DNA from: Tetradesmus obliquus
Taxonomy: Eukaryota > Chlorophyta > Chlorophyceae > Sphaeropleales > Scenedesmaceae
Length of the DNA: 64,000 nucleotides
Direction: 5' to 3'
Assembly: GCA_030272155.1 (NCBI GenBank)
Contig: CP126198.1
Coordinates: forward strand, 1,302,001-1,366,000
Shown: one piece after another, positions 1-64,000 of the stretch
Position numbering within the stretch: the first letter of the stretch is position 1
Layout: every line of letters begins with the position of its first letter
Notes under the pieces: generated by a model
The model's input: only the letters and a program-made list of their open reading frames with translations
The model's database searches: none
What the model was told of the DNA's origin: nothing
Made by a program: the position numbers and the translations under genes

Positions 1-964
1 GCTGGGAGATTGTGTTTGTGATGAATTGGCAGGAAGCTTGCACGGGCAGGCAGCAGGGGACACAGCAAGCAACCAGCTGGCAGCTTGGCATGGCTGGTGC
101 ACTTTCTGGTGAGCTTCAAGACGGTAAATGCCAGTGCAAGCAGTCTGCCTCATATGTGTAGTGCAGCGGCAGCGATTGGGTTGGCGCCCAGGACGCAGGC
201 TCTTGCTCTTGAGCGTGGCAAGTAGGTGGCGGGCGCCAATCGGCACGCACGCACCTGCTGGCCCAAACCCTGTTTGGCATAGGGCCAACCTCAGCAAGTG
301 CCACGTCCTACGCTGCAGCCTGCACGTATCAAGTGCAACTGCTCTGTTTCTGCTGCACTGCTGCAGGGGTGAAGACAACTGCTACACTTGTGATCAATGC
401 GGGCGGTGGCGGCGTGCCAACTCGCTGTTGCTGCATGCTGGGCAGGAAACAGTGTGCGATCAACAGCTGTTGAAATAGACATGGTGTCTTCGGCAGATGG
501 TTGAACGCAGCTGTGATGGCAGCCCACTGCTGCATTGCTTTGCTGGCACTGCTTGCAGCAGGATGCACAGATATCGCAATTGCGTGTGCTACTGACATAG
601 GCATGCCCGGTACCAGTGGTAGGACTGCAATGTTGTCAATGTGTTATTGTCAACTTATCTGTGTGTTGTCCCCATGGGGAGTGGCCACTGCTTCTACGCA
701 TGCGTATTCTGCACAGAAGCTGCTGCTGAGCATCAAAGCACTGCATCAGCATTTGTCTTTGTGCATGATGCGTTTGCTGTTTGGTGTTTACAGTCGTGTC
801 CTGCAAGCCTTCACATGCATGCACATTGTGCAGTGATAGCAGGCAGTGGCCAGTCACCAGTGCCGAGGGCGACCACCATCGAGGTGTTCTTGACTGCAGC
901 TTTACTGTGGCGTCGAGATACGCATATAGTGCTTTTGTTACAGCTTTTCTGGTGCTGTAACACG
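1..964. other. Left edge, no supported gene
   Basis: I see no exon chain with consistent splice phases here. The open frames are short, overlap on both strands and lack recognisable motifs. The stretch may belong to the body of the CACTA-like element whose right end lies at 1135, but its left end is not in the window. Confidence 0.4.
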
Positions 965-1135
965 TGTCCAGTTGCACGTCCAGTTTGACGTCCAGTCTGC
1001 CTCCTCAACGTCCAGTGCACAACTGGACGTGCTCACGTCCAGTCCCAACTTGACGAGCCACATGTCACGTCCAGTTGCATGATGTGCAACTGGACGTGCC
1101 TTGACTTGCATCTTGATTGTCTGGTGATCATAGTG
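965..1135. mobile_element. Right end of a CACTA-like transposon with GTCCAG subterminal repeats
   Basis: About eight copies of ACGTCCAGT or its reverse complement ACTGGACGT lie within 170 bases, in both orientations. The block ends at 1135 with GATCATAGTG, whose reverse complement starts with CACTATGATC, the hallmark of a CACTA transposon terminus. Clustered direct and inverted subterminal repeats next to such an end are typical of the family. The homology between the two inverted-repeat arms begins at exactly the next base (1136), which fits an element inserted into the left arm. The left end and target duplication are outside the window, so the element is inferred from one end only. The subterminal repeat differs from the TCCACA type of the other two elements in this window. 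Confidence 0.55.
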
Positions 1136-4106
1136 CTGGCACTTGCAAAGTTGCGTTACGCACACATGCTCCCACTCCTGCTGCTGCTGCTGCTCGCACC
1201 TTTGTTCAAATCTTACACATACAGGGCAAAGCTAAACCCTACTGTAATGATCAACGGGTTTGGAGACCTAGAGGGCAACGTACCTGGCAGTAACCTGCCC
1301 GTGTGCCAGTACACACTGCAACGGGCACGGCAATTCACAGACAGCATATCATTTGCACTGGCGGTGCATCCCTTTGTGAGTGAGCAGATATACCCTGATG
1401 GTTAATTGACGGACAATAATGGGGAACAATGCAGCAGCCAGCACAGCAACTGCTGAACTATGAATAAAGGCATGTAGCACCTGCAGGCAGCAGACAGGGA
1501 ACAATGACGAACCTCACAACAGGTTTCTGCGCCTGCACCGCCATAGTTCACTGCCTTTTGGACCTGCAGGCAGTTGACAGGGAGCGGCTTGAGTCCCAGG
1601 CGGATGCCAATCAATCCTGCTGCTGCAACCGCTGCACTAACTGCTGCACTTGCCGTTGCCTAATCCTGTATGTTTGCAGGCAGTTGACAAAGAGCGCCTA
1701 GAGTCCTGGACCAAAAGGATGCTCAGGGCAACAACATAGCGGCCAGCAGGGACAGTGTGGCGCGCTGGCAGCGTGGGCTGCAGGCCTGCTTCGACTACGC
1801 CATCAACAACCAGAAGTTCAGGGTGCTGCATGTGCTGGGGTGAGGGAGGACGGAAAACGGGATCTGCTGAGATTGCAAGTGCCTGTGCTGCCTGGACGCT
1901 CTGGTGCCTCTTGCTTGCTGCTTTGTACCGCTAAACAAGCAGCATGTTCTTGCCTGGTTTTGTTCACCAAAAACGCAATGCTTATGTTGCTTTTCATGTG
2001 TGCTTTCAGGCACTGGGACCCGCTGCACCCCGTGCTGCTGCGGCCCACCACATGGCGCAACCTGATGAACATAGCACCACGGCAGAAGGCGGCGGGCTAC
2101 AGCTATGATGATGTGCTGATACAGCCAGTCATAAAAGCCCTCAATGCAGGTGCGAGATGCTACACAAATGCAGCAGTTGCAATCTTTTCTTTCCTGCTGT
2201 ACTAAATTACTAGCAGCCGCTGGCAAGAGGCTGAGAACATAGGGTATGCTGGCTAACGTGTGCTGCTGCTGCTGCTGTGCCACTCTGCTGATGCAGTGTC
2301 ACCTCCGTCTGTGGAGGTGTGGTTTTCAGTCAGTGGCGAGATGGGGTTGAGCAACTACCTGCATGCTGACTACTGGAGGAGTGTACTGGCCAGCACACGG
2401 CAGCAGCTGCGGCGCAAGCAATGGAAGGTGAGCACAAGAACCCAGTGGGCAGCTGCTGCATTGCACATCTGTTAAAATCTCTGCATAAAGTAGCCAGTAC
2501 TACAGCGTGGCGCTGTTGAGAGTTACTGTACAGGATATGCATAATGGTGTAGGCCTATGAAAGCATTAGGTGCTGCCAGAAACTTCTGCTGTTGGCTGAT
2601 TGAACTGCTGTGCTGAGCGCTTTTGCATCCAACCCGTCACAACCCTACCAAGCTGCTGCTGCTGCTGCTGCTGCTGCTGTGTCCTCATGTGTCCTCATGT
2701 GTTGCACCTTCCTGCAGGATGTGAAAGTTGCCACTGCTCTCAACTGGCAGATGTTCTGCGGCTGCATTGCTGCTGCCAACCCTGAGCCTGGCTCGTTTGA
2801 CCCGCTGCGCTACAATGCCAGCTTTGCGAAGGAATTTGCGCAGGTCAAGCAGTATGCACTGCCTTATGTGAAGGAGTTCAAGGTGAGGCCGCAAACAAGT
2901 GCATCTCAAGCTGTTGCCTTCAAAACTAAGAAGTCTGCTGCTTATTCTGCGCCTTGGGTTACCACCAAGCAAATAATGTTGCAGACCAGTAGCAGTGTGA
3001 TTGGCCTGTGCTGGCTGCCTGTCTGCGTTAACAAGCATTCTTTCACACGCATACATGCATCCCCATGCCCCCGCGCAATTGCAGCTGCTGCTGGCAGCCA
3101 ACGACTTCGTAGGCATCAGCGGCTATGGCAGCGGCTACAGGCTGAAGCAGCTGAGCTGGCGCGACATGGAGATCCCACTTCAAACCCTGGCGTACGAACT
3201 CAAGTTTTTTGGCGTCAACCTGAAGGACTACACCAGCAAGAAGCCGGTCATCTATGTGGAGCAGGTGTGGACACTAAAAGCAGCAGCAAGCGCGAACACC
3301 TTTTTGCGCACTTGTCAGACACTCGGGATGTGTCATGAGTTAGGACTGCAACAGCAGCACCTGTGTTATGAGAATGGCGCTGGACGTCAGCAGTTTGCCT
3401 GTAGCATTGGCTGGCCAGCTGTCGCACGCCAACAGCAACCTAGCCCTTCAGGCTATCAGTTTGCCCGTCAATTGCCGCGTCACCGGCTGCTGCTGTGGTG
3501 CCATACTTGCGTCTGCATTTGCTGCTGCTGCTGCTGCTGTTTTCTGCTAGGGCCTCGGCGGTGTGCTGCGCTACGGCATACTGCCTGCTCCTGACTTGGC
3601 CACAGTGTCGCGCTACACCTTTTCAGGCTCATGGTGAGCAGCAGCACTGCATACAATTGCCTGAACTGGCATATTGTTTTGTGCAATGCGCTTTTCACTT
3701 CTAGTATATATGCTGCGCTTGATTCCTCGACTGGTAGCAAAGGTTGCGCTGCAAAACTAGTTGTGCTGCTGTTTGCGCATGCGCCGCGCGTGAACATGTG
3801 TGCTTTCTGCTCAAGCAAACGAGCCGCCACACCACATGCTGTGCAAGGAGCAGCAGCAACTGACATTCATGATGTTACTGAGCATCCTCAAATGTCTGCT
3901 GCTGATAACGTCTGGCTTGTGCTGTGTGCGTCTGCAGGCCTGTAGGCGGCTACAAGAGGGATTTTGATCCATGGCAGCGGCAGGACTTTGCAGCTTACAG
4001 GTTAGGCGCTCACACAGCCCGCTGCTGTCAGACAGCTGAAGCCTTCACCTTGCTGTGTTCACCCTTTGTTGTGCACATCGCTGCCAAAGCAGCAGCAATT
4101 ACGCGC
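1136..4106 (+). repeat. Left arm of a 2.97-kb inverted repeat
   Basis: The segment is the reverse complement of 7770-10743. Coordinates sum to 11879 at the outer end and 11876 at the inner end, the three-base difference being one CTG unit near 3520-3540. Besides this I noted only about five substitutions (near 1157, 1183, 2044, 2880 and 3068), so identity is above 99.5%. The arm carries a whole multi-exon gene with introns, so it arose by DNA duplication, not by retroposition. Its outer edge coincides with a transposon end at 1135. Confidence 0.95.
1166..4000 (+). CDS. Glycoside-hydrolase-like protein, left copy, 3' end unresolved
   Basis: Eight exons can be chained: 1166-1400, 1684-1839, 2010-2149, 2297-2427, 2718-2882, 3085-3264, 3551-3633 and 3938-4000, all with GT-AG junctions and matching phases. 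The first exon begins with a hydrophobic stretch (MLPLLLLLLLAPLF) that looks like a signal peptide or anchor. Exon 6 reads ANDFVGISGYG and ends in KPVIYVEQ, followed by GLGG; a beta-strand ending in a glutamate after a buried strand is what a TIM-barrel glycosidase of clan GH-A shows at its nucleophile, but I cannot assign a family. Exon 2 carries a frame break at an AAAA run (1713-1716): with one more A the frame runs through from VDKERLESW to DAQGNNIAAS. The same break is in the other copy. Exons after 4000 were not resolved; the duplicated region ends at 4106, so at least one copy may be truncated. It could be a decaying gene or carry an assembly error. Confidence 0.45.
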
Positions 4107-5144
4107 GTTGCGTTGCCATCTTACTGCTGCAGCTGGCAAACCGCAGGCTGCGCCCTGTTGGCAGCAGCAGGCCGGTGCTGTACAGGACATGTCCTGCCAG
4201 CCTGCTGCTGCTCTATCTGGAAGTGCCTCACCTCCTGGGCCAGGCACTAGGTAGTGCTTGTTTGATAGACGTTGATCAATGTTCCAGGCGCAGCAAACAG
4301 CGTGGATGGTCCTGGATGATTTACCAGGAAGCTGCCTGCTGCTGCACAACTCCTGCTGCTCCACCTGCATCTGCCCGGGATGATCTGAGAACGTAACAGT
4401 CGCATTGCACTTTATCAAAGTAAGTTGACGTAATAGCTAGAGCTAGCTTCCCGTGCGCGATCAATCACCACCTCTTCGACCATCATACAGCAACTGTAGC
4501 TGCAAGTGCGATTTAGGTCAGGTGCGTCCAACGCTTCTGAACCGGCAGCATTGGTAGTTGCTAATAGCAACTTGCTATGCAGATGCGCAACTGCTGATCG
4601 CTGATCAATGGGCGGTGGGCTGCCCGTCTATTTGTATGGTAACACATGACAGAACATCAACGCCTTGCTTGTAGGTGGCATCGCTTGCATCAAAACAGGC
4701 TCTTTTTCTTTGAATCAATTGTTACTGGACGCTAGATGTTGAACACCGACGCTGAGTCGTTGATTGTGGGCCAAGTGTACAGCAGCACTTCCTGGCAGTG
4801 CAAGCGTCCACAGCAGTCACTTGTTTGATCACCACTGACAGTACAAACCACCGTGGCTATGGTGATCATATGTTCGTGAGGTTCCAGAGGCTGTAGCCTG
4901 CTATCAGCAGCGACAAGCAAGCAGCTGCTGTGCCAGGATTTGAACTGGTGTCTGTGTTGCCACAGAAACGCAAAGGCACTCCCTTGCACCCAGCAGACAC
5001 GAGTTCGAATCTCCCTGCAGCACAGCTGCAACAAGGGCTAGCAGGGTGCAGCAGGCAACAGCGGAGCATCGTTGTAGCGCCGGTTATTGCAATCAGAGCA
5101 CAAAGCTGCAGTTCTATGCTGTTTCTCGCATCTTGTGATGCTGT

Positions 5145-5260
5145 GTCCAGTTGCAGCCAACTGGACATGCCACTGGACATGCACACCCTGCAACTGGACA
5201 CAAAAACCTGCAACTGGACATGCCTGGACATGCAACTAGACATCCTGTTGACCATCGTGG
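5145..5260. repeat. Second GTCCAG/CTGGAC repeat cluster, possible degenerate CACTA end
   Basis: Eight copies of TGGACATGC or GTCCAGTTG-like words occur here, the same word family as at 965-1100. The block is followed by TTGACCATCGTG (5249-5260), one base away from the TTGACCATAGTG that ends the large CACTA element. It may be a decayed right terminus. No matching left end was found in the loop. Confidence 0.4.
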
Positions 5261-5331
5261 TGGTAGCGTTGACAGGGCGAGTGACTCACTCTCGGGTGAT
5301 AGCTTGCCTTCTCCTGTAACAAGCCTCTCTC

Positions 5332-5520
5332 TTGACAGGTGTGCTCGTACCCAACAGGCAATGGGGGAGCAGGGTGGTAGCGTTGACAGGTGCGCTCGTA
5401 CCCAACAGGCAATGGGGGAGCAGTACCAGACACCACATTGCCCTCCGCACCCTGTTTCATAGGGCAACAGCAGCACAGACACCACACTGCCCTCCGCACC
5501 CTGTTTCATAGGGCAACAGC
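5332..5520. repeat. Two short tandem duplications
   Basis: A block of about 50 bases ending in GGCAATGGGGGAGCAG is present twice in succession (near 5336 and 5388), followed by two copies of a block of about 45 bases with CACTGCCCTCCGCACC (near 5432 and 5482). They read as local slippage or unequal-exchange products; nothing suggests a coding role. Confidence 0.7.
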
Positions 5521-6857
5521 AAAAACATAGGCACCATTACAGTGTACATTGACAAGAATACCTTGTTTGGCAGCTGAGCGATGGTGGCGACAGGTCCAGC
5601 AGGGAAAGCGGGCTTTTGCTGCTGCTTTGGCGCGCTTGGCTGTTTGGCTCTTCCCCTCCTGCATGGCGCTTTCTAGTTTTAGAAAAAGCGAACTTAAAGC
5701 TAATAGTGGTGTTTTAACTGGGCGAAAGGCAACGCAGCACACTTACTTTCTGCTCACAACGCTGGTGATGAAGGTTGAGTTGGTACTCGAGAGCATGTGT
5801 TGCAGCTGAGTGAAGTGCACACCTATCACTATTTAGACCGTCTTTGAGTCGCTGCTTAAGCTCACTTTGCGCGGCAGCTGAGAAGGTGGGGTTCAGGCAG
5901 GATGAGCAACGGATGACACTTCAAGTGACAGAACCCCGTCAATGAGGCTGCTCATTTGGTAATCTTCCTCTTTGCGTAGTTACGTTTTTCCTTAATCATT
6001 GTGCGCAAATGCCTGACGACGCTTCGGATGCCACTGGCCTTTCTCCCGCCGGTTTTTGTACTCCCTTTCACATCACAGCTCTCATTATGCAAGTTGCGTG
6101 TTCTGAGCCTCGAAAGGCATGCATAAGCTGTGACTGTTTGCGCTTATGCCAAGCTGTGAGGTTACATGTTGTTGAGGGTGAGCAGAACAAGCTCAGCATG
6201 ACCATGCAGCACCAGTGCTGTGCATGTGTCAGAGCCGATGGATGTAAACACCAACACAGCTGCCCACGTGCACGTGACACAAAGGTGCAGAAAAGTAACT
6301 TACAATGCAGCATTTTCATGTTCTGAATGCTACCCTAGCACAGTTATGCTTGCAATGCTTGGTAACACTGCCGTTATGCTTGCGATGCTTGGTGGAGATG
6401 CCACATGATGCATGATGCCGGCTGGCAACAGCACCCCAGAGCACCATGCAGGCCGTAGATACTTAGCATGCATATGTGTCAGTGCTTGCATGCAGCGGCA
6501 CCCTTTCTACCATATAAGTGATGATTCACAGCTGTCGTGGTAGCTGCTGTGATATCAGCATTATTAAGTTCACAACATAGCACTTGGTGCGGCCTGTCGT
6601 AGGAACAACTTGTTCTGCAGGCTGCAGCTGCAGCACTAAAAGGTAAGGTTGGCTTCTAATGCCGACCTTACCGCACAGTCTGCGTATCCAATCGCAAACC
6701 CAACAGCAGCCATCAGATCTGAGGGCTCTAGAGCTCAGTAAGAGCATCAACGCGTACTACGCTTTCTAGTAGAAAGATGGGCATACAAGAAGCCCTACAT
6801 GACCCAACAAGCCAACCTCTGCAAATCATCATTTGCAATCATTCGCAATGCACTACT

Positions 6858-6898
6858 GCTTGACCAATGTATGTATGACGCAGCATCATTGGTCAAGC
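6858..6898. repeat. 12-bp perfect hairpin
   Basis: GCTTGACCAATG (6858-6869) is the exact reverse complement of CATTGGTCAAGC (6887-6898), with a 17-base loop. A second hairpin of similar size with a single mismatch lies at about 6641-6671 (GGTAAGGTTGGC against GCCGACCTTACC). Both lie in gene-free DNA and may be remnants of small inverted-repeat transposons. Confidence 0.5.
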
Positions 6899-7769
6899 CA
6901 AGGTAACAATACCGTATCCAAGGTATCTGCTACCAGAGGTAAGGTTCTTCAGCAGATTGGGTTCAAATGGAAGACAGCTATCATGTGGCGCACCCACTCA
7001 GGGCTGCATCTATGGAGGTGTGAACAACAATCATCACCCACAACAAGCAGAGCTTCACAGAACTCAGCGCACTACAGTGCATGTGAAAAGCATGCCCTGC
7101 AGCTGCTCAGCTGATGCCATTGACCTTCTTCACCATGTTGATGATGGCAGGATCTGCAAAGGTGCCTTCACTGCTGCTGGAAACAGGGTGCACACCAAAC
7201 ACATCAAAGCTGCCAACGCTCCACACATACACACCTGCCAGCAGCAGCAGCAGCAGAACATTGGTCACTTACCAGCGGGTTCCAAGAGGGAAAGATCAAT
7301 GCACAGCAAGCAGTTAGACGTGCTGACAGCAAGCACGCAATTGCAGATCATCTGCCAAACAACAACACATACAAACAAGCTGCAACAGCTGCATGCAGCC
7401 CTGAGTCAGCAGCAGCTGACAAAAGTGGCCACCATGTGCAAGGACAAGGCACTACATGCATACACACCAGCCCCATAGGGTGCCGTCTGCTAGGTCTGCT
7501 GCACACATGCACTGCACATCGCACTGCATGTTTGGAGCAATGTAACATGCACGCTAGAACACATGCATCATGCGCAGCACATGCATGCATGCAAATGTGT
7601 GACACGCTCACCGTAAAGTTTGTACTGCTGGCCCTTGCCCCTTGCAAGCAGATCCACGGTCGCCCTGTAAAAGTCCCTCCTGCGAACAACAAGCGAAGCG
7701 CCAAGTATGGACGCATAGATTGGCATACATGCATATACATTCTGGCACAGGGCATCCACAGACACCAAA

Positions 7770-10743
7770 GCGCGTAATTGCTGCTGCTTTGGCAGCGATG
7801 TGCACAACAAAGGGTGAACACAGCAAGGTGAAGGCTTCAGCTGTCTGACAGCAGCGGGCTGTGTGAGCGCCTAACCTGTAAGCTGCAAAGTCCTGCCGCT
7901 GCCATGGATCAAAATCCCTCTTGTAGCCGCCTACAGGCCTGCAGACGCACACAGCACAAGCCAGACGTTATCAGCAGCAGACATTTGAGGATGCTCAGTA
8001 ACATCATGAATGTCAGTTGCTGCTGCTCCTTGCACAGCATGTGGTGTGGCGGCTCGTTTGCTTGAGCAGAAAGCACACATGTTCACGCGCGGCGCATGCG
8101 CAAACAGCAGCACAACTAGTTTTGCAGCGCAACCTTTGCTACCAGTCGAGGAATCAAGCGCAGCATATATACTAGAAGTGAAAAGCGCATTGCACAAAAC
8201 AATATGCCAGTTCAGGCAATTGTATGCAGTGCTGCTGCTCACCATGAGCCTGAAAAGGTGTAGCGCGACACTGTGGCCAAGTCAGGAGCAGGCAGTATGC
8301 CGTAGCGCAGCACACCGCCGAGGCCCTAGCAGAAAACAGCAGCAGCAGCAGCAGCAGCAAATGCAGACGCAAGTATGGCACCACAGCAGCAGCCGGTGAC
8401 GCGGCAATTGACGGGCAAACTGATAGCCTGAAGGGCTAGGTTGCTGTTGGCGTGCGACAGCTGGCCAGCCAATGCTACAGGCAAACTGCTGACGTCCAGC
8501 GCCATTCTCATAACACAGGTGCTGCTGTTGCAGTCCTAACTCATGACACATCCCGAGTGTCTGACAAGTGCGCAAAAAGGTGTTCGCGCTTGCTGCTGCT
8601 TTTAGTGTCCACACCTGCTCCACATAGATGACCGGCTTCTTGCTGGTGTAGTCCTTCAGGTTGACGCCAAAAAACTTGAGTTCGTACGCCAGGGTTTGAA
8701 GTGGGATCTCCATGTCGCGCCAGCTCAGCTGCTTCAGCCTGTAGCCGCTGCCATAGCCGCTGATGCCTACGAAGTCGTTGGCTGCCAGCAGCAGCTGCAA
8801 TTGCGCGGGGGCGTGGGGATGCATGTATGCGTGTGAAAGAATGCTTGTTAACGCAGACAGGCAGCCAGCACAGGCCAATCACACTGCTACTGGTCTGCAA
8901 CATTATTTGCTTGGTGGTAACCCAAGGCGCAGAATAAGCAGCAGACTTCTTAGTTTTGAAGGCAACAGCTTGAGATGCACTTGTTTGCGGCCTCACCTTA
9001 AACTCCTTCACATAAGGCAGTGCATACTGCTTGACCTGCGCAAATTCCTTCGCAAAGCTGGCATTGTAGCGCAGCGGGTCAAACGAGCCAGGCTCAGGGT
9101 TGGCAGCAGCAATGCAGCCGCAGAACATCTGCCAGTTGAGAGCAGTGGCAACTTTCACATCCTGCAGGAAGGTGCAACACATGAGGACACATGAGGACAC
9201 AGCAGCAGCAGCAGCAGCAGCAGCAGCTTGGTAGGGTTGTGACGGGTTGGATGCAAAAGCGCTCAGCACAGCAGTTCAATCAGCCAACAGCAGAAGTTTC
9301 TGGCAGCACCTAATGCTTTCATAGGCCTACACCATTATGCATATCCTGTACAGTAACTCTCAACAGCGCCACGCTGTAGTACTGGCTACTTTATGCAGAG
9401 ATTTTAACAGATGTGCAATGCAGCAGCTGCCCACTGGGTTCTTGTGCTCACCTTCCATTGCTTGCGCCGCAGCTGCTGCCGTGTGCTGGCCAGTACACTC
9501 CTCCAGTAGTCAGCATGCAGGTAGTTGCTCAACCCCATCTCGCCACTGACTGAAAACCACACCTCCACAGACGGAGGTGACACTGCATCAGCAGAGTGGC
9601 ACAGCAGCAGCAGCAGCACACGTTAGCCAGCATACCCTATGTTCTCAGCCTCTTGCCAGCGGCTGCTAGTAATTTAGTACAGCAGGAAAGAAAAGATTGC
9701 AACTGCTGCATTTGTGTAGCATCTCGCACCTGCATTGAGGGCTTTTATGACTGGCTGTATCAGCACATCATCATAGCTGTAGCCCGCCGCCTTCTGCCGT
9801 GGTGCTATGTTCATCAGGTTGCGCCATGTGGTGGACCGCAGCAGCACGGGGTGCAGCGGGTCCCAGTGCCTGAAAGCACACATGAAAAGCAACATAAGCA
9901 TTGCGTTTTTGGTGAACAAAACCAGGCAAGAACATGCTGCTTGTTTAGCGGTACAAAGCAGCAAGCAAGAGGCACCAGAGCGTCCAGGCAGCACAGGCAC
10001 TTGCAATCTCAGCAGATCCCGTTTTCCGTCCTCCCTCACCCCAGCACATGCAGCACCCTGAACTTCTGGTTGTTGATGGCGTAGTCGAAGCAGGCCTGCA
10101 GCCCACGCTGCCAGCGCGCCACACTGTCCCTGCTGGCCGCTATGTTGTTGCCCTGAGCATCCTTTTGGTCCAGGACTCTAGGCGCTCTTTGTCAACTGCC
10201 TGCAAACATACAGGATTAGGCAACGGCAAGTGCAGCAGTTAGTGCAGCGGTTGCAGCAGCAGGATTGATTGGCATCCGCCTGGGACTCAAGCCGCTCCCT
10301 GTCAACTGCCTGCAGGTCCAAAAGGCAGTGAACTATGGCGGTGCAGGCGCAGAAACCTGTTGTGAGGTTCGTCATTGTTCCCTGTCTGCTGCCTGCAGGT
10401 GCTACATGCCTTTATTCATAGTTCAGCAGTTGCTGTGCTGGCTGCTGCATTGTTCCCCATTATTGTCCGTCAATTAACCATCAGGGTATATCTGCTCACT
10501 CACAAAGGGATGCACCGCCAGTGCAAATGATATGCTGTCTGTGAATTGCCGTGCCCGTTGCAGTGTGTACTGGCACACGGGCAGGTTACTGCCAGGTACG
10601 TTGCCCTCTAGGTCTCCAAACCCGTTGATCATTACAGTAGGGTTTAGCTTTGCCCTGTATGTGTAAGATTTGAACAAAGGTGCGAGCAGCAGCATCAGCA
10701 GGAGTGGGAGCATGTGTGCGTAACGTAACTTTGCAAGTGCCAG
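7770..10743 (-). repeat. Right arm of the 2.97-kb inverted repeat
   Basis: Reverse complement of 1136-4106 with one extra trinucleotide. Its flank beyond 10743 continues with ordinary sequence and not with the transposon end seen at 1135, so this arm shows the uninterrupted state of that junction. The inner edge at 7770 shows no terminal repeat or target duplication that I can see. Confidence 0.95.
7876..10713 (-). CDS. Glycoside-hydrolase-like protein, right copy
   Basis: Mirror image of the left copy, exons by position on the reverse strand: 10713-10479, 10196-10040, 9869-9730, 9582-9452, 9161-8997, 8794-8615, 8325-8243 and 7938-7876. The protein is nearly identical; I noted one substitution in exon 3 (proline to serine in the RPTTW motif) and a change in the hydrophobic N-terminus. 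The open frame continues upstream of the likely ATG through LALAKLRYAH, so the first exon could start further out. The AAAA-run frame break of exon 2 is present here too (about 10163-10166). The two genes are transcribed away from a common outer flank towards the loop. Function is assigned only by the ANDFVGISGYG and KPVIYVEQ motifs, which look like strands of a TIM-barrel glycosidase. Confidence 0.45.
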
Positions 10744-12040
10744 TAGGGCCTGATGCTGTTGCAGATGCCTTGAACGAGTCAACAGCCGGCACCAAGCTAG
10801 CTATTTCACATGAGAGCTGCCACAATGGCTGAATGCAGTACAAGCGACATTTGCTGTTCTCCTCATGGCTACTGTCACCAAGCAGCAGCTGCAGCAGCAG
10901 CAGTGAATGCTGGAGCGCCCGAGCTTACCCGGCAGCTGTGCAGGCAAACATGCTGAAAACGATGGCCCAAGGCAATAATGGCGCCGTATGCGCTCCATGC
11001 GGACGCATATTCAGCCAGTACAGCCTTGGGAACTCGTAGTGTGCAGTGGGGTTACACCAGCGAAAGCTGGTGCGTACTGCTGTCACAGCGCCGCCAACAG
11101 AACAAAATTGAGCTATGATATCAATCTTTGTGGTTCATCCTGATCAAGTGCGGTTGCAGCGCCCAGGAAGTGCGTGAGTGCTCACTCAAGGCGCCCTCTA
11201 AAGATAGAGATCTACACAACTTGGTGCCGTTAAAAGACGCGAGCGAGACATGCAATGGAGCAATGCTTCATCGCTAGTGGCGTGAGAGCCTGCCTTTTTG
11301 CTCGCATGACATGTCATGTCATCCAACAGGCGCCACAGCTGCAACGCTTTGAACTTGAGCAAGCCCCATCATGGCTTGCCAGTGCCTCCACTGAACGTTG
11401 GCAACCCCACAAACAGAGCAGTGCTACGGACGTTCTTGGTTAATGGAGTTGTCCTGTCATCTGAGCGCTGGGCTGTGGTTCACACTAGTGCACTTGCCAC
11501 CATGCAGCTGCGCAGCTGCCAGAACGACTTCATGGCATGCTCGGGCTGTAACAGGGCTCCAAGAACATTGGGTGTCAGCACCTGGAGAAACTGCATATGC
11601 AAAAGCTTCATGTGGCGTACTGGAGGCCCAGCCTGCACCTGTCATTGGAAGGTCACTGCTGACCCAACTGGGGCGTCATAGGGGGCGTCATCATGTACCA
11701 GTGACGCTCAATTGGCTGGCTTTCAGCCGCACTTAAGAAGCTTCATTGTCTCGCAACGGTCAGACTTCAAGATCTATTCAACAAATACATCCTACGAAGC
11801 TGTGCCAGCAACAGCTGGTGTGTATTCTGCTGCCAGTCAACAGTACCTTCCCCAAGGCCAGTCACCAGGTACGCCCGAGCCATTTGCCGCTCCAAGCAGC
11901 TTTATATTGTGCTTTCGTCAGTATGCAACATGTATGTATCGCGTTCGCACTGCCGATGCTGAAGAAGTGGGACGGTCCTAAACTTACGACACCAACTTTG
12001 TTCGTGCAGGCTTCCCTACTGCCTTCAACCGCACACCAAA
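10744..12040. other. Intergenic, no supported gene
   Basis: No exon chain with recognisable protein features is visible. The sequence probably contains the 5' part of the right inverted-repeat gene (on the minus strand) and the promoter region of the mannanase (on the plus strand). I cannot point to a specific promoter motif. Confidence 0.4.
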
Positions 12041-15000
12041 ATGAATGGGTTGCTGCGCAGCACCAGTCACTTGGCCAGGCCTGCGGTCTGTGGACTGAAG
12101 GCGTGCCCTGTGTTGGTCAGCAGGCCTGTTCGAGCTGATGTGCGGACTCGGGCCCTGTCGGAGGCAGCAGGGCCTGGTGCTGCTAAGTTGAAGCCTTTTG
12201 TAGGGACCAACTGCTACTACCTGTTGGTGGGTGCTTGCTGTCACTGCTGAAGCCTGCCAACCAGCTGTGCACAGCGCTGTAGCTGCTGCAGCTGCCTGCA
12301 TCAAGTGACCAACATGCACATGCGCATGTGATGCACCGGTCAACAGCGCAGGCACAATAAGCTCTTTGATAGATATCAAAGCAAGAATAGTAACATTGCC
12401 ACAGAAGGAACCACGTCAAATGGCATGGGCAACAGGTGTCAAGTGCGGCCTGCATGCATATCAGGACAACCTGGCCACCTCTGACTGGCTGGTGCATGCA
12501 TGTGCATTCTTTGCTGCTATGCCTCAACAGGAGAGAGCCATCAAGGGTGAGTGGAAGTGTGTGGATGACACTCTGGACTTCGTGCACAAGACAGGCTTCA
12601 ACGTGCTGCGCATCTGGGCCTTCAACGATGGTGAAGGAGACGGCAAGCTGCAGGCGACAAGAGGTGTGCACCTCTAGCATGCGCACTAGTTCCAAACTCA
12701 GCCAGTAGCCCTGTTGCTGACCACTACATTTAAATGACAGCTGTGCGGGCGGCTGCATAAAACACTGTTCAGGCGAGGCAGCGCATATGTTCTGCTGTGA
12801 CCTGACAAGGCAGCAGCCCCTCAGGCTCTCAATCTGCTGCAAGAGGATGGCCGCTGCAGGAGCTGCCATTTTAATGCATGCCGTCAACATAATAGCAATG
12901 TAGCGAAGTGCTGACTGCACCAGCAAGCTGAAGTGGCAGAAAAGGACATTGTCATCAATTTGCATGTCCTCCTGCAGGTCTGCTTGATCCAAAGAATGAG
13001 AAGGCTCTAAAGGCGTTTGATACGCTGCTGGACAAGGTTGAAGCGTTTAACAAGCGGGATGGCATAGTTGCCGGCGTCAATGACATCAAGCTGATGATGA
13101 CGCTCACCAACTGCGTTAATGACTACGGCGGCATGCAGCAGTACGTCAGGTGGGTTACCACAGCGGCTGTGGCACATTTTGCGGCCGCGAAGGTGCCACA
13201 GCAGCTGCCAGCACGGGGCTGGTGCCTGGGTGCCTGAAGTCTGCACTGTAGTTGTAGCTGCAGCTGCAGCTGCTAGCCTGCACTGCATGCTGCAGCGCAT
13301 TCCAAGGCAGTTGCCATGGAGAGGATCCTCATGTTTTTTTGACAGACCGGCAGCTGGCCTGGTTGGCAACCAGCGTTGGACTGTGTGAAAACACCCCAGC
13401 AGTAGTGTGCTGCAAGTGTCCGTAACTCAACATATCATGGCAATCTTGTAGCCTATGCACATGCGCAAGCCTGCTCGGTAAACTGACGTAGCCTGTTGAG
13501 CTGACATCCCTGACATGCATGCTACATTCACAGGTGGGCCTGGGATGAAAAAGAAAAGAAAGAAGAAAGACGCCCCGGCCCCGGCATGATTGCCGACGTG
13601 AAAAGCCCGGATGGCAAAACAGTGAAAAAGTTTGATAACATGGAGCGCTTTGAGTTCTTCATCAGGAACAGCGCTGACAAAGACTTCAACAAAGCTGCTG
13701 ATACCGCACAAGGCTACTTCATGCAGTATGTGGAGGACATGGTGAAGCACTGCAAAGACAAGTAAGAAGTGCCGTGGCAAGATTGTAAGGAAACTAAAGT
13801 TTCCTTACAATCTTTATGCTGTAATGGACCCCGCAAGCCTTGCTGCCTGCTTAGCTGGTGGGCTGGTGGGGAAGCAGTGATGTCTGCACAGCAGGCAGCA
13901 ATGAAGGGGAGCATTGCCTGGGAGTGCCTTGTCTCTGTTAACCACAGCTAAATTGCAGCTGATTTCATCCAGCAGCTGCTGCTGTACCATCAGCAGCAGC
14001 ACAGCAGTTCAGTCCCAGCATGATGTCAGATGGGATCAGTAACCAAAGCCCTGTGTACCACCAGACGCGGCAATGTGACATATCATGTCCTATGTCACAT
14101 ATGTCACATGCCATGTCATTTTTGTCACTGTGGCGCTTGCAGGAAACGGACCTGCATCCACTCCTGGGACATCTGCAACGAGCCTCGCAACAAGAAAACC
14201 CCCAATGATAACAGGGCAGTTGGGGACTGGGTGCACAAAGTGGCAGAAAAAATAAAGGAGACTGACCACAAAAGCCTCGTGACAATTGGCAGCGAGGGCT
14301 TTTTTGGGCCAAAAGGTTTGTGTCACATTGGAAAGCTGTATAGTTGATTATTGCTTCTGCAAAGTTCTATGCAAGAAATGGGCTTGCAGCTAGCTTGCAA
14401 GCACTGCAACGTTGGTTAACCAAGCACAACCATAACACCTGCTTGCATACATATGTGTGCACCCAATAATACAAGACAATACACCTTCAGGACTGAAACC
14501 TGCCTCAGGCACTAGCCCAGCGAGCCGATACTCCGCTTATGAGGGTTTTGGTAGTATTTGTACCCAGTCTGTCCTTTGTTGTTTGGGCAATTGTAACCAC
14601 CCGCGCAAGTCCGTCAATTTGAGTTGCTTTCATACTGTGTTACATACAACTTGAAGTTGCAACACAACACAACACAACACAACACAACACAACACAACAC
14701 AACACAACACTAACCACATGCTGATCTTACTTGTTGCTGCTGCAACCTACAACCTGTGTGTTCAAAGTTTCACTTCAACAAACACGAGGACATCATGTGC
14801 TGCTCTGCTGCTGATGCATGTCTGCATATGCGCACTGTCTTATTGCAGTTGACGACGGAAAAGACTGGCAGGAGCACAACCCCAACCCCAACTGGAATGA
14901 AGGCTGCAACTGGATCTACGAGTGCAAGAGCCCTTACATTGACTTTGTGTGCATTCACGCATGGGCAGACCAGTGGAAAGATGACGTTTACAACCATCAC

Positions 15001-16118
15001 CGGCTCGGCAACAACCCCGAAGACCCTAAGGGCTGGCTAGAGTGAGTGCCTGAGCAACTTGAAACGAATGCAGCCTGATGCTGCAAACAGCGCCGTTTTT
15101 TTAGCGTGATAACACCACTCCATGCAGATCATCGGGTAGATGCATTTGATGCATCAACCAGTGAAGCTTAGTGCTGCGCCTAGCGAGACAGGCCCTGTCT
15201 CGAGTCCCCCAAGAGCGCTGCAACATCATGATATCAAGCAGCATGTCCACCAACAACCGCAAGCCACCTGCAGTGCACATACATAGCAGCCATGCAGCCC
15301 AATTACTTGGGCTTGCAAGTGGCATGCTGGCAGCAACCAAGTACTGTGCATTGTGTTGTGTCACACACAGGTTCAACAAGCAGTGGCTGGAGAGGCACAT
15401 TGAGGCAGCCGCTAAGGAGCTGGGCGGCAAGCCGCTGGTGCTGCAGGAGTACAACATGCCAGCGTGCGATCAGAGGACGGAGCTGTTTGAACTCGTGAGC
15501 TGCTTCAAACTGCACACCGTAACCTGCCCGGCCGTACAATTCTCAGTTGTTGCGTGTGCTGGGTGGCTACAGCTGGGAATGTACTGCCACTGCAGCGTCT
15601 ACAGACACCAACTCATTGTGGCTTGGCCCAGCTGCACATGCGTTACTGCAATGCAGCGCAGACATGTCGGGTGTGCAAAATGCCCGCAGCCACAAATTGT
15701 GACAACGCAACTGCTGTGGCAGATCTGTCTGGCAATTGAGTCGTCTAGACCATTAGATCTGGTCTGATAGTGCAGCGAAGTCGCATTGCATTCCCTCACA
15801 TGTTGCTACCTTGAAGGTACAGCGTCAGTGATGCTACATGCATCTGCATGTGCATTGGTTGTGCAGAACTGACATAGCCCCTGCTGCCATGCAATTCAAC
15901 CATCTGCTTGTGGTGAGCAGGTGGGCAAAAAGCTCACGGATGCCAACAGCCCCCTCATTGGCGTGATGTGCTGGATGCTGGCGGCTAACGGCGCCATCAA
16001 GCCGGAGGATGCAGACCCATACACGATGCTGCCAGGGACAGATGTCAAGCCTAACCCAGACCTGGTGCCTCTCAACAAGCTGTGCAACAGCGTCAACTTG
16101 AAGCCTCCCACAACTTAA
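12041..16118 (+). CDS. Mannan endo-1,4-beta-mannosidase (GH5), eight exons
   Basis: The enzyme cleaves internal beta-1,4 bonds of mannans, likely in cell-wall or storage polysaccharide turnover. Exons 12041-12226, 12531-12663, 12978-13149, 13534-13761, 14143-14315, 14849-15041, 15371-15494 and 15921-16118 join in phase to 468 residues. Family signs in order: FVGTNCYYL strand 1, VLRIWAFNDG after strand 2, HSWDICNEPR with the acid/base glutamate, IDFVCIHAWADQW with the strand-6 histidine, and KPLVLQEYN with the nucleophile glutamate. This order and the WAFNDG and DQW motifs are those of plant-type GH5 subfamily 7 mannanases. About 55 residues rich in Arg, Ser and Ala precede the barrel and could be an organelle or secretory presequence. 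The join between exons 1 and 2 lacks a few residues usual in the family, so a small exon may be missed. The gene looks intact. Confidence 0.85.
13781..13812. repeat. 14-bp perfect hairpin in mannanase intron 4
   Basis: GATTGTAAGGAAAC (13781-13794) and GTTTCCTTACAATC (13799-13812) pair perfectly around a four-base loop (TAAA). It starts 19 bases after the splice donor at 13762. It may be a remnant of a very small foldback element or an RNA structure near the donor. Confidence 0.8.
14661..14710. repeat. (AACAC)n microsatellite
   Basis: Ten uninterrupted copies of AACAC in mannanase intron 5. It stands out because nearly all other microsatellites in the window are CAG/CTG. Confidence 0.95.
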
Positions 16119-16181
16119 GCCGGGTGCTGCTGCGAGGAGCAGGGGTTGGTATGCAGCACTGATGTGCACGAGTAATAGTAA

Positions 16182-16186
16182 TGTAA
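16182..16186 (+). promoter_or_regulatory. Candidate polyadenylation signal of the mannanase
   Basis: TGTAA lies 64 bases after the stop codon. TGTAA is the usual near-upstream polyadenylation element of green-algal nuclear genes. A five-base match occurs often by chance, so this is only a candidate. Confidence 0.35.
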
Positions 16187-16197
16187 AGGGGCGCGCT

Positions 16198-16603
16198 GCA
16201 AGGGGGTGTTCAGGGGACCTTGTATGGTTGGGCTGATACGTAACCATATTTATAGCAGACATGGTTGGGAATGCTCACGCTGAGCTGTAGCTGATGAGAT
16301 GCTTGTGTGGTGGGTACAACGCATGCAGATATGGCAGCAGCTGCAGCAGCAGGTAGCAGAGGGGAACTACTGCTGCACAGCAGAAGGTGTCGTGGTTGAA
16401 GGTCAACAGGCCACGCTCAACTAAGCCAAATGCATCTGCTAGAACCAGGTGCTGTTGTGCGGCGCTGCTTTGCATGGGTGATGTGGATGAATGCTGTTGG
16501 CAAGGGGTGTACAGAAGACCCTGTATGGTTTGGAATGCTCAAGCTGAGCTGAGCTGATGAAATGCTTTGGTGGGTTCAACGCATGCTGCACATGGCACAG
16601 ATG
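16198..16603. repeat. Diverged direct duplication in the mannanase 3' flank
   Basis: About 105 bases around 16205-16335 recur at about 16500-16600: both run from AAGGGGTGT through CTGTATGGTT and GGAATGCTCA to CAACGCATGC. The copies differ at many positions. The interval to 16967 holds no supported gene. Confidence 0.65.
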
Positions 16604-16967
16604 GCAGGAAGAAGTCATGCGGGGAATGTGCTGTAAAAACACATGTGTGACTATTATGGTTGACTTTGGGGTGCTGGGTTTACACGGCATGATGCCATAT
16701 TGTTCCCCACAACACGTACTGTGAAGGACAGTATCAGCCGCAACTGCTACTTTGTCCCACTCTGCAAGAGCGAAAGCAACATTATGGCCACCTGTGCCCT
16801 GCTGTGTACATGCATCAAGTAAACCTGAAATATATGTTTCTTTTATGGCGCAACCTCACCTGTTTTTTGCCTGCAGTAATATGTAGTGACTATAATTGGG
16901 GGTGAGGACGTTGGGCCCCCCTGGAGGGGACGCCCTGCAGGCGTCCCCCGTCCTCTGGCCATTATAT

Positions 16968-19803
16968 CACTATGGTCAAGGCCCATCCACAACTCATCCA
17001 CAAATCGTCCACATCAGGTCATCCACAGTGCCATCCACAGCGGACTACGGCCATCCACAGGCCATCCACATCCGTCTGGGTCCACATGGCGTGTGGATGA
17101 ACTTCGCACACTTGTGGATGAAGTTGTGGATAGCGTAAACCAGCCTCGGATCATTGATTAAACATGTTCAACAATGATATATAACAATAATCGATGATTT
17201 CGCGTCGCGCTGGCGCCGGGTACGCGAGCACAGCGTGCAGCAACAGAAGCAGCAGCAGGTACAAAGCTTGCAAGGCCAAGTCACTGCTGCTCCTGCTGCA
17301 CCTATAGTACCAGGCCACATGTACACAAAAAACAGACAAGAATGCCGCAAGATGTGCTATGTCCCTGCAACGCAACACCATGCTGTGACCTGCCACATGC
17401 AACCTGAACCATTGTGTTCTGTCTGATGCTGCTCAGTCAGTAGCATGCTGCTTGCCACTCCAGCAGCCCGTCTTGCTGTGTCAGGCCCTAAGCTGCTGCT
17501 AAACCGTGCGTTTGATGGAATGAAAGCTCCACGATGCCTGCTTGCTGCAGCAACACATAGCATGCAACTCGGTAACCTGCACATCAGCTTGCACTGCACT
17601 GGGCAAGTCAGCAGCAGTCGCAGTAGCAGCAGCAGCAACAACAAAGGCAGCAAAGTGTTTTAGGGGTCTGTGTTGTACGTGCAACTGCTACAGCAGCGCT
17701 GCTGCTGTCAAACCCCCATGCAGGAATTGTACAACTTCGCTGCTTCTTGAAGGAGTGGCCGGCCGCTGCTGCTGCTTCTCAGCATAGAAGCACTGGCATA
17801 TCAAGACCCCACACAACATGTGGCGCAAGTCTGACGCTGCTACTGCTGCGGAGGTGATCTGACACTAGGCAGGCATGCGATCTGTGTTGCGCTGCAGAAC
17901 CCTGGATGGCGCCCTGCATGCTCAACCTTGCACGTACCTGTCAACAAGTTCCAGACTGTTGTTGACAGTGAGATTGTTGTGCGCGAGTAAAGCCGTCGCG
18001 CTGCAGGCTGCTTGCCTGCAAACAGCCCGATGCACTGGACGAACCTGCAGCAAACCATCACGTGTGGTGAGTGCTGTGCAAACGGCAGCTGCTACTGCAT
18101 TGATGCTTGCAGGCACCCCGTGGCGCGACCCAAGCCAACATGCATCACAGGTGCTGCTGCTGCTTCTGCTGCCAGTGTTACCGTGATGTCGTGCGCATGC
18201 AGGGCAGCCGCTGCAGCAGCTAGTGCCATCACATGCTACTGCAGCCACTGCCAGCTGTTGTCGTTGCTGTGCACTGCCTCTGGGGTCATGTAGCTGTCGC
18301 TGAACCTGTGCTTCTGCTGTACACCTGGCAGCAGATCCTCTCACCTGGCATCAAGCTGTTGCAGCCGCTGAGTGTGCTGTTGTTGCTTGACATCATCAGC
18401 GCAGCTTCACAACTTGGCATCTAATTCAAGGAATGTAGCCGTGGCAGCCTTTGCGCAGTGTTAAAATGTGCACAAATGCGATCCGTAAGCCATGCATGCG
18501 CAACAACATACATGTGAATTCATGCATGTTCAGTATGCCACACAGCACTGCTTCACTTGCGCTACCGTGACAAAGCTGTTGCGGGCTAAGCGTTGACCCT
18601 ACGGCTGATTGCCCCTCACAAATCCACCGCTGACTGCCTGCAGGACAAGATGCACATGCGTGCAGAGGGACTGCAGTCCGCTGCTGTGCTCGGGTCAGCT
18701 GCTGATGTCACCACCTGCCTAGTGGCTTGCACAGCTTGCTCACCTGCTGTCTGCTGCTTTACGTTGTGGTGCAACAGCAGATCCAGCGTCCAGGATTTGC
18801 CGCCCACACATGTGTGCTTTGGCGTGCATGTATGTTGTGGATGCCTGCTGCTGCTCCTGCTGCTGTGCAACTCCTGCTGCATCAGCTGGCACTAGTGTGG
18901 TCAACGCTGCAATAACGCTGCTAGAAACATAGAGTATGTTTATATAGTAACGAATGAAGCAGGCGCACGACAGTGATGGGCCCAGGATCACCCACAACAG
19001 CCATGGTTGCTGTTGGTAGCAGCACTGTTGATCTGGCTGATCCTGGGCTGGTCACTTGCATTAAACCTGTTGTACTCATTGTAATCGCTACGACGTGATA
19101 TTTTGCGTGAAGATGTCGTCATCAATCGCTGTAAAAGCAGCCCGGCAGGTACGCTGCAACCCCTCACGATGCTGTGTACGCAGGCATTACTCAGGCGCAG
19201 TTGAAAGCAGGTCCATTGAAGTCAAAGCTTCACTTTCATATGTTGCGCTTGCATCAGCCATGGGGTGCTCCGCATGAGGGTGGGCTGTCAGTTCCAAACC
19301 ACGATGTTTGAACAGATGTCAGGAGCGCGACCAATGCTGTCAGGCGCATTCTTTCTAACAAACTGTTTGATTCGAAAATTTATTACAAATGGGCGCCCAG
19401 TTTGTGCTGGCAGCAAGATGTGCCATCGGCACACCAAGTGCTTCAGCCCAGTCCTGCAGGGTTGCAAGGGAACTGCAGTAGTACAACAACCACGGCTGAA
19501 CGATTATAAGTAATAAGAAAGTAGCATAGTCTGCCTCTACCGTGCATGTGTCCTGCCAGGCCTGCACCTGCACCTGACATCTGGGGCCCCCCAGGAGGGG
19601 CTCCTGCAGTACAACTGTTGCGGCTGCACAGGTGTGCTGTCCTTGAATAACCATAGAATGCACTTAAAAACACATCCACGGCATCAATTACAGCTTCTGT
19701 GAGCAGCCACTGAACAGTCATCCACAGCAGCATGCTGTGGATGCACCAGTCAGGCGCTGTGGACGACTTGAGGATGGTTTGTGGATCAGGCTTGGCCATA
19801 GTG
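16968..19803. mobile_element. Non-autonomous CACTA transposon (2,836 bp, TSD TAT)
   Basis: The left end reads CACTATGGTCAAG and the right end CTTGGCCATAGTG, whose reverse complement is CACTATGGCCAAG. TAT at 16965-16967 is repeated as TAT at 19804-19806, a three-base target duplication as expected for CACTA (EnSpm) elements. The left 170 bases hold eleven TCCACA-type repeats and the right 110 bases hold several in both orientations. The interior has no transposase; it contains fragments such as VNKFQTVVDSEIVVRE at about 17940-17990 and a hydrophobic frame at 18301-18422, which may be captured gene pieces but are not identified. Ends and subterminal repeats match those of the 16.5-kb element, so it is probably mobilised in trans by that family. 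Confidence 0.9.
16986..17135. repeat. Left subterminal TCCACA array of the small CACTA element
   Basis: Copies of CATCCACA, GTCCACA or the inverse TGTGGAT occur every 10-20 bases, first on one strand (to about 17075) and then on the other (17088-17135). In CACTA elements such arrays bind the TnpA-type protein. Binding here is inferred. Confidence 0.8.
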
Positions 19804-20196
19804 TATGTGGGCGGGCTGGGCACTTATAATTCTAAAGCGCAAGATTCAGCGACTGCATAGGCCCAAAGCGCTCTAAATAACTTTGTTTCGATATAACAAA
19901 CATATTTCTGCGATCTGATGCAGGCTAGTGCTGTGCAACAGCAGCCCGAGTGTTGTGACGCCTTTAACGTGACACTGCGAGCACCACAGCTGCTTAATCG
20001 GCTGCAATCACAGCACGATGTCGACTATATGCTTTGTGGTAAAGCCAACGGGATGCATTTGAGCACACCTGCGCGTGTTTGCGTCAACACTTGCCTGTGG
20101 GCACTGCTGGCGCAGTGGAGCTTCGGTGCCATCGTGCTTTTGAGCCGTATGCAGGCCTCGAAATGCGGTATGTAGTACGATCGTTTGATACTGAGT
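19804..20196. other. Upstream flank of the recombinase gene
   Basis: No gene is visible between the CACTA right end and the ATG at 20197. The promoter of the tyrosine-recombinase gene should lie here; I recognise no motif. Confidence 0.4.
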
Positions 20197-20686
20197 ATGT
20201 CACGCATGGGCAAGCCAGTGCGAGCCCGTAAGCCTTCCGCAAAGGTAGCTGCGCAAGAAAGCAACAAACAGGATGGCACAGCTCGTGAGAAGGCCACCTT
20301 TGAGGGGCACAAGACTTCTAGGGGCACTAGCAAGGCTGTGCTGGTCCGAGCAGCAAAGGCGGGAGGCAAGCTGGTAGCCCGCGTGGGGACGACTGCTGGT
20401 GCTGCTGCAGGAGAGCTGGATGACGCCCATGGACCCAGGTGTGCGGATTCTACATGAAAGTGTTCCTCTGAGTAGGTGTTTTTTGTGCCTGGAACATGCC
20501 CAGCAGTTCTCAGCTTGGTGCTGGGCAACACAGCCTGTGAGCAGTCTGCTGCAGTACTGCCTGCAGCTGCCCGCCTGACTAGTCAGTGGCAAAAGCAGGA
20601 AAGGGCTGTGTACGCCATTCACCTGGCTGGCTCTCTATGCCGATCTCCATGCGCGCACCCATCAGCACGACCTCAGCTTGCTGACA

Positions 20687-20728
<42 letters not shown>

Positions 20729-23700
20729 GCTGCCGCTGTTGCTGTCTTTGTCGGGGTATTGAGTTTAGGGTGACCGCAGAACGTATCGCCAGTTTGCAGG
20801 CAAGGAAGCACGCCACGATACCCAAGAGCACCACCGACACATACTCCACCGGCATCAGGAAGTGGGAGGTAAGACAGCAGCAATCTGGAAATCAGAACCC
20901 AACCGGCTGCAGGGCAGCGCTGCAGTTACGACGGCATGGCAGCACTTTCATTTGAAAAAAAACCGCAGCTGCAGGGCAGCACTAGTGACGCGGTTCAGAA
21001 CCAGCACAGCTGCAGAACACCGCAGTTCAGTTTCTGATGGCAGCAGGGCTGCACTGCTGAATACCAGCACAGCTGCAAAGCAGCACTGTAGTCTAGTACC
21101 AGCACAACTGCAGTGCTCTTGACAGTCACTGGCTGCCTGTCACTGCCAGCATCATTGTAAGCATCACTGCGAGCAAAACTTCAACCTGCAACGGCTGTAG
21201 AGATGGTGCTGGCAGCATCCCATTGTGTAAGAAGTAAAAGCTGTCTGACTTTTGTGGGATTCTCTGATGCCCTGCTATGTCCTGGCATTGCAGCTTCTGA
21301 TGTGTGTTTGGCATGCCTGCCTGCCTGCCTGCCTGCCGGCATGCACACTTTGCAGTGGTTCCTGAAGTACGACAGCCAGGGCAAGGAGCGCCCTGCTCCC
21401 TGGTCAAGCGACCTGCTGTCTACAGCCGGACAAGCAGCAGCATGCGATTGCCTTGAATGGCTGCAGGAGGGTGCACCAGGCTACAAGCGGGAGAGCAATG
21501 CTGGGCGCCCGCGAAAGGAGGTCCTGGTGAGTGCTGTCTTGTGGTGTGATGATGTCGTGATGCCGCTGCTGACAACCCTAGGCAGACAAACAACAGTTGC
21601 CATGGCAGGTGACCACTGCTGATGTGATACGCGTGCATAGCAGCCAACAACATGCAATGGCAGGTGCAACACACACTTGTTGAAGATCGGCAGTAACATG
21701 TAGGTGCAACAATGTTCTCGCCTCTCCCTTACCCCCACTGCTGTTGCTGTATGCAGTCACTGTCGGTGCTGGAGCAGCAGCACAGTGCCATGGCGTGGGT
21801 GTACTCCAATCAGCGTGCCGGCTACCTGGCGCAGCCAGGCGCTGACCCCGCAGTGGTTGCAGCCCTCCACCGCACGCTCCTAGAGACCACTCCATACGAC
21901 CTGACCTATGGCACAGTCAAGGCGGAGCTGACAGCCAAGGGAGAGCGCAGCAAAACTGTAGACCCGCAACATGGCACCCTCAAGGACACGTACAACAGGG
22001 ACGAGTACGAGGACATCATCACTGAGATGATGGCTGAGGGCACGTATGAGTCTGACAGGCTGGCAGCAATGTCGACCTGGGCGCACAGCTCTGTGGGCCG
22101 CTCTGATGACGTGCGGCTGTTCTTCCTGTCAGACCTGATCGCCCCGCAGTACATCCTAGCAGTGGGTGAGTAGATGCTTGTAAGCTGTGTGCTTGCAAAG
22201 GTGCCATAGCACAAGTGCAAGTGGTGAAAACCTGTTATTTGGCATCTTGTGGATAGTTATTCTTAGCCAGCAAGTAGCTGCGGCATTTGAACGATGTGTG
22301 TGTGTGACGGAACGGGTGCGCACTGCGGCTGGCAGCGTCTGACCTGACCGTGCGTGCCTGTCTGTCGTATCTGTAGTTGTTAGCAGTATTTTCTTTTTTG
22401 GCTTGGCAGCAGCTAGCTCTTGCATGCTGCAGGCTGTCCTGCAGGCTGTCCTGCAGGCTGTCCTGCAGGCTGTGCTGCATGCTCTGCTGCACGCTGTGCT
22501 GCAGGCTGTGCTGCAGGCTGTGCTGCATGTGTCCAACGAACATGACTGACAGTTGTCCTGATGTCCCTTGGTGACTGCAGGGCCAGCCAACTGCTATGTG
22601 CTGCCACTGGTGCTGAAGGGCGGCAAGGCCATGTCAAGCGAAAAGCCAGGTTACTCAGGGTGCATCCGCGCCCGGGACCCCCTGCTGTGCCCACTCAGGG
22701 CGCTGGGCTACCACCTGATGCACCGCTTCACGCTACAGAACAAGCTCTTTCCTGATCCCAGGTAGTTACCGCAAGCCACAGGGTTTGCCAGCAAGTTCAG
22801 GACAAGAGTAGAGGAACGGGCAGCTGCCGCGCGTAACAGCCGCTGTGTTGCTGCTGTGCGTTGAACACGATCGAAACAACCGTCACAAAAACAAACAACA
22901 CAACGTCATGCCTGCATGCGGCCTTGCTGACAATGCCCGTGTGCATGATTGCAGGAAGAAGAAGGAGTGGCTGTCTGCGGCGCTGTTCCCTGGCCAGGGC
23001 AACCCCAACCAGAACATCAGCTACGAGGTGCACAGCAGCGACCTCAAGGCGGCGCTGAAACGGTTGGACCTGGCGTTCAGCAAGGTCACTCACATCTTCA
23101 GGGTGGGAGGCGCCAGGCACCTGGACCAGTACGGGGTGGACGACGCGGTGCGTACTGCCTGTGGTGGCCTGCTTGCACATGCACAGGCATTGCAGATAGT
23201 GCCACAACCTTTGAAGTACTGGTATGAGTGCTTTGGCGTGCAGACACTCGAGATCATCAGTTTGTGTTGAGATTGCTTGGCCTCTTATATCAGCTGCTGC
23301 GCTGTTGCAGGTGATCCAGCGCATGGGGAAGTGGCTGCACCAGGCCATGTACAGGTACTACCTGACCATGTTCAAGACAGAGGGGCTGCTTGGGGCGGCT
23401 GACTGGCCACACGCTCAGGCCAAGGACTTCGGCCACTTCTGGCACGAGCGCTTTGAGATCAACATGCCTGATTGGATGATCACCAAGGTCAGCTAGGCAA
23501 TGAAGGGGGGCAGGGGCTGTGCAATAGCACAATTTGATTATGGTATTGAACTTTGGCTGCAAGTGTGTTGTTGTTTACACCTTGCAGCGTTGGCTGTTTG
23601 ATTTGTGTGAGGGGTGTCAAACTGTCAGTACAGCAAACTGCACAGCAATGCCGAAAGGCATCAGAACATGCTATATAACCTGTGTGTTGCATGCAGCATG

Positions 23701-26700
23701 GACTGTGCAGCCGTTTGCTGTTCTTCCTCTGCACCTGCTGCGTGCAGGTCCAACGTCTGCTGGAACCTGCTGTACTGTGTACAGATGAACAGAGGTATGC
23801 GGTTGCCACTGTTGCGCCACACTGCAGCACTGCCACTTGCTGACATACGCTTCTACTTTGTGAAGAACAGCACTGCTCATCTGCATTGCTGCTGGCGCCT
23901 GCAGGTGTTCCCCTTCCTGCCTGAGCTCAAGTGCAGGCTGGCGGAGGTGCCCAAGGTGGAGCCGTCCATTAAGAGCATGGTGGAGGTGCTGGAGTTCGTG
24001 GCGGTGGTGCTGCTGCAGGACGCAGTGGAGCTGCTAGCGGAGGGCCGCTTCACGGAGCACCATGTGCACGAGTACCTCATGGAGAACCCTGAATTCGCGT
24101 GAGTTGCTGCGCGGTGCTGCACCTTAGCAAGATGATGGCAGCAGCTGAAGGATTACGCCTGCTAATCATGTTCGCACCAGGTACAGCAGCAGACACGGAG
24201 GCAGTGTGACACCACACAAGGGTTGCATTACATGTGCGTGTTTGCTTCTTCATAATCGTCACCAGCTGCTGCTACTGCTGCTGCTGCCGCTGCTACTGCT
24301 GCTGCCGCTGCTGATCAGCTGCTGCAGCTGCTCTGCTCCTTCTGGTGCTGATGCGTCTGCTGCTACTGTCACTCTCGCTGTTGTTGTTGCTGCCTGCAGG
24401 GAACTGGTGGAGGAGTACCGCCAGAAGAAGGCGGCAGGAGACTTTGAGGTGCGGCGGCCAAAGACCACCAAAGAGATTGCTGTGCACAACAACCAGCTGC
24501 TGCAGGGGCTGCCTGGTCAGATCATGCAGGCCATGCTGCAGGCGCAGCAGGCCAAGCAGCCTGAAGGCTACTGCGCAGCACTGCATGAGCCGCCAGCAGC
24601 CCCGAGGCCCACAGCAGAGGAGCAGGAGGCGCTGGCCGCGGCACAGCACGAGGAGCTGCTGCAGCGGCTGACGGAACTGGAGGCAAGCAAAGCGGGTGAG
24701 TGTGGCTTGTGACTACTGGGCTACTGGAGACCTGGGATGCGTGTCAGAGACATGCAGGCATGACACTTGTGCCGGTGCACTCATCATATCAGAGCAGCAT
24801 AAACGAATGTTGGGCAGAGTTGTTGGGCACAATCCAAAAGATGTTTGCAGCTCAAGTCATGAACTTTGAGACAGACACAGTCTTTTTGATGACTCATCAG
24901 CCTGAGGCTGAGCTGAACTGTCAGTACAGCTCCCTCCTGCACACAGTCAGCTCACTGTCACTGCAACGTTGCCGTATGCTGCTGCTGCAGAGCCGGAGGA
25001 GGGCATCGATGCCTTCGCCGGCCCAGAGCCGCACACAGCAGAGGCAGGCATGCTGACGCCCCCACGGCTGCGGCGTGGCACAGCACCTGCAGGTGCAGCT
25101 GCCACCAAGGCAGCCGGCAGCAAGCGCAGCAGGCCAGGCAGCTCGCAACCCAGGGAGCAGGTTGCCAAATCCCGCAGGCTGGACAGCGCCAGGCAGCAGC
25201 AGCAGCAGCTGCAGCTCAGTGAGGAGGAGGACGGTGATGAGGAGCAGCAGCAGCAGCAGCCACAGCTGCCGCGGCCGCGCCGGCAGCAGCAGATCCCACG
25301 GTGGCTGCAGCAGCAGCAGGATGACGAGGATGACAGTGATGAAGACCAGCAGTTGCTGCAGCAGCAGCAGCAGCAGCACCGGCGGCGGCAGCAGCAGCAG
25401 CAGCAGCGGCGGCAGCGGTGGCGGCTGCACAGTGATGCAGAAGACAGCGATGATGATGAAGATTATGCAGCAGATGATGGAGAAGAGGAGAGTGAGGAGT
25501 TTGATGATGATGAGGAGGAGGGCACACAACAGCAGCAGCAGCAGCAGCGGAAGCAGCAGAAGGCGCGGCACGTGCGGCAGCAGCAACACTGCCGACGGCA
25601 GCAGCAGCACGATATGTTCCCTAACCTGCAGAGCAGCAGACCCGCTTACGCTGGGCAGTCTTCCAAGTTTGGCAGAGCACTGTCAGGTGCATCCAGGCAG
25701 GTGCCCAACCCTGCAGACTGGGTAGCGGGAAAGCACAATGTAGCTCCGCCCAGCACAGGTGAGCTGCAGACACCCGGTGTTGCTGATGGTGTGCAGGTAT
25801 TCCCTGTGCTGCCTGAGGAACTGACAAGCTTGCAGTTGTGACAGCATTGTACCTGTGTCTCAGCTGAGCCCAAATGCATTATGCTGATGTTGATGATCGA
25901 TCACGTTTGAGCCTGCAAACAACAAGTGGGTGCTTCTGCATGCAGGTATCACCTTCAATGTGCCCGAGCTGCCTGTGCCCCTGCCGCTGGAGGCGCTTGC
26001 ATCAGTGCAGCAGATAACAGCGAGCCTTGCTGCAGCAGGCTGGGTGCCTGCAGCTGTTGCCAGCTCCGTGCAAACACCGCCTGCTGCAGGTGACCCCGCA
26101 GCTGCAGTTGCTGCTGCTGCTGGTGGTGGTGGTGCTGCTGCTGGTGCTGCTGCTGCTGCTGCCGCTGCCGGTGCTGCCGCTGGCATGAGCAGCAGCAGGG
26201 CAGCAGCAGGAGAGCAGCAGCAGTTCAGGTACTTCAGAGACGGGGCTGTAGATGAGACGAGCAAGAAGGCTGCCATGGCGTCTGGCATCTCTGCTTCTGC
26301 AGCAGGCAGTGGTGCTGTGCGCGTCAGGGAGCCTACAGGGCTGGCAGCTGCTGCTAGTCAGGCAGCAGCACAGCAGCAGCCCAAAAAGCCAAAATGCCAG
26401 CCACATGCAGCCACGGCGACGGCAGCAGCAGCAGCAACACCAGCACCAGCAGCAGCTGGCAAACATGTCAAGGCTCTGCCTGCCTTCAGCAGCCTGCAGA
26501 CTGTGTCAACGCTGTGGTCCTGCTACTCCAAGGGCTGCAACGGCAGCCAGCCATGCGAGCTGCTAGAGCAGCAGGGACCAGGTTGGAGGTTGGGAGAGAG
26601 GAAGAGGTGGTGTGAGCTGAAGAAGGTGATTGATGAGGTCAAGTACGTAGCTGTGCAGAACTCAAAGAGCTATGAATGGGCGGCGCAGCAGCTGGACGAG

Positions 26701-26788
26701 GAGATGGCACAGGGCAAGCACAGCATTGGAAAGTTCATCAAAGAAGTTGTGGGAGCCCGCGTAACGCAGCGGCAGAAGGCAGCAGCAG

Positions 26789-26820
<32 letters not shown>

Positions 26821-26841
26821 GAGGGACAGCAACAGAGCTGA
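20197..26841 (+). CDS. Crypton/Ndc10-type tyrosine recombinase with GCR1_C-like end, eleven exons
   Basis: Exons 20197-20438, 20769-20868, 21356-21526, 21757-22165, 22581-22761, 22955-23147, 23311-23487, 23905-24098, 24400-24695, 24991-25758 and 25946-26841 join in phase to 1,208 residues. After a basic N-terminus comes a core-binding segment (TTDTYSTGIRKWE). The catalytic part follows: GRSDDVRLFFLSDL with a candidate first arginine, LPLVLKGGK, THIFRVGGARH with the H-x-x-R pair, and a strand region IQRMGKWLHQAMYRYYLT containing the expected tryptophan and tyrosine. This matches the fold of yeast Ndc10 and of Crypton recombinases. Exon 10 is an acidic, Gln-rich linker. The C-terminus (TVSTLWSCYSKG, then LLEQQGPGWR) resembles the GCR1_C DNA-binding domain often fused to Crypton recombinases. 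The frame is free of stops, so it may be active or domesticated. Element ends were not found. Residue assignments are by eye. Confidence 0.75.
20694..20731 (+). repeat. (CTG)n tract before the exon 2 acceptor of the recombinase
   Basis: Thirteen or so CTG units, followed by TTGCTGTCTTTGTC and the acceptor at 20768. The run may serve as the pyrimidine-rich stretch of the intron. Similar tracts precede acceptors in other genes of the window. Confidence 0.8.
22424..22532 (+). repeat. 12-base minisatellite in recombinase intron 4
   Basis: About nine copies of GCAGGCTGTCCT, shifting to GCAGGCTGTGCT, fill this part of the intron between exons 4 and 5. The unit length is a multiple of three, so open frames cross it on both strands without being coding. 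Confidence 0.85.
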
Positions 26842-29143
26842 TATGGAACGTCCCACCTGGCGGTGTAGATGTGATTATTCTTGTACATTATACTATCAAC
26901 TCAACCAAGCACTGGGTGTGTGCGGCTTCCGCCCATCATGAACTGTTCAATATTGTACCATTCAAGTTCCATGTTTACAGGGAGGTTACCATGTGATGTG
27001 GTTGGCAGTGCTCACGTCAACCATCTATGCTTGTTGACCACCAACAGGTGTCATGAAAGTGTGATGCCTGTGCTTGGCAGAGGCTCACTTGCTCGGCTGT
27101 TGTGGCTGCACAACTTGGTAGCAGTGCCTGCAGCAACAACAGTGTGCAACAGTCGTCTCCAGCATAACCAGCTGGCGCGCTCGCACATCGGATGTTTTTA
27201 AGACTAGTTTGTTTCACGGTTCAGATGGTATGTGTTTGTCAAAACATGGAGGTTATGTTTCTGCAGCTGTGCACTGCTAGCATTTACTGCCTAGCAGGTC
27301 TGAACATTAGTCATCCTGCAGGCATGATCGGTGCCGAGGCGGCACTGCCGGCTTTGCCGGGTGCCTAGATGCTAGGTAGTTTAGCAGGCTGGCTGTTATC
27401 ACAAGCCATGAGATGCCCACTTACATTGTGTCAGCATTTCTGGCAGCCCTGTTGCCCTGTTGCTGCAACAGCATGATCCTGTGTCAAGAGCCCTGATGCT
27501 GTAACAGCTGAACTTGACCAGTGAGCTTGCTGCTGCACTGACCTCTTTTGCACTGCTGCAAAATACAAACGCATCAGTGATCACCTGACACCATCTTATT
27601 CGTTTACTATCTGGCTTCTAGTTTTGAGAGGATTCTGAACATGCAAGATCTGTGCGGTGTGCATCTACGAGTTGTCAAACCCCGTACAGTGTACTCCCGC
27701 CCCACACGCAACCGCGCCTCTGCTGCCTGCTTGGCGACTGACATGCGCGCCAGCATCCCATTACAGCAAACTTATGTGCTTCTCAATGTTAAACTAGCGT
27801 TTGGTACCGACCCTGTTGTGTCAGCGAACAGCAAGTGCGACTTTGAGCAGTGTCCCTTGGGCGTCCTCCTGCACTGAGCATAGAGTCCCCTGTGGCGTCC
27901 TCACACAAATTTTATGTGCCACGCATCCTGGCCCATTCGGAATGGGAGTTTGGAGGGCATGTGTTTTCATGCAGTGCTGTGTTGTTTCCAGGTTGGCCCA
28001 TGGGCAGGGCACTGCAGCGACCTCATATGATTCATGACCATGAAGATCAGCCCTGCAGCCTTTGACCAGCTTTGACCAGCTGCAACACATGGTGATAGAA
28101 GCTCAGCTGCTGTTGGCCACTGCCAAGGTGGAGGGCAGCATGGCAGGGCAGCACGCTTTGATGAAGCATCAGGTTATGGTTTGGGAGCTGTACATATGCA
28201 TGGTGTCTTGTGTACAGCAAGGAATATGGAAGGCATTGACAGTGATGCTGCCTCAGCAGGTTGAACCAAGGGTTTGTTAACCCCAAAAAAACCAAGGGGT
28301 TTACTTGCAAAATGGGGTGATTGCGCTCACAAGATCAAATTGCATACTGCAAAAACAGGGCTTGGGCATGAATGTCGCACTGGGGGCCAGCCTGATTGCA
28401 TAAATTCTGCTGGAAGCATCGCTGGGGCATCAGGCTGTTGTTGCAGGCCATGTTGCCAGGCCAGACTGGTGGCGCTGGCCGGCCAGCGGCGCCGCCATGG
28501 CGGCCACTCAGGCTGGCCAGCCTGAGTGGCTGGGCCGTGTCAGCGCAGAAGCGCTGTGGAGCCATCCCTGCACATCCCGCTTTTGCTTGTAAAATTTTAT
28601 TCGAAGCATCTTGTGTTGGTTAAAGTATCGCAGGTTGTCTGAGTTTGTTCTGCTGGTGACCGGCACTGCTGGGGTCACCCCTACCCCTGGTTAGCAGCGA
28701 AAGGCAGTGGAGAGAGGAATGCGTTTGATGACTTGCTGCACACTTCACCAACACGGAACGCTCAAAGTCGCATTAAAATACAACACGCACTTGCCATCAG
28801 TTAAACGCAGCAGCCCAGCCGCTTACTGTGGCGCACAAGCCACAGCACATAGCACGTAACATGCAACATGCAAGCCGTGGCAGCCATGCTGAGCAGTGCC
28901 AGTGGTGTGGGCAAAGCCAGTCCTATGACGACGAGAAGCGATTGATGAAATGATCGTAGTATGAGCACCTTACGAGTTTGTTCACATCAATTGCGGTCCT
29001 TGCCTGACTTGCATGTGCTTACTGGCATTTATCAACAACCGATTGCTGCAGTTTTGACACGAACTGCCAGTTGCCCGTGCAGCAGGGGGCAGGCCAACGT
29101 TCACTGGCAGCTCAGCTGTCGAGCTTCCTGCAGCATGCGGTGA
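26842..29143. other. Intergenic, no supported gene
   Basis: No exon chain is visible over 2.3 kb. The right boundary of any Crypton element and the left boundary of the Penelope-like element must lie here, but I cannot fix either. A 28-base perfect palindrome lies at 28503-28530 in a GC-rich patch. A copy of the 14-mer GGCCATGTTGCCAG (28447-28460) also occurs in the hairpin at 48975. Confidence 0.4.
28503..28530. repeat. 28-base perfect palindrome
   Basis: GCCACTCAGGCTGG followed by its exact reverse complement, without a loop. Flanked by GGCCGGCC- and GGCGCCGCC-rich sequence, so this patch could extrude a cruciform or mark a former insertion junction. Confidence 0.85.
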
Positions 29144-31584
29144 ATGGCACACGTTCCACCTCAGCTGATTGCTCTAGAAACAGCCTCAGAGACATTGCCG
29201 CCTGCTGAGGCCAGGCAGAGGAAGGGCAGGCGACAGGGGCGCAAGCACAAGCAGAGTCGCAGCAGGGGCAAGAGCAGCAAACATGGCAGTGCTGGGCTCC
29301 ATGAGCCAAGCCCCCATCTGGGGCTTCGGCTGTATCTGCTCGATCAGGATGATGAAGAGGAGGCCGAACAGCAACAGCTGCTGCAGGAACAGCAGCAACA
29401 GCAGCACCAGCAGCACCAGCAGGAGCAACATGAGCCTGAGCAGCAGCAGCAGCACATAGGTCTCCTGCAGGAACCACAAGAGCAGCAAAAGCAGCATGCT
29501 GAGGGTGTACAGCAACACCGCCTTGCCTGGCCAGCTGTGTTGCAGCAGCTGCCGCTGAATACAGCTGATGCAGTAGCAGCTGATGTGGTGCCTTCCTCAC
29601 TGCCTGATGATGAGAGGGCGAGTGAAGCCCTGCAGCTGCTCCTGCAGCCAGCAGCAGCTGCTGCTGCTGCTGCTGCAACTGCTGTGGTTGATGCTGCTTG
29701 TGATGTTGTTCCATGCTCTCTGGGTGGCTCATCAGACGGCAGCGGTGCAGCGGAACGTGCTGCTGCAGCAACCAAGAAGGCAGCAGACGCAGCAGAGGCA
29801 GCAGGCCACCCCATCCTTGATGAGGCATTCTCAAAGATGCCAGCAAGGTGGGAGTACCTCAGGGAAGTGCAGGAGATCAGACGCATGCAAAAGTTGAAAT
29901 ACGAGTGGGAGTTTAGTGCAGCTGTGGACAACATCAGCAGCTCGCACAAGGAGGCAGCAGCAAAGCGGCAGAAGAAGCAGGCAGCAGCTGATGCTAAGAA
30001 AGCATAAGCAGCGCCGGTTTCTCTGCAGCAGCAGGTAGAGGAGCTAGCAGCAGCAACAGCAGAGCAGCAGGTCAAAGGCCTGACCAGCTTGATGCTGAAG
30101 CAGCACGAGCGGATGGAGAAGCTGGAGGAGCAGCTGCTGAAGCAGCAGCACTCCAACAGCAGCAGCTCAGCAGCAGCAGCAGGAGCAGCAGCAGCAGCAT
30201 CTGGCAAAAAGAAGCAGCAGCGCAAGCCTAAGCAGAAGCAAGGCGATGCTGCTGTTGGCCAGGAGCCACCCGCAGGCAAGTCCTACCTCGCAGCAGCTGC
30301 AGCAGCACCTGCTGGCACCAGCAGTGGTAACCAGCAGCAACAGCAGCAGCAGCAGCAGCGCAACAACCAGCACCCAGCCCCACCCCCTGAGCAGCCGCCA
30401 AAGCAGCAGCAGCCGCCAAAGCAGCAGCAGCCGCCACAGCAGCAGCACAAGGGACACAGCAAGGGCAAGCCAAAAGGGCCACGCGGTGGTGCAGCAACCT
30501 ACAGCCGCACCGCAGCTGGCCAAGCGGCTGCATAGGGTGTTGGGCCATCAGAGGATTGCTGCCTGTCAGTACGCCAGCGCAAACACCACAGGCAGAAGCG
30601 CAGGGCACAACGGCAACGGCAGCAACAGCGTCTCCAAGCAACCAGGCAAGATGTGCAGGTGCCTCTTTCAGCCCTGCCCCCACTGCTGGGTGCTCATAAT
30701 TTGAGCAAAGCAGCATTTTCTCTGGATGCTTTGATGCTACTTAATAATGGTATTAAGTTTGTACCCACACCACCACGCGTTACGCGGCAACAGTTGGTTA
30801 CAGCTATACAACGTTTCCAACGTAGTGTTCGTTTGCGATGCATGTTTTAGGACACAGGTCCGCTCCCTAAGTACAGAGTAGCAAAGCCTGACTTTGTGCC
30901 CAAGGAAGCACCTCCAGCAGTGGAGGCATACCTGAGTGTGGTGGAGTCTGCTATTTTGACGCGTTTTGATGTTGTGTCACAGCAACATAAGCGCACCAGC
31001 AACTTGAGCACAGCTCAGGCTGCAGCATTACGTGTTTTTAGACAACAGTCTGAGCATGTGATTAAAGCCGCGGACAAGAACCTTGGTTTGTCACTCATGC
31101 ATGTTGATGGGTATCACACAGCAGTGCAAGTGCATGTGTCAGACAGCTCTGTTTATGAAGACATCACAGATCGTCTTTCAGCTGTCATTGCTTCCACCTG
31201 CAGGAAACTGGAAAGGTTGGTTGGCATTTACCATGGGTGTCTTGGGGACAAATTGTCAGAGTACTTGTTGCAGGGTTTGAAGATGAGGCAACCGCCACAC
31301 CTTTACATCTTGCCCAAACTGCACAAAATGGCTAGTTTGGATGGCCCTATTGTTGGCAGACCAATAGCTGCCTGTCATTCGTGGGTCACAACGTGTGTCA
31401 GTACTTGGTTGGCAGACGAATTAAATAGTCTGTTGCATGAGTATGACACAATACTCAAGGATAGAACGCAGTTGGTTAGGGAGATAGATGGGCTCCGAGT
31501 AAGCAAGGATGCCTGGCTTTTGACTTTCGATGTAGAGTCTCTTTACCCCAATATTGACCACGCTGGGTGCATTGCTGCATGTGC
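29144..31584 (+). pseudogene. Penelope-like retroelement, N-terminal half of reverse transcriptase ORF
   Basis: One frame runs from the ATG at 29144 to 31584, broken by TAA at 30005-30007 and TAG at 30533-30535 and 30848-30850. The first 500 codons are basic and Gln-rich. From about 30690 the Penelope-type signature starts: NLSKAAFSLD, GIKFVPTPPR, then HVIKAADKNLGLSLM, PHLYILPKLHK, GRPIAACHSW and LLTFDVESLYPNID, which is RT motif A with its catalytic aspartate. These are the N-terminal blocks of Penelope-like elements, distinct from LINE and LTR reverse transcriptases. The frame stops making sense at 31585, where a CACTA transposon begins; the second half of the same RT continues at 48056. 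The three stops and the insertion make this copy non-functional as written. All three stops are one C-to-T change from a glutamine codon. Confidence 0.85.
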
Positions 31585-31603
31585 CACTATGGCAAAAAGC
31601 ATC

Positions 31604-31690
31604 CACAGAATGTCCTCAACTCATCCACAAGCACCCCATTCAGCATCCACAGGAACATGCTGTGGATGGTACTTGCCCTGGCTTGTGGAA
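31604..31690. repeat. Left subterminal repeats of the large CACTA element
   Basis: Three to four CATCCACA words on the plus strand followed by two TGTGGA words in inverse orientation. Fewer copies than at the right end. Confidence 0.8.
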
Positions 31691-32158
31691 CAATGCAAGG
31701 AAGCCATTAGCCCCCCTCTCACTGCAAAAATATCTGGTCATACCATCTTACATTTAGTTTTTCAGGGGGAACATGAGCGGAGCTGCAGCTTCAGGATGCC
31801 TCCAGACACAGCAACTCACACATGATGTGGAAGCCATGCAAACCGCTTTTGCAAGTGCTCGGTGCAACATATGTGCATAAGCCAATGATTTCATGGTGGA
31901 TTTATGTCAGCATGAGGCAGACATGAAGTGGGCCTGTCAAGAGACCCCCACTGACTGTCAGTAACTAGTTACACTGCCCTTGCAGCATCCATCAGGAGGT
32001 CACACACATCCTAAGCCCACCTGCATATAATTTAGTTTTGATACCGCATCAATGTTGCTTTCGAGTGCGCAAGCACCCACTCTACTAGCTGCCGGCCTTC
32101 CCTCTGGTTCTCTGGCTCAGCTCTCACACGCCAGCTATGTGTATTCCGTGACGTGCTT

Positions 32159-32425
32159 ATGATTGAGAAAGGCGCCAAAGGCACCGAGTTTGACAAAGCT
32201 GTCGTCGTCTTTGACACAAACGGCAAGGAGTTGACGAGAAAATGTAGAAGGTGCCAGCGGCCAGACCCGCGGCAGAAAACGCAGTTCAACCTTTACCATG
32301 GCCCCGAAAAATGTCCCCTGGTCGATCCCGCACCTCGCAGCGCTCCGCAGGACATGGACGTGGACGCTGCAGCTGCAGGCGACAGTGAGGGTCCGGTTGC
32401 GGTGTCCTGCTTGTTGCAGCAGTAG
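32159..32425 (+). CDS. Possible zinc-finger exon at the start of the CACTA genes
   Basis: An open frame from ATG at 32159 reads GAKGTEFDKAVVVFD and then KCRRCQ, with FNLYHGPEKC some 15 residues later. The spacing C-x2-C then H-x4-C suggests a small zinc finger, as found at the N-terminus of transposon DNA-binding proteins. It may be the first exon of the Tnp2 gene or a separate small protein; I could not identify a splice donor that gives the phase required by the exon at 32634. Confidence 0.4.
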   Translation: MIEKGAKGTEFDKAVVVFDTNGKELTRKCRRCQRPDPRQKTQFNLYHGPEKCPLVDPAPRSAPQDMDVDAAAAGDSEGPVAVSCLLQQ

Positions 32426-32633
32426 TGGATAGAGCAGTTGATATGACAGAATGTGCCGTATGGTTATGTTCATATGTCATCAAGACTTGCTGCTCGGTGG
32501 TTGATCACCCTGCATAATGATGCTGGCAGCAACTGAGGCAGCCCCAACCCCTGCAGCATGCCTGTGCTTGTGCTTGTGCCGTGCATCCGACGGTTTTGCA
32601 TGCTTTCATGAAACCCGTTTTCAACTGCCTGCT

Positions 32634-35028
32634 AGGTGACATGCCGGAGGCAGGCCCACCCTCTGCTGCAGGCATCACAGCAGCAGCAGCAGCAACTGCA
32701 GCAGCAGCGCTGCTGGTACCTGCTGCTGGTGACGCTGCTGCAGCAGCAGGTACCAGCAGCGCTGCTGCTGCAGCAGCCGACAAAGACACTGCTGATGCAG
32801 CCGCTGAAGATGGTGAAGCATGGTTCGACGCCATAGAGGCATGGCCGACAGACGCTGACCAGCCATCGACGGCAGCTGATCGTGACCAGCCGCAGGCACC
32901 TGGCTCGACAACTGCTGAGCTGCGTCAGGCTCAAACGCTTGCTGTGGACCTGTACCAAGCAGAGTTCACAGAGGAAGAGATTGCCGCGCACTTGGGCGTA
33001 AGTGACCCAGCTGCTACCCTTGACTTTGACTTGAAGGTTTGGTACATGTTCGTCGCCTCATAGGGGCATGCAAGCAGGCGACAACAGCATGTGTCAGATA
33101 CTGTAGTCGAAGTTGCAGTGTGCCATCAATCATGCTGCAACATAGCTGTATATCCAGGCTGTTGCGTTGGCCCGCGTGTATAGCTGCTGCCCAGCCTTAT
33201 CCCCTGACAGTTGGTGGGTTCACTGGTGCCTTGCAGGAAGACCTGTACGCAGCGGTCTTGGCTACAATGCCAGGAAGTATCGCAGCAGCAGCTGGGTTTG
33301 GCCCACAGCAGCCGCAACAGGAGCAGTGGCTGCAGCAGCAGCAGCAGCAGCAGCAGCAGTCTCACCTGTGGCAAGATGAGGAAGAGCAGCAGCAGGAGCA
33401 GCAGGAGCAGCAGCCTGGTGCTGGCGATGAATGGGACAGCAGATCTGACAGCAGCAGCGACGCTGGCATGTCTGTATACCTCGAGGACGACGGCATGTCA
33501 GTGGATTTGCAGGATGAGGGGGCCAGCGTTGACCTGGGCGGTCCAGGTGCTACAGGCAGCAATGCTGACAGCAGCAGGGCGGAATGGTTCTGCAGCCACC
33601 TGACTGACCCACTCTGGGAAAGCCAGACGGAAACCAGCAAGCTGCTGATTTACCAAGCAGTGTTCATGCTCGTGGCATGGAAGATGGACCACTGCGTGCG
33701 CGATGCTGCCTTTGCTGCGCTGCTGGGCATGCTGTGCCAGTTGCTGCTGCCGCAGGTGAGATGATTGGCAGCAGTGAACGTGTATGCTATCACATGCTTA
33801 TTTTTTTGATTTGCACTGAAGCATGTTATGTAGGCTTGTACAGATTGCGATAGAGCGCACTACTCTGCAGACGCCAGCAGCCGGCATTGCTTCTCTGTAG
33901 TTGACTCATTCTGATTCTATGTGTCACATGCCGCGCTGTGTGTTGTGCCTGTTTGCCCGCAGGGCAACAACTTGCCGTCGTCGTACTACCTCATGAAGCA
34001 GGTCATGGAGGTGCGCGACATCAGCACCATTGAGTGGCACTCGTGCCAGGCCGGCTGCACCGGCTGGGAGCCAACGCCCAAGGAGCACTGGCACAAGCAC
34101 AAAGATGACTGCTGCAAGAAGTGCAACGGCAAGCGCTTCAAGACAGTGCTGGGGCGCTTGGTGCCTGTGCGGGTAAGTGGCACTTGCTATTGCTGAACTG
34201 TAGTACATGCTTGTTTTTGAGCTTGTCCGCAGTCTGCTGTTCGGCTGCAGCTGCTCCACAGGCCACTGATCGCTGCAATTCTCCGCTGCTGGTGTTAAGC
34301 GCAGTTGCATGTAAAGCTGTCCTCGACTGCATCCCACTTTCTTTTGATGTCTGTTGACAAGCCCTTTCTTTCTTGCTGGTGGCGATGATGGTGCTGCTGA
34401 CTGTTACGTTCAGCGCTTTTGGTTCGTCCTTCCAGAAGACAGCATCAAGGAGCTCATGGCAGATCCCGAATTTGTTGCTGCGCTCAAGTCTGCCAAGGTG
34501 CAACGTGTCGGCAGCTACTGGGCAAGTCCAGAGTTCAAAAGGTTGAACAAAGCAGTGGGCGGGGTGTTGACGAGCACCCTGCATGGAGTCATCGACCTAG
34601 GCTTTGACTTTGCGCAGCCGTACAACTTTGTGCAGCACTCCACCGGCCTGATGTTCATGCGGTGAGCTTGCAGCGCAATCAGCAAGCTGTGGGTACTTGC
34701 TAAGGGCAGTGCGCGCTGCTGGCCCTTTTACAGTTTGGTTTGAGCAGACAACATTGTTGCATTGTTTCCTTAGGAACCAACCTGATAAGTGAATAGTGTG
34801 CTGTTGCGATGCCTTGCAATGCCGATATGCAACATTCAACATCCTGATCTTGTTGACACTGCTACCAATGTGCAGGTACTGTGGCCTCCCAAATGGTATT
34901 TCAGCCCGCCGTGAGTGGCATAAGCTGGTGCTGTGCATCGAGGGTCCCACTGAGCCGACTGTGATGGACGCTTTCCTTGCACCGCTGACCAAGAGCCTGC
35001 TTCGTCTTGCCCCTGCAAAGCCAGCCAC

Positions 35029-35067
<39 letters not shown>

Positions 35068-35159
35068 CAATGCTGCTCGGCAACAGCCTGTAGCTGGGCC
35101 TCAGCATGTACAGCAGCAGCAGCCAGAAAGCGGACAGCATGCAGCAGCACCGTGTTGTG

Positions 35160-35190
<31 letters not shown>

Positions 35191-36918
35191 GCAAAAGCAG
35201 TCGGCCACCGATGAGGGTGAGTGCAGAAGCTCGTTCCATCACATTTACTGGCTCCTTCTCTTTCTCGTGCGTGCACGCAGCGCAACATCCAGCATGATGT
35301 TCTTGCATTCAGCTTGCACCACAGCTGCAACCGTGTGCCTGGTTCTTTCTATACTCGTTTGTGTTCTGTCTGTGTGATTTTCAATTATAATATGTACTGC
35401 CACTGACGAGCGTCATGCATGTTTCTGGTCCTGCAGAGCATGGCATTGAGGTCACACCGGCCACTCGGGACAGCTCAGGCAAGAGAGTCCTTGCGCAGGT
35501 CTTCAGGCACTTTGCTGTGCTTGGCGGCGTGTTTGCTGACTCCCCTGCCCGGGCCAAGCTCCAGTGCACCCACGCAAACTTCATCGCTTACTTTGCGTGC
35601 GCTTTCTGCAAGCTCATGGGCACCATGCGCCGCGGGGTGGTGCGGTTTCTGGGGTACTGCAGCCCTGTGCCAACAACTGCAGGTGCTGGCCAGGGCAAGA
35701 GCTTCCAAATGGGGCACAACGACGACCGCTTGCTGAATCCTCAGCAGCAGACTGCTCAAGGTATAGCAGCAGCTATGAACAGGTCCCGTGGCTTCAAGCC
35801 GCCTCCGGGCAACCGCTTCAAAGGCTGGAGCCTGCTGCTGCGTGACCTGTACTGGGTTCATCCGGCCCGCCTGTGGGTTGTCCCGTTCTGCCATGCATTC
35901 CACCTGGGTGTGTTCAAGAACTGGCTCAGCAAAGCCTTTGCCAAAGCAGAGCGCAAGGGTGCGCAGGTGCGTTGCTTATGACGTGACATCTCATCAGTGT
36001 TGGGCAGTGGCAGGTGGAGGCTGCAAACGTTCATTGTCATCATGTGTTGAGCTTTGCGCCACTTGCATGTGGCCAAATGGCTTTGTTGGCTGAACATTGC
36101 CACAGCGCATACCTGCTAGTAAAGTTGAGCGTGTTGTAACCAGAGCTGGCTCGCGCCTGTCGATGCGTGCGTGCAAGTGCCAGCGGTCTGTTTGCGCAAA
36201 CAGCTTGCATGCATGCATGCAGTCTGTTTGCATGCATGCGGCTCTGTAGAACTTGTGAATGGACCTACACTGTTATTTGGTGGCATGCTGATTTGGATGT
36301 GTGCCGCTGCCTGTCCTACAGGATGGAGACAACGACCCCGCCTCAAACCCCTTTCGCATCACCGAGTGGGGGCGCGAGGTGATCCGTGGCCGTCTACCTT
36401 CCACGACGCTGCACCCCAACTTCAACAGGAAGTTCCGCAACCCCTTCACCAGCAATGCCTCCATGCAGATTGAGGAGTGCAGCCGTGCGCTGCAGTGCCA
36501 CCTGCCCATGGTGTTCAGGCCTGTGCAGCGAGGCAACAAGCTGGAGGACGTGCTGCAGCCTGACCTCACCAAGAAGGCCTTTGGGCACTTGAAACGCTTT
36601 GCTGCCTTCCACCTTGGCCATGTGGGGTATGAGACCCATGCGGAGTACGTGGCCGCAGCCACGCGTGCCGGTCAAGAACTGCTAGAGTATGGCAAGCTGG
36701 TGGAGCAGGTGCGGGGTTGCAGTCATTGCATGCGCAGCTATGTAACTTGTGTTGCTGTTGTAGCAGTTGACAGATGCATGGGCAGGTAGTGCAGCACGTC
36801 ACCTTGCAAGCTGCCGCTGCATCGTGATGTGCAGTCGTAGGGCTCGGGTTGATGCAACAAGCAGTAGTCACAACTACGCAGTTGTATACGAACTGCTCAC
36901 GCATCTGAAACATTGCCC

Positions 36919-36953
<35 letters not shown>

Positions 36954-37876
36954 TGCAGTACTCGCGGGATGGGGAACTTTGCACCTACAACCTCCACCTG
37001 CTGGCGTGCCAGCTGACGGTGCAGTGCATTCAGCGCGGCAACACCTACGAGCAGTTTGAGCTCTGGGTGGAGCGCTTGGTCGGCGACTTCAAGCAGCGCG
37101 TCAAGCTGCGCACCCGCGCTGAGCCCGAGAAGACCATGGTGGGTGATGACATGGTGAGGCGGGCGCTGCAGCAGTGGCGTCTGCGGTATGCTGACCTGCA
37201 GACTTGGCAGGAGTACAGCGGCAAGGCCCCGCGCGGGCGACAGCACGTGATAGGTGATGAGGTCGGTCAGCTGCTTGGCGCAGGCAAACCAGCAGGCAGT
37301 GAAGTGTGGACGCAGCAGGTGCAGGATGCTGCTAGGAATGCAGTGGCCTGTAACATGGATGCTGTTGGTGGTGAAGATGAGCAGCAGTTGTGGCTGGATA
37401 ACTGGGGTGGTGTGACTGTGCGCTGTTACACAGAAGCGCTGCTGCCTGGCGGTTTCTATGCAACCAGCACAGCCCACTCAAGGTCACGCAGCAGGGACGG
37501 CAGCTTTGTTGTAGTGCCTTATGCTGTTGGTGATGACACCAAGCCATATGTGGGCCGTGTGAGCCGGTACCTGGAGATCTCGCTGCCTGCACCTGCCGTG
37601 CAGCAGTCACAGCGTGCTGGCGTGCTCTTGTTTGCGCTGTGTGATCTGCTGCCTTACAAGCGGCCGTATGAAGATAACGATATCTGCGGCCTTGACAGCA
37701 TGATTCTCTTTGGCAAAGATACCGGCAGCAGGGAGAGCACGTACCTCGACCTGGACTACCCAGTGTTGCTGAGCTGCATCTACGCGCCCGCATACAAGCA
37801 GCACTACACTGGCTCTGATGGCTGTGTGTGGTGGGCGTTTGTGCCTCTGCGCTTCAGGACTGGCGGCCGGCGCTGA
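32634..37876 (+). CDS. CACTA (EnSpm) Tnp2-family transposase
   Basis: Exons 32634-33036, 33237-33755, 33963-34172, 34414-34661, 34876-35216, 35437-35966, 36322-36708 and 36959-37876 join in phase; the start is probably further upstream. The protein should cut and join the CACTA ends. Motifs in the family order: a helical stretch YQAVFMLVAWKMDH leading to LLPQGNNLPSSYYLMKQVM, the Tnp2 N-terminal signature; a cysteine cluster (WHSC, GCTGW, CCKKCNGKRF) before VPVR; EWHKLVLCIEGPTEPTVMD, matching the GP-x-x-P block of plant Tnp2; a FADSPARAK block; and CTYNLHLLACQL followed by an acidic WVERLVGDFK segment, as in the DUF4218-like part. The last exon (YVGRVSRYLEI, then DLDYPVLLS) resembles the C-terminal domain that follows Tnp2 in plants. 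Gln runs interrupt exons 3 and 6. No stop or frame break was seen, so it may be functional. Confidence 0.85.
32702..32771. repeat. 27-bp inverted repeat in the first Tnp2 exon
   Basis: CAGCAGCGCTGCTGGTACC... and its reverse complement ...GGTACCAGCAGCGCTGCTG flank a short CTG-rich loop. They encode the alanine-rich stretches LLVPAAG and AAGTSSAA. Confidence 0.75.
36922..36957 (+). repeat. (CTG)n tract ending in the last Tnp2 acceptor
   Basis: About ten CTG units followed directly by TTGCTGCAG and exon 8. Together with similar tracts elsewhere it suggests CTG runs serve as the pyrimidine-rich part of introns here. Confidence 0.8.
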
Positions 37877-38389
37877 TTGTTACTGTGTGGTAACGTCTTG
37901 GGCTTGCCTATGCGCACAAGATATGCATTGCATGGGGAGGCTGGTGGATGCACTGATCAATGCGAGCTGTGCAATCCATGCATTGTCAGCTGCCTGACAG
38001 CGTGGCAGGCAGCCAACTGTACCATAAGGCTTTTTTGCATGACTTAATGTTGTACATTGTGCAGGGCTTCTTCCTTTGCTGATGCTTCGTGTGTTTTTGT
38101 TGTTACAGTTGAATTGAGTGCCCCAGTACATGGGATTATACTCATCTGCATCCAGTGACAACATGCGAGCGTGCAACAGCAATCGCTGTTGCTTTGTGCT
38201 GGCAGAGTACGGATGCACTTGTGTGGCACGTTTTGACTTTCGGGTCACACTGAAAAACAATCATGTATGTTGTACCTTGGCTTGAGGTGCGCGTGATACT
38301 TACAAACATGATGGAGCAGTGCTCCCTGCTGCTGCCGTTCTAGTGGGGCCTGGGCACGATGGCTCGATGGGCAACAGATTATGATGTTA

Positions 38390-38434
<45 letters not shown>

Positions 38435-38849
38435 GTTGACAAAGGAACTCTTTACCTGCTTATCTGACGTTACAAAACAAGGGACAGTCAATCAGTCAAC
38501 AGCCTGATGTCATCGCTGATCAGTGTAACACTGCTTATGCTGCCAGCATGGCATCCCGCAATGGTTCCCTGTTCAAGCAGTTGTAGAAGTGCTGCCAGTG
38601 ATGAAATGTTGCAGTACAACATCAAATTCTCATGGCGGGCCAGCCTGATGCTCCGCCGTGTGCTGCAATGCACAGAAGTGTTGGCAGGAGCGCTTGTACA
38701 GTTGAAAGCGCGGATGTAGCGTGTCAGACAGCATGCTACTAGCTAGTAGCTAGGCATTGCAGAAGCCTCGTGTTACAGCACAAGATCATAACCTATGCAA
38801 GCAACTTCCAACTTGTTTGAAAGGCTTCGTCAATTACTTGCAGTTGCAC
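37877..38849. other. Gene-free interval in the CACTA element
   Basis: No exon chain seen between the Tnp2 stop and the tandem array. Contains a (GAT)n microsatellite at 38391-38434 of about fifteen units. Confidence 0.5.
38391..38434. repeat. (GAT)n microsatellite
   Basis: About fifteen uninterrupted GAT units. Confidence 0.95.
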
Positions 38850-41800
38850 ACAGCGAGCAGAAGTTGAGCGCTGTGCATGCTGCTCTCCAAAGTGCTGCGC
38901 TCCAAACATCAATTACACAGCATGTTTGGTGGCCTGGCGATTGAAGCAGTGGGCCAGCGCTGGCAGCCGATGACGGCGCTAGGCAAACTGCTGTCTCAAC
39001 TGCAGGAGCTGCAGGCAGCAATGATCATCTGCTTTGGTGAAGCACGCAGCGCAAGCGCAGGCAACTGCCTCTCAAGGCCCCTGCTTGCTCACACAATCTG
39101 CTGCTGCTGCCTGCTGTGCACACCTGCAAGACAACAGCCGCTGTGACACAGACAGCCGGCAGCGCAGCAGGCATGCGTGGCATGCCATCAAACATGCTCA
39201 CAATCAACAGCGCCTGCAGCAAATCAAAGGCGAAGGCAGCCTGCGCTGCGCAAACTGGTGTCCCGACTGCAGGAGCTGAAGGAAGCAAGTATCATTTGCC
39301 GTGGTGAAGCACGCAGCGCAAGCGCAGGCAATTGCCTTTCAAGGCCCCTGCTTGCGGCGCGTTTGTTTGCGCACACAATGTGCTGCTGCTGCCTGCTGTG
39401 CACACCTGCAAGACAACAGCCGCTGTGACGCAGACGGCCGGCAGCGCAGCAGGCATGCGTGGCATGCCAGCAAACATGCTCACAATCAACAGCGCCTGCA
39501 GCAAATCACAGGGGAAGGCAGCCTGCGCTGCGCAAACTGGTGTCTCGATTGCAGGAGCTGAAGGCGGCAATGATCATCTGCTGTGGTGAAGCACGCAGCG
39601 CAACCGCAGGCAACTGCCGCTCAAGGCCCCTGCTTGCAGCGCGTTTGTTTGCGCACACAATGTGCTGCTGCTGCCTGCTGTACACACCTGCGAGACAACA
39701 GCCGCTGTGACGCAGACGGCCGGCAGCGCAGCAGGCATGCGTGGCATGCCAGCAAACATGCTCACAATCAACAGCGCCTGCAGCAAATCACAGGGGAAGG
39801 CAGCCTGCGCTGCGCAAACTGGTGTCTCGATTGCAGGAGCTGAAGGCGGCAATGATCATCTGCTGTGGTGAAGCACGCAGCGCAACCGCAGGCAACTGCC
39901 GCTCAAGGCCCCTGCTTGCAGCGCGTTTGTTTGCGCACACAATGTGCTGCTGCTGCCTGCTGTACACACCTGCGAGACAACAGGCGCTTACACACAGGCG
40001 GCCGGCAGCGCAGCAAGCATGCGTGGCATGCCATCAAACATGCTCACAATCAACAGCGCCTGCCGCAAATCACAGGGGAGGGCAGCCTGCGCTGCACAAA
40101 CTGGTGTCTCGATTGCAGGAGCTGAAGGCGGCAATGATCATCTGCTGTGTTGAAGCACGCAGCGCAAGCGCAGGCAACTGCCTTTCAAGGCCCCTGCTTG
40201 CGGCGCGTTTGTTTGCGCACACAATGTGCTGCTGCTGCCTGCTGTGCACACCTGCAAGACAACAGCCGCTGTGACGCAGACGGCCGGCAGCGCAGCAGGC
40301 ATGCGTGGCATGCCAGCAAACATGCTCACAATCAACAGCGCTGTGGCGCTAGCGCCTGCAGCAAATCACAGGGGAAGGCAGCCTGCGCTGCGCAAACTGG
40401 TGTCTCGATTGCAGGAGCTGAAGGAAGCAAGTATCATCTGCTGTGGTGAAGCACGCAGCGCAACCGCAGGCAACTGCCGCTCAAGGCCCCTGCTTGCAGC
40501 GCGTTTGTTTGCGCACACAATGTGCTGCTGCTGCCTGCTGTACACACCTGCGAGACAACAGGCGCTTACACACAGGCGGCCGGCAGCGCAGCAAGCATGC
40601 GTGGCATGCCATCAAACATGCTCACAATCAACAGCGCCTGCCGCAAATCACAGGGGAGGGCAGCCTGCGCTGCACAAACTGGTGTCTCGATTGCAGGAGC
40701 TGAAGGCGGCAATGATCATCTGCTGTGTTGAAGCACGCAGCGCAAGCGCAGGCAACTGCCTTTCAAGGCCCCTGCTTGCGGCGCGTTTGTTTGCGCACAC
40801 AATGTGCTGCTGCTGCCTGCTGTGCACACCTGCAAGACAACAGCCGCTGTGACGCAGACGGCCGGCAGCGCAGCAGGCATGCGTGGCATGCCAGCAAACG
40901 TGCTCACAATCAACAGCGCTGTGGCGCTAGCGCCTGCAGCAAATCACAGGGGAAGGCAGCCTGCGCTGCGCAAACTGGTGTCTCGATTGCAGGAGCTGAA
41001 GGAAGAAAGTATCATCTGCTGTGGTGAAGCACGCAGCGCAACCGCAGGCAACTGCCGCTCAAGGCCCCTGCTTGCAGCGCGTTTGTTTGCGCACACAATG
41101 TGCTGCTGCTGCCTGCTGTACACACCTGCAAGACAACAGCCGCTGTGACGCAGACGGCCGGCAGCGCAGCAGGCATGCGTGGCATGCCAGCAAACATGCT
41201 CACAATCAACAGCGCCTGCAGCAAATCACAGGGGAAGGCAGCCTGCGCTGCGCAAACTGGTGTCTCGATTGCAGGAGCTGAAGGCGGCAATGATCATCTG
41301 CTGTGGTGAAGCACGCAGCGCAACCGCAGGCAACTGCCTCTCAAGGCCGCTGCTTGCGGCGCGTTTGTTTGCGCACACAATGTGCTGCTGCTGCCTGCTG
41401 TACACACCTGCGAGACAACAGGCGCTTAGTCACAGACGGCCGGCAGCGCAGCAAGCATGCGTGGCATGCCATCAAACATGCTCACAATCAACAGCGCCTG
41501 CCGCAAATCACAGGGGAAGGCAGCCTGCGCTGCACAAACTGGTGTCTCGATTGCAGGAGCTGAAGGCGGCAATGATCATCTGCTGTGGTGAAGCACGCAG
41601 CGCAAGCGCAGGCAACTGCCTTTCAAGGCCCCTGCTTGCGGCGCGTTTGTTTGCGCACACAATGTAGTGCTGCTGCCTGCTGTGCACACCTGCAAGACAA
41701 CAGCCGCTGTGACGCAGACGGCCGGCAGCGCAGCAGGCATGCGTGGCATGCCAGCAAACATGCTCACAATCAACAGCGCTGTGGCGCTAGCGCCTGCAGC

Positions 41801-42810
41801 AAATTACAGGGGAAGGCAGCCTGCGCTGCGCAAACTGGTGTCTCGATTGCAGGAGCTGAAGGAAGCAAGTATCATCTGCTGTGGTGAAGCACGCAGCGCA
41901 ACCGCAGGCAACTGCCTCTCAAGGCCCCTGCTTGCAGCGCGTTTGTTTGCGCACACAATGTGCTGCTGCTGCCTGCTGTACACACCTGCAAGACAACAGG
42001 CGCTTAGACACAGACGGCCGGCAGCGCAGCAAGCATGCGTGGCATGCCATCAAACATGCTCACAATCAACAGCGCCTGCAGCTAACCACAGGCGAAGGCA
42101 GCTTGCGCTGCGCAAACTGGTGTCCCGACTGCAGGAGCTGAAGGCAGCATCATTTGCCGTGGTGAAGCACGCAGCGCAAGCGCAGGCAATTGCCTTTCAA
42201 GGCCCCTGCTTGCGGCGCGTTTGTTGGCGCATACAATATGCTGCTGCTGCCTGCTGTGCACACCTGCAAGACAACAGCCGCTGTGACGCAGACGGCCGGC
42301 AGCGCAGCAGGCATGCGTGGCATGCCAGCAAACATGCTCACAATCAACAGCGCCTGCAGCAAATCACAGGGGAAGGCAGCCTGCGCTGCGCAAACTGGTG
42401 TCCTCTCAACTGCAGGACCTGAAAGAAGCACTGATAATCTGTTGTGGTGAAGCACGCAGCTTCAGCGCAGGCAAGACCACTGCTTGCGGCACGCCTGCTT
42501 GCACACACATTCTGCTGCTGCTGCCTGCTGTACACACCTGCGAGACAACAGCCGCTGAGACACAGACGGCCGGCAGCGCAGCAGGCATGTTTGGCATGCC
42601 AGCAAACATGCCCACAATCAACAGCGCCTGCAGCGAAACACAGGCGAAGGCAGCCTGCGCTGCGCAAAGTGGTGTCTCAACTGCAGGAGCTGCAGGCAGC
42701 AATGATCATCTGCTTTGGTGAAGCCACGCGAGCACAGGCGAGGCCGTTGCTTGCGGCGCGCCTGCCAGACAACAAATGCTGATCACTGGCAGCGCAGCAA
42801 GCAATCACGG
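38850..42810 (+). repeat. Tandem array of 282-base units inside the CACTA element
   Basis: The word GTGAAGCACGCAGCGCA or a close variant occurs near 39038, 39304, 39586, 39868, 40150, 40446, 40728, 41024, 41306, 41588, 41884, 42161, 42447 and 42719. Spacing is mostly 282 bases; units ending near 40446, 41024 and 41884 are 296 because of a 14-base insertion GTGGCGCTAGCGCC-like. The outermost units are most diverged and the central ones nearly identical, the usual pattern of unequal exchange. Two successive 578-base dimers (39868-40446 and 40446-41024) are almost the same. Each unit contains the palindrome GGCATGCGTGGCATGCC-like. Units are multiples of three long, so all frames look open; I do not regard them as coding, though words like LVSRLQELKAA recur. 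Confidence 0.9.
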
Positions 42811-43456
42811 CGTGCCTCAAAACACTATTCAGCTGCAAAGAGCTGGCCCATTCACATCCTGCACTCTGCACAGAATGCACACCAGCAGGTCGCGTCACAC
42901 AGCTTACCCACTCAAAGACATGCGGACCCGACAGGCTGCCAAAGAACTTGCTTCCAGTGGTGTTTGCTTTGCCTGTACCACCCAGCTATGTATACCACCG
43001 TGGCCACCTTCAACACAAGTGAGCTCACTGCTCGCGAGCAGCTGCTGATGTCGGTTTTGAAAATACAGAAACAAGCAGGCACCAAGTCAAGGTGGCATAC
43101 TAGCTGTACGTACAGTACAAGTAATAGTTATCTGGTAGTGGTACTGTGCGCACTGGTGGTACTGTGAGCACTAACAGAGAGGCGCTATGGACTCGGAGCA
43201 GAACAGCAGTTGCCAGCTGCTCGTGCTGGTAGTCTAGCGGACATGAGTTAGCTGCTACCTGCGCCAAGTCCATAATATTATTGGGCCATGATAAATAAAT
43301 AGGTGTAAACTGACCAGATAACTCTTCCTATGATCTGTTTTTCAAATGTGGGGTTCACGCTGTTGTAACAGCTGTCCAGACCCTTCCTCCAGACGTTGCG
43401 TCCAAGTACACTGACAGCGAGATGTGGGATTCTCAGCAGCCATCGCATCACGCCAT
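42811..43456. other. Gene-free interval in the CACTA element
   Basis: No exon was supported between the tandem array and the ATG at 43457. An upstream exon of the next gene may lie here. Confidence 0.4.
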
Positions 43457-45891
43457 ATGGATGAAACCATCGCAGACGTTGCTCTTGGGGCTGCTGCTCG
43501 GGGCAACCATGCAGCAGACACAGTCTACATAACTGAGGTCAAGATCTGCGCAGGCAAAAAGTTTGAAACCGTTGGAATCGTTAGATTCGGCAAATCGAGC
43601 GAGGCGCTGGCCGCTGCCTTTTACAGGAACGTGAACCTGGCCTTCGGTGGCCTCTGCACGCAGCTGGGTTTGGAGAACACGGCGCCGCAGTCGCTCAGAT
43701 TGCGCAAAGGCGGTCCCATCGTAGACAAGGAGGTGTTGGCCGCGTTGGTGCATGAGGCAGACGCTGACAGCTGCCGCGCCCACGGGTTCACAGTCGAGGA
43801 CACCACGCTGGTGATCTGGGCAGATGTTCCCACAGGTGAATACTGCCGGTGCTTTCAGGCTAAAATCAGCAGGGATGGTATGAACACCTTGACTGCAGGA
43901 TGCGGCGTTTGACTTCACGTCTTGTCGCGCAGGTGCAACAGTCAGCAGTGGTGCAGGCAACAGCAGGGGCAGCAGGCAGCAGCGCGCCTCTGGCAGCAGC
44001 AGCGGTGGCGGTGGCGGTGGCGATGGCAGCATGCTCTCCGCATCTTCTATCACAAGGAAGCTGCAGCAGTACTGGGCAAAGCGAACACACACTACGCTCG
44101 TGAGTGGTGTACAGGTTTCGTGCAGCTAGTGTACAGCTAGCGTATGCTTGCACGTGCTCTGCAGGTTTATGTTGGTGTTCTCCAAACATGGAAAACCTGA
44201 TGGCAACATGTTATGTGATTTGACACATACTCAATGTGTGACGATGGGTATATAGTTGGGCATCATGCACGGTGACATATGCCTGCGCAGGAGGAGGATA
44301 GCATGCTATCATGATCAGCTGCCAGGATAAATGAACGCATGTATTTTAGCAGCAGCTTCGTCATCCTCGGAGCTGATCATTATGATAATGGAAGTTGGTG
44401 ATAGCGTGCATGGTTTGAATAAGAACGGTTGAGGCTCAGCATGCTGTCCGATAAGCAGCACATCATGTTGGGCTACCCTGCAAGTTTGTGTTCACTGTTG
44501 CAGGTGTACCGGGTGCACAACGCTGAGACAGACACGACACAGGAGCTCACCGCCAGCAGCCTAGAAGAGGTGCCCGAGCTTGGCACACCTGGCGTTGAAC
44601 TGGTATGGAAAAAGTGCCGCATCAAGGGCCAGATGCTGGCTCCCACCTGCGCAACAACGGATGAGCAGTGGCCCGACATGGACACGTGCTGCGCACAGAT
44701 CGCCTTCAAGATGAACTCCAACAAGGACATCAGTGGCTGGAAGGAGCACTTCGAAAGGCAAGTGTTTGCTGCCAGATGCAGCTGCAGGTGTGAGCGGATG
44801 GGCAAGGGTACGGGCTACAGGACAGCACTGATAGCCGACTCTGTTGGCTGGCAGGCAGCAGAAGCGTGCTACATATGCTTCCATGTACCTGACGATATCA
44901 CTCAGCACATCAGCATCTGCATACTCAGTATACTCACCCACACTTGCGAAAAACTTGTGATATACTACTGTTCACACTGCTTTTTTAGGGTTTCAATGAT
45001 GCTGCAATCGCTGCTGAACACTCCGACAAACCATGCAGGACGCGCAAGCAGCAGTCCAGGGAGGTGCTCAACTCCATGATGAAGGAGTACGACCCCGACT
45101 GCGAAGTCGGCAAGTGCGCGCCGCTAGGGAAGGCGGAGGAGGGCGCCGACAGCTGGCGCGCAGCGTTTGGCAACTTATACAATGCGCGCCACCAGAAGGA
45201 CGGCTCCAGCAGCAAGCTGCCTGCTCCACTCGTGCGGCTGCACCAGCTCTACTACAACCGGGACAGCTCTGCAGGCCAGGGCACAGTGTCAGGCAGTGGC
45301 GGCTCAGTCGGCTCTAGACAGGTAGATCTGCAGGAGCGGAGTATCTCTCGCTGTAGAATAGATCGGAGGGAGTCGCCTGCCGGTGCTTGTTCATTGCTAA
45401 AGAGCAAAAGCACAGTATGTGCGTTTGGTTTCTGCCATGCTTGATGGCAACGTTGCGCAACGTTATAACTAGCCTTGACAGCAGCAGCATATCCCTGATC
45501 ATCACAACGTTACGCTACCTACCTCACTGGCTTGGTCGAGTGTTGCGTTCAAGAGCGCTTGCTATCATGTAGCAGACTGCTCAGTGTTAACAGCCATATA
45601 TCACAAGTGTTGAACATTTTGCAGCATACTGCTTCTATCATTGTCACTGCTGTGCAGGGCCGCCGCTTCTCACAGCCACCTTTCCCTGTAATCGGGGGTG
45701 TGGAGCGCGCAGCAGGAGCAGCAGCAGAGGCGCCAGGGCCGGACAGCGGGCAAGAAGATGCTGGTATGCTGCTGGATGTGTCCGCGTTTGCAGCGACGCA
45801 GAATGACACCGGCACGCAGGCAGGCGCAGCAGCAGGTGCAGAAGCAGGGGGTGATGCTTTGACTCCTAGCAGGCGTTCTGCCAGGCTTGCA

Positions 45892-45926
<35 letters not shown>

Positions 45927-46224
45927 CTATGGGGATGGTGCGCCGGCAGCAACAGTATTAGGAGGAAGAGGTGCAGACGCAGCAGGTGATGATGGCTTGA
46001 CTCCTGGTAGGCGTTCTGCCAGGCTTGCAAGCCAGCTGCAGCAGCCGCAACAGCAGATGCAGCATGAGCGTGGTGCGCAGGCAGCAGCAGCGGCAGCATC
46101 ATCATCATCATCAGCAGCAGAGAGGGGTGCAGATGCGGGAAGGGATCACGCAACCCCTAGCAGGCCTGGCAGGCATGCAAGCCAGCTGCAGCAGCAACAG
46201 CTTGGGGACGGTGTACAGGCAGCT

Positions 46225-46261
<37 letters not shown>

Positions 46262-47294
46262 AAGCTGAAGATGATGGCGCGTCTAGGCGCTCCAGCAGAC
46301 TAGCATCGCAGCAGCAGCGGCAGCAGCAGCTGGCAGCAGCAGCAGCAGCAGCAGCAACGCCTGCACCGCCCAACACTGCTGCTGCCCGTGAGCAGGGTGC
46401 TGCTGAGTTTGCAGATGCTTTGCAGTACAAGGAGGTGCTGGAGAATTCTGGGTTCTCTCCTAGCTCTGTCAAGACACTGCTGGTAGAGAACATGGGGGTG
46501 AGCTTGCCTTGTCAACGTATGATCAAAGAAATTGCAGCTGGATGTTGTGTTGTGGACAGTATTGCACAGTCATGAGTTGGTTGCATTGGGAGCAATTTTG
46601 GCGCTTTGCTGCGGATGCGGATGCAAGGTATTTGTAGGCCGTGGCATTCGTCTGCATCTGATTCAAGTGCATGTTATGTCCCTGTTGTCGTGCAGGTGCG
46701 CACCTGCACTGCAGGTCCTATGCTTGGGCACATGCTACCTGCTTGTGAACAACATAAACCAGCCATGCATGCATTTTTACGTGGTATCTTCACCATGTCA
46801 TCATCAACCCTGTTTCACTGTTGTGCTGGCTGTTGCGACTGCTGCTGCAGGCTGCCTTAGCTGCTGCTGTTGAGGCTGGTGTGCCGCCAAGCGACAAGCA
46901 GATTGCCCGCCCGCCAGGTGCCGAGAAGCCAGTCGGCCGTCTGCCGCGTGACACAGGGGGTGGTGCAGGCAAGCCTGAGGGCAGGCGCAAGAAGGCCGGC
47001 GGCAAGGGCGGCAAGGGCAAGGGCGGCAAGGGCGGCAAGGGCGGCAGTGCAGGTGGCAGCAAGGGCCGGAAGCGCAAGCTGTCGGATGAGGACAGTGCTG
47101 AGTTGGGTGGGGGCAGCAGCAGTGATGATGGATGGGGATCCGGTGGTGCAGCAGACGGCAGCGAGGAGGAGGAGGAGGATGCAGCTAACAGTGGGGATGG
47201 GGATAGCGAGCTGCAGGAGGAAGCATCAGATGGTGCAGCAGCGGAGGCAGCAGCAGCTGAGTGCGAGCTGCAGGAGGCAGCAGTATGTGGTGCT

Positions 47295-47329
<35 letters not shown>

Positions 47330-47405
47330 TGCAGCAACAGGAGAAGTGGAAGACGGATCCAGGGCGAAGCGAGCACGTATGAAGCCAGCGAGGCTTAGGG
47401 ACTAA
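43457..47405 (+). CDS. Second CACTA-borne gene, TnpA-like position, basic C-terminus
   Basis: Exons 43457-43835, 43933-44099, 44504-44757, 45039-45321, 45658-46497 and 46851-47405 join in phase. Intron 3 (44758-45038) has a GC donor (AAG/GCAAGT) and a normal AG acceptor; no GT donor gives the right phase. The N-terminus (DTVYITEVKICAGKKFETVG) and the third exon (ELVWKKCRIKGQMLAP) match no family I know. Exon 5 contains three to four imperfect repeats of the word LTPSRRSARLARQ separated by Gln and Ala runs, a possible repeated basic DNA-contacting motif. The last exon is Lys/Gly-rich (GGKGGKGKGGKGG), then KGRKRKLSD, a likely nuclear signal, an acidic stretch and a basic end RAKRARMKPARLRD. The place in the element and the basic repeats suggest a subterminal-repeat-binding partner of Tnp2, but this is inference. 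The ATG is uncertain. Confidence 0.55.
45895..46345 (+). repeat. Imperfect repeat of an SRRSARLA-Gln block in exon 5
   Basis: Blocks reading SRRSARLARQ, GRRSARLASQ, SRPGRHASQ and SRRSSRLASQ, each followed by a CAG run and an Ala-rich stretch, recur every 100-150 bases. They look like internal duplications of a coding module, with CAG expansion at each copy. Confidence 0.7.
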
Positions 47406-47876
47406 GCGGAGGAGTCTGTGCGGCACATACATTTGAACATGCTATTGTACAGCTAGTGTGTGTATTGTGGAGCATCAGCGCAAGCACATGCAGGGTGTGC
47501 CTGGAGGGATGTCTGGCAGACGTACCTTGTGATATGAACAGTTGACATGGTTACATGTTGTGGACACTGCATTGCTTTGCACTTCACCCCAAGCATGCTG
47601 TCCTCTGTCTTAATGTGGCAGCAGGAGGGATGACATGCATGCTGGCTGCTGCTGCTACTGCTGCTTGTTGTCCTTTGGTATCAACATCAGCATGGACTAC
47701 CAGCACATGTTGATATCCTTTATTATCATCCTGCAGATGCAGCATCAGCGGCGATGGCATGCTAGCAGCTGCAGCTGCTGCTGCTCGCTGTGCTCGCGTA
47801 CGGGCACAAGCTCGACGGAACATTATTTACAACTCATATATTGTATATGTAAACGTGTTTAAGCAGTGATTCGAGG
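47406..47876. other. 3' flank of the second CACTA gene
   Basis: No gene supported. The 3' untranslated region of the gene ending at 47405 should lie here. Confidence 0.4.
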
Positions 47877-47886
47877 CTCATTTGCA

Positions 47887-48035
47887 CAATCCACAACATG
47901 ATCCACACGCGATCGAGGCTTATCCACAACGGTTGTGGACCGTTCCGGTTGTGGACGGCCTTGTGGACGGCCCTAGCCCGTTGTGGATGGCTTGTGGATG
48001 GTCTGCTGTGGATGACTTGTGGATGATTTGTGGAT
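47887..48035. repeat. Right subterminal TGTGGA array of the large CACTA element
   Basis: Three ATCCACA words followed by about nine TGTGGA words, spaced 8-20 bases. The orientation switch near 47930 (CCACAACGGTTGTGG) makes a short palindrome. The array ends 17 bases from the element terminus. Confidence 0.85.
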
Positions 48036-48055
48036 TTGCTTTGACCATAGTGTGC

Positions 48056-48949
48056 AGCAGCAGTTCATGGCACTGGCATGCGCCGTGCAATGGTTGCAGA
48101 GCTTTTAGAGTTTGTGTTGAAGAACAATGTAGTCACTGTGCAAGGCAAGTACTACAGGCAGATTTTTGGAGGTGCAATGGGCACCAACTGCATGCCACCA
48201 GCAGCACAGCTCTACCTGGCTAGGGAGTGGGAAGGCATTGCCAAGCAACGCCTAGGCAGCGACTTCCCTTCTCTGTACAAGCGTTTTATAGATGATGGAT
48301 TTGTGGTCCTTGAGGGCAGCAAGCAGAAAATGCTTGAGTTCGTACGTTTGCTCAACACATTGTTGCCAAACATTAGGATTACATACAGCTGCAGCCAGTT
48401 TGAGGTAGAATTTTTCTTGACTTGGTTGTTTATAAGTGCATGGAGGATGTCTGCGATGCAGATGGCAAAGTGCGTCTCAAAGTGCGCACTCACCAAAAGG
48501 CACTGAACAAGTACCTTTACATCCCGCACTACTCATTCCATCCTCCTAGTGTGTTTAGGAGCTTCATCAATGAAGAGTTGATCCGGTATGTTGTCACTAA
48601 TAGTGACGAACACTGGTTTGACTGCATGGTGCGCAAATTTGTGCACCGGCTACGCCAGAGGGGTTATCCTCAGCGTCTGCTAGCCAGCATCACCAATCGA
48701 GTGTCGTTTTCACAGCGGCACCAGTACCTGTCTGCCAGCAGCAGCAGCAAAGCTGCAGCTGCAAGCAGCAAGTCTGTCATGGTGGTGCCATATGCACAAC
48801 TCATGCCTGAATTGCAGCTGCAACAGCTGCTACGGGATGCATATGTGAATGGCGGTGGGGATCTGCATACTTTGGTACCAGAAAGACCAATTGTTGCATT
48901 CACAAAAAGCAGGAACCTGGGGTCATTTCTAGTGAAGGCCAGTCACTGA
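48056..48949 (+). pseudogene. Penelope-like retroelement, C-terminal half of reverse transcriptase
   Basis: Starts directly after the CACTA target duplication and reads MVAELLEFVLKNN, then GKYYRQIFGGAMGTN (RT motif B region), YKRFIDDGFVV (motif C with the DD catalytic pair) and LPNIRITYSCSQFEVEF. A frame break lies at the TTTTT run near 48410-48415: after it the next frame continues LDLVVYKCM, as the family expects. It proceeds through KYLYIPHYSFHPP and a thumb region to the Penelope-typical SRNLGSFLVKA and a stop. No GIY-YIG endonuclease follows, so it is either an endonuclease-lacking type or has lost that domain. Together with 29144-31584 it forms one element. The frame break, three stops and the CACTA insertion make it a pseudogene. 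Confidence 0.85.
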
Positions 48950-48955
48950 CTGGCC

Positions 48956-49099
48956 GTTTTTGGGTGAGGTCACTGGCCATGTTGCCAGTGGCTCTCACCC
49001 TGTGTTTATCACCAACGCCTCATGGTTTGCTCTTTTGCAGTGCAGTTATGTACAGGGTTCGAGCCACTGGCAACATGGCCAGTGACCTCACCCAAAAAC
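48956..49099. repeat. Perfect 39-bp inverted repeat after the RT stop
   Basis: 48956-48994 is the exact reverse complement of 49061-49099 (first arm starts GTTTTTGGGTGAGG, second ends CCTCACCCAAAAAC), with a 66-base loop. It begins seven bases after the RT stop codon. Perfect identity over 39 bases suggests a recent foldback insertion, or a structure that is maintained in the 3' region of the retroelement. Confidence 0.92.
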
Positions 49100-49165
49100 C
49101 TGCACCCTGCTGTGTGTTCGCACTGATGGCGGGTATTTGTTGGTTCGGTCTGTTTGCACAGGATT

Positions 49166-49206
49166 GAAGCCTGATGAAGGGTGAAGAGCCCGAAATGCGT
49201 CGCTTC
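49166..49206 (+). ncRNA. Hammerhead ribozyme motif at the Penelope-like element 3' end
   Basis: The conserved core is present in order: CTGATGA (49171-49177), GAAA (49192-49195) and GTC (49199-49201). Stem I pairs GAAGC (49166-49170) with GCTTC (49202-49206). Stem II pairs GGG (49179-49181) with CCC (49189-49191). Stem III is reduced to about one base pair, as is known for hammerheads of Penelope-like elements, which are thought to act as dimers. The self-cleavage site would follow C49201. The position behind a Penelope-type RT supports the call. I found no second copy upstream of the RT frame. Confidence 0.75.
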
Positions 49207-49370
49207 CTGTTTGTAAATCTTTGACCCAAAGCCAACATTTGAACTGAACGTCCAACAGTAGCAGTAGCCAGTCAAAAACCTTTGCTTTTCAAATTGCAGG
49301 CGCGGTTCTGTAGAGCGAGCTGCAATTGCGCGGTAGCCTGAACGCTCATGGCGTGGTGCTGGTGCTGCAG

Positions 49371-51375
49371 GCGGACCTAAACGCTGCCATCACCAGGCTA
49401 GAGCAGGTTACAGCCCGCCTGCTGCGTTTTGAGGTACGTTAGCGTGCCTCAGGGACGATTACACGCAGGATCAGGAACAGCATCAAGCAGTAGCAGCACC
49501 TGCAAAGCAGCAGTACAGCGCTGCTTGCAGTTGCAACTGAGAACGTGCTGCTTTTCTTCCTGCAGGCTACTCTTAGCCAAGGAGCTGCAGCAGCTGCAGC
49601 ACCAGCAGCAGTACCAGCAGCAACTGCGAATGGAGCAGTTCCAGCTGCAGGGAGTCCTGCAGGCGAGCTGGCAGCATACGATAAGCTGCTGGCAGAGCAG
49701 CTGCAGCCTTTCATGAGCAATGCAACTGCAGTTGGCGGGGAGGTAAGCCCTCATGCTGACAGCTGAGGCACCTTGCAGCCTGCTCTCCTTCAGCATGTGC
49801 CTTCCTTTGTTGCTGCTGGGGCAGCAAGAGGACAGCATAACTACATCTGCAGTTCGCCGCCCATTCACACTCTCACTCGTTCACGTCCATAAGCAGAGGC
49901 CTACGCGAGAGGTTTGTCCAGCAGCCCACCAGGAGGTGTCATGCGCCTGCTGATGTACACTATGTGTTTGCAGGTGCTGGAGATCAGCAAGTTGGTGGAG
50001 AAAGCGTTCAAGGTGAGGGCCTTTACAGCAACCCAGTGCCTGGCAAACTTCGCAACGCATGGCTAACGCTGCACTAGAGTTTGTTTGCTTCAGGTCCAAG
50101 CCTGCCTGGCATGGTTGTTAACATCAACCAAATGTATTTGCGAGCTGCAGCTGCACAAGTTGTTGCGGATTGGCCTTTACATGCCCACAGGGCCTGCAGC
50201 CAGGGCTGGCACTGCTGTGCCAGCACATGCACATGCTTCACTGAAGCATGTTATGATGATTGAACAGCAACGATCTGGAGAATGCGTCTAGCTGGCTGAT
50301 GCAGTGCTGTGTTGCCGTGTGCTTGCAGGAGCAAAGGACGGTGCTGCTGGTGGCATCCAAAGCAAAGGTGGGCTCCTGCAGCGGCGGCAAATAAAAACAC
50401 GACAGAAACGCAGGCGCTCATTGTACATTCCTTGCTTTACTTGCTTTTGAATAGCAGCAGACCAGTTGCTGTCATACACACAACTTGCCATGGCACAAGT
50501 TCTGCAGAACAGGCTTCAACCCGGCATGCGAAACAACACCTCACACGTGATAACTACAGCAACTTAACTGCTGTGCAGTTCTGCCACCCCACCTTTTTAG
50601 TCATCCCCCCCTCCCCCCAGCTCTCACGTAGCATGCTGGGCATGCACCTACCGTGGCAGCTTCGCTGCTGAGCTGCTGTACCGACCTTTGCCTGTGTGCT
50701 CCTGCAAACTCCGCTGCACCTGCAGCAACCTGACACCGCACAGCTGCAGAGTGTGCTGGCGCCTGTTGCGGAGCCTATGATGGCTGCCAGTGCCCTGGCA
50801 GACAACAGGCGCTCGCCATGCTTCCAGCAGAACAAGGTGGCAGCAGAGGCCCTGCAGGCCCTCAGCTGGCTGGCTTACACCGGCCCCAGCTGCGGTGAGT
50901 TTTGCTGCAGCTGCATCAGTTTCTCTTAGCACCTGTTACTGTTGACAATGTAAAACACACCACAGCCGCTGTGCTGGAGAGCTGTTGTGCACGGGGGGAC
51001 TGCACGCGAACCACTTTCTGCAACATCAGCATGCTGCCTGAGGGGAGTACCTGCACTGCACAGGCCTGGTCACTGCTGCAGCTGTTGGAGGAGCCAAAGC
51101 ATCTTTACCTACTGCGTTTGCCAAACATGTGTGTCTTTTCTCTCCGCTGCAGGCCTGCCACTGCCTGCGCAGCACGTGGCAGAGAGTTGGAATGCTGCTG
51201 AGTTCTTTGCCAACAAGCTGCTGCGGGAGTTCAGGGGCGTCAGCGAGGCACATGTGGCGTGGGTGCAGGCCCTCAAGGTGAGCCAGGCAGCTGCACAAGC
51301 AGCAACACAGCCAGTGGTGCAGCAACAGCAGAGGCAGCAGCTCCAGCAACAGCAGCAACTAAGCCAGAGAGACAG

Positions 51376-51407
<32 letters not shown>

Positions 51408-51629
51408 AGCCATATGCTGGGTGACTAGCTACTCTCTGGTTGTGCTAAGATTGTAGAAAGCGTTTGCAGCTGTTGCGCGCAGCACACCGCTGAACAACTT
51501 GCAGAAAGTCCTTCGCCGCACAACATGTACGCATGTAGAGGATGATTGGCATACGCACATACCCTTCCCGTGCACAGTGTGTGACTCGCCTGCTGGTACT
51601 GTTGTCCACTGCCGCTGACATGCGCTGTT

Positions 51630-51694
<65 letters not shown>

Positions 51695-53862
51695 ATGCTG
51701 ATGCTTTCAGGACCTGTTCAGCGGCCTGCAGAAGTTTGTGCGATCCAGCTATCCCTCAGGCCTCCGCTGGAACCCCAACGGCTGCACCAGCATAGCCGCA
51801 GCACTGGCAGCAGCAGCCGGCAGCAGCCCTGCTACACCACCACCAGCAGCAGCAGCGCCAGCCCCGGCAGCAGCAGCAGCAGCAGCAGGGGGTCCCAAGG
51901 GACCACCCCCACCCCCACCTCCTCCGCCTGCTGGTATGATGCAGGAGGCGTTTGCTGCTGCTGCAGCTGGCAGCGGCGGCGGCAGCAGCAGCAGCAGGCC
52001 TGCAGGAGGCAGTGCGGCTTCAGGGGGCATGCAGGATGTGCTGAAGTCCCTGCAGCAGGTGAGCTAGTGTCGGCTCATGCTTCAGGGGGCATGCAGGATG
52101 TGCTGAAGTCCCTGCAGCAGGTGAGCTAGTGTCGGCTCATGCTTCAGGGGGCATGCAGGATGTGCTGAAGTCCCTGCAGCAGGTGAGCTAGTGTCGGCTC
52201 ATGCTTCAGTTGTCTGAGGAACGTGAGCTGCTGCAGACTTGGTGCGAGCCATGTGCAGCGCTGCACTCTGTGCGGACATTGCAGTAGGTGCTGCTGCTGT
52301 TTGCGCTGCAGAGTGCTGGTAACGTCAGGTCTGCGGCGTGTTACAGATGATGGCGGGAAGGCCAAAGTAGCTGCAGTCCACGAGGCCTGTGCATCACTGG
52401 AACTGCTGGTGCTGCTGCTGTTTGCCTTTCAGGGTGCGTCTGTAACGTCAGGGCTGCGGCGCGTGACAGATGATATGAAGGCCAAGAACAGGGCAGACCG
52501 CTCTGGTGCAGTGCCTGCTGCTGTGTCATCTGCAGGAGGTGCACGGCAGCAGCCTGCAGCAGCTGCTGCACCCACTAAGCCACCTAGGTGCGTGATAAGG
52601 CGCTGTGCAAGCGCAACAGTTTGTAGGTGTGTGTGCTATGTGCCTTGCAAGACATGCACGCGGCCTTTGGCAGAGCTAGCTCTGCTGCAGTATCTGTTGT
52701 ATGCATCGCATGCAAGCTGGTGAGTTTGGAGCTTCCACAGCATCTAATAACTGACGCTCAGCTGCAACATCTAACCGCCCTAAAAATGCTGCATGGTCCT
52801 GCTGCCTCTGCTGCTGCTGCTGCTCCTGCTGCCTCAGGCTTGTGTTGGAGCAGGAGCGCAAGTGGGTGGTGGAGTGGCAGGTGGGGCAGAAGGAGCTGCT
52901 GGTGACAGTGATAGACCCCAAGCAGAGCGTGTACATCTACAACTGCAGCGACTGTGTGGTGCAGGTGAGCAGCCTTGAGCAGCAGCAGCAGCAGCAGACA
53001 GTGCAATGCTGAGAAGCAGCAGTGGCGGCGGCAGCAGCAGTTGATAGTGGTGCAGCATGATGTAGCAGCGGGTGGTGGTACATCCACAAATGCAGCAACG
53101 GCCTGGTGCAGGTGAGCAGCAACAGCAGCAGCAGCAGTTGATGATGGGATATTGCACGATGTAGCAGTGGTTGGTGGTCTGTAGTCCACAACTGCGGTGA
53201 CGATGGCGCAGACAGCGGTACTTCAGTAGGCAAGAGTCCAGAGCATCTGCCCAGCTGCCAGGGGCCCTTGCTCACATTGCGGCATTGCTGCTCGGCATTT
53301 GTTAAGCAGTTTTCTTGTGCTCATGCCACGCTGCAACAATTGACAATCACAGTGTTGGATTGGTGGCTGGGTGATGAATAGCATGCCCTGGTGTTGTGTG
53401 CTGCTGCGGGTGAAGGGCAAGTACAATGTGGCATTGCTGCTAACATGCGTGAAATGCATTCATGTGTTTTTACTCTAAATATTTGTGGTGTGTTGTACAT
53501 GTGTGCTGCTGCAGGTGAAGGGCAAGTGCAACGCCATCAGCATTGACAAGTGCAAGAAGACTGGTGTGGTGTTTGAGGACGTCATCGCAAGCTGCGAGCT
53601 GGTGAATTGCAACAGCGTCCAGGTAAGCAGCACGCTAGGTCTAAGGAGTGTTACCTTAAGAAACACAGTAGTCTCTTGCAGCATGCAACATCACTTTTGT
53701 GGCAGCAGGCAGGCCAGCAGGCAGAGGTGCAGCTGGCAGGCCAGCAGGCAGAGGTGCAGCAACAGGGCTGCTGAGATGCTGCTGCAAAGTGCTGCAGAGT
53801 GCTGTGCCATTGTGCGTGCAGAAACCACAGGGCAGCTTTCCTGCTGTGCTTGCCATGAGTTG

Positions 53863-53895
<33 letters not shown>

Positions 53896-54512
53896 CTGCA
53901 GGTGCAGTGCACTGGCACGGTGCCCACTGTGTCTGTTGACAAGTGTGACGGCGTGCAGGCCTACCTCCCACACCGCCTGGCAGCCAACCCCAACTTCCAG
54001 GTGCGGCATAGCTATGCCTATAGGCACCACTTGATTTTGATTCACTAGGGTCAACATCAGCAGGGTAGTTACTGAATGTTTGCTGGCATGTTGGGGCTGT
54101 CTGATCAAGCTCATATCTTGTTGTGCCTCCTTGCAATGCACCTCGCGTGTGGTCTAGACGCACCTCTACAACGCATCTTACCACAGTGCCCGCCCCCCTT
54201 GTTCGCTCCACCTTTGCGCGCGTGCTGTTGGTGGTGACTGCCACTTCCGCTATTCACCCAGTGTTGTTTGCTGATGGTGCTGCATCCACGTCTGCATTGC
54301 TCCTCACTGCAACTCACTTCACGCATGCCCTGGTGCTGCGTGCGTGCGTGCTTCAGGTGGTGACTGCTAAGTCGTCTGAGGTGAACCTGCTGGTGCTGGC
54401 AGCCAACCCAGATGCAGAGGATGTGGCAGAGCACCCAGTGCCGGAGCAGTTTATCAGTACCTTTGTCAACGGCAAGCTGGTCACCACAGCTGCCAGCCGC
54501 GGCGGCGGCTGA
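49371..54512 (+). CDS. Cyclase-associated protein (CAP), actin regulator, start exon not found
   Basis: CAP recycles cofilin-bound actin monomers in the cytosol. Exons 49371-49433, 49566-49742, 49974-50012, 50329-50367, 50726-50894, 51153-51277, 51711-52058, 52433-52587, 52838-52964, 53515-53622, 53902-54000 and 54357-54512 join in phase. The first starts DLNAAITRLEQ, the coiled start of CAP, but has no in-frame ATG, so the initiating exon is missing or upstream. Further signs: SWLAYTGPSCGLPLP and HVAESWNAAEFFANK of the helical N-terminal domain, HVAWVQALKDLF and SSYPSGLRWNPNG, a polyproline stretch in the middle, a WH2-like SGLRRVTDDMKAKN, and a C-terminal CARP beta-helix (KWVVEWQVGQK, IYIYNCSDC-type turns, VSVDKCDGVQAYLP, SSEVNLLV). 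The end of exon 7 with its donor is triplicated. The retroelement ends 165 bases upstream of the first exon seen. Confidence 0.88.
51627..51700 (+). repeat. (CTG)n tract before CAP exon 7
   Basis: Roughly twenty CTG units in the intron, ending about 10 bases before the acceptor at 51710. A shorter CTG run (53866-53893) precedes the acceptor of the exon at 53902. Confidence 0.9.
52018..52203 (+). repeat. Triplicated 62-base segment covering an exon end and splice donor
   Basis: Three identical 62-base copies start at 52018, 52080 and 52142. Each holds the codons for GGMQDVLKSLQQ, the donor GTGAGC and an in-frame TAG just after it. The unit is not a multiple of three, so only one donor can be in phase with the preceding frame unless exon parts are skipped. 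Confidence 0.95.
52310..52372 (+). pseudogene. Decayed copy of the CAP WH2-like exon
   Basis: GTAACGTCAGGTCTGCGGCG and a following ACAGATGAT resemble the functional exon 120 bases downstream (52433 on), including the word SGLRRVTDD in one frame. No good acceptor phase fits, and the copy breaks down after about 60 bases. Probably a partial duplication of the exon. Confidence 0.6.
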
Positions 54513-55050
54513 GCACTGGCTAGGTCGTGATGTGCTACAGCTGACAGTGCTCGCTGTCAGCTGGCTCTTGCAAACGCATGTTGTTTGCATTTGCGAGGGC
54601 TGAGCGTAGAGCAGGCTACTGCAGCAAGCTGGTAGGAACAGTGCAGTTGCTGGGGCATTTATAGATGCATGTATGTGCAGAATGCCTGTTAGGGTTGGCA
54701 GCGGTAGCTTCAACAGCTTTGTCAAGTGCTGCTGGGGTTGAATGCAGCAGATGGTTCTGTGGCTCTAGGCTTATGCGGCAGTTGCACCTGTGGACGGCTG
54801 CAGCACCTGCGCGCATTGGAAACGCACGCTTTCAGCCAAGGCACGATGCTGCATTTCCAACGCATGCGTGGGGATAGAAAGGCGCAATGCATGTGTGTGC
54901 AACAGTGGCTTATTACTGCTGCTCTGCCGTTCTAGGTGATATGCACACCCTTTGTGCATCTGCTGGAAGCAGCCGTAGCTGTTTGCTTGTGCATTCTCTG
55001 CACAAAGCTGCGTACGTAAATGCTTTGCAGCATGCAGCCATCAAGTGCTG
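54513..55050. other. CAP downstream flank
   Basis: No gene supported. A short hairpin (ACAGCTGACAGTGC against GCTGTCAGCTG) lies at about 54537-54563, shortly after the CAP stop. Confidence 0.4.
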
Positions 55051-55055
55051 TTATC

Positions 55056-55470
55056 CAGCACTCCCGCCAGCAGACGCACTCCCCGTGCCTGCAGCCGACG
55101 CAGGAGCACTTGCCCAGCCGCAGCACATCGCCCCAGACAGCCTGTGGTTTGACCTGGAGACGCTGCTATTCCACAGGCTCGGCTTGCGCTGGCGGAAGGA
55201 GAAGATCACAGAATTCATCCAGCGGTACATGCCACACCACGTGAAGCAGACAATGCAGTATGACATGCGCTTCCCCATCGCCGCTGCCCCCTTCATCAAG
55301 CCATGGCTCCATGCATGCCTGATGCCGAGGCCCAGGAGGATTACCAGTGCGCGGCAGGCTCATTACCTGGCCTGGAGGGTCAAAAGCAAAGGTGGGCTGC
55401 CGAATTTCGCCGCATAAACGTGATGGACGTTGAAGGCATGATAGATGACATCAAGACGTACTGGTTCTAG
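55056..55470 (+). CDS. Unrecognised gene end with a frame change
   Basis: A frame reading QPQHIAPDSLWFDLETLLF, LRWRKEKITEFIQRYMP and then FPIAAAPFIKPWL looks like real protein but matches nothing I know. It stays open to a TAA at 55415-55417. A second frame, from about 55318, reads MPDAEAQEDYQCAAG, then QRWAAEFRRINVMDVEG and IDDIKTYWF before TAG at 55468-55470 and has equally protein-like composition. The two could be one reading frame broken near 55310, which would make it a pseudogene, or the products of alternative ends. No upstream exon was identified. It lies directly before the satellite arrays. Confidence 0.35.
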
Positions 55471-55559
55471 GTATGGGGCTGGATGGTGATGAGCCATAGA
55501 AGCGTGTCCAGCTTGGTGAACAGGCTTGCAGTGACACACATCGCCAAGCCTACACCAGC

Positions 55560-56013
55560 AAGGGGCCGATCTCTCTCTGCCCCTGTGCAACTTTCCACAA
55601 AATCTCCCTGACTTTTGGTGGTGACCATCTTGCAGACGTGTGTTGGTCTGCACGCTCTGGCACGCACTGATGTGAGCCGGGTCTGCTACATCGTTATACA
55701 CCAGGGGTGATGATGGTGCTGTGGCCCCATGACCATGGCAATGGTGGCAGCCGCCACATGATGTGGTGCTGGTGTCAGCTGCTGCTGGCAGGGCACATCA
55801 TGCCCCTGACAACTTTCCACAAATTCTCCCTGGTTTTTTGTGGTGACCAGCTTGCGTCAACGTGTGTTGGTCAGCACGCTCTGGCAAACATCGATGTGAC
55901 CCGGGCTTGCTACATCGTTATACACCAGGGGTGATGATGGTGCTGTGGCCCCATGACCATGGCGATGGTGGCAGCCGCCACATGATGTGATGGTGGTGTC
56001 AGCTGCTGGCAGG
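55560..56013 (+). repeat. Two-copy direct repeat of about 224 bases
   Basis: CGTGTGTTGGTC at 55637 recurs at 55861, and the flanking blocks CAACTTTCCACAAA (about 55591 and 55812) and GGTGATGATGGTGCTGTGG (about 55706 and 55931) recur in the same order. The second copy passes directly into the satellite that follows. Confidence 0.85.
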
Positions 56014-58545
56014 GGCACCTGGCCCAGGCCTCCTGTCGCCTGACCATGCTTATTGTAGACCACACCCATCAGCTGTGCGTTGGATTTGAGGGGAAGCAGA
56101 GAATTCGGACAAGTTGTGGGTATGCCAGCCAGGTCAGGTGGGTGGCTGGTAGGCAACCTAGCCTAGGCGACTTGCCCAGGCAACCTGCCGCCTGCCCTAG
56201 GCAAACTCTCCCCAGCCTGCTGCCGCCTGACCATGCTTATTGTAGACCACACCCATCAGTTGTGCGTTGGATTTGAGGGGAAGCAGAGAATTCGGACAAG
56301 TTGTGGGTATGCCAGCCAGGTCAGGTGGGTGGCTGGTAGGCAACCTAGCCTAGGCGACTTGCCCAGGCAACCTGCCACCTGCCCTAGGCAAACTCTCCCC
56401 AGCCTGCTGCCGCCTGACCATGCTTATTGTAGACCACACCCATCAGCTGTGCGTTGGATTTGAGAGGGAGCAGAGAATTTGGACAGGTTGTTGGTATGCC
56501 AGCCAGGTCAGGCGGGTGGCTGGCAGGCGACGTGACCCAGGCAACTTGCCACCTGGCGTTGGCGACTTTCCACCTGGCGTCGGCGACGTGCCGCCTTGCC
56601 GCGGCCTCCTGCCGCCTGACCATGCATATTGTAGACCACACCCATCAGCTGTGCGTTGGATTTGAGGGGAAGCAGAGAATTTGGACAAGTGGTGGGTATG
56701 AGAGCCAGGTCAGGTGGGTGGCTGGCAGGAGACCTAGCCTAGGCGACTTGCCCAGGCAACCTGCCACCTGACCTAGGCAACCTCTCCCCAGCCTGCTGCC
56801 GCCTGACCATGCATATTGTAGACCACACCCATCAGCTGTGCGTTGGATTTGAGGGGAAGCAGAGAATTTGGACAAGTTGTGGGTATGCCAGCCAGGTCAG
56901 GTGGGCGGGTGGCTGGCAGGCGACCTGGCCCAGGCAACGTGCCACCTGGCGTTGGCCACGATCCACCTGGCGTCGGCGGCGTGCCACCTGGCCCTGGCCT
57001 CATGCCGCCTGACCATACTTATTGTAGACCACACCCATCAGCTGTGCGTTAGATTTGAGGGGAAGCAGAGAATTCGGACGAGTTGTGGGTATGCCAGCCA
57101 GGTCAGGCAGGTGGCTGGCAGGCGACGTGACCCAGGCCACCTGCCACCTGGCGTTGGCGACTATCCACCTGGCGTCGGCGACGTGCCGCCTTGCCCAGGC
57201 CTCCTGCCGCCTGACCATGCTTATTGTAGACCACACCCATCAGCTGTGCGTTGGATTTGTGGGGAAGGAGAGAATTTGGACAAGTTGTGGGTATGCCAGC
57301 CAGGTCAGGCAGGTGGCTGGCAGGCGACGTGACCCAGGCCACCTGCTATCTGGCCCTGGCCACCTGCCACTTGGCCTAGGTCACATGCCACCTGGCCCAG
57401 GCCTCCTGTCGCCTAACCATGCTTATTGTAGACCACACCCATCAGCTGTGCGTTGGATTTGAGGGGGAGCAGAGAATTTGGACAAGTCGTGGGTATGCCA
57501 GCCAGGTCAGGCAGATGGCTGGCAGGCGACGTGACCAAGGCCACCTGCTGTCTTGCCCTGGCCACCTGCCACCTCTCCCAGGCCACCTGCCACCTTGCTC
57601 AGGCCACCTGCCACCTGGCCCAGGCCTCCTGTCGCCTGACCATGCTTATTGTAGACCACACCCATCAGCTGTGCGTTGGATTTGAGGGGGAGCAGAGAAT
57701 TTGGACAAGTCGTGGGTATGCCAGCCAGGTCAGGCAGGTGGCTGGCAGGCGACGTGACCCAGGCCACCTGCTATCTTGCCCTGGCCACCTGCCACCTTTC
57801 CCAGGCCACCTGCCGCCTTGCTCAGGCCACCTGCCACCTGGCCCAGGCCTCCTGTCGCCTGACCATGCTTATTGTAGACCACACCCATCAGTTGTGCGTT
57901 GGATTTGAGGGGAAGCAGAGAATTCGGACAACTTGTGGGTATGCCAGCCAGGTCAGGTGGGCGGGGGGCTGGCAGGCGACGTGACCCAGGCACCTAGCGA
58001 TGGCGACTATCCACCTGGCGTCGTCCACCTGCCACCTGGCCTAGGTCACATGCCACCTGGCCCAGGCCTCCTGTCGCCTGACCATGCTTATTGTAGACCA
58101 CATCCATCAGCTGTGCGTTGGATTTGAGGGGGAGCAGAGAATTTGGACAAGTTGTGGGTATGCCAGCCAGGTCCGGCAGGTGGCTGGCAGGCGACGTGAC
58201 CCAGGCCACCTGCTATGTTGCCCGGCCACCTGCCACCTGGCGTAGGCCACCTGCCACCTGGCCTAGGTCACATGGCACCTAGCCCAGGCCTCCTGTCGCC
58301 TGACCATGCTTATTGTAGACCACATCCATCAGCTGTGCTTTGGATTTGAGGGGGAGCAGAGAATTCGGACAACTTGTGGGTATGCCAGCCAGGTCAGGCA
58401 GGTGGCTGGCAGGCGACGTGACCCAGGTCACCTGCTATCTTGCCCTGGCCACCTGCCACCTGGCCTAGGCCACCTGCCACCTGGCCTAGGTCACAGGCCA
58501 CCTAGCCCAGGCCTCCTGTCGCCTGACCATGCTTATTGTTGTACC
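56014..58545 (+). repeat. Satellite array 1, 187-223 base units
   Basis: CCATGCTTATTGTAGACCAC-type anchors occur near 56044, 56231, 56418, 56620, 56807, 57013, 57215, 57417, 57640, 57863, 58082, 58304 and 58527. Spacing rises from 187 to about 223 from left to right. The constant half holds CATCAGCTGTGCGTTGG and GGGTATGCCAGCCAGGTC; the variable half is a run of CCACCTGGCC-type 14- to 20-base subrepeats whose number sets the unit length. Long open frames across the array are a by-product of repetition. Confidence 0.95.
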
Positions 58546-58605
58546 TGTCTTCAGCCTGCTGCCGCTTGTAAACAAGCAAGTGGTTGTCAGTGCCCAGGCA
58601 GAATA

Positions 58606-58850
58606 CTACGAGTAGCTAGTAGCTAGTGGCTGGCTGGCTGGCTAGCTAGCTAGTCCTACTGCTAGCGCTGCCAGGGCAGGCGGGTAAGTAACAGTTGGCA
58701 GCGTTAGAGCTGGCTGGCTAGTAGCTAGTAGCTAGTAGCTGGTTGGCTTGCTGGCTGGCTGGCTGGCTAGTGGCTAGTAGCTAGTAGGTAGTAGCTAGTA
58801 GCTGGCTGGCTGGCTAGTAGCTAGTAGCTAGCGCTGCCAGGGCAGGCGGG
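58606..58850. repeat. GCTAG/GGCT low-complexity spacer
   Basis: Runs of GTAGCTAGTAGCTAGT and GGCTGGCTGGCT with two copies of GCTGCCAGGGCAGGCGGGT. It separates the two satellites. Confidence 0.9.
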
Positions 58851-58854
58851 TGTG

Positions 58855-61334
58855 TGGCATCGAAACGGTGTCTAGCACTTCAGAAAGCTTAAGGCAACCG
58901 GTTTCAAGCCGGCTAGAGCCGTATGCGCACTATTGCCAGGTGGCGGGTGGCCTGGGCAAGTTGCCTAGGCTAGGTCGCCTACCAGCACCCGCCTGGTCAA
59001 ACACGCCATAGATGTGACCGACGGCCTTGTAAATACATCGAAACGGTGTGCAGCACTTCAGAAAGCTTAAGGCAACCGGTTTGAAGCCGGCTAGAGCCGT
59101 ATGCGCACTATTGCCAGGAAGGCTAGGTCGCCTACCAGCACCCGCCTGGTCAAACACGCCATAGATATGACCAACGGCCTTGTAAATACATCGAAACGGT
59201 GCGTAGCACTTCAGAAAGCTTCAGGCAACCGGTTTGAAGCTGGCTAGAGCCGTATGCGCACTATCGCCAGGTGGCGGGTGGCGTGGGCAAGTTGCCTAGG
59301 CTAAATCGCCTACCAGCACCCGCCTGGTCAAACACGCCATAGATGTGACCGACGGCCTTGTAAATACATCGAAACGGTGTGCAGCACTTCAGAAAGCTTA
59401 AGGCAACCGGTTTGAAGCCGGCTAGAGCCGTATGCGCACTATTGCCAGGAAGGCTAGGTCGCCTACCAGCACCCGCCTGGTCAAACACGCCATAGATATG
59501 ACCAACGGCCTTGTAAATACATCGAAACGGTGCGTAGCACTTCAGAAAGCTTCAGGCAACCGGTTTGAAGCTGGCTAGAGCCGTATGCGCACTATCGCCA
59601 GGTGGCGGGTGGCGTGGGCAAGTTGCCTAGGCTAGGTCGCCTACCAGCACCCGCCTGGTCAAACACGCCATAGATGTGACCGACGGCCTTGTAAATACAT
59701 CGAAACGGTGTGCAGCACTTCAGAAAGCTTAAGGCAACCGGTTTGAAGCCGGCTAGAGCCGTATGCGCACTATTGCCAGGAAGGCTAGGTCGCCTACCAG
59801 CACCCGCCTGGTCAAACACGCCATAGATGTGACCAACGGCCTTGTAAATACATCGAAACGGTGTGTAGCACTTCAGAAAGCTTCAGGCAACCGGTTTGAA
59901 GCTGGCTAGAGCCGTATGCGCACTATCGCCAGGTGGCGGGTGGCGTGGGCAAGTTGCCTAGGCTAGGTCGCCTACCAGCACCCACCTGGTCAAACACGCC
60001 ATAGATATGACCAACGGCCTTGTAAATACATCGAAACGGTGCGTAGCACTTCAGAAAGCTTCAGGCAACCGGTTTGAAGCTGGCTAGAGCCGTATGCGCA
60101 CTATCGCCAGGTGGCGGGTGGCGTGGGCAAGTTGCCTAGGCTAAATCGCCTACCAGCACCCGCCTGGTCAAACACGCCATAGATGTGACCGACGGCCTTG
60201 TAAATACATCGAAACGGTGTGCAGCACTTCAGAAAGCTTAAGGCAACCGGTTTGAAGCCGGCTAGAGCCGTATGCGCACTATTGCCAGGAAGGCTAGGTC
60301 GCCTACCAGCACCCGCCTGGTCAAACACGCCATAGATATGACCAACGGCCTTGTAAATACATCGAAACGGTGCGTAGCACTTCAGAAAGCTTCAGGCAAC
60401 CGGTTTGAAGCTGGCTAGAGCCGTATGCGCACTATCGCCAGGTGGCGGGTGGCGTGGGCAAGTTGCCTAGGCTAGGTCGCCTACCAGCACCCGCCTGGTC
60501 AAACACGCCATAGATGTGACCGACGGCCTTGTAAATACATCGAAACGGTGTGCAGCACTTCAGAAAGCTTAAGGCAACCGGTTTGAAGCCGGCTAGAGCC
60601 GTATGCGCACTATTGCCAGGAAGGCTAGGTCGCCTACCAGCACCCGCCTGGTCAAACACGCCATAGATGTGACCAACGGCCTTGTAAATACATCGAAACG
60701 GTGTGTAGCACTTCAGAAAGCTTCAGGCAACCGGTTTGAAGCTGGCTAGAGCCGTATGCGCACTATCGCCAGGTGGCGGGTGGCGTGGGCAAGTTGCCTA
60801 GGCTAGGTCGCCTACCAGCACCCACCTGGTCAAACACGCCATAGATGTGACTGACGGCCTTGTAAATACATCGAAACTGTTTGTAGCACTTCAGAAAGCT
60901 TAAGGCAACCGGTTTGAAGCTGGCTAGAGCCGTATGCGCACTATTGCCAGGTGGCGGGTGGCCTGGGCAAGTTGCCTAGGCTAGGTTGCCTACCAGCACC
61001 CACCTGGTCAAACACGCCATAGATGTGACCGACGGCCTTGTAAATACATCGAAACGGTTTGTAGCACTTCAGAAAGCTTAAGGCAACCGGTTTGAAGCTG
61101 GCTAGAGCCGTATGCGCACTATTGCCAGGTGGCGGGTGGCCTGGGCAAGTTGCCTAGGCTAGGTTGCCTACCAGCACCCACCTGGTCAAACACGCCATAG
61201 ATGTGACCGACGGCCTTGTAAATACATAGAAACGGTTTGTAGCACTTCAGAAAGCTTAAGGCAACCGGTTTGAAGCTGGCTAGAGCCGTATGCGCACTAT
61301 TGCCAGGTGGCGGGTGGCCTGGGCAAGTTGCCAA
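58855..61334 (+). repeat. Satellite array 2, 178/153-base units with 840-base higher-order repeat
   Basis: CGAAACGGT-type anchors lie near 58861, 59039, 59192, 59370, 59523, 59701, 59854, 60032, 60210, 60363, 60541, 60694, 60872, 61050 and 61228. Spacing is 178 or 153; the short unit lacks 25 bases around GGCGGGTGGCGTGGGC. The order 178-153-178-153-178 (840 bases) occurs twice in succession, 59192-60031 and 60032-60871, with shared variants such as CTAAATCGCC, so this is a higher-order repeat. The repeated 75-codon minus-strand frame is a by-product. Confidence 0.95.
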
Positions 61335-61366
61335 GGTCGTCGGTCACATCTATGGCGTGTTTGACC
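61335..61366 (-). repeat. Inverted fragment of the satellite 2 unit at the array end
   Basis: GTCGGTCACATCTATGGCGT and the following GTTTGACC are the reverse complement of the conserved GTCAAACACGCC...GTGACCGAC block of the array, so the last unit folds back on the array. Confidence 0.85.
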
Positions 61367-61847
61367 TGGCCACCTGACCAACCTCGACCCAGCGCATGCT
61401 GTTATCACGCCCAAATAACGTAAAGCTTCACGACTTTACCTGTTTGAAGCCGGCTGGGGCCCCAAGTGCACTATGCCACCTGGCCTGGTTGGCGAGCCTT
61501 CCCGAAGGGCAGCAACGTGCCCCAAATGTCATTTATATAAGTGACATTTACAAGTGTATAAATACACCCCTACAAACCACTTATGCATGCTGTGCATATA
61601 CACAAGAAGCAACTTGCTGAGCTGACTTGATGACTCAACCATTTACACCAGTAGTACACTAGCAGTAACACTAGCAAGCAAGCACGTGGCGTTGCTGCTA
61701 ATTACACCCAGCAGCACCATGCAAAAGTGGACAGCATAGATTCGTGAAGAAGCGGTATCAACCCTAAATGCGTAAGGCACTTAAGGACCTGGCAATGCTT
61801 GATTCCAGTATAGAGGTGTAGATGGGGACCACTGTATACGGCTAGGG

Positions 61848-62700
61848 CGTAGAAGTACTTTTCTTCCTCCTCCTCCTCCAAGCAAGCAGTCTCACCCTCT
61901 CCTCCAGTACTGCTCCATCTTCGCAGTCAGTCCCTACTACCACCTGGCCTGATCCAACAACAACTTCAAGTCCCAATCATATCAATCGGCTCCAACAACT
62001 TGTGCACCAAAAAAGGGGAGCTGTGTCTGGTGTGCTTTTCTTCTACTGTTGACTAGCATCGCCAGCATGCCTGATGCTGCATCATCATCAACATCAACAA
62101 CAACATATGTATGTATGAGGCCAGCAGCAGTGATGCAACAATCATGCATGCATATTCAAGTGTTCAAGTGTTGATGATGTTGCTGCAGCACCATCATCAT
62201 AGCCATGTATGATCATTTGATTGCCATCCCGTGTATCACCATGGCGAGTTGTTTTTGCCTGTTGTTACTCCCAGCTGTGCAGGGCGTAGAAGTACTTTTA
62301 TTCCTCCTCCTCCTCCTCCAAGCAACCCTCTCCTCCAACATAGGAGCACCACTGCTCCATCTTCGCAGTCAGTCCCTACTACCACCTGGCCTGATCCAAC
62401 AACAACTTCAAGTCCCAATCATATCAATCGGCTCCAACAACTCGTGCACCAAAAAAGGTGAGCTGTGTCTGGCGTGCTTTTCTTCTACTGTTGACTAGCA
62501 TCGCCAGCATGCCTGATGTTGCATCATCATCAACAACATATGTATGTATGAGGCCAGCAGCAGTGATGCAACGTGCATATTCAAGTGTTCAAGTGTTGAT
62601 GATGTTGTTGCAGCACCATCATCATAGCCATGTATGATCATTGATTGCCATCCCGTGTATCACCATGGTGAGTTGTTGTTGCCCTGTTCTTACACCCAGC
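61848..62700 (+). repeat. Direct duplication of about 430 bases, two and a half copies
   Basis: The block from CGTAGAAGTACTTTT through CAGTCAGTCCCTACTACC and CAATCATATCAATCGGCTCC to CATCGCCAGCATGCCTGATG occurs at about 61848-62090 and 62284-62520. The adjoining block with CATGTATGATCATT and GATTGCCATCCCGTGTATCA occurs at about 62200 and 62628. The first copy has an 18-base insertion in its TCC-rich stretch. Pro/Thr-rich open frames in it are not supported as coding. Confidence 0.9.
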
Positions 62701-63000
62701 AGCACGTAAATCATGATTTTGCTCAGCTCAGTTTGCCCTGCCGCAGAAGAGTTCACAAGGTACAGCAGGGCCCAGCATTTTGTGGACAGCAGTCCACCTC
62801 ATTCATGCCCTTCTACGCCCTGTTTGTATACAGTGGTGGTCCCCCAAGGTCCCATGACGACCTTGGTAGTCCCACTACTGCCAGGTAGGTTGTTGTGGCA
62901 TACGTTTTGAGCGTATTGATCACCACTTCCTATGGGCTATGGGAAAAAAATAATGCCCTGCTCCCTTTTCCTGATGTGATGATGCTGGGCGTAAGTAAGT

Positions 63001-63064
63001 CATCATCCCAACCGACAACAGCTTCATCAAACCATCATCCCAACCGACAACAGCTTCATCAAAC
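63001..63064 (+). repeat. 31-base tandem duplication
   Basis: CATCATCCCAACCGACAACA followed by GCTTCATCAAAC occurs twice in direct succession. Confidence 0.95.
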
Positions 63065-63438
63065 CATAAGAGCTCGCAACCTGTACATTTTTAGCATGTG
63101 GGCACTGCTGGGCTGGGTGTAATTCTACATGTTCAAAGGGTGAGGTGTCGTTGTTGAATTTTCGTTCAGCAGCAGGTTCAGCACTGTTATCGTGCGCACT
63201 GCACAACGTGCCCACTGCCCGAGAGAGGATCAACCAGACCCTGGTGGAGCTGCTGCCCAACAAGCAACTCGTCCCACCCAAACTGCCCAGCCGGAAAGCA
63301 GTTTCAAGACCAAACCCTTTAGACACGTCTGATGCCTTGATGACAAGCTGGCATGTTGCACAGTTGAGTGAATCTTGTATTCCATGAGCGTGTGGAACAT
63401 TGCGCATGTGTGCGTGCCAGGAATGGCAATGCCTGGAG

Positions 63439-63473
<35 letters not shown>

Positions 63474-64000
63474 AACAGTCTCACGCTATCAGCTAGGGCA
63501 GGCAAGCATTGCACCATTAGGGATGAACAGATCATTGCATTCCAAGTGCATTAGATGCTAGTGCATTGCATGGCTGCTGGGGCAAACGACAAACAAAACT
63601 GTCCGAATGGCTGAAGCAGCCAGCAGACGCCCGCACTCCCACAACTACTGCAACTCCGAATGTTTATCCGCATCCGAATGAACTTGCCTCGTTGCCAGAG
63701 CAATATGGTAGGAGGCGGAAGGCCAGAATGGTGGGTTGTTTCGCTGCAGCACCGGAGACTGGTTGTTTTACCGTGTGTGTCGTCTACTGCGAACGTGCAC
63801 TGATGGTGGAAACAGTCGAGAGGGGCGGACAGGCGAGGAAATAGTCGAGCGCAGCCAAGGATCAAGATGCTCTTGGATTGTCCTTGGACATAATCTGTGC
63901 ACTTTTCGGCAACACCCAAACAACTTGCTGGATCCCTACTGAATGTGTTCAAAAATAGCCAAAACCGTAGTCCGATGCTCTTGAGAGAGCTTTGCGGCGA

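Follow-up and report, generated by a model that had tools for sequence, protein, structure and literature searches.

A CACTA-like transposon with an internal tandem array, inserted in a putative Penelope-like retroelement of a green alga

CACTA (EnSpm) transposons are characterized by CAC..GTG ends which, combined with 3-bp target site duplications (TSDs), serve as grounds for EnSpm assignment in the available part of PMC12730594, where an H(3-4)H motif between the second D and the E of the transposase is a further EnSpm feature. Their occurrence in green algae, stated by an earlier reading of the DNA studied here (the sequence-only reading), agrees with the algal CACTA elements already cited in the accessible text of PMC4158355. 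As far as the available parts of the respective papers go, a putative autonomous CACTA element of soybean, Tgmt*, measures 20.5 kb (PMC2613891), and the CACTA-like Jozin elements of Chenopodium contain captured satellite DNA (PMC8978399). Among the listed titles and starts of abstracts from an open-licence library, none concerned the CACTA family described here. The element is located in a stretch of 64,000 nucleotides (the window) from Tetradesmus obliquus and is very probably an autonomous-type CACTA (EnSpm) transposon inserted in a Penelope-like retroelement with duplication of a 3-bp target (Table 1). The family belongs to the known CACTA kind and is accompanied by a recurrent captive satellite.

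Table 1. Features of the transposon and its host retroelement (positions refer to the window)
Feature	Position	Strand	Remark
Penelope-like RT, left part	30536..31584	+	in-frame TAG at 30848
Left TSD copy TGC	31582..31584	.	read in sequence; 13/14 two-ended copies with matching 3-bp flanks
CACTA element, 16,468 bp	31585..48052	+	CACTATGG...CCATAGTG ends; copies elsewhere start/stop at same bases
5' terminal/subterminal region	31585..31884	+	TIR CACTATGG and 6 TCCACA/TGTGGA motifs
Short ORF MIEKGAKG..., CxxC...HxxxxC pattern	32159..32425	+	ORF scan
Tnp2-like transposase gene, 8-exon model, 1193 aa	32608..37876	+	splice-consistent, open
Tnp2 exons 1-4	32608-33036, 33237-33755, 33963-34172, 34414-34661	+	model
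Tnp2 exons 5-8	34876-35216, 35437-35966, 36322-36708, 36959-37876	+	model
Tandem array, 282-bp units (some 296)	38976..42765	+	12.9 copies by TRF at 39085-42744
Gene 2, tentative 5-exon model	43457..47405	+	C-terminal half low-complexity
Gene 2 exons	43457-43810, 44504-44787, 45039-45321, 45658-46497, 46851-47405	+	model
3' terminal/subterminal region	47753..48052	+	11 TCCACA/TGTGGA motifs and CCATAGTG
Right TSD copy TGC	48053..48055	.	read in sequence
Penelope-like RT, right part	48056..48949	+	frame change near 48404

The ends CACTATGG...CCATAGTG and both flanking TGC triplets, as claimed by the sequence-only reading, were read directly in the sequence; its span of 31582-48055 had the boundaries right and included both TSD copies, the element proper being 31585-48052. 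Removal of the element plus one TGC preserves a single reverse transcriptase (RT) reading frame, again as claimed. The alignment of the joined RT with two RT paralogues from within this genome (L063 at C9, 38 % identity, 518-aa ORF; L064 at C8:5009729, 43 % identity) continues across the insertion junction, showing at this point one gap of 2 residues, in accord with the claimed nesting in a PLE-like RT. The host element is degenerate, its RT being broken apart from the insertion by the TAG and the frame change listed in Table 1. A search of the genome with the insertion flanks revealed no true empty site, the left flank being single copy. It is extremely improbable that the insertion represents an assembly artefact or a chance pair of CACTA-like ends: repeats are dense in this region, the array could mislead assembly, and CACTATGG is by a plain estimate expected about twice in 64 kb (both strands), but copies delimited by these two ends are present at 13 further places, 12 of them with matching 3-bp TSDs of their own, and the paralogous RTs are uninterrupted across the site.

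The label of the host rests on the RT motifs FDVESLYPNI, GGAMG and FIDDGF, which we take to be indicative of Penelope-like elements. Neither Pfam nor PDB lent support to the host RT, and comparison of an RT paralogue with solved structures returned a single, meaningless match (E 0.9). A ribozyme in the host, likewise proposed by the sequence-only reading, found no support: Rfam yielded no family at gathering score in the whole window and no hammerhead among 85 sub-threshold matches (E-value threshold) in 24000-56000, and a simple core scan detected one CTGANGA...GAAA string, at 49171, which is devoid of a proper helix II and whose surroundings fold no better than shuffles.

Across the surveyed genome assembly (104.7 Mb, 17 contigs), the 5' 816 bp of the element have at least 23 and the 3' 656 bp at least 40 matches, the window's own counted in each. 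Identical 3-bp flanks, expected by chance about once in 64 for each copy, border 13 of the 14 copies paired at both ends, the one exception being a 35-kb copy at C6. Ends, TSD and further genomic copies thus agree with the claimed CACTA identity. The copy at C5 (17.0 kb) shares 99.7 % identity with the window element outside the array, with 34 mismatches in 12,648 aligned bases and 11 gaps located mostly in triplet repeats; the family is probably recently mobile. Subterminal repeats are present in both orientations (TCCACA/TGTGGA) at both ends, and 17 of the element's 24 motifs fall within its two 300-bp ends. No match was obtained in a plasmid search, and none of 28 stretches of viral contigs fitting a pattern encodes a relative.

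Window-type Tnp2 was detected in two copies only (window and C5), while in seven further copies it is skipped, the 5' region being joined directly to the 282-bp array. Forms devoid of Tnp2 comprise array-bearing copies, which measure 11-16 kb or, in one case, 35 kb, as well as a deletion copy of 3.3 kb and a 2.9-kb family; about 288 bp of the 3' end are common to five 2.9-kb derivatives and occur, at 74-77 % identity, at 23 or more further places. Five derivatives share one deletion junction and are therefore regarded as descendants of a Tnp2-bearing form.

The complete Tnp2 gene claimed by the sequence-only reading is represented by a complete-looking 8-exon model, the reading frame of which is open in the window and C5 copies alike. 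Exons 2-8 (seven of eight) are covered by alignment with the relative L057; exon 1 and the start are without such support. Relatives in the same genome have 46-66 % identity, with one at 24-28 %. Comparison with L057 (dN/dS about 0.25 over 851 codons, at a dS of 1.1 near saturation) shows apparent purifying selection on Tnp2. In an alignment of four proteins (window, L057, L058 and L060), the first D (G-x-DF), GP, the second D (DSP or DSA), CxxC, VPxxHAxxLG, H(3)C (reading NLHLLAC and the like) and W-V/I-E with PE beyond are fixed throughout; P-L following GP is confined to the window protein and L058. The predicted, motif-assigned DDE triad consists of D451, D617 and E926, with CxxC between the second D and E. 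An initial suspicion that a catalytic D had been lost at VPFCH was dropped because PMC1636069, in its available part, places the second D in the CxxC-bearing domain, i.e. here in ADSPARAKL...CAFC.

Pfam model PF02992 matched neither the spliced Tnp2 nor a 717-aa relative. Two members scored sub-threshold at overlapping profile positions (12.3 and 12.4 bits versus a cut-off of 28.6), in one of ten single stretches in one scan and one of seven in another; since the unrelated FAM60A scored higher in the former scan (20.9 bits, same glutamine-rich ORF), scores of about 12 bits are near noise. A genome-wide family search with PF02992 was without match, the controls being equally silent. The solved-structure search (C-terminal exon, 717-aa relative) gave no match, and PADLOC (717-aa relative) returned nothing. 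The motifs are CACTA-like, but all PF02992 scores obtained lie below cut-off. As a Pfam cut-off reflects how far the model reaches and not which fold is present, membership was based on ends, TSD and motifs; relative to PF02992, Tnp2 is by sequence a divergent branch, and such elements may therefore be under-annotated in algae. Around the Tnp2 genes at C16 and C2 no CACTATGG pair was recognised in the stretches fetched, and the same ends are therefore not claimed for those families.

The sub-cut-off PF02992 scores, the P-x-x-H-x3-LG and H(3)C variants fixed in the four aligned proteins and the grouping of Plavaka and Transib with EnSpm in a wider group (PMC12730594, available part) would also suit a neighbouring DDE lineage (Plavaka-, Chapaev- or Transib-like, or an algal branch beside EnSpm) having CACTA ends and a 3-bp TSD in common. 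This assignment is considered improbable in view of the CACTA...TAGTG ends with 3-bp TSD, which the same text uses as EnSpm grounds, the subterminal repeats, the CxxC after the second D, and GP in motif II, which within the available part of PMC1636069 is limited to plant and fungal CACTA proteins.

The second gene claimed by the sequence-only reading is present as a tentative model (gene 2). Its 45 matches each lie at a place with at least the 3' end of the family, and it is found at more places than window-type Tnp2. No Pfam family exceeded the cut-off for residues 1-327 and the ORFs over exons 1, 2 and 4. Differences in exons 1-3 number 25, 31 and 28 at codon positions 1, 2 and 3, i.e. without third-position excess, and exon 3 of the model, which contains frame-shifting indels in five of six copies, may be wrong. 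In exon 4 the corresponding counts are 17, 7 and 22, with four of the six copies aligned only in part, and many indels in exons 4 and 5 have lengths divisible by three, a pattern that hints at constraint; the selection signal of gene 2 is therefore mixed, with none in exons 1-3 and a hint in exon 4. From its wider distribution and this hint one could argue that the array copies skipping Tnp2 form the functional family, with gene 2 as key product and the Tnp2-bearing copies as composites. The behaviour of exons 1-3, the purifying selection apparent on Tnp2 and the deletion junction common to five derivatives, which points to descent from a Tnp2-bearing form, speak against this very improbable reading. 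The short 5' ORF, connected to the next exon by weak splice sites only, may be a 5' exon of Tnp2 or may encode a separate small protein.

For an autonomous-type CACTA element, the Tnp2-type DDE transposase would recognise the CACTATGG ends, excise the element and reinsert it elsewhere with a stagger of 3 bp, and the TCCACA/TGTGGA subterminal repeats would be bound by the transposase, the gene 2 product or that of the small 5' ORF. Elements devoid of Tnp2 (11-16 kb, 35 kb, 3.3 kb, 2.9-kb family) would be mobilised in trans, and the array would be carried along, its length changing by unequal exchange or slippage. Autonomous-type copies as well as deletion and short derivatives of this base-exact, probably recently mobile green-algal CACTA family are available in one 17-contig assembly.

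The array, claimed at about 4 kb and measured at 3.7 kb of 282-bp units, is the most unusual feature of the window element and recurs, without significant sequence similarity, near Tnp2 in the relatives examined. Of the 224 matches of its unit, all those listed are located in copies of the window element family. Arrays of 282-345-bp units reside 1-2 kb 3' of Tnp2 in all four related families examined (by locus, C5 left out, 4/5 Tnp2 loci) and in 1 of 46 control flanks, which were shorter than the Tnp2 flanks. These arrays, the family structure and the divergence of the transposase from the Pfam model go beyond the sequence-only reading. The units of the four families are without significant mutual similarity: array versus array, nothing was found at E 1e-3, the best pieces reaching E 0.007 (46 % family versus window, 34 nt) and E 0.015 (C2 versus C7). 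Between the window array and that of the 49 % family the best blastn E value was 0.46; the rotated global comparison scored 24, the highest of 30 triplet shuffles scoring 20, which may point to a marginal excess. It is conceivable, if somewhat doubtful, that this CACTA-like branch maintains, 1-2 kb downstream of Tnp2, an array with units of about 280-350 bp whose sequence is replaced from one family to the next. What is conserved would then be the location and the unit length rather than the sequence, as though the array acted as spacer, chromatin boundary or recombination tract, and the element would be a nursery repeatedly making new satellites. Unlike arrays at one place in related transposons provide a testable case for the origin of new satellite DNA.

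Compared with known systems, as described in the available parts of the respective papers, the element shares with plant CACTA/EnSpm (PMC4158355) the CACTA ends, 3-bp TSD, multi-exon DDE transposase and a second ORF of unknown function, and differs by a transposase too divergent for PF02992, the long internal array and a gene 2 without Pfam relative in its scanned parts. Subterminal repeats and deletion derivatives are in common with other CACTA elements. The H(3)C of the four aligned proteins may correspond to the H(3-4)H of PMC12730594, by our own reading. With TRC/Transposase_21 of animals and fungi (SmTRC1, PMC1636069) the order D ... G ... D plus CxxC and H-x3-L-G are shared; unlike the D-x-L/M-H-x3-L-G given there, the motif has P instead of D in each of the four aligned proteins, neither the G behind the first D nor the subsequent W-P is present, and GP is as in plants and fungi. 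The host resembles Penelope-like elements in its RT halves with FDVESLYPNI, GGAMG and FIDDGF and in having genome paralogues, and differs by its degenerate state and the ribozyme not being found. Tgmt* (PMC2613891) resembles the present element in its very large size, its autonomous type and the presence of a tnp2 domain, TIRs and subterminal repeats; it is inserted in a gene and has a transposase with recognised tnp2 and TNP1 domains. Against its 20.5 kb the 16.5 kb of the present element, for which novelty had been suggested partly on account of size, are not exceptional. In Jozin (PMC8978399), too, a satellite arranged in tandem lies within a CACTA element and close to its 3' end; there the satellite is an addition to some elements, whereas here arrays whose units lack significant mutual similarity accompany all four families examined.

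Both ends of the 16,468-bp CACTA transposon and the TGC target site duplication (TSD) flanking it can be read directly in the sequence (see table), and removal of the element together with one TGC leaves a single open reverse transcriptase (RT) frame over the junction, so that both of these claims of the sequence-only reading were borne out. Two paralogous RTs of the same genome (104.7 Mb on 17 contigs searched; window at C8:1302001-1366000) are uninterrupted across the insertion site, the junction alignment being YPNIDHAGCIAAC--AAAVHGTG in the window versus YPSINNAEAVAACRDAVAVAKST in the paralogue on C9 (L063). No true empty site was detected in this genome, because the flank of the insertion is single copy. 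Apart from the insertion, the host RT is damaged at two points, by an in-frame stop (TAG) at position 30848 and by a change of frame close to 48404. We tentatively take it to belong to a Penelope-like element on the basis of RT motifs and the sequence-only reading; Pfam and PDB searches gave no support for either RT half or for an RT paralogue. The ribozyme formerly ascribed to this retroelement was not found by Rfam, motif and fold searches of the window region. Directly past the RT stop, a long hairpin-forming inverted repeat (48955-49101) was recognized by eye, with sub-threshold matches to plant miRNA precursors (MIR839, MIR842). Another inverted repeat of 2,978 bp (1136-4110 / 7766-10743) has 99.7% identical arms, 3.7 kb apart and both containing ORFs.

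Coordinates and properties of the CACTA element, its second gene and the arrays located 3' of Tnp2
Feature	Location	Unit	Copies	Identity	Remarks
CACTA element	31585-48052 (window)				starts CACTATGG, ends CCATAGTG; TGC on either side
282-bp array	39085-42744 (window)	282 bp	12.9
Gene 2	43457-47405 (window)				tentative five-exon model
Array, 49% family	C2	282 bp	at least 6.2	99%
Array, 64% family	C7	298 bp	at least 6.5	99%
Array, 46% family	C8	345 bp	only 2.5	87%

Counting the window, at least 23 places in the genome match the 5' 816 bp of the element and at least 40 its 3' 656 bp. Identical 3-bp flanks are present in 13 of the 14 copies with both ends paired, the window included and unpaired ends left out (TGC, GTG, TGA, TAG, TTT, TTG, CAG, TTT, AGG, GAT, CTG, CAT, GTG). 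The exception is a 35-kb copy on C6 (L004 / L031, C6:5561998-5597254), which harbours two long array blocks and whose left end is adjoined by a CCATAGTG end; it perhaps represents nested or tandem elements. The C5 copy (17,003 bp) has a longer array than the window copy, from which it differs at 23 of 7,380 aligned positions left and 11 of 5,268 right of the array, with 11 gaps, mostly at triplet repeats. A 3.3-kb copy on C17 has kept 730 bp at its left end (100%) and ~2,600 bp at its right (99.3%), the near-identity of which indicates a recent internal deletion. A family of five 2.9-kb copies, 85-99% alike, matches the main element over the first 85 bp and the last ~288 bp, apart from three stray matches of 53-55 bp, and has no match to the transposase gene Tnp2. 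The window itself contains a second, related CACTA-type element of ~2.8 kb in opposite orientation (16968-19803; ends CACTATGG / CCATAGTG, TSD TAT/TAT), the 3' end of which, at 16968, resembles the main element's 3' end at 75%.

Seven other copies skip Tnp2: in L003-L008 and L010 (L006 without a paired 3' end, L010 part of a C15 copy that is itself interrupted), the 5' region runs to element position 1032, or 1001 in L007, and there meets the 282-bp array directly. Five share a junction identical base for base, with ~2 bp of microhomology by eye; the search string for it was not found in L004 and L007. One founding deletion, then transposition, would yield such a common junction. Gene 2 has 45 genome matches, every one at a place bearing at least the 3' end of the main element's family, and no Pfam family scored above cut-off for residues 1-327 or the ORFs over exons 1, 2 and 4 (exon 5 left out). 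Across six copies including C5, exons 1-3 differ 25, 31 and 28 times at codon positions 1, 2 and 3, and exon 3, which may be wrong in the model, carries frame-shifting indels in five of the six (one aligned over 79 of 283 bases). For exon 4 the differences number 17, 7 and 22 (two of six copies aligned in full) and many indels have lengths divisible by three, hinting at constraint; exon 5, poorly aligned in three of six copies, was left out of the codon count. This third-position excess and the triplet indels count toward an alternative in which the Tnp2-skipping array copies are the functional family, gene 2 their key product and the Tnp2-bearing copies composite, which we regard as very improbable. 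In the reading preferred here, Tnp2-less copies would be mobilised in trans.

With its CAG/CTG-rich exons and GT-AG introns, the sequence is suggestive of a green alga. Eight ORF segments, spliced at GT-AG sites, give an open 1193-aa Tnp2 model, open in the C5 copy too. A genome search with most of the model as query (52 of 89 candidates scored) gave 60 exon matches, among which the window's Tnp2 type is confined to the copies on C8 and C5. The same search detected relatives of ~64% identity on C16, C7 and C14, eight copies of ~49% with nearly equal scores, and relatives of 46% (C8:5577433) and 28% (C8:1268783). Judged from their same or nearly same scores, the eight copies (48-49%; C2:7123510, C11:3160505, C11:5180259, C12:4174839, C13:2106588, C7:4981316, C16:4367510, C5:6522019) are probably near-identical and hence a recent burst. 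L060 (C8:1268000-1270900), a distant relative (24-28%) lying some 31 kb to the left of the window, has an uninterrupted 717-aa ORF. The relative L057 aligns with exons 2-8 and others with fewer, exon 1 and the start lying outside the alignments; over 851 codons (66% identity), Tnp2 and L057 show a pN/pS of 0.40 and a dN/dS of ~0.25 at a dS of ~1.1.

Fixed in all four aligned proteins (window Tnp2, L057, L058, L060) are the D of a GFDFAQPY-like motif, GP, the D of an ADSPARAKL-like motif followed by CxxC, VPxxHAxxLG, the H(3)C of an NLHLLAC-like motif and the E of an ELWVERLVG-like motif with PE after it; P-L behind GP occurs in two of the four. PF02992 (cut-off 28.6 bits) gave 12.3 bits on one of ten window stretches, where an unrelated Pfam family outscored it, and 12.4 on one of seven further stretches, at overlapping profile positions, and nothing on the whole spliced model or the 717-aa relative. 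By motifs and element structure rather than a curated match, we take the protein to be a divergent Tnp2.

The 282-bp unit has 224 genome matches, and those listed all lie in this family's C8, C5, C10, C4, C6 and C15 copies. Arrays of the 49%, 64% and 46% families are located 0.97-2.0 kb 3' of Tnp2; in the 64% family, the C16 locus showed no array within the 6.8 kb read, and its close likeness to C7 stops 1,024 bp past Tnp2. Overall, four of five loci and all four families examined possess such an array (C5 not counted apart; C14 and the 28% relative left out), compared with arrays of period at least 150 in one of 46 outer flanks, these being 1.5 kb long versus 3-7 kb read behind Tnp2 genes; the same run detected a 351-bp, two-copy array at one of two RT paralogue loci. 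Arrays are not rare everywhere: the window has further complex ones of 153-331-bp units (55578-61336). In two of the families, a Tnp2 intron contains arrays as well. Units of different families share no significant similarity (best E 0.007). Possibly, the divergent-Tnp2 branch keeps an array of 280-350-bp units 1-2 kb downstream of Tnp2 while the unit sequence is replaced between families, a reading held only tentatively because the control flanks are unequal. Arrays would change via unequal exchange.

Transposition would proceed by cut-and-paste through a DDE transposase with a 3-bp stagger, and the transposase, or else an accessory protein, may bind the TCCACA/TGTGGA repeats, 17 of 24 of which lie within the terminal 300-bp regions. 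Compared with Transposase_21 as laid out in PMC1636069, the motif order agrees; however, the D of L/V/I-D-x-L/M-H-x3-L-G is replaced by P, and both W-P and the G that follows the first D are absent. Likewise, H(3)C probably stands in place of the H(3-4)H described in PMC12730594. The element's kind is already known: CACTA hosts include algae (PMC4158355), a satellite within a CACTA element is described (PMC8978399), and a soybean CACTA element of 20.5 kb (PMC2613891) removes the earlier claim of novelty by size. What is new, as far as the literature searched extends, is the element family, its branch of divergent Tnp2 and the repeated occurrence of dissimilar arrays in one position.
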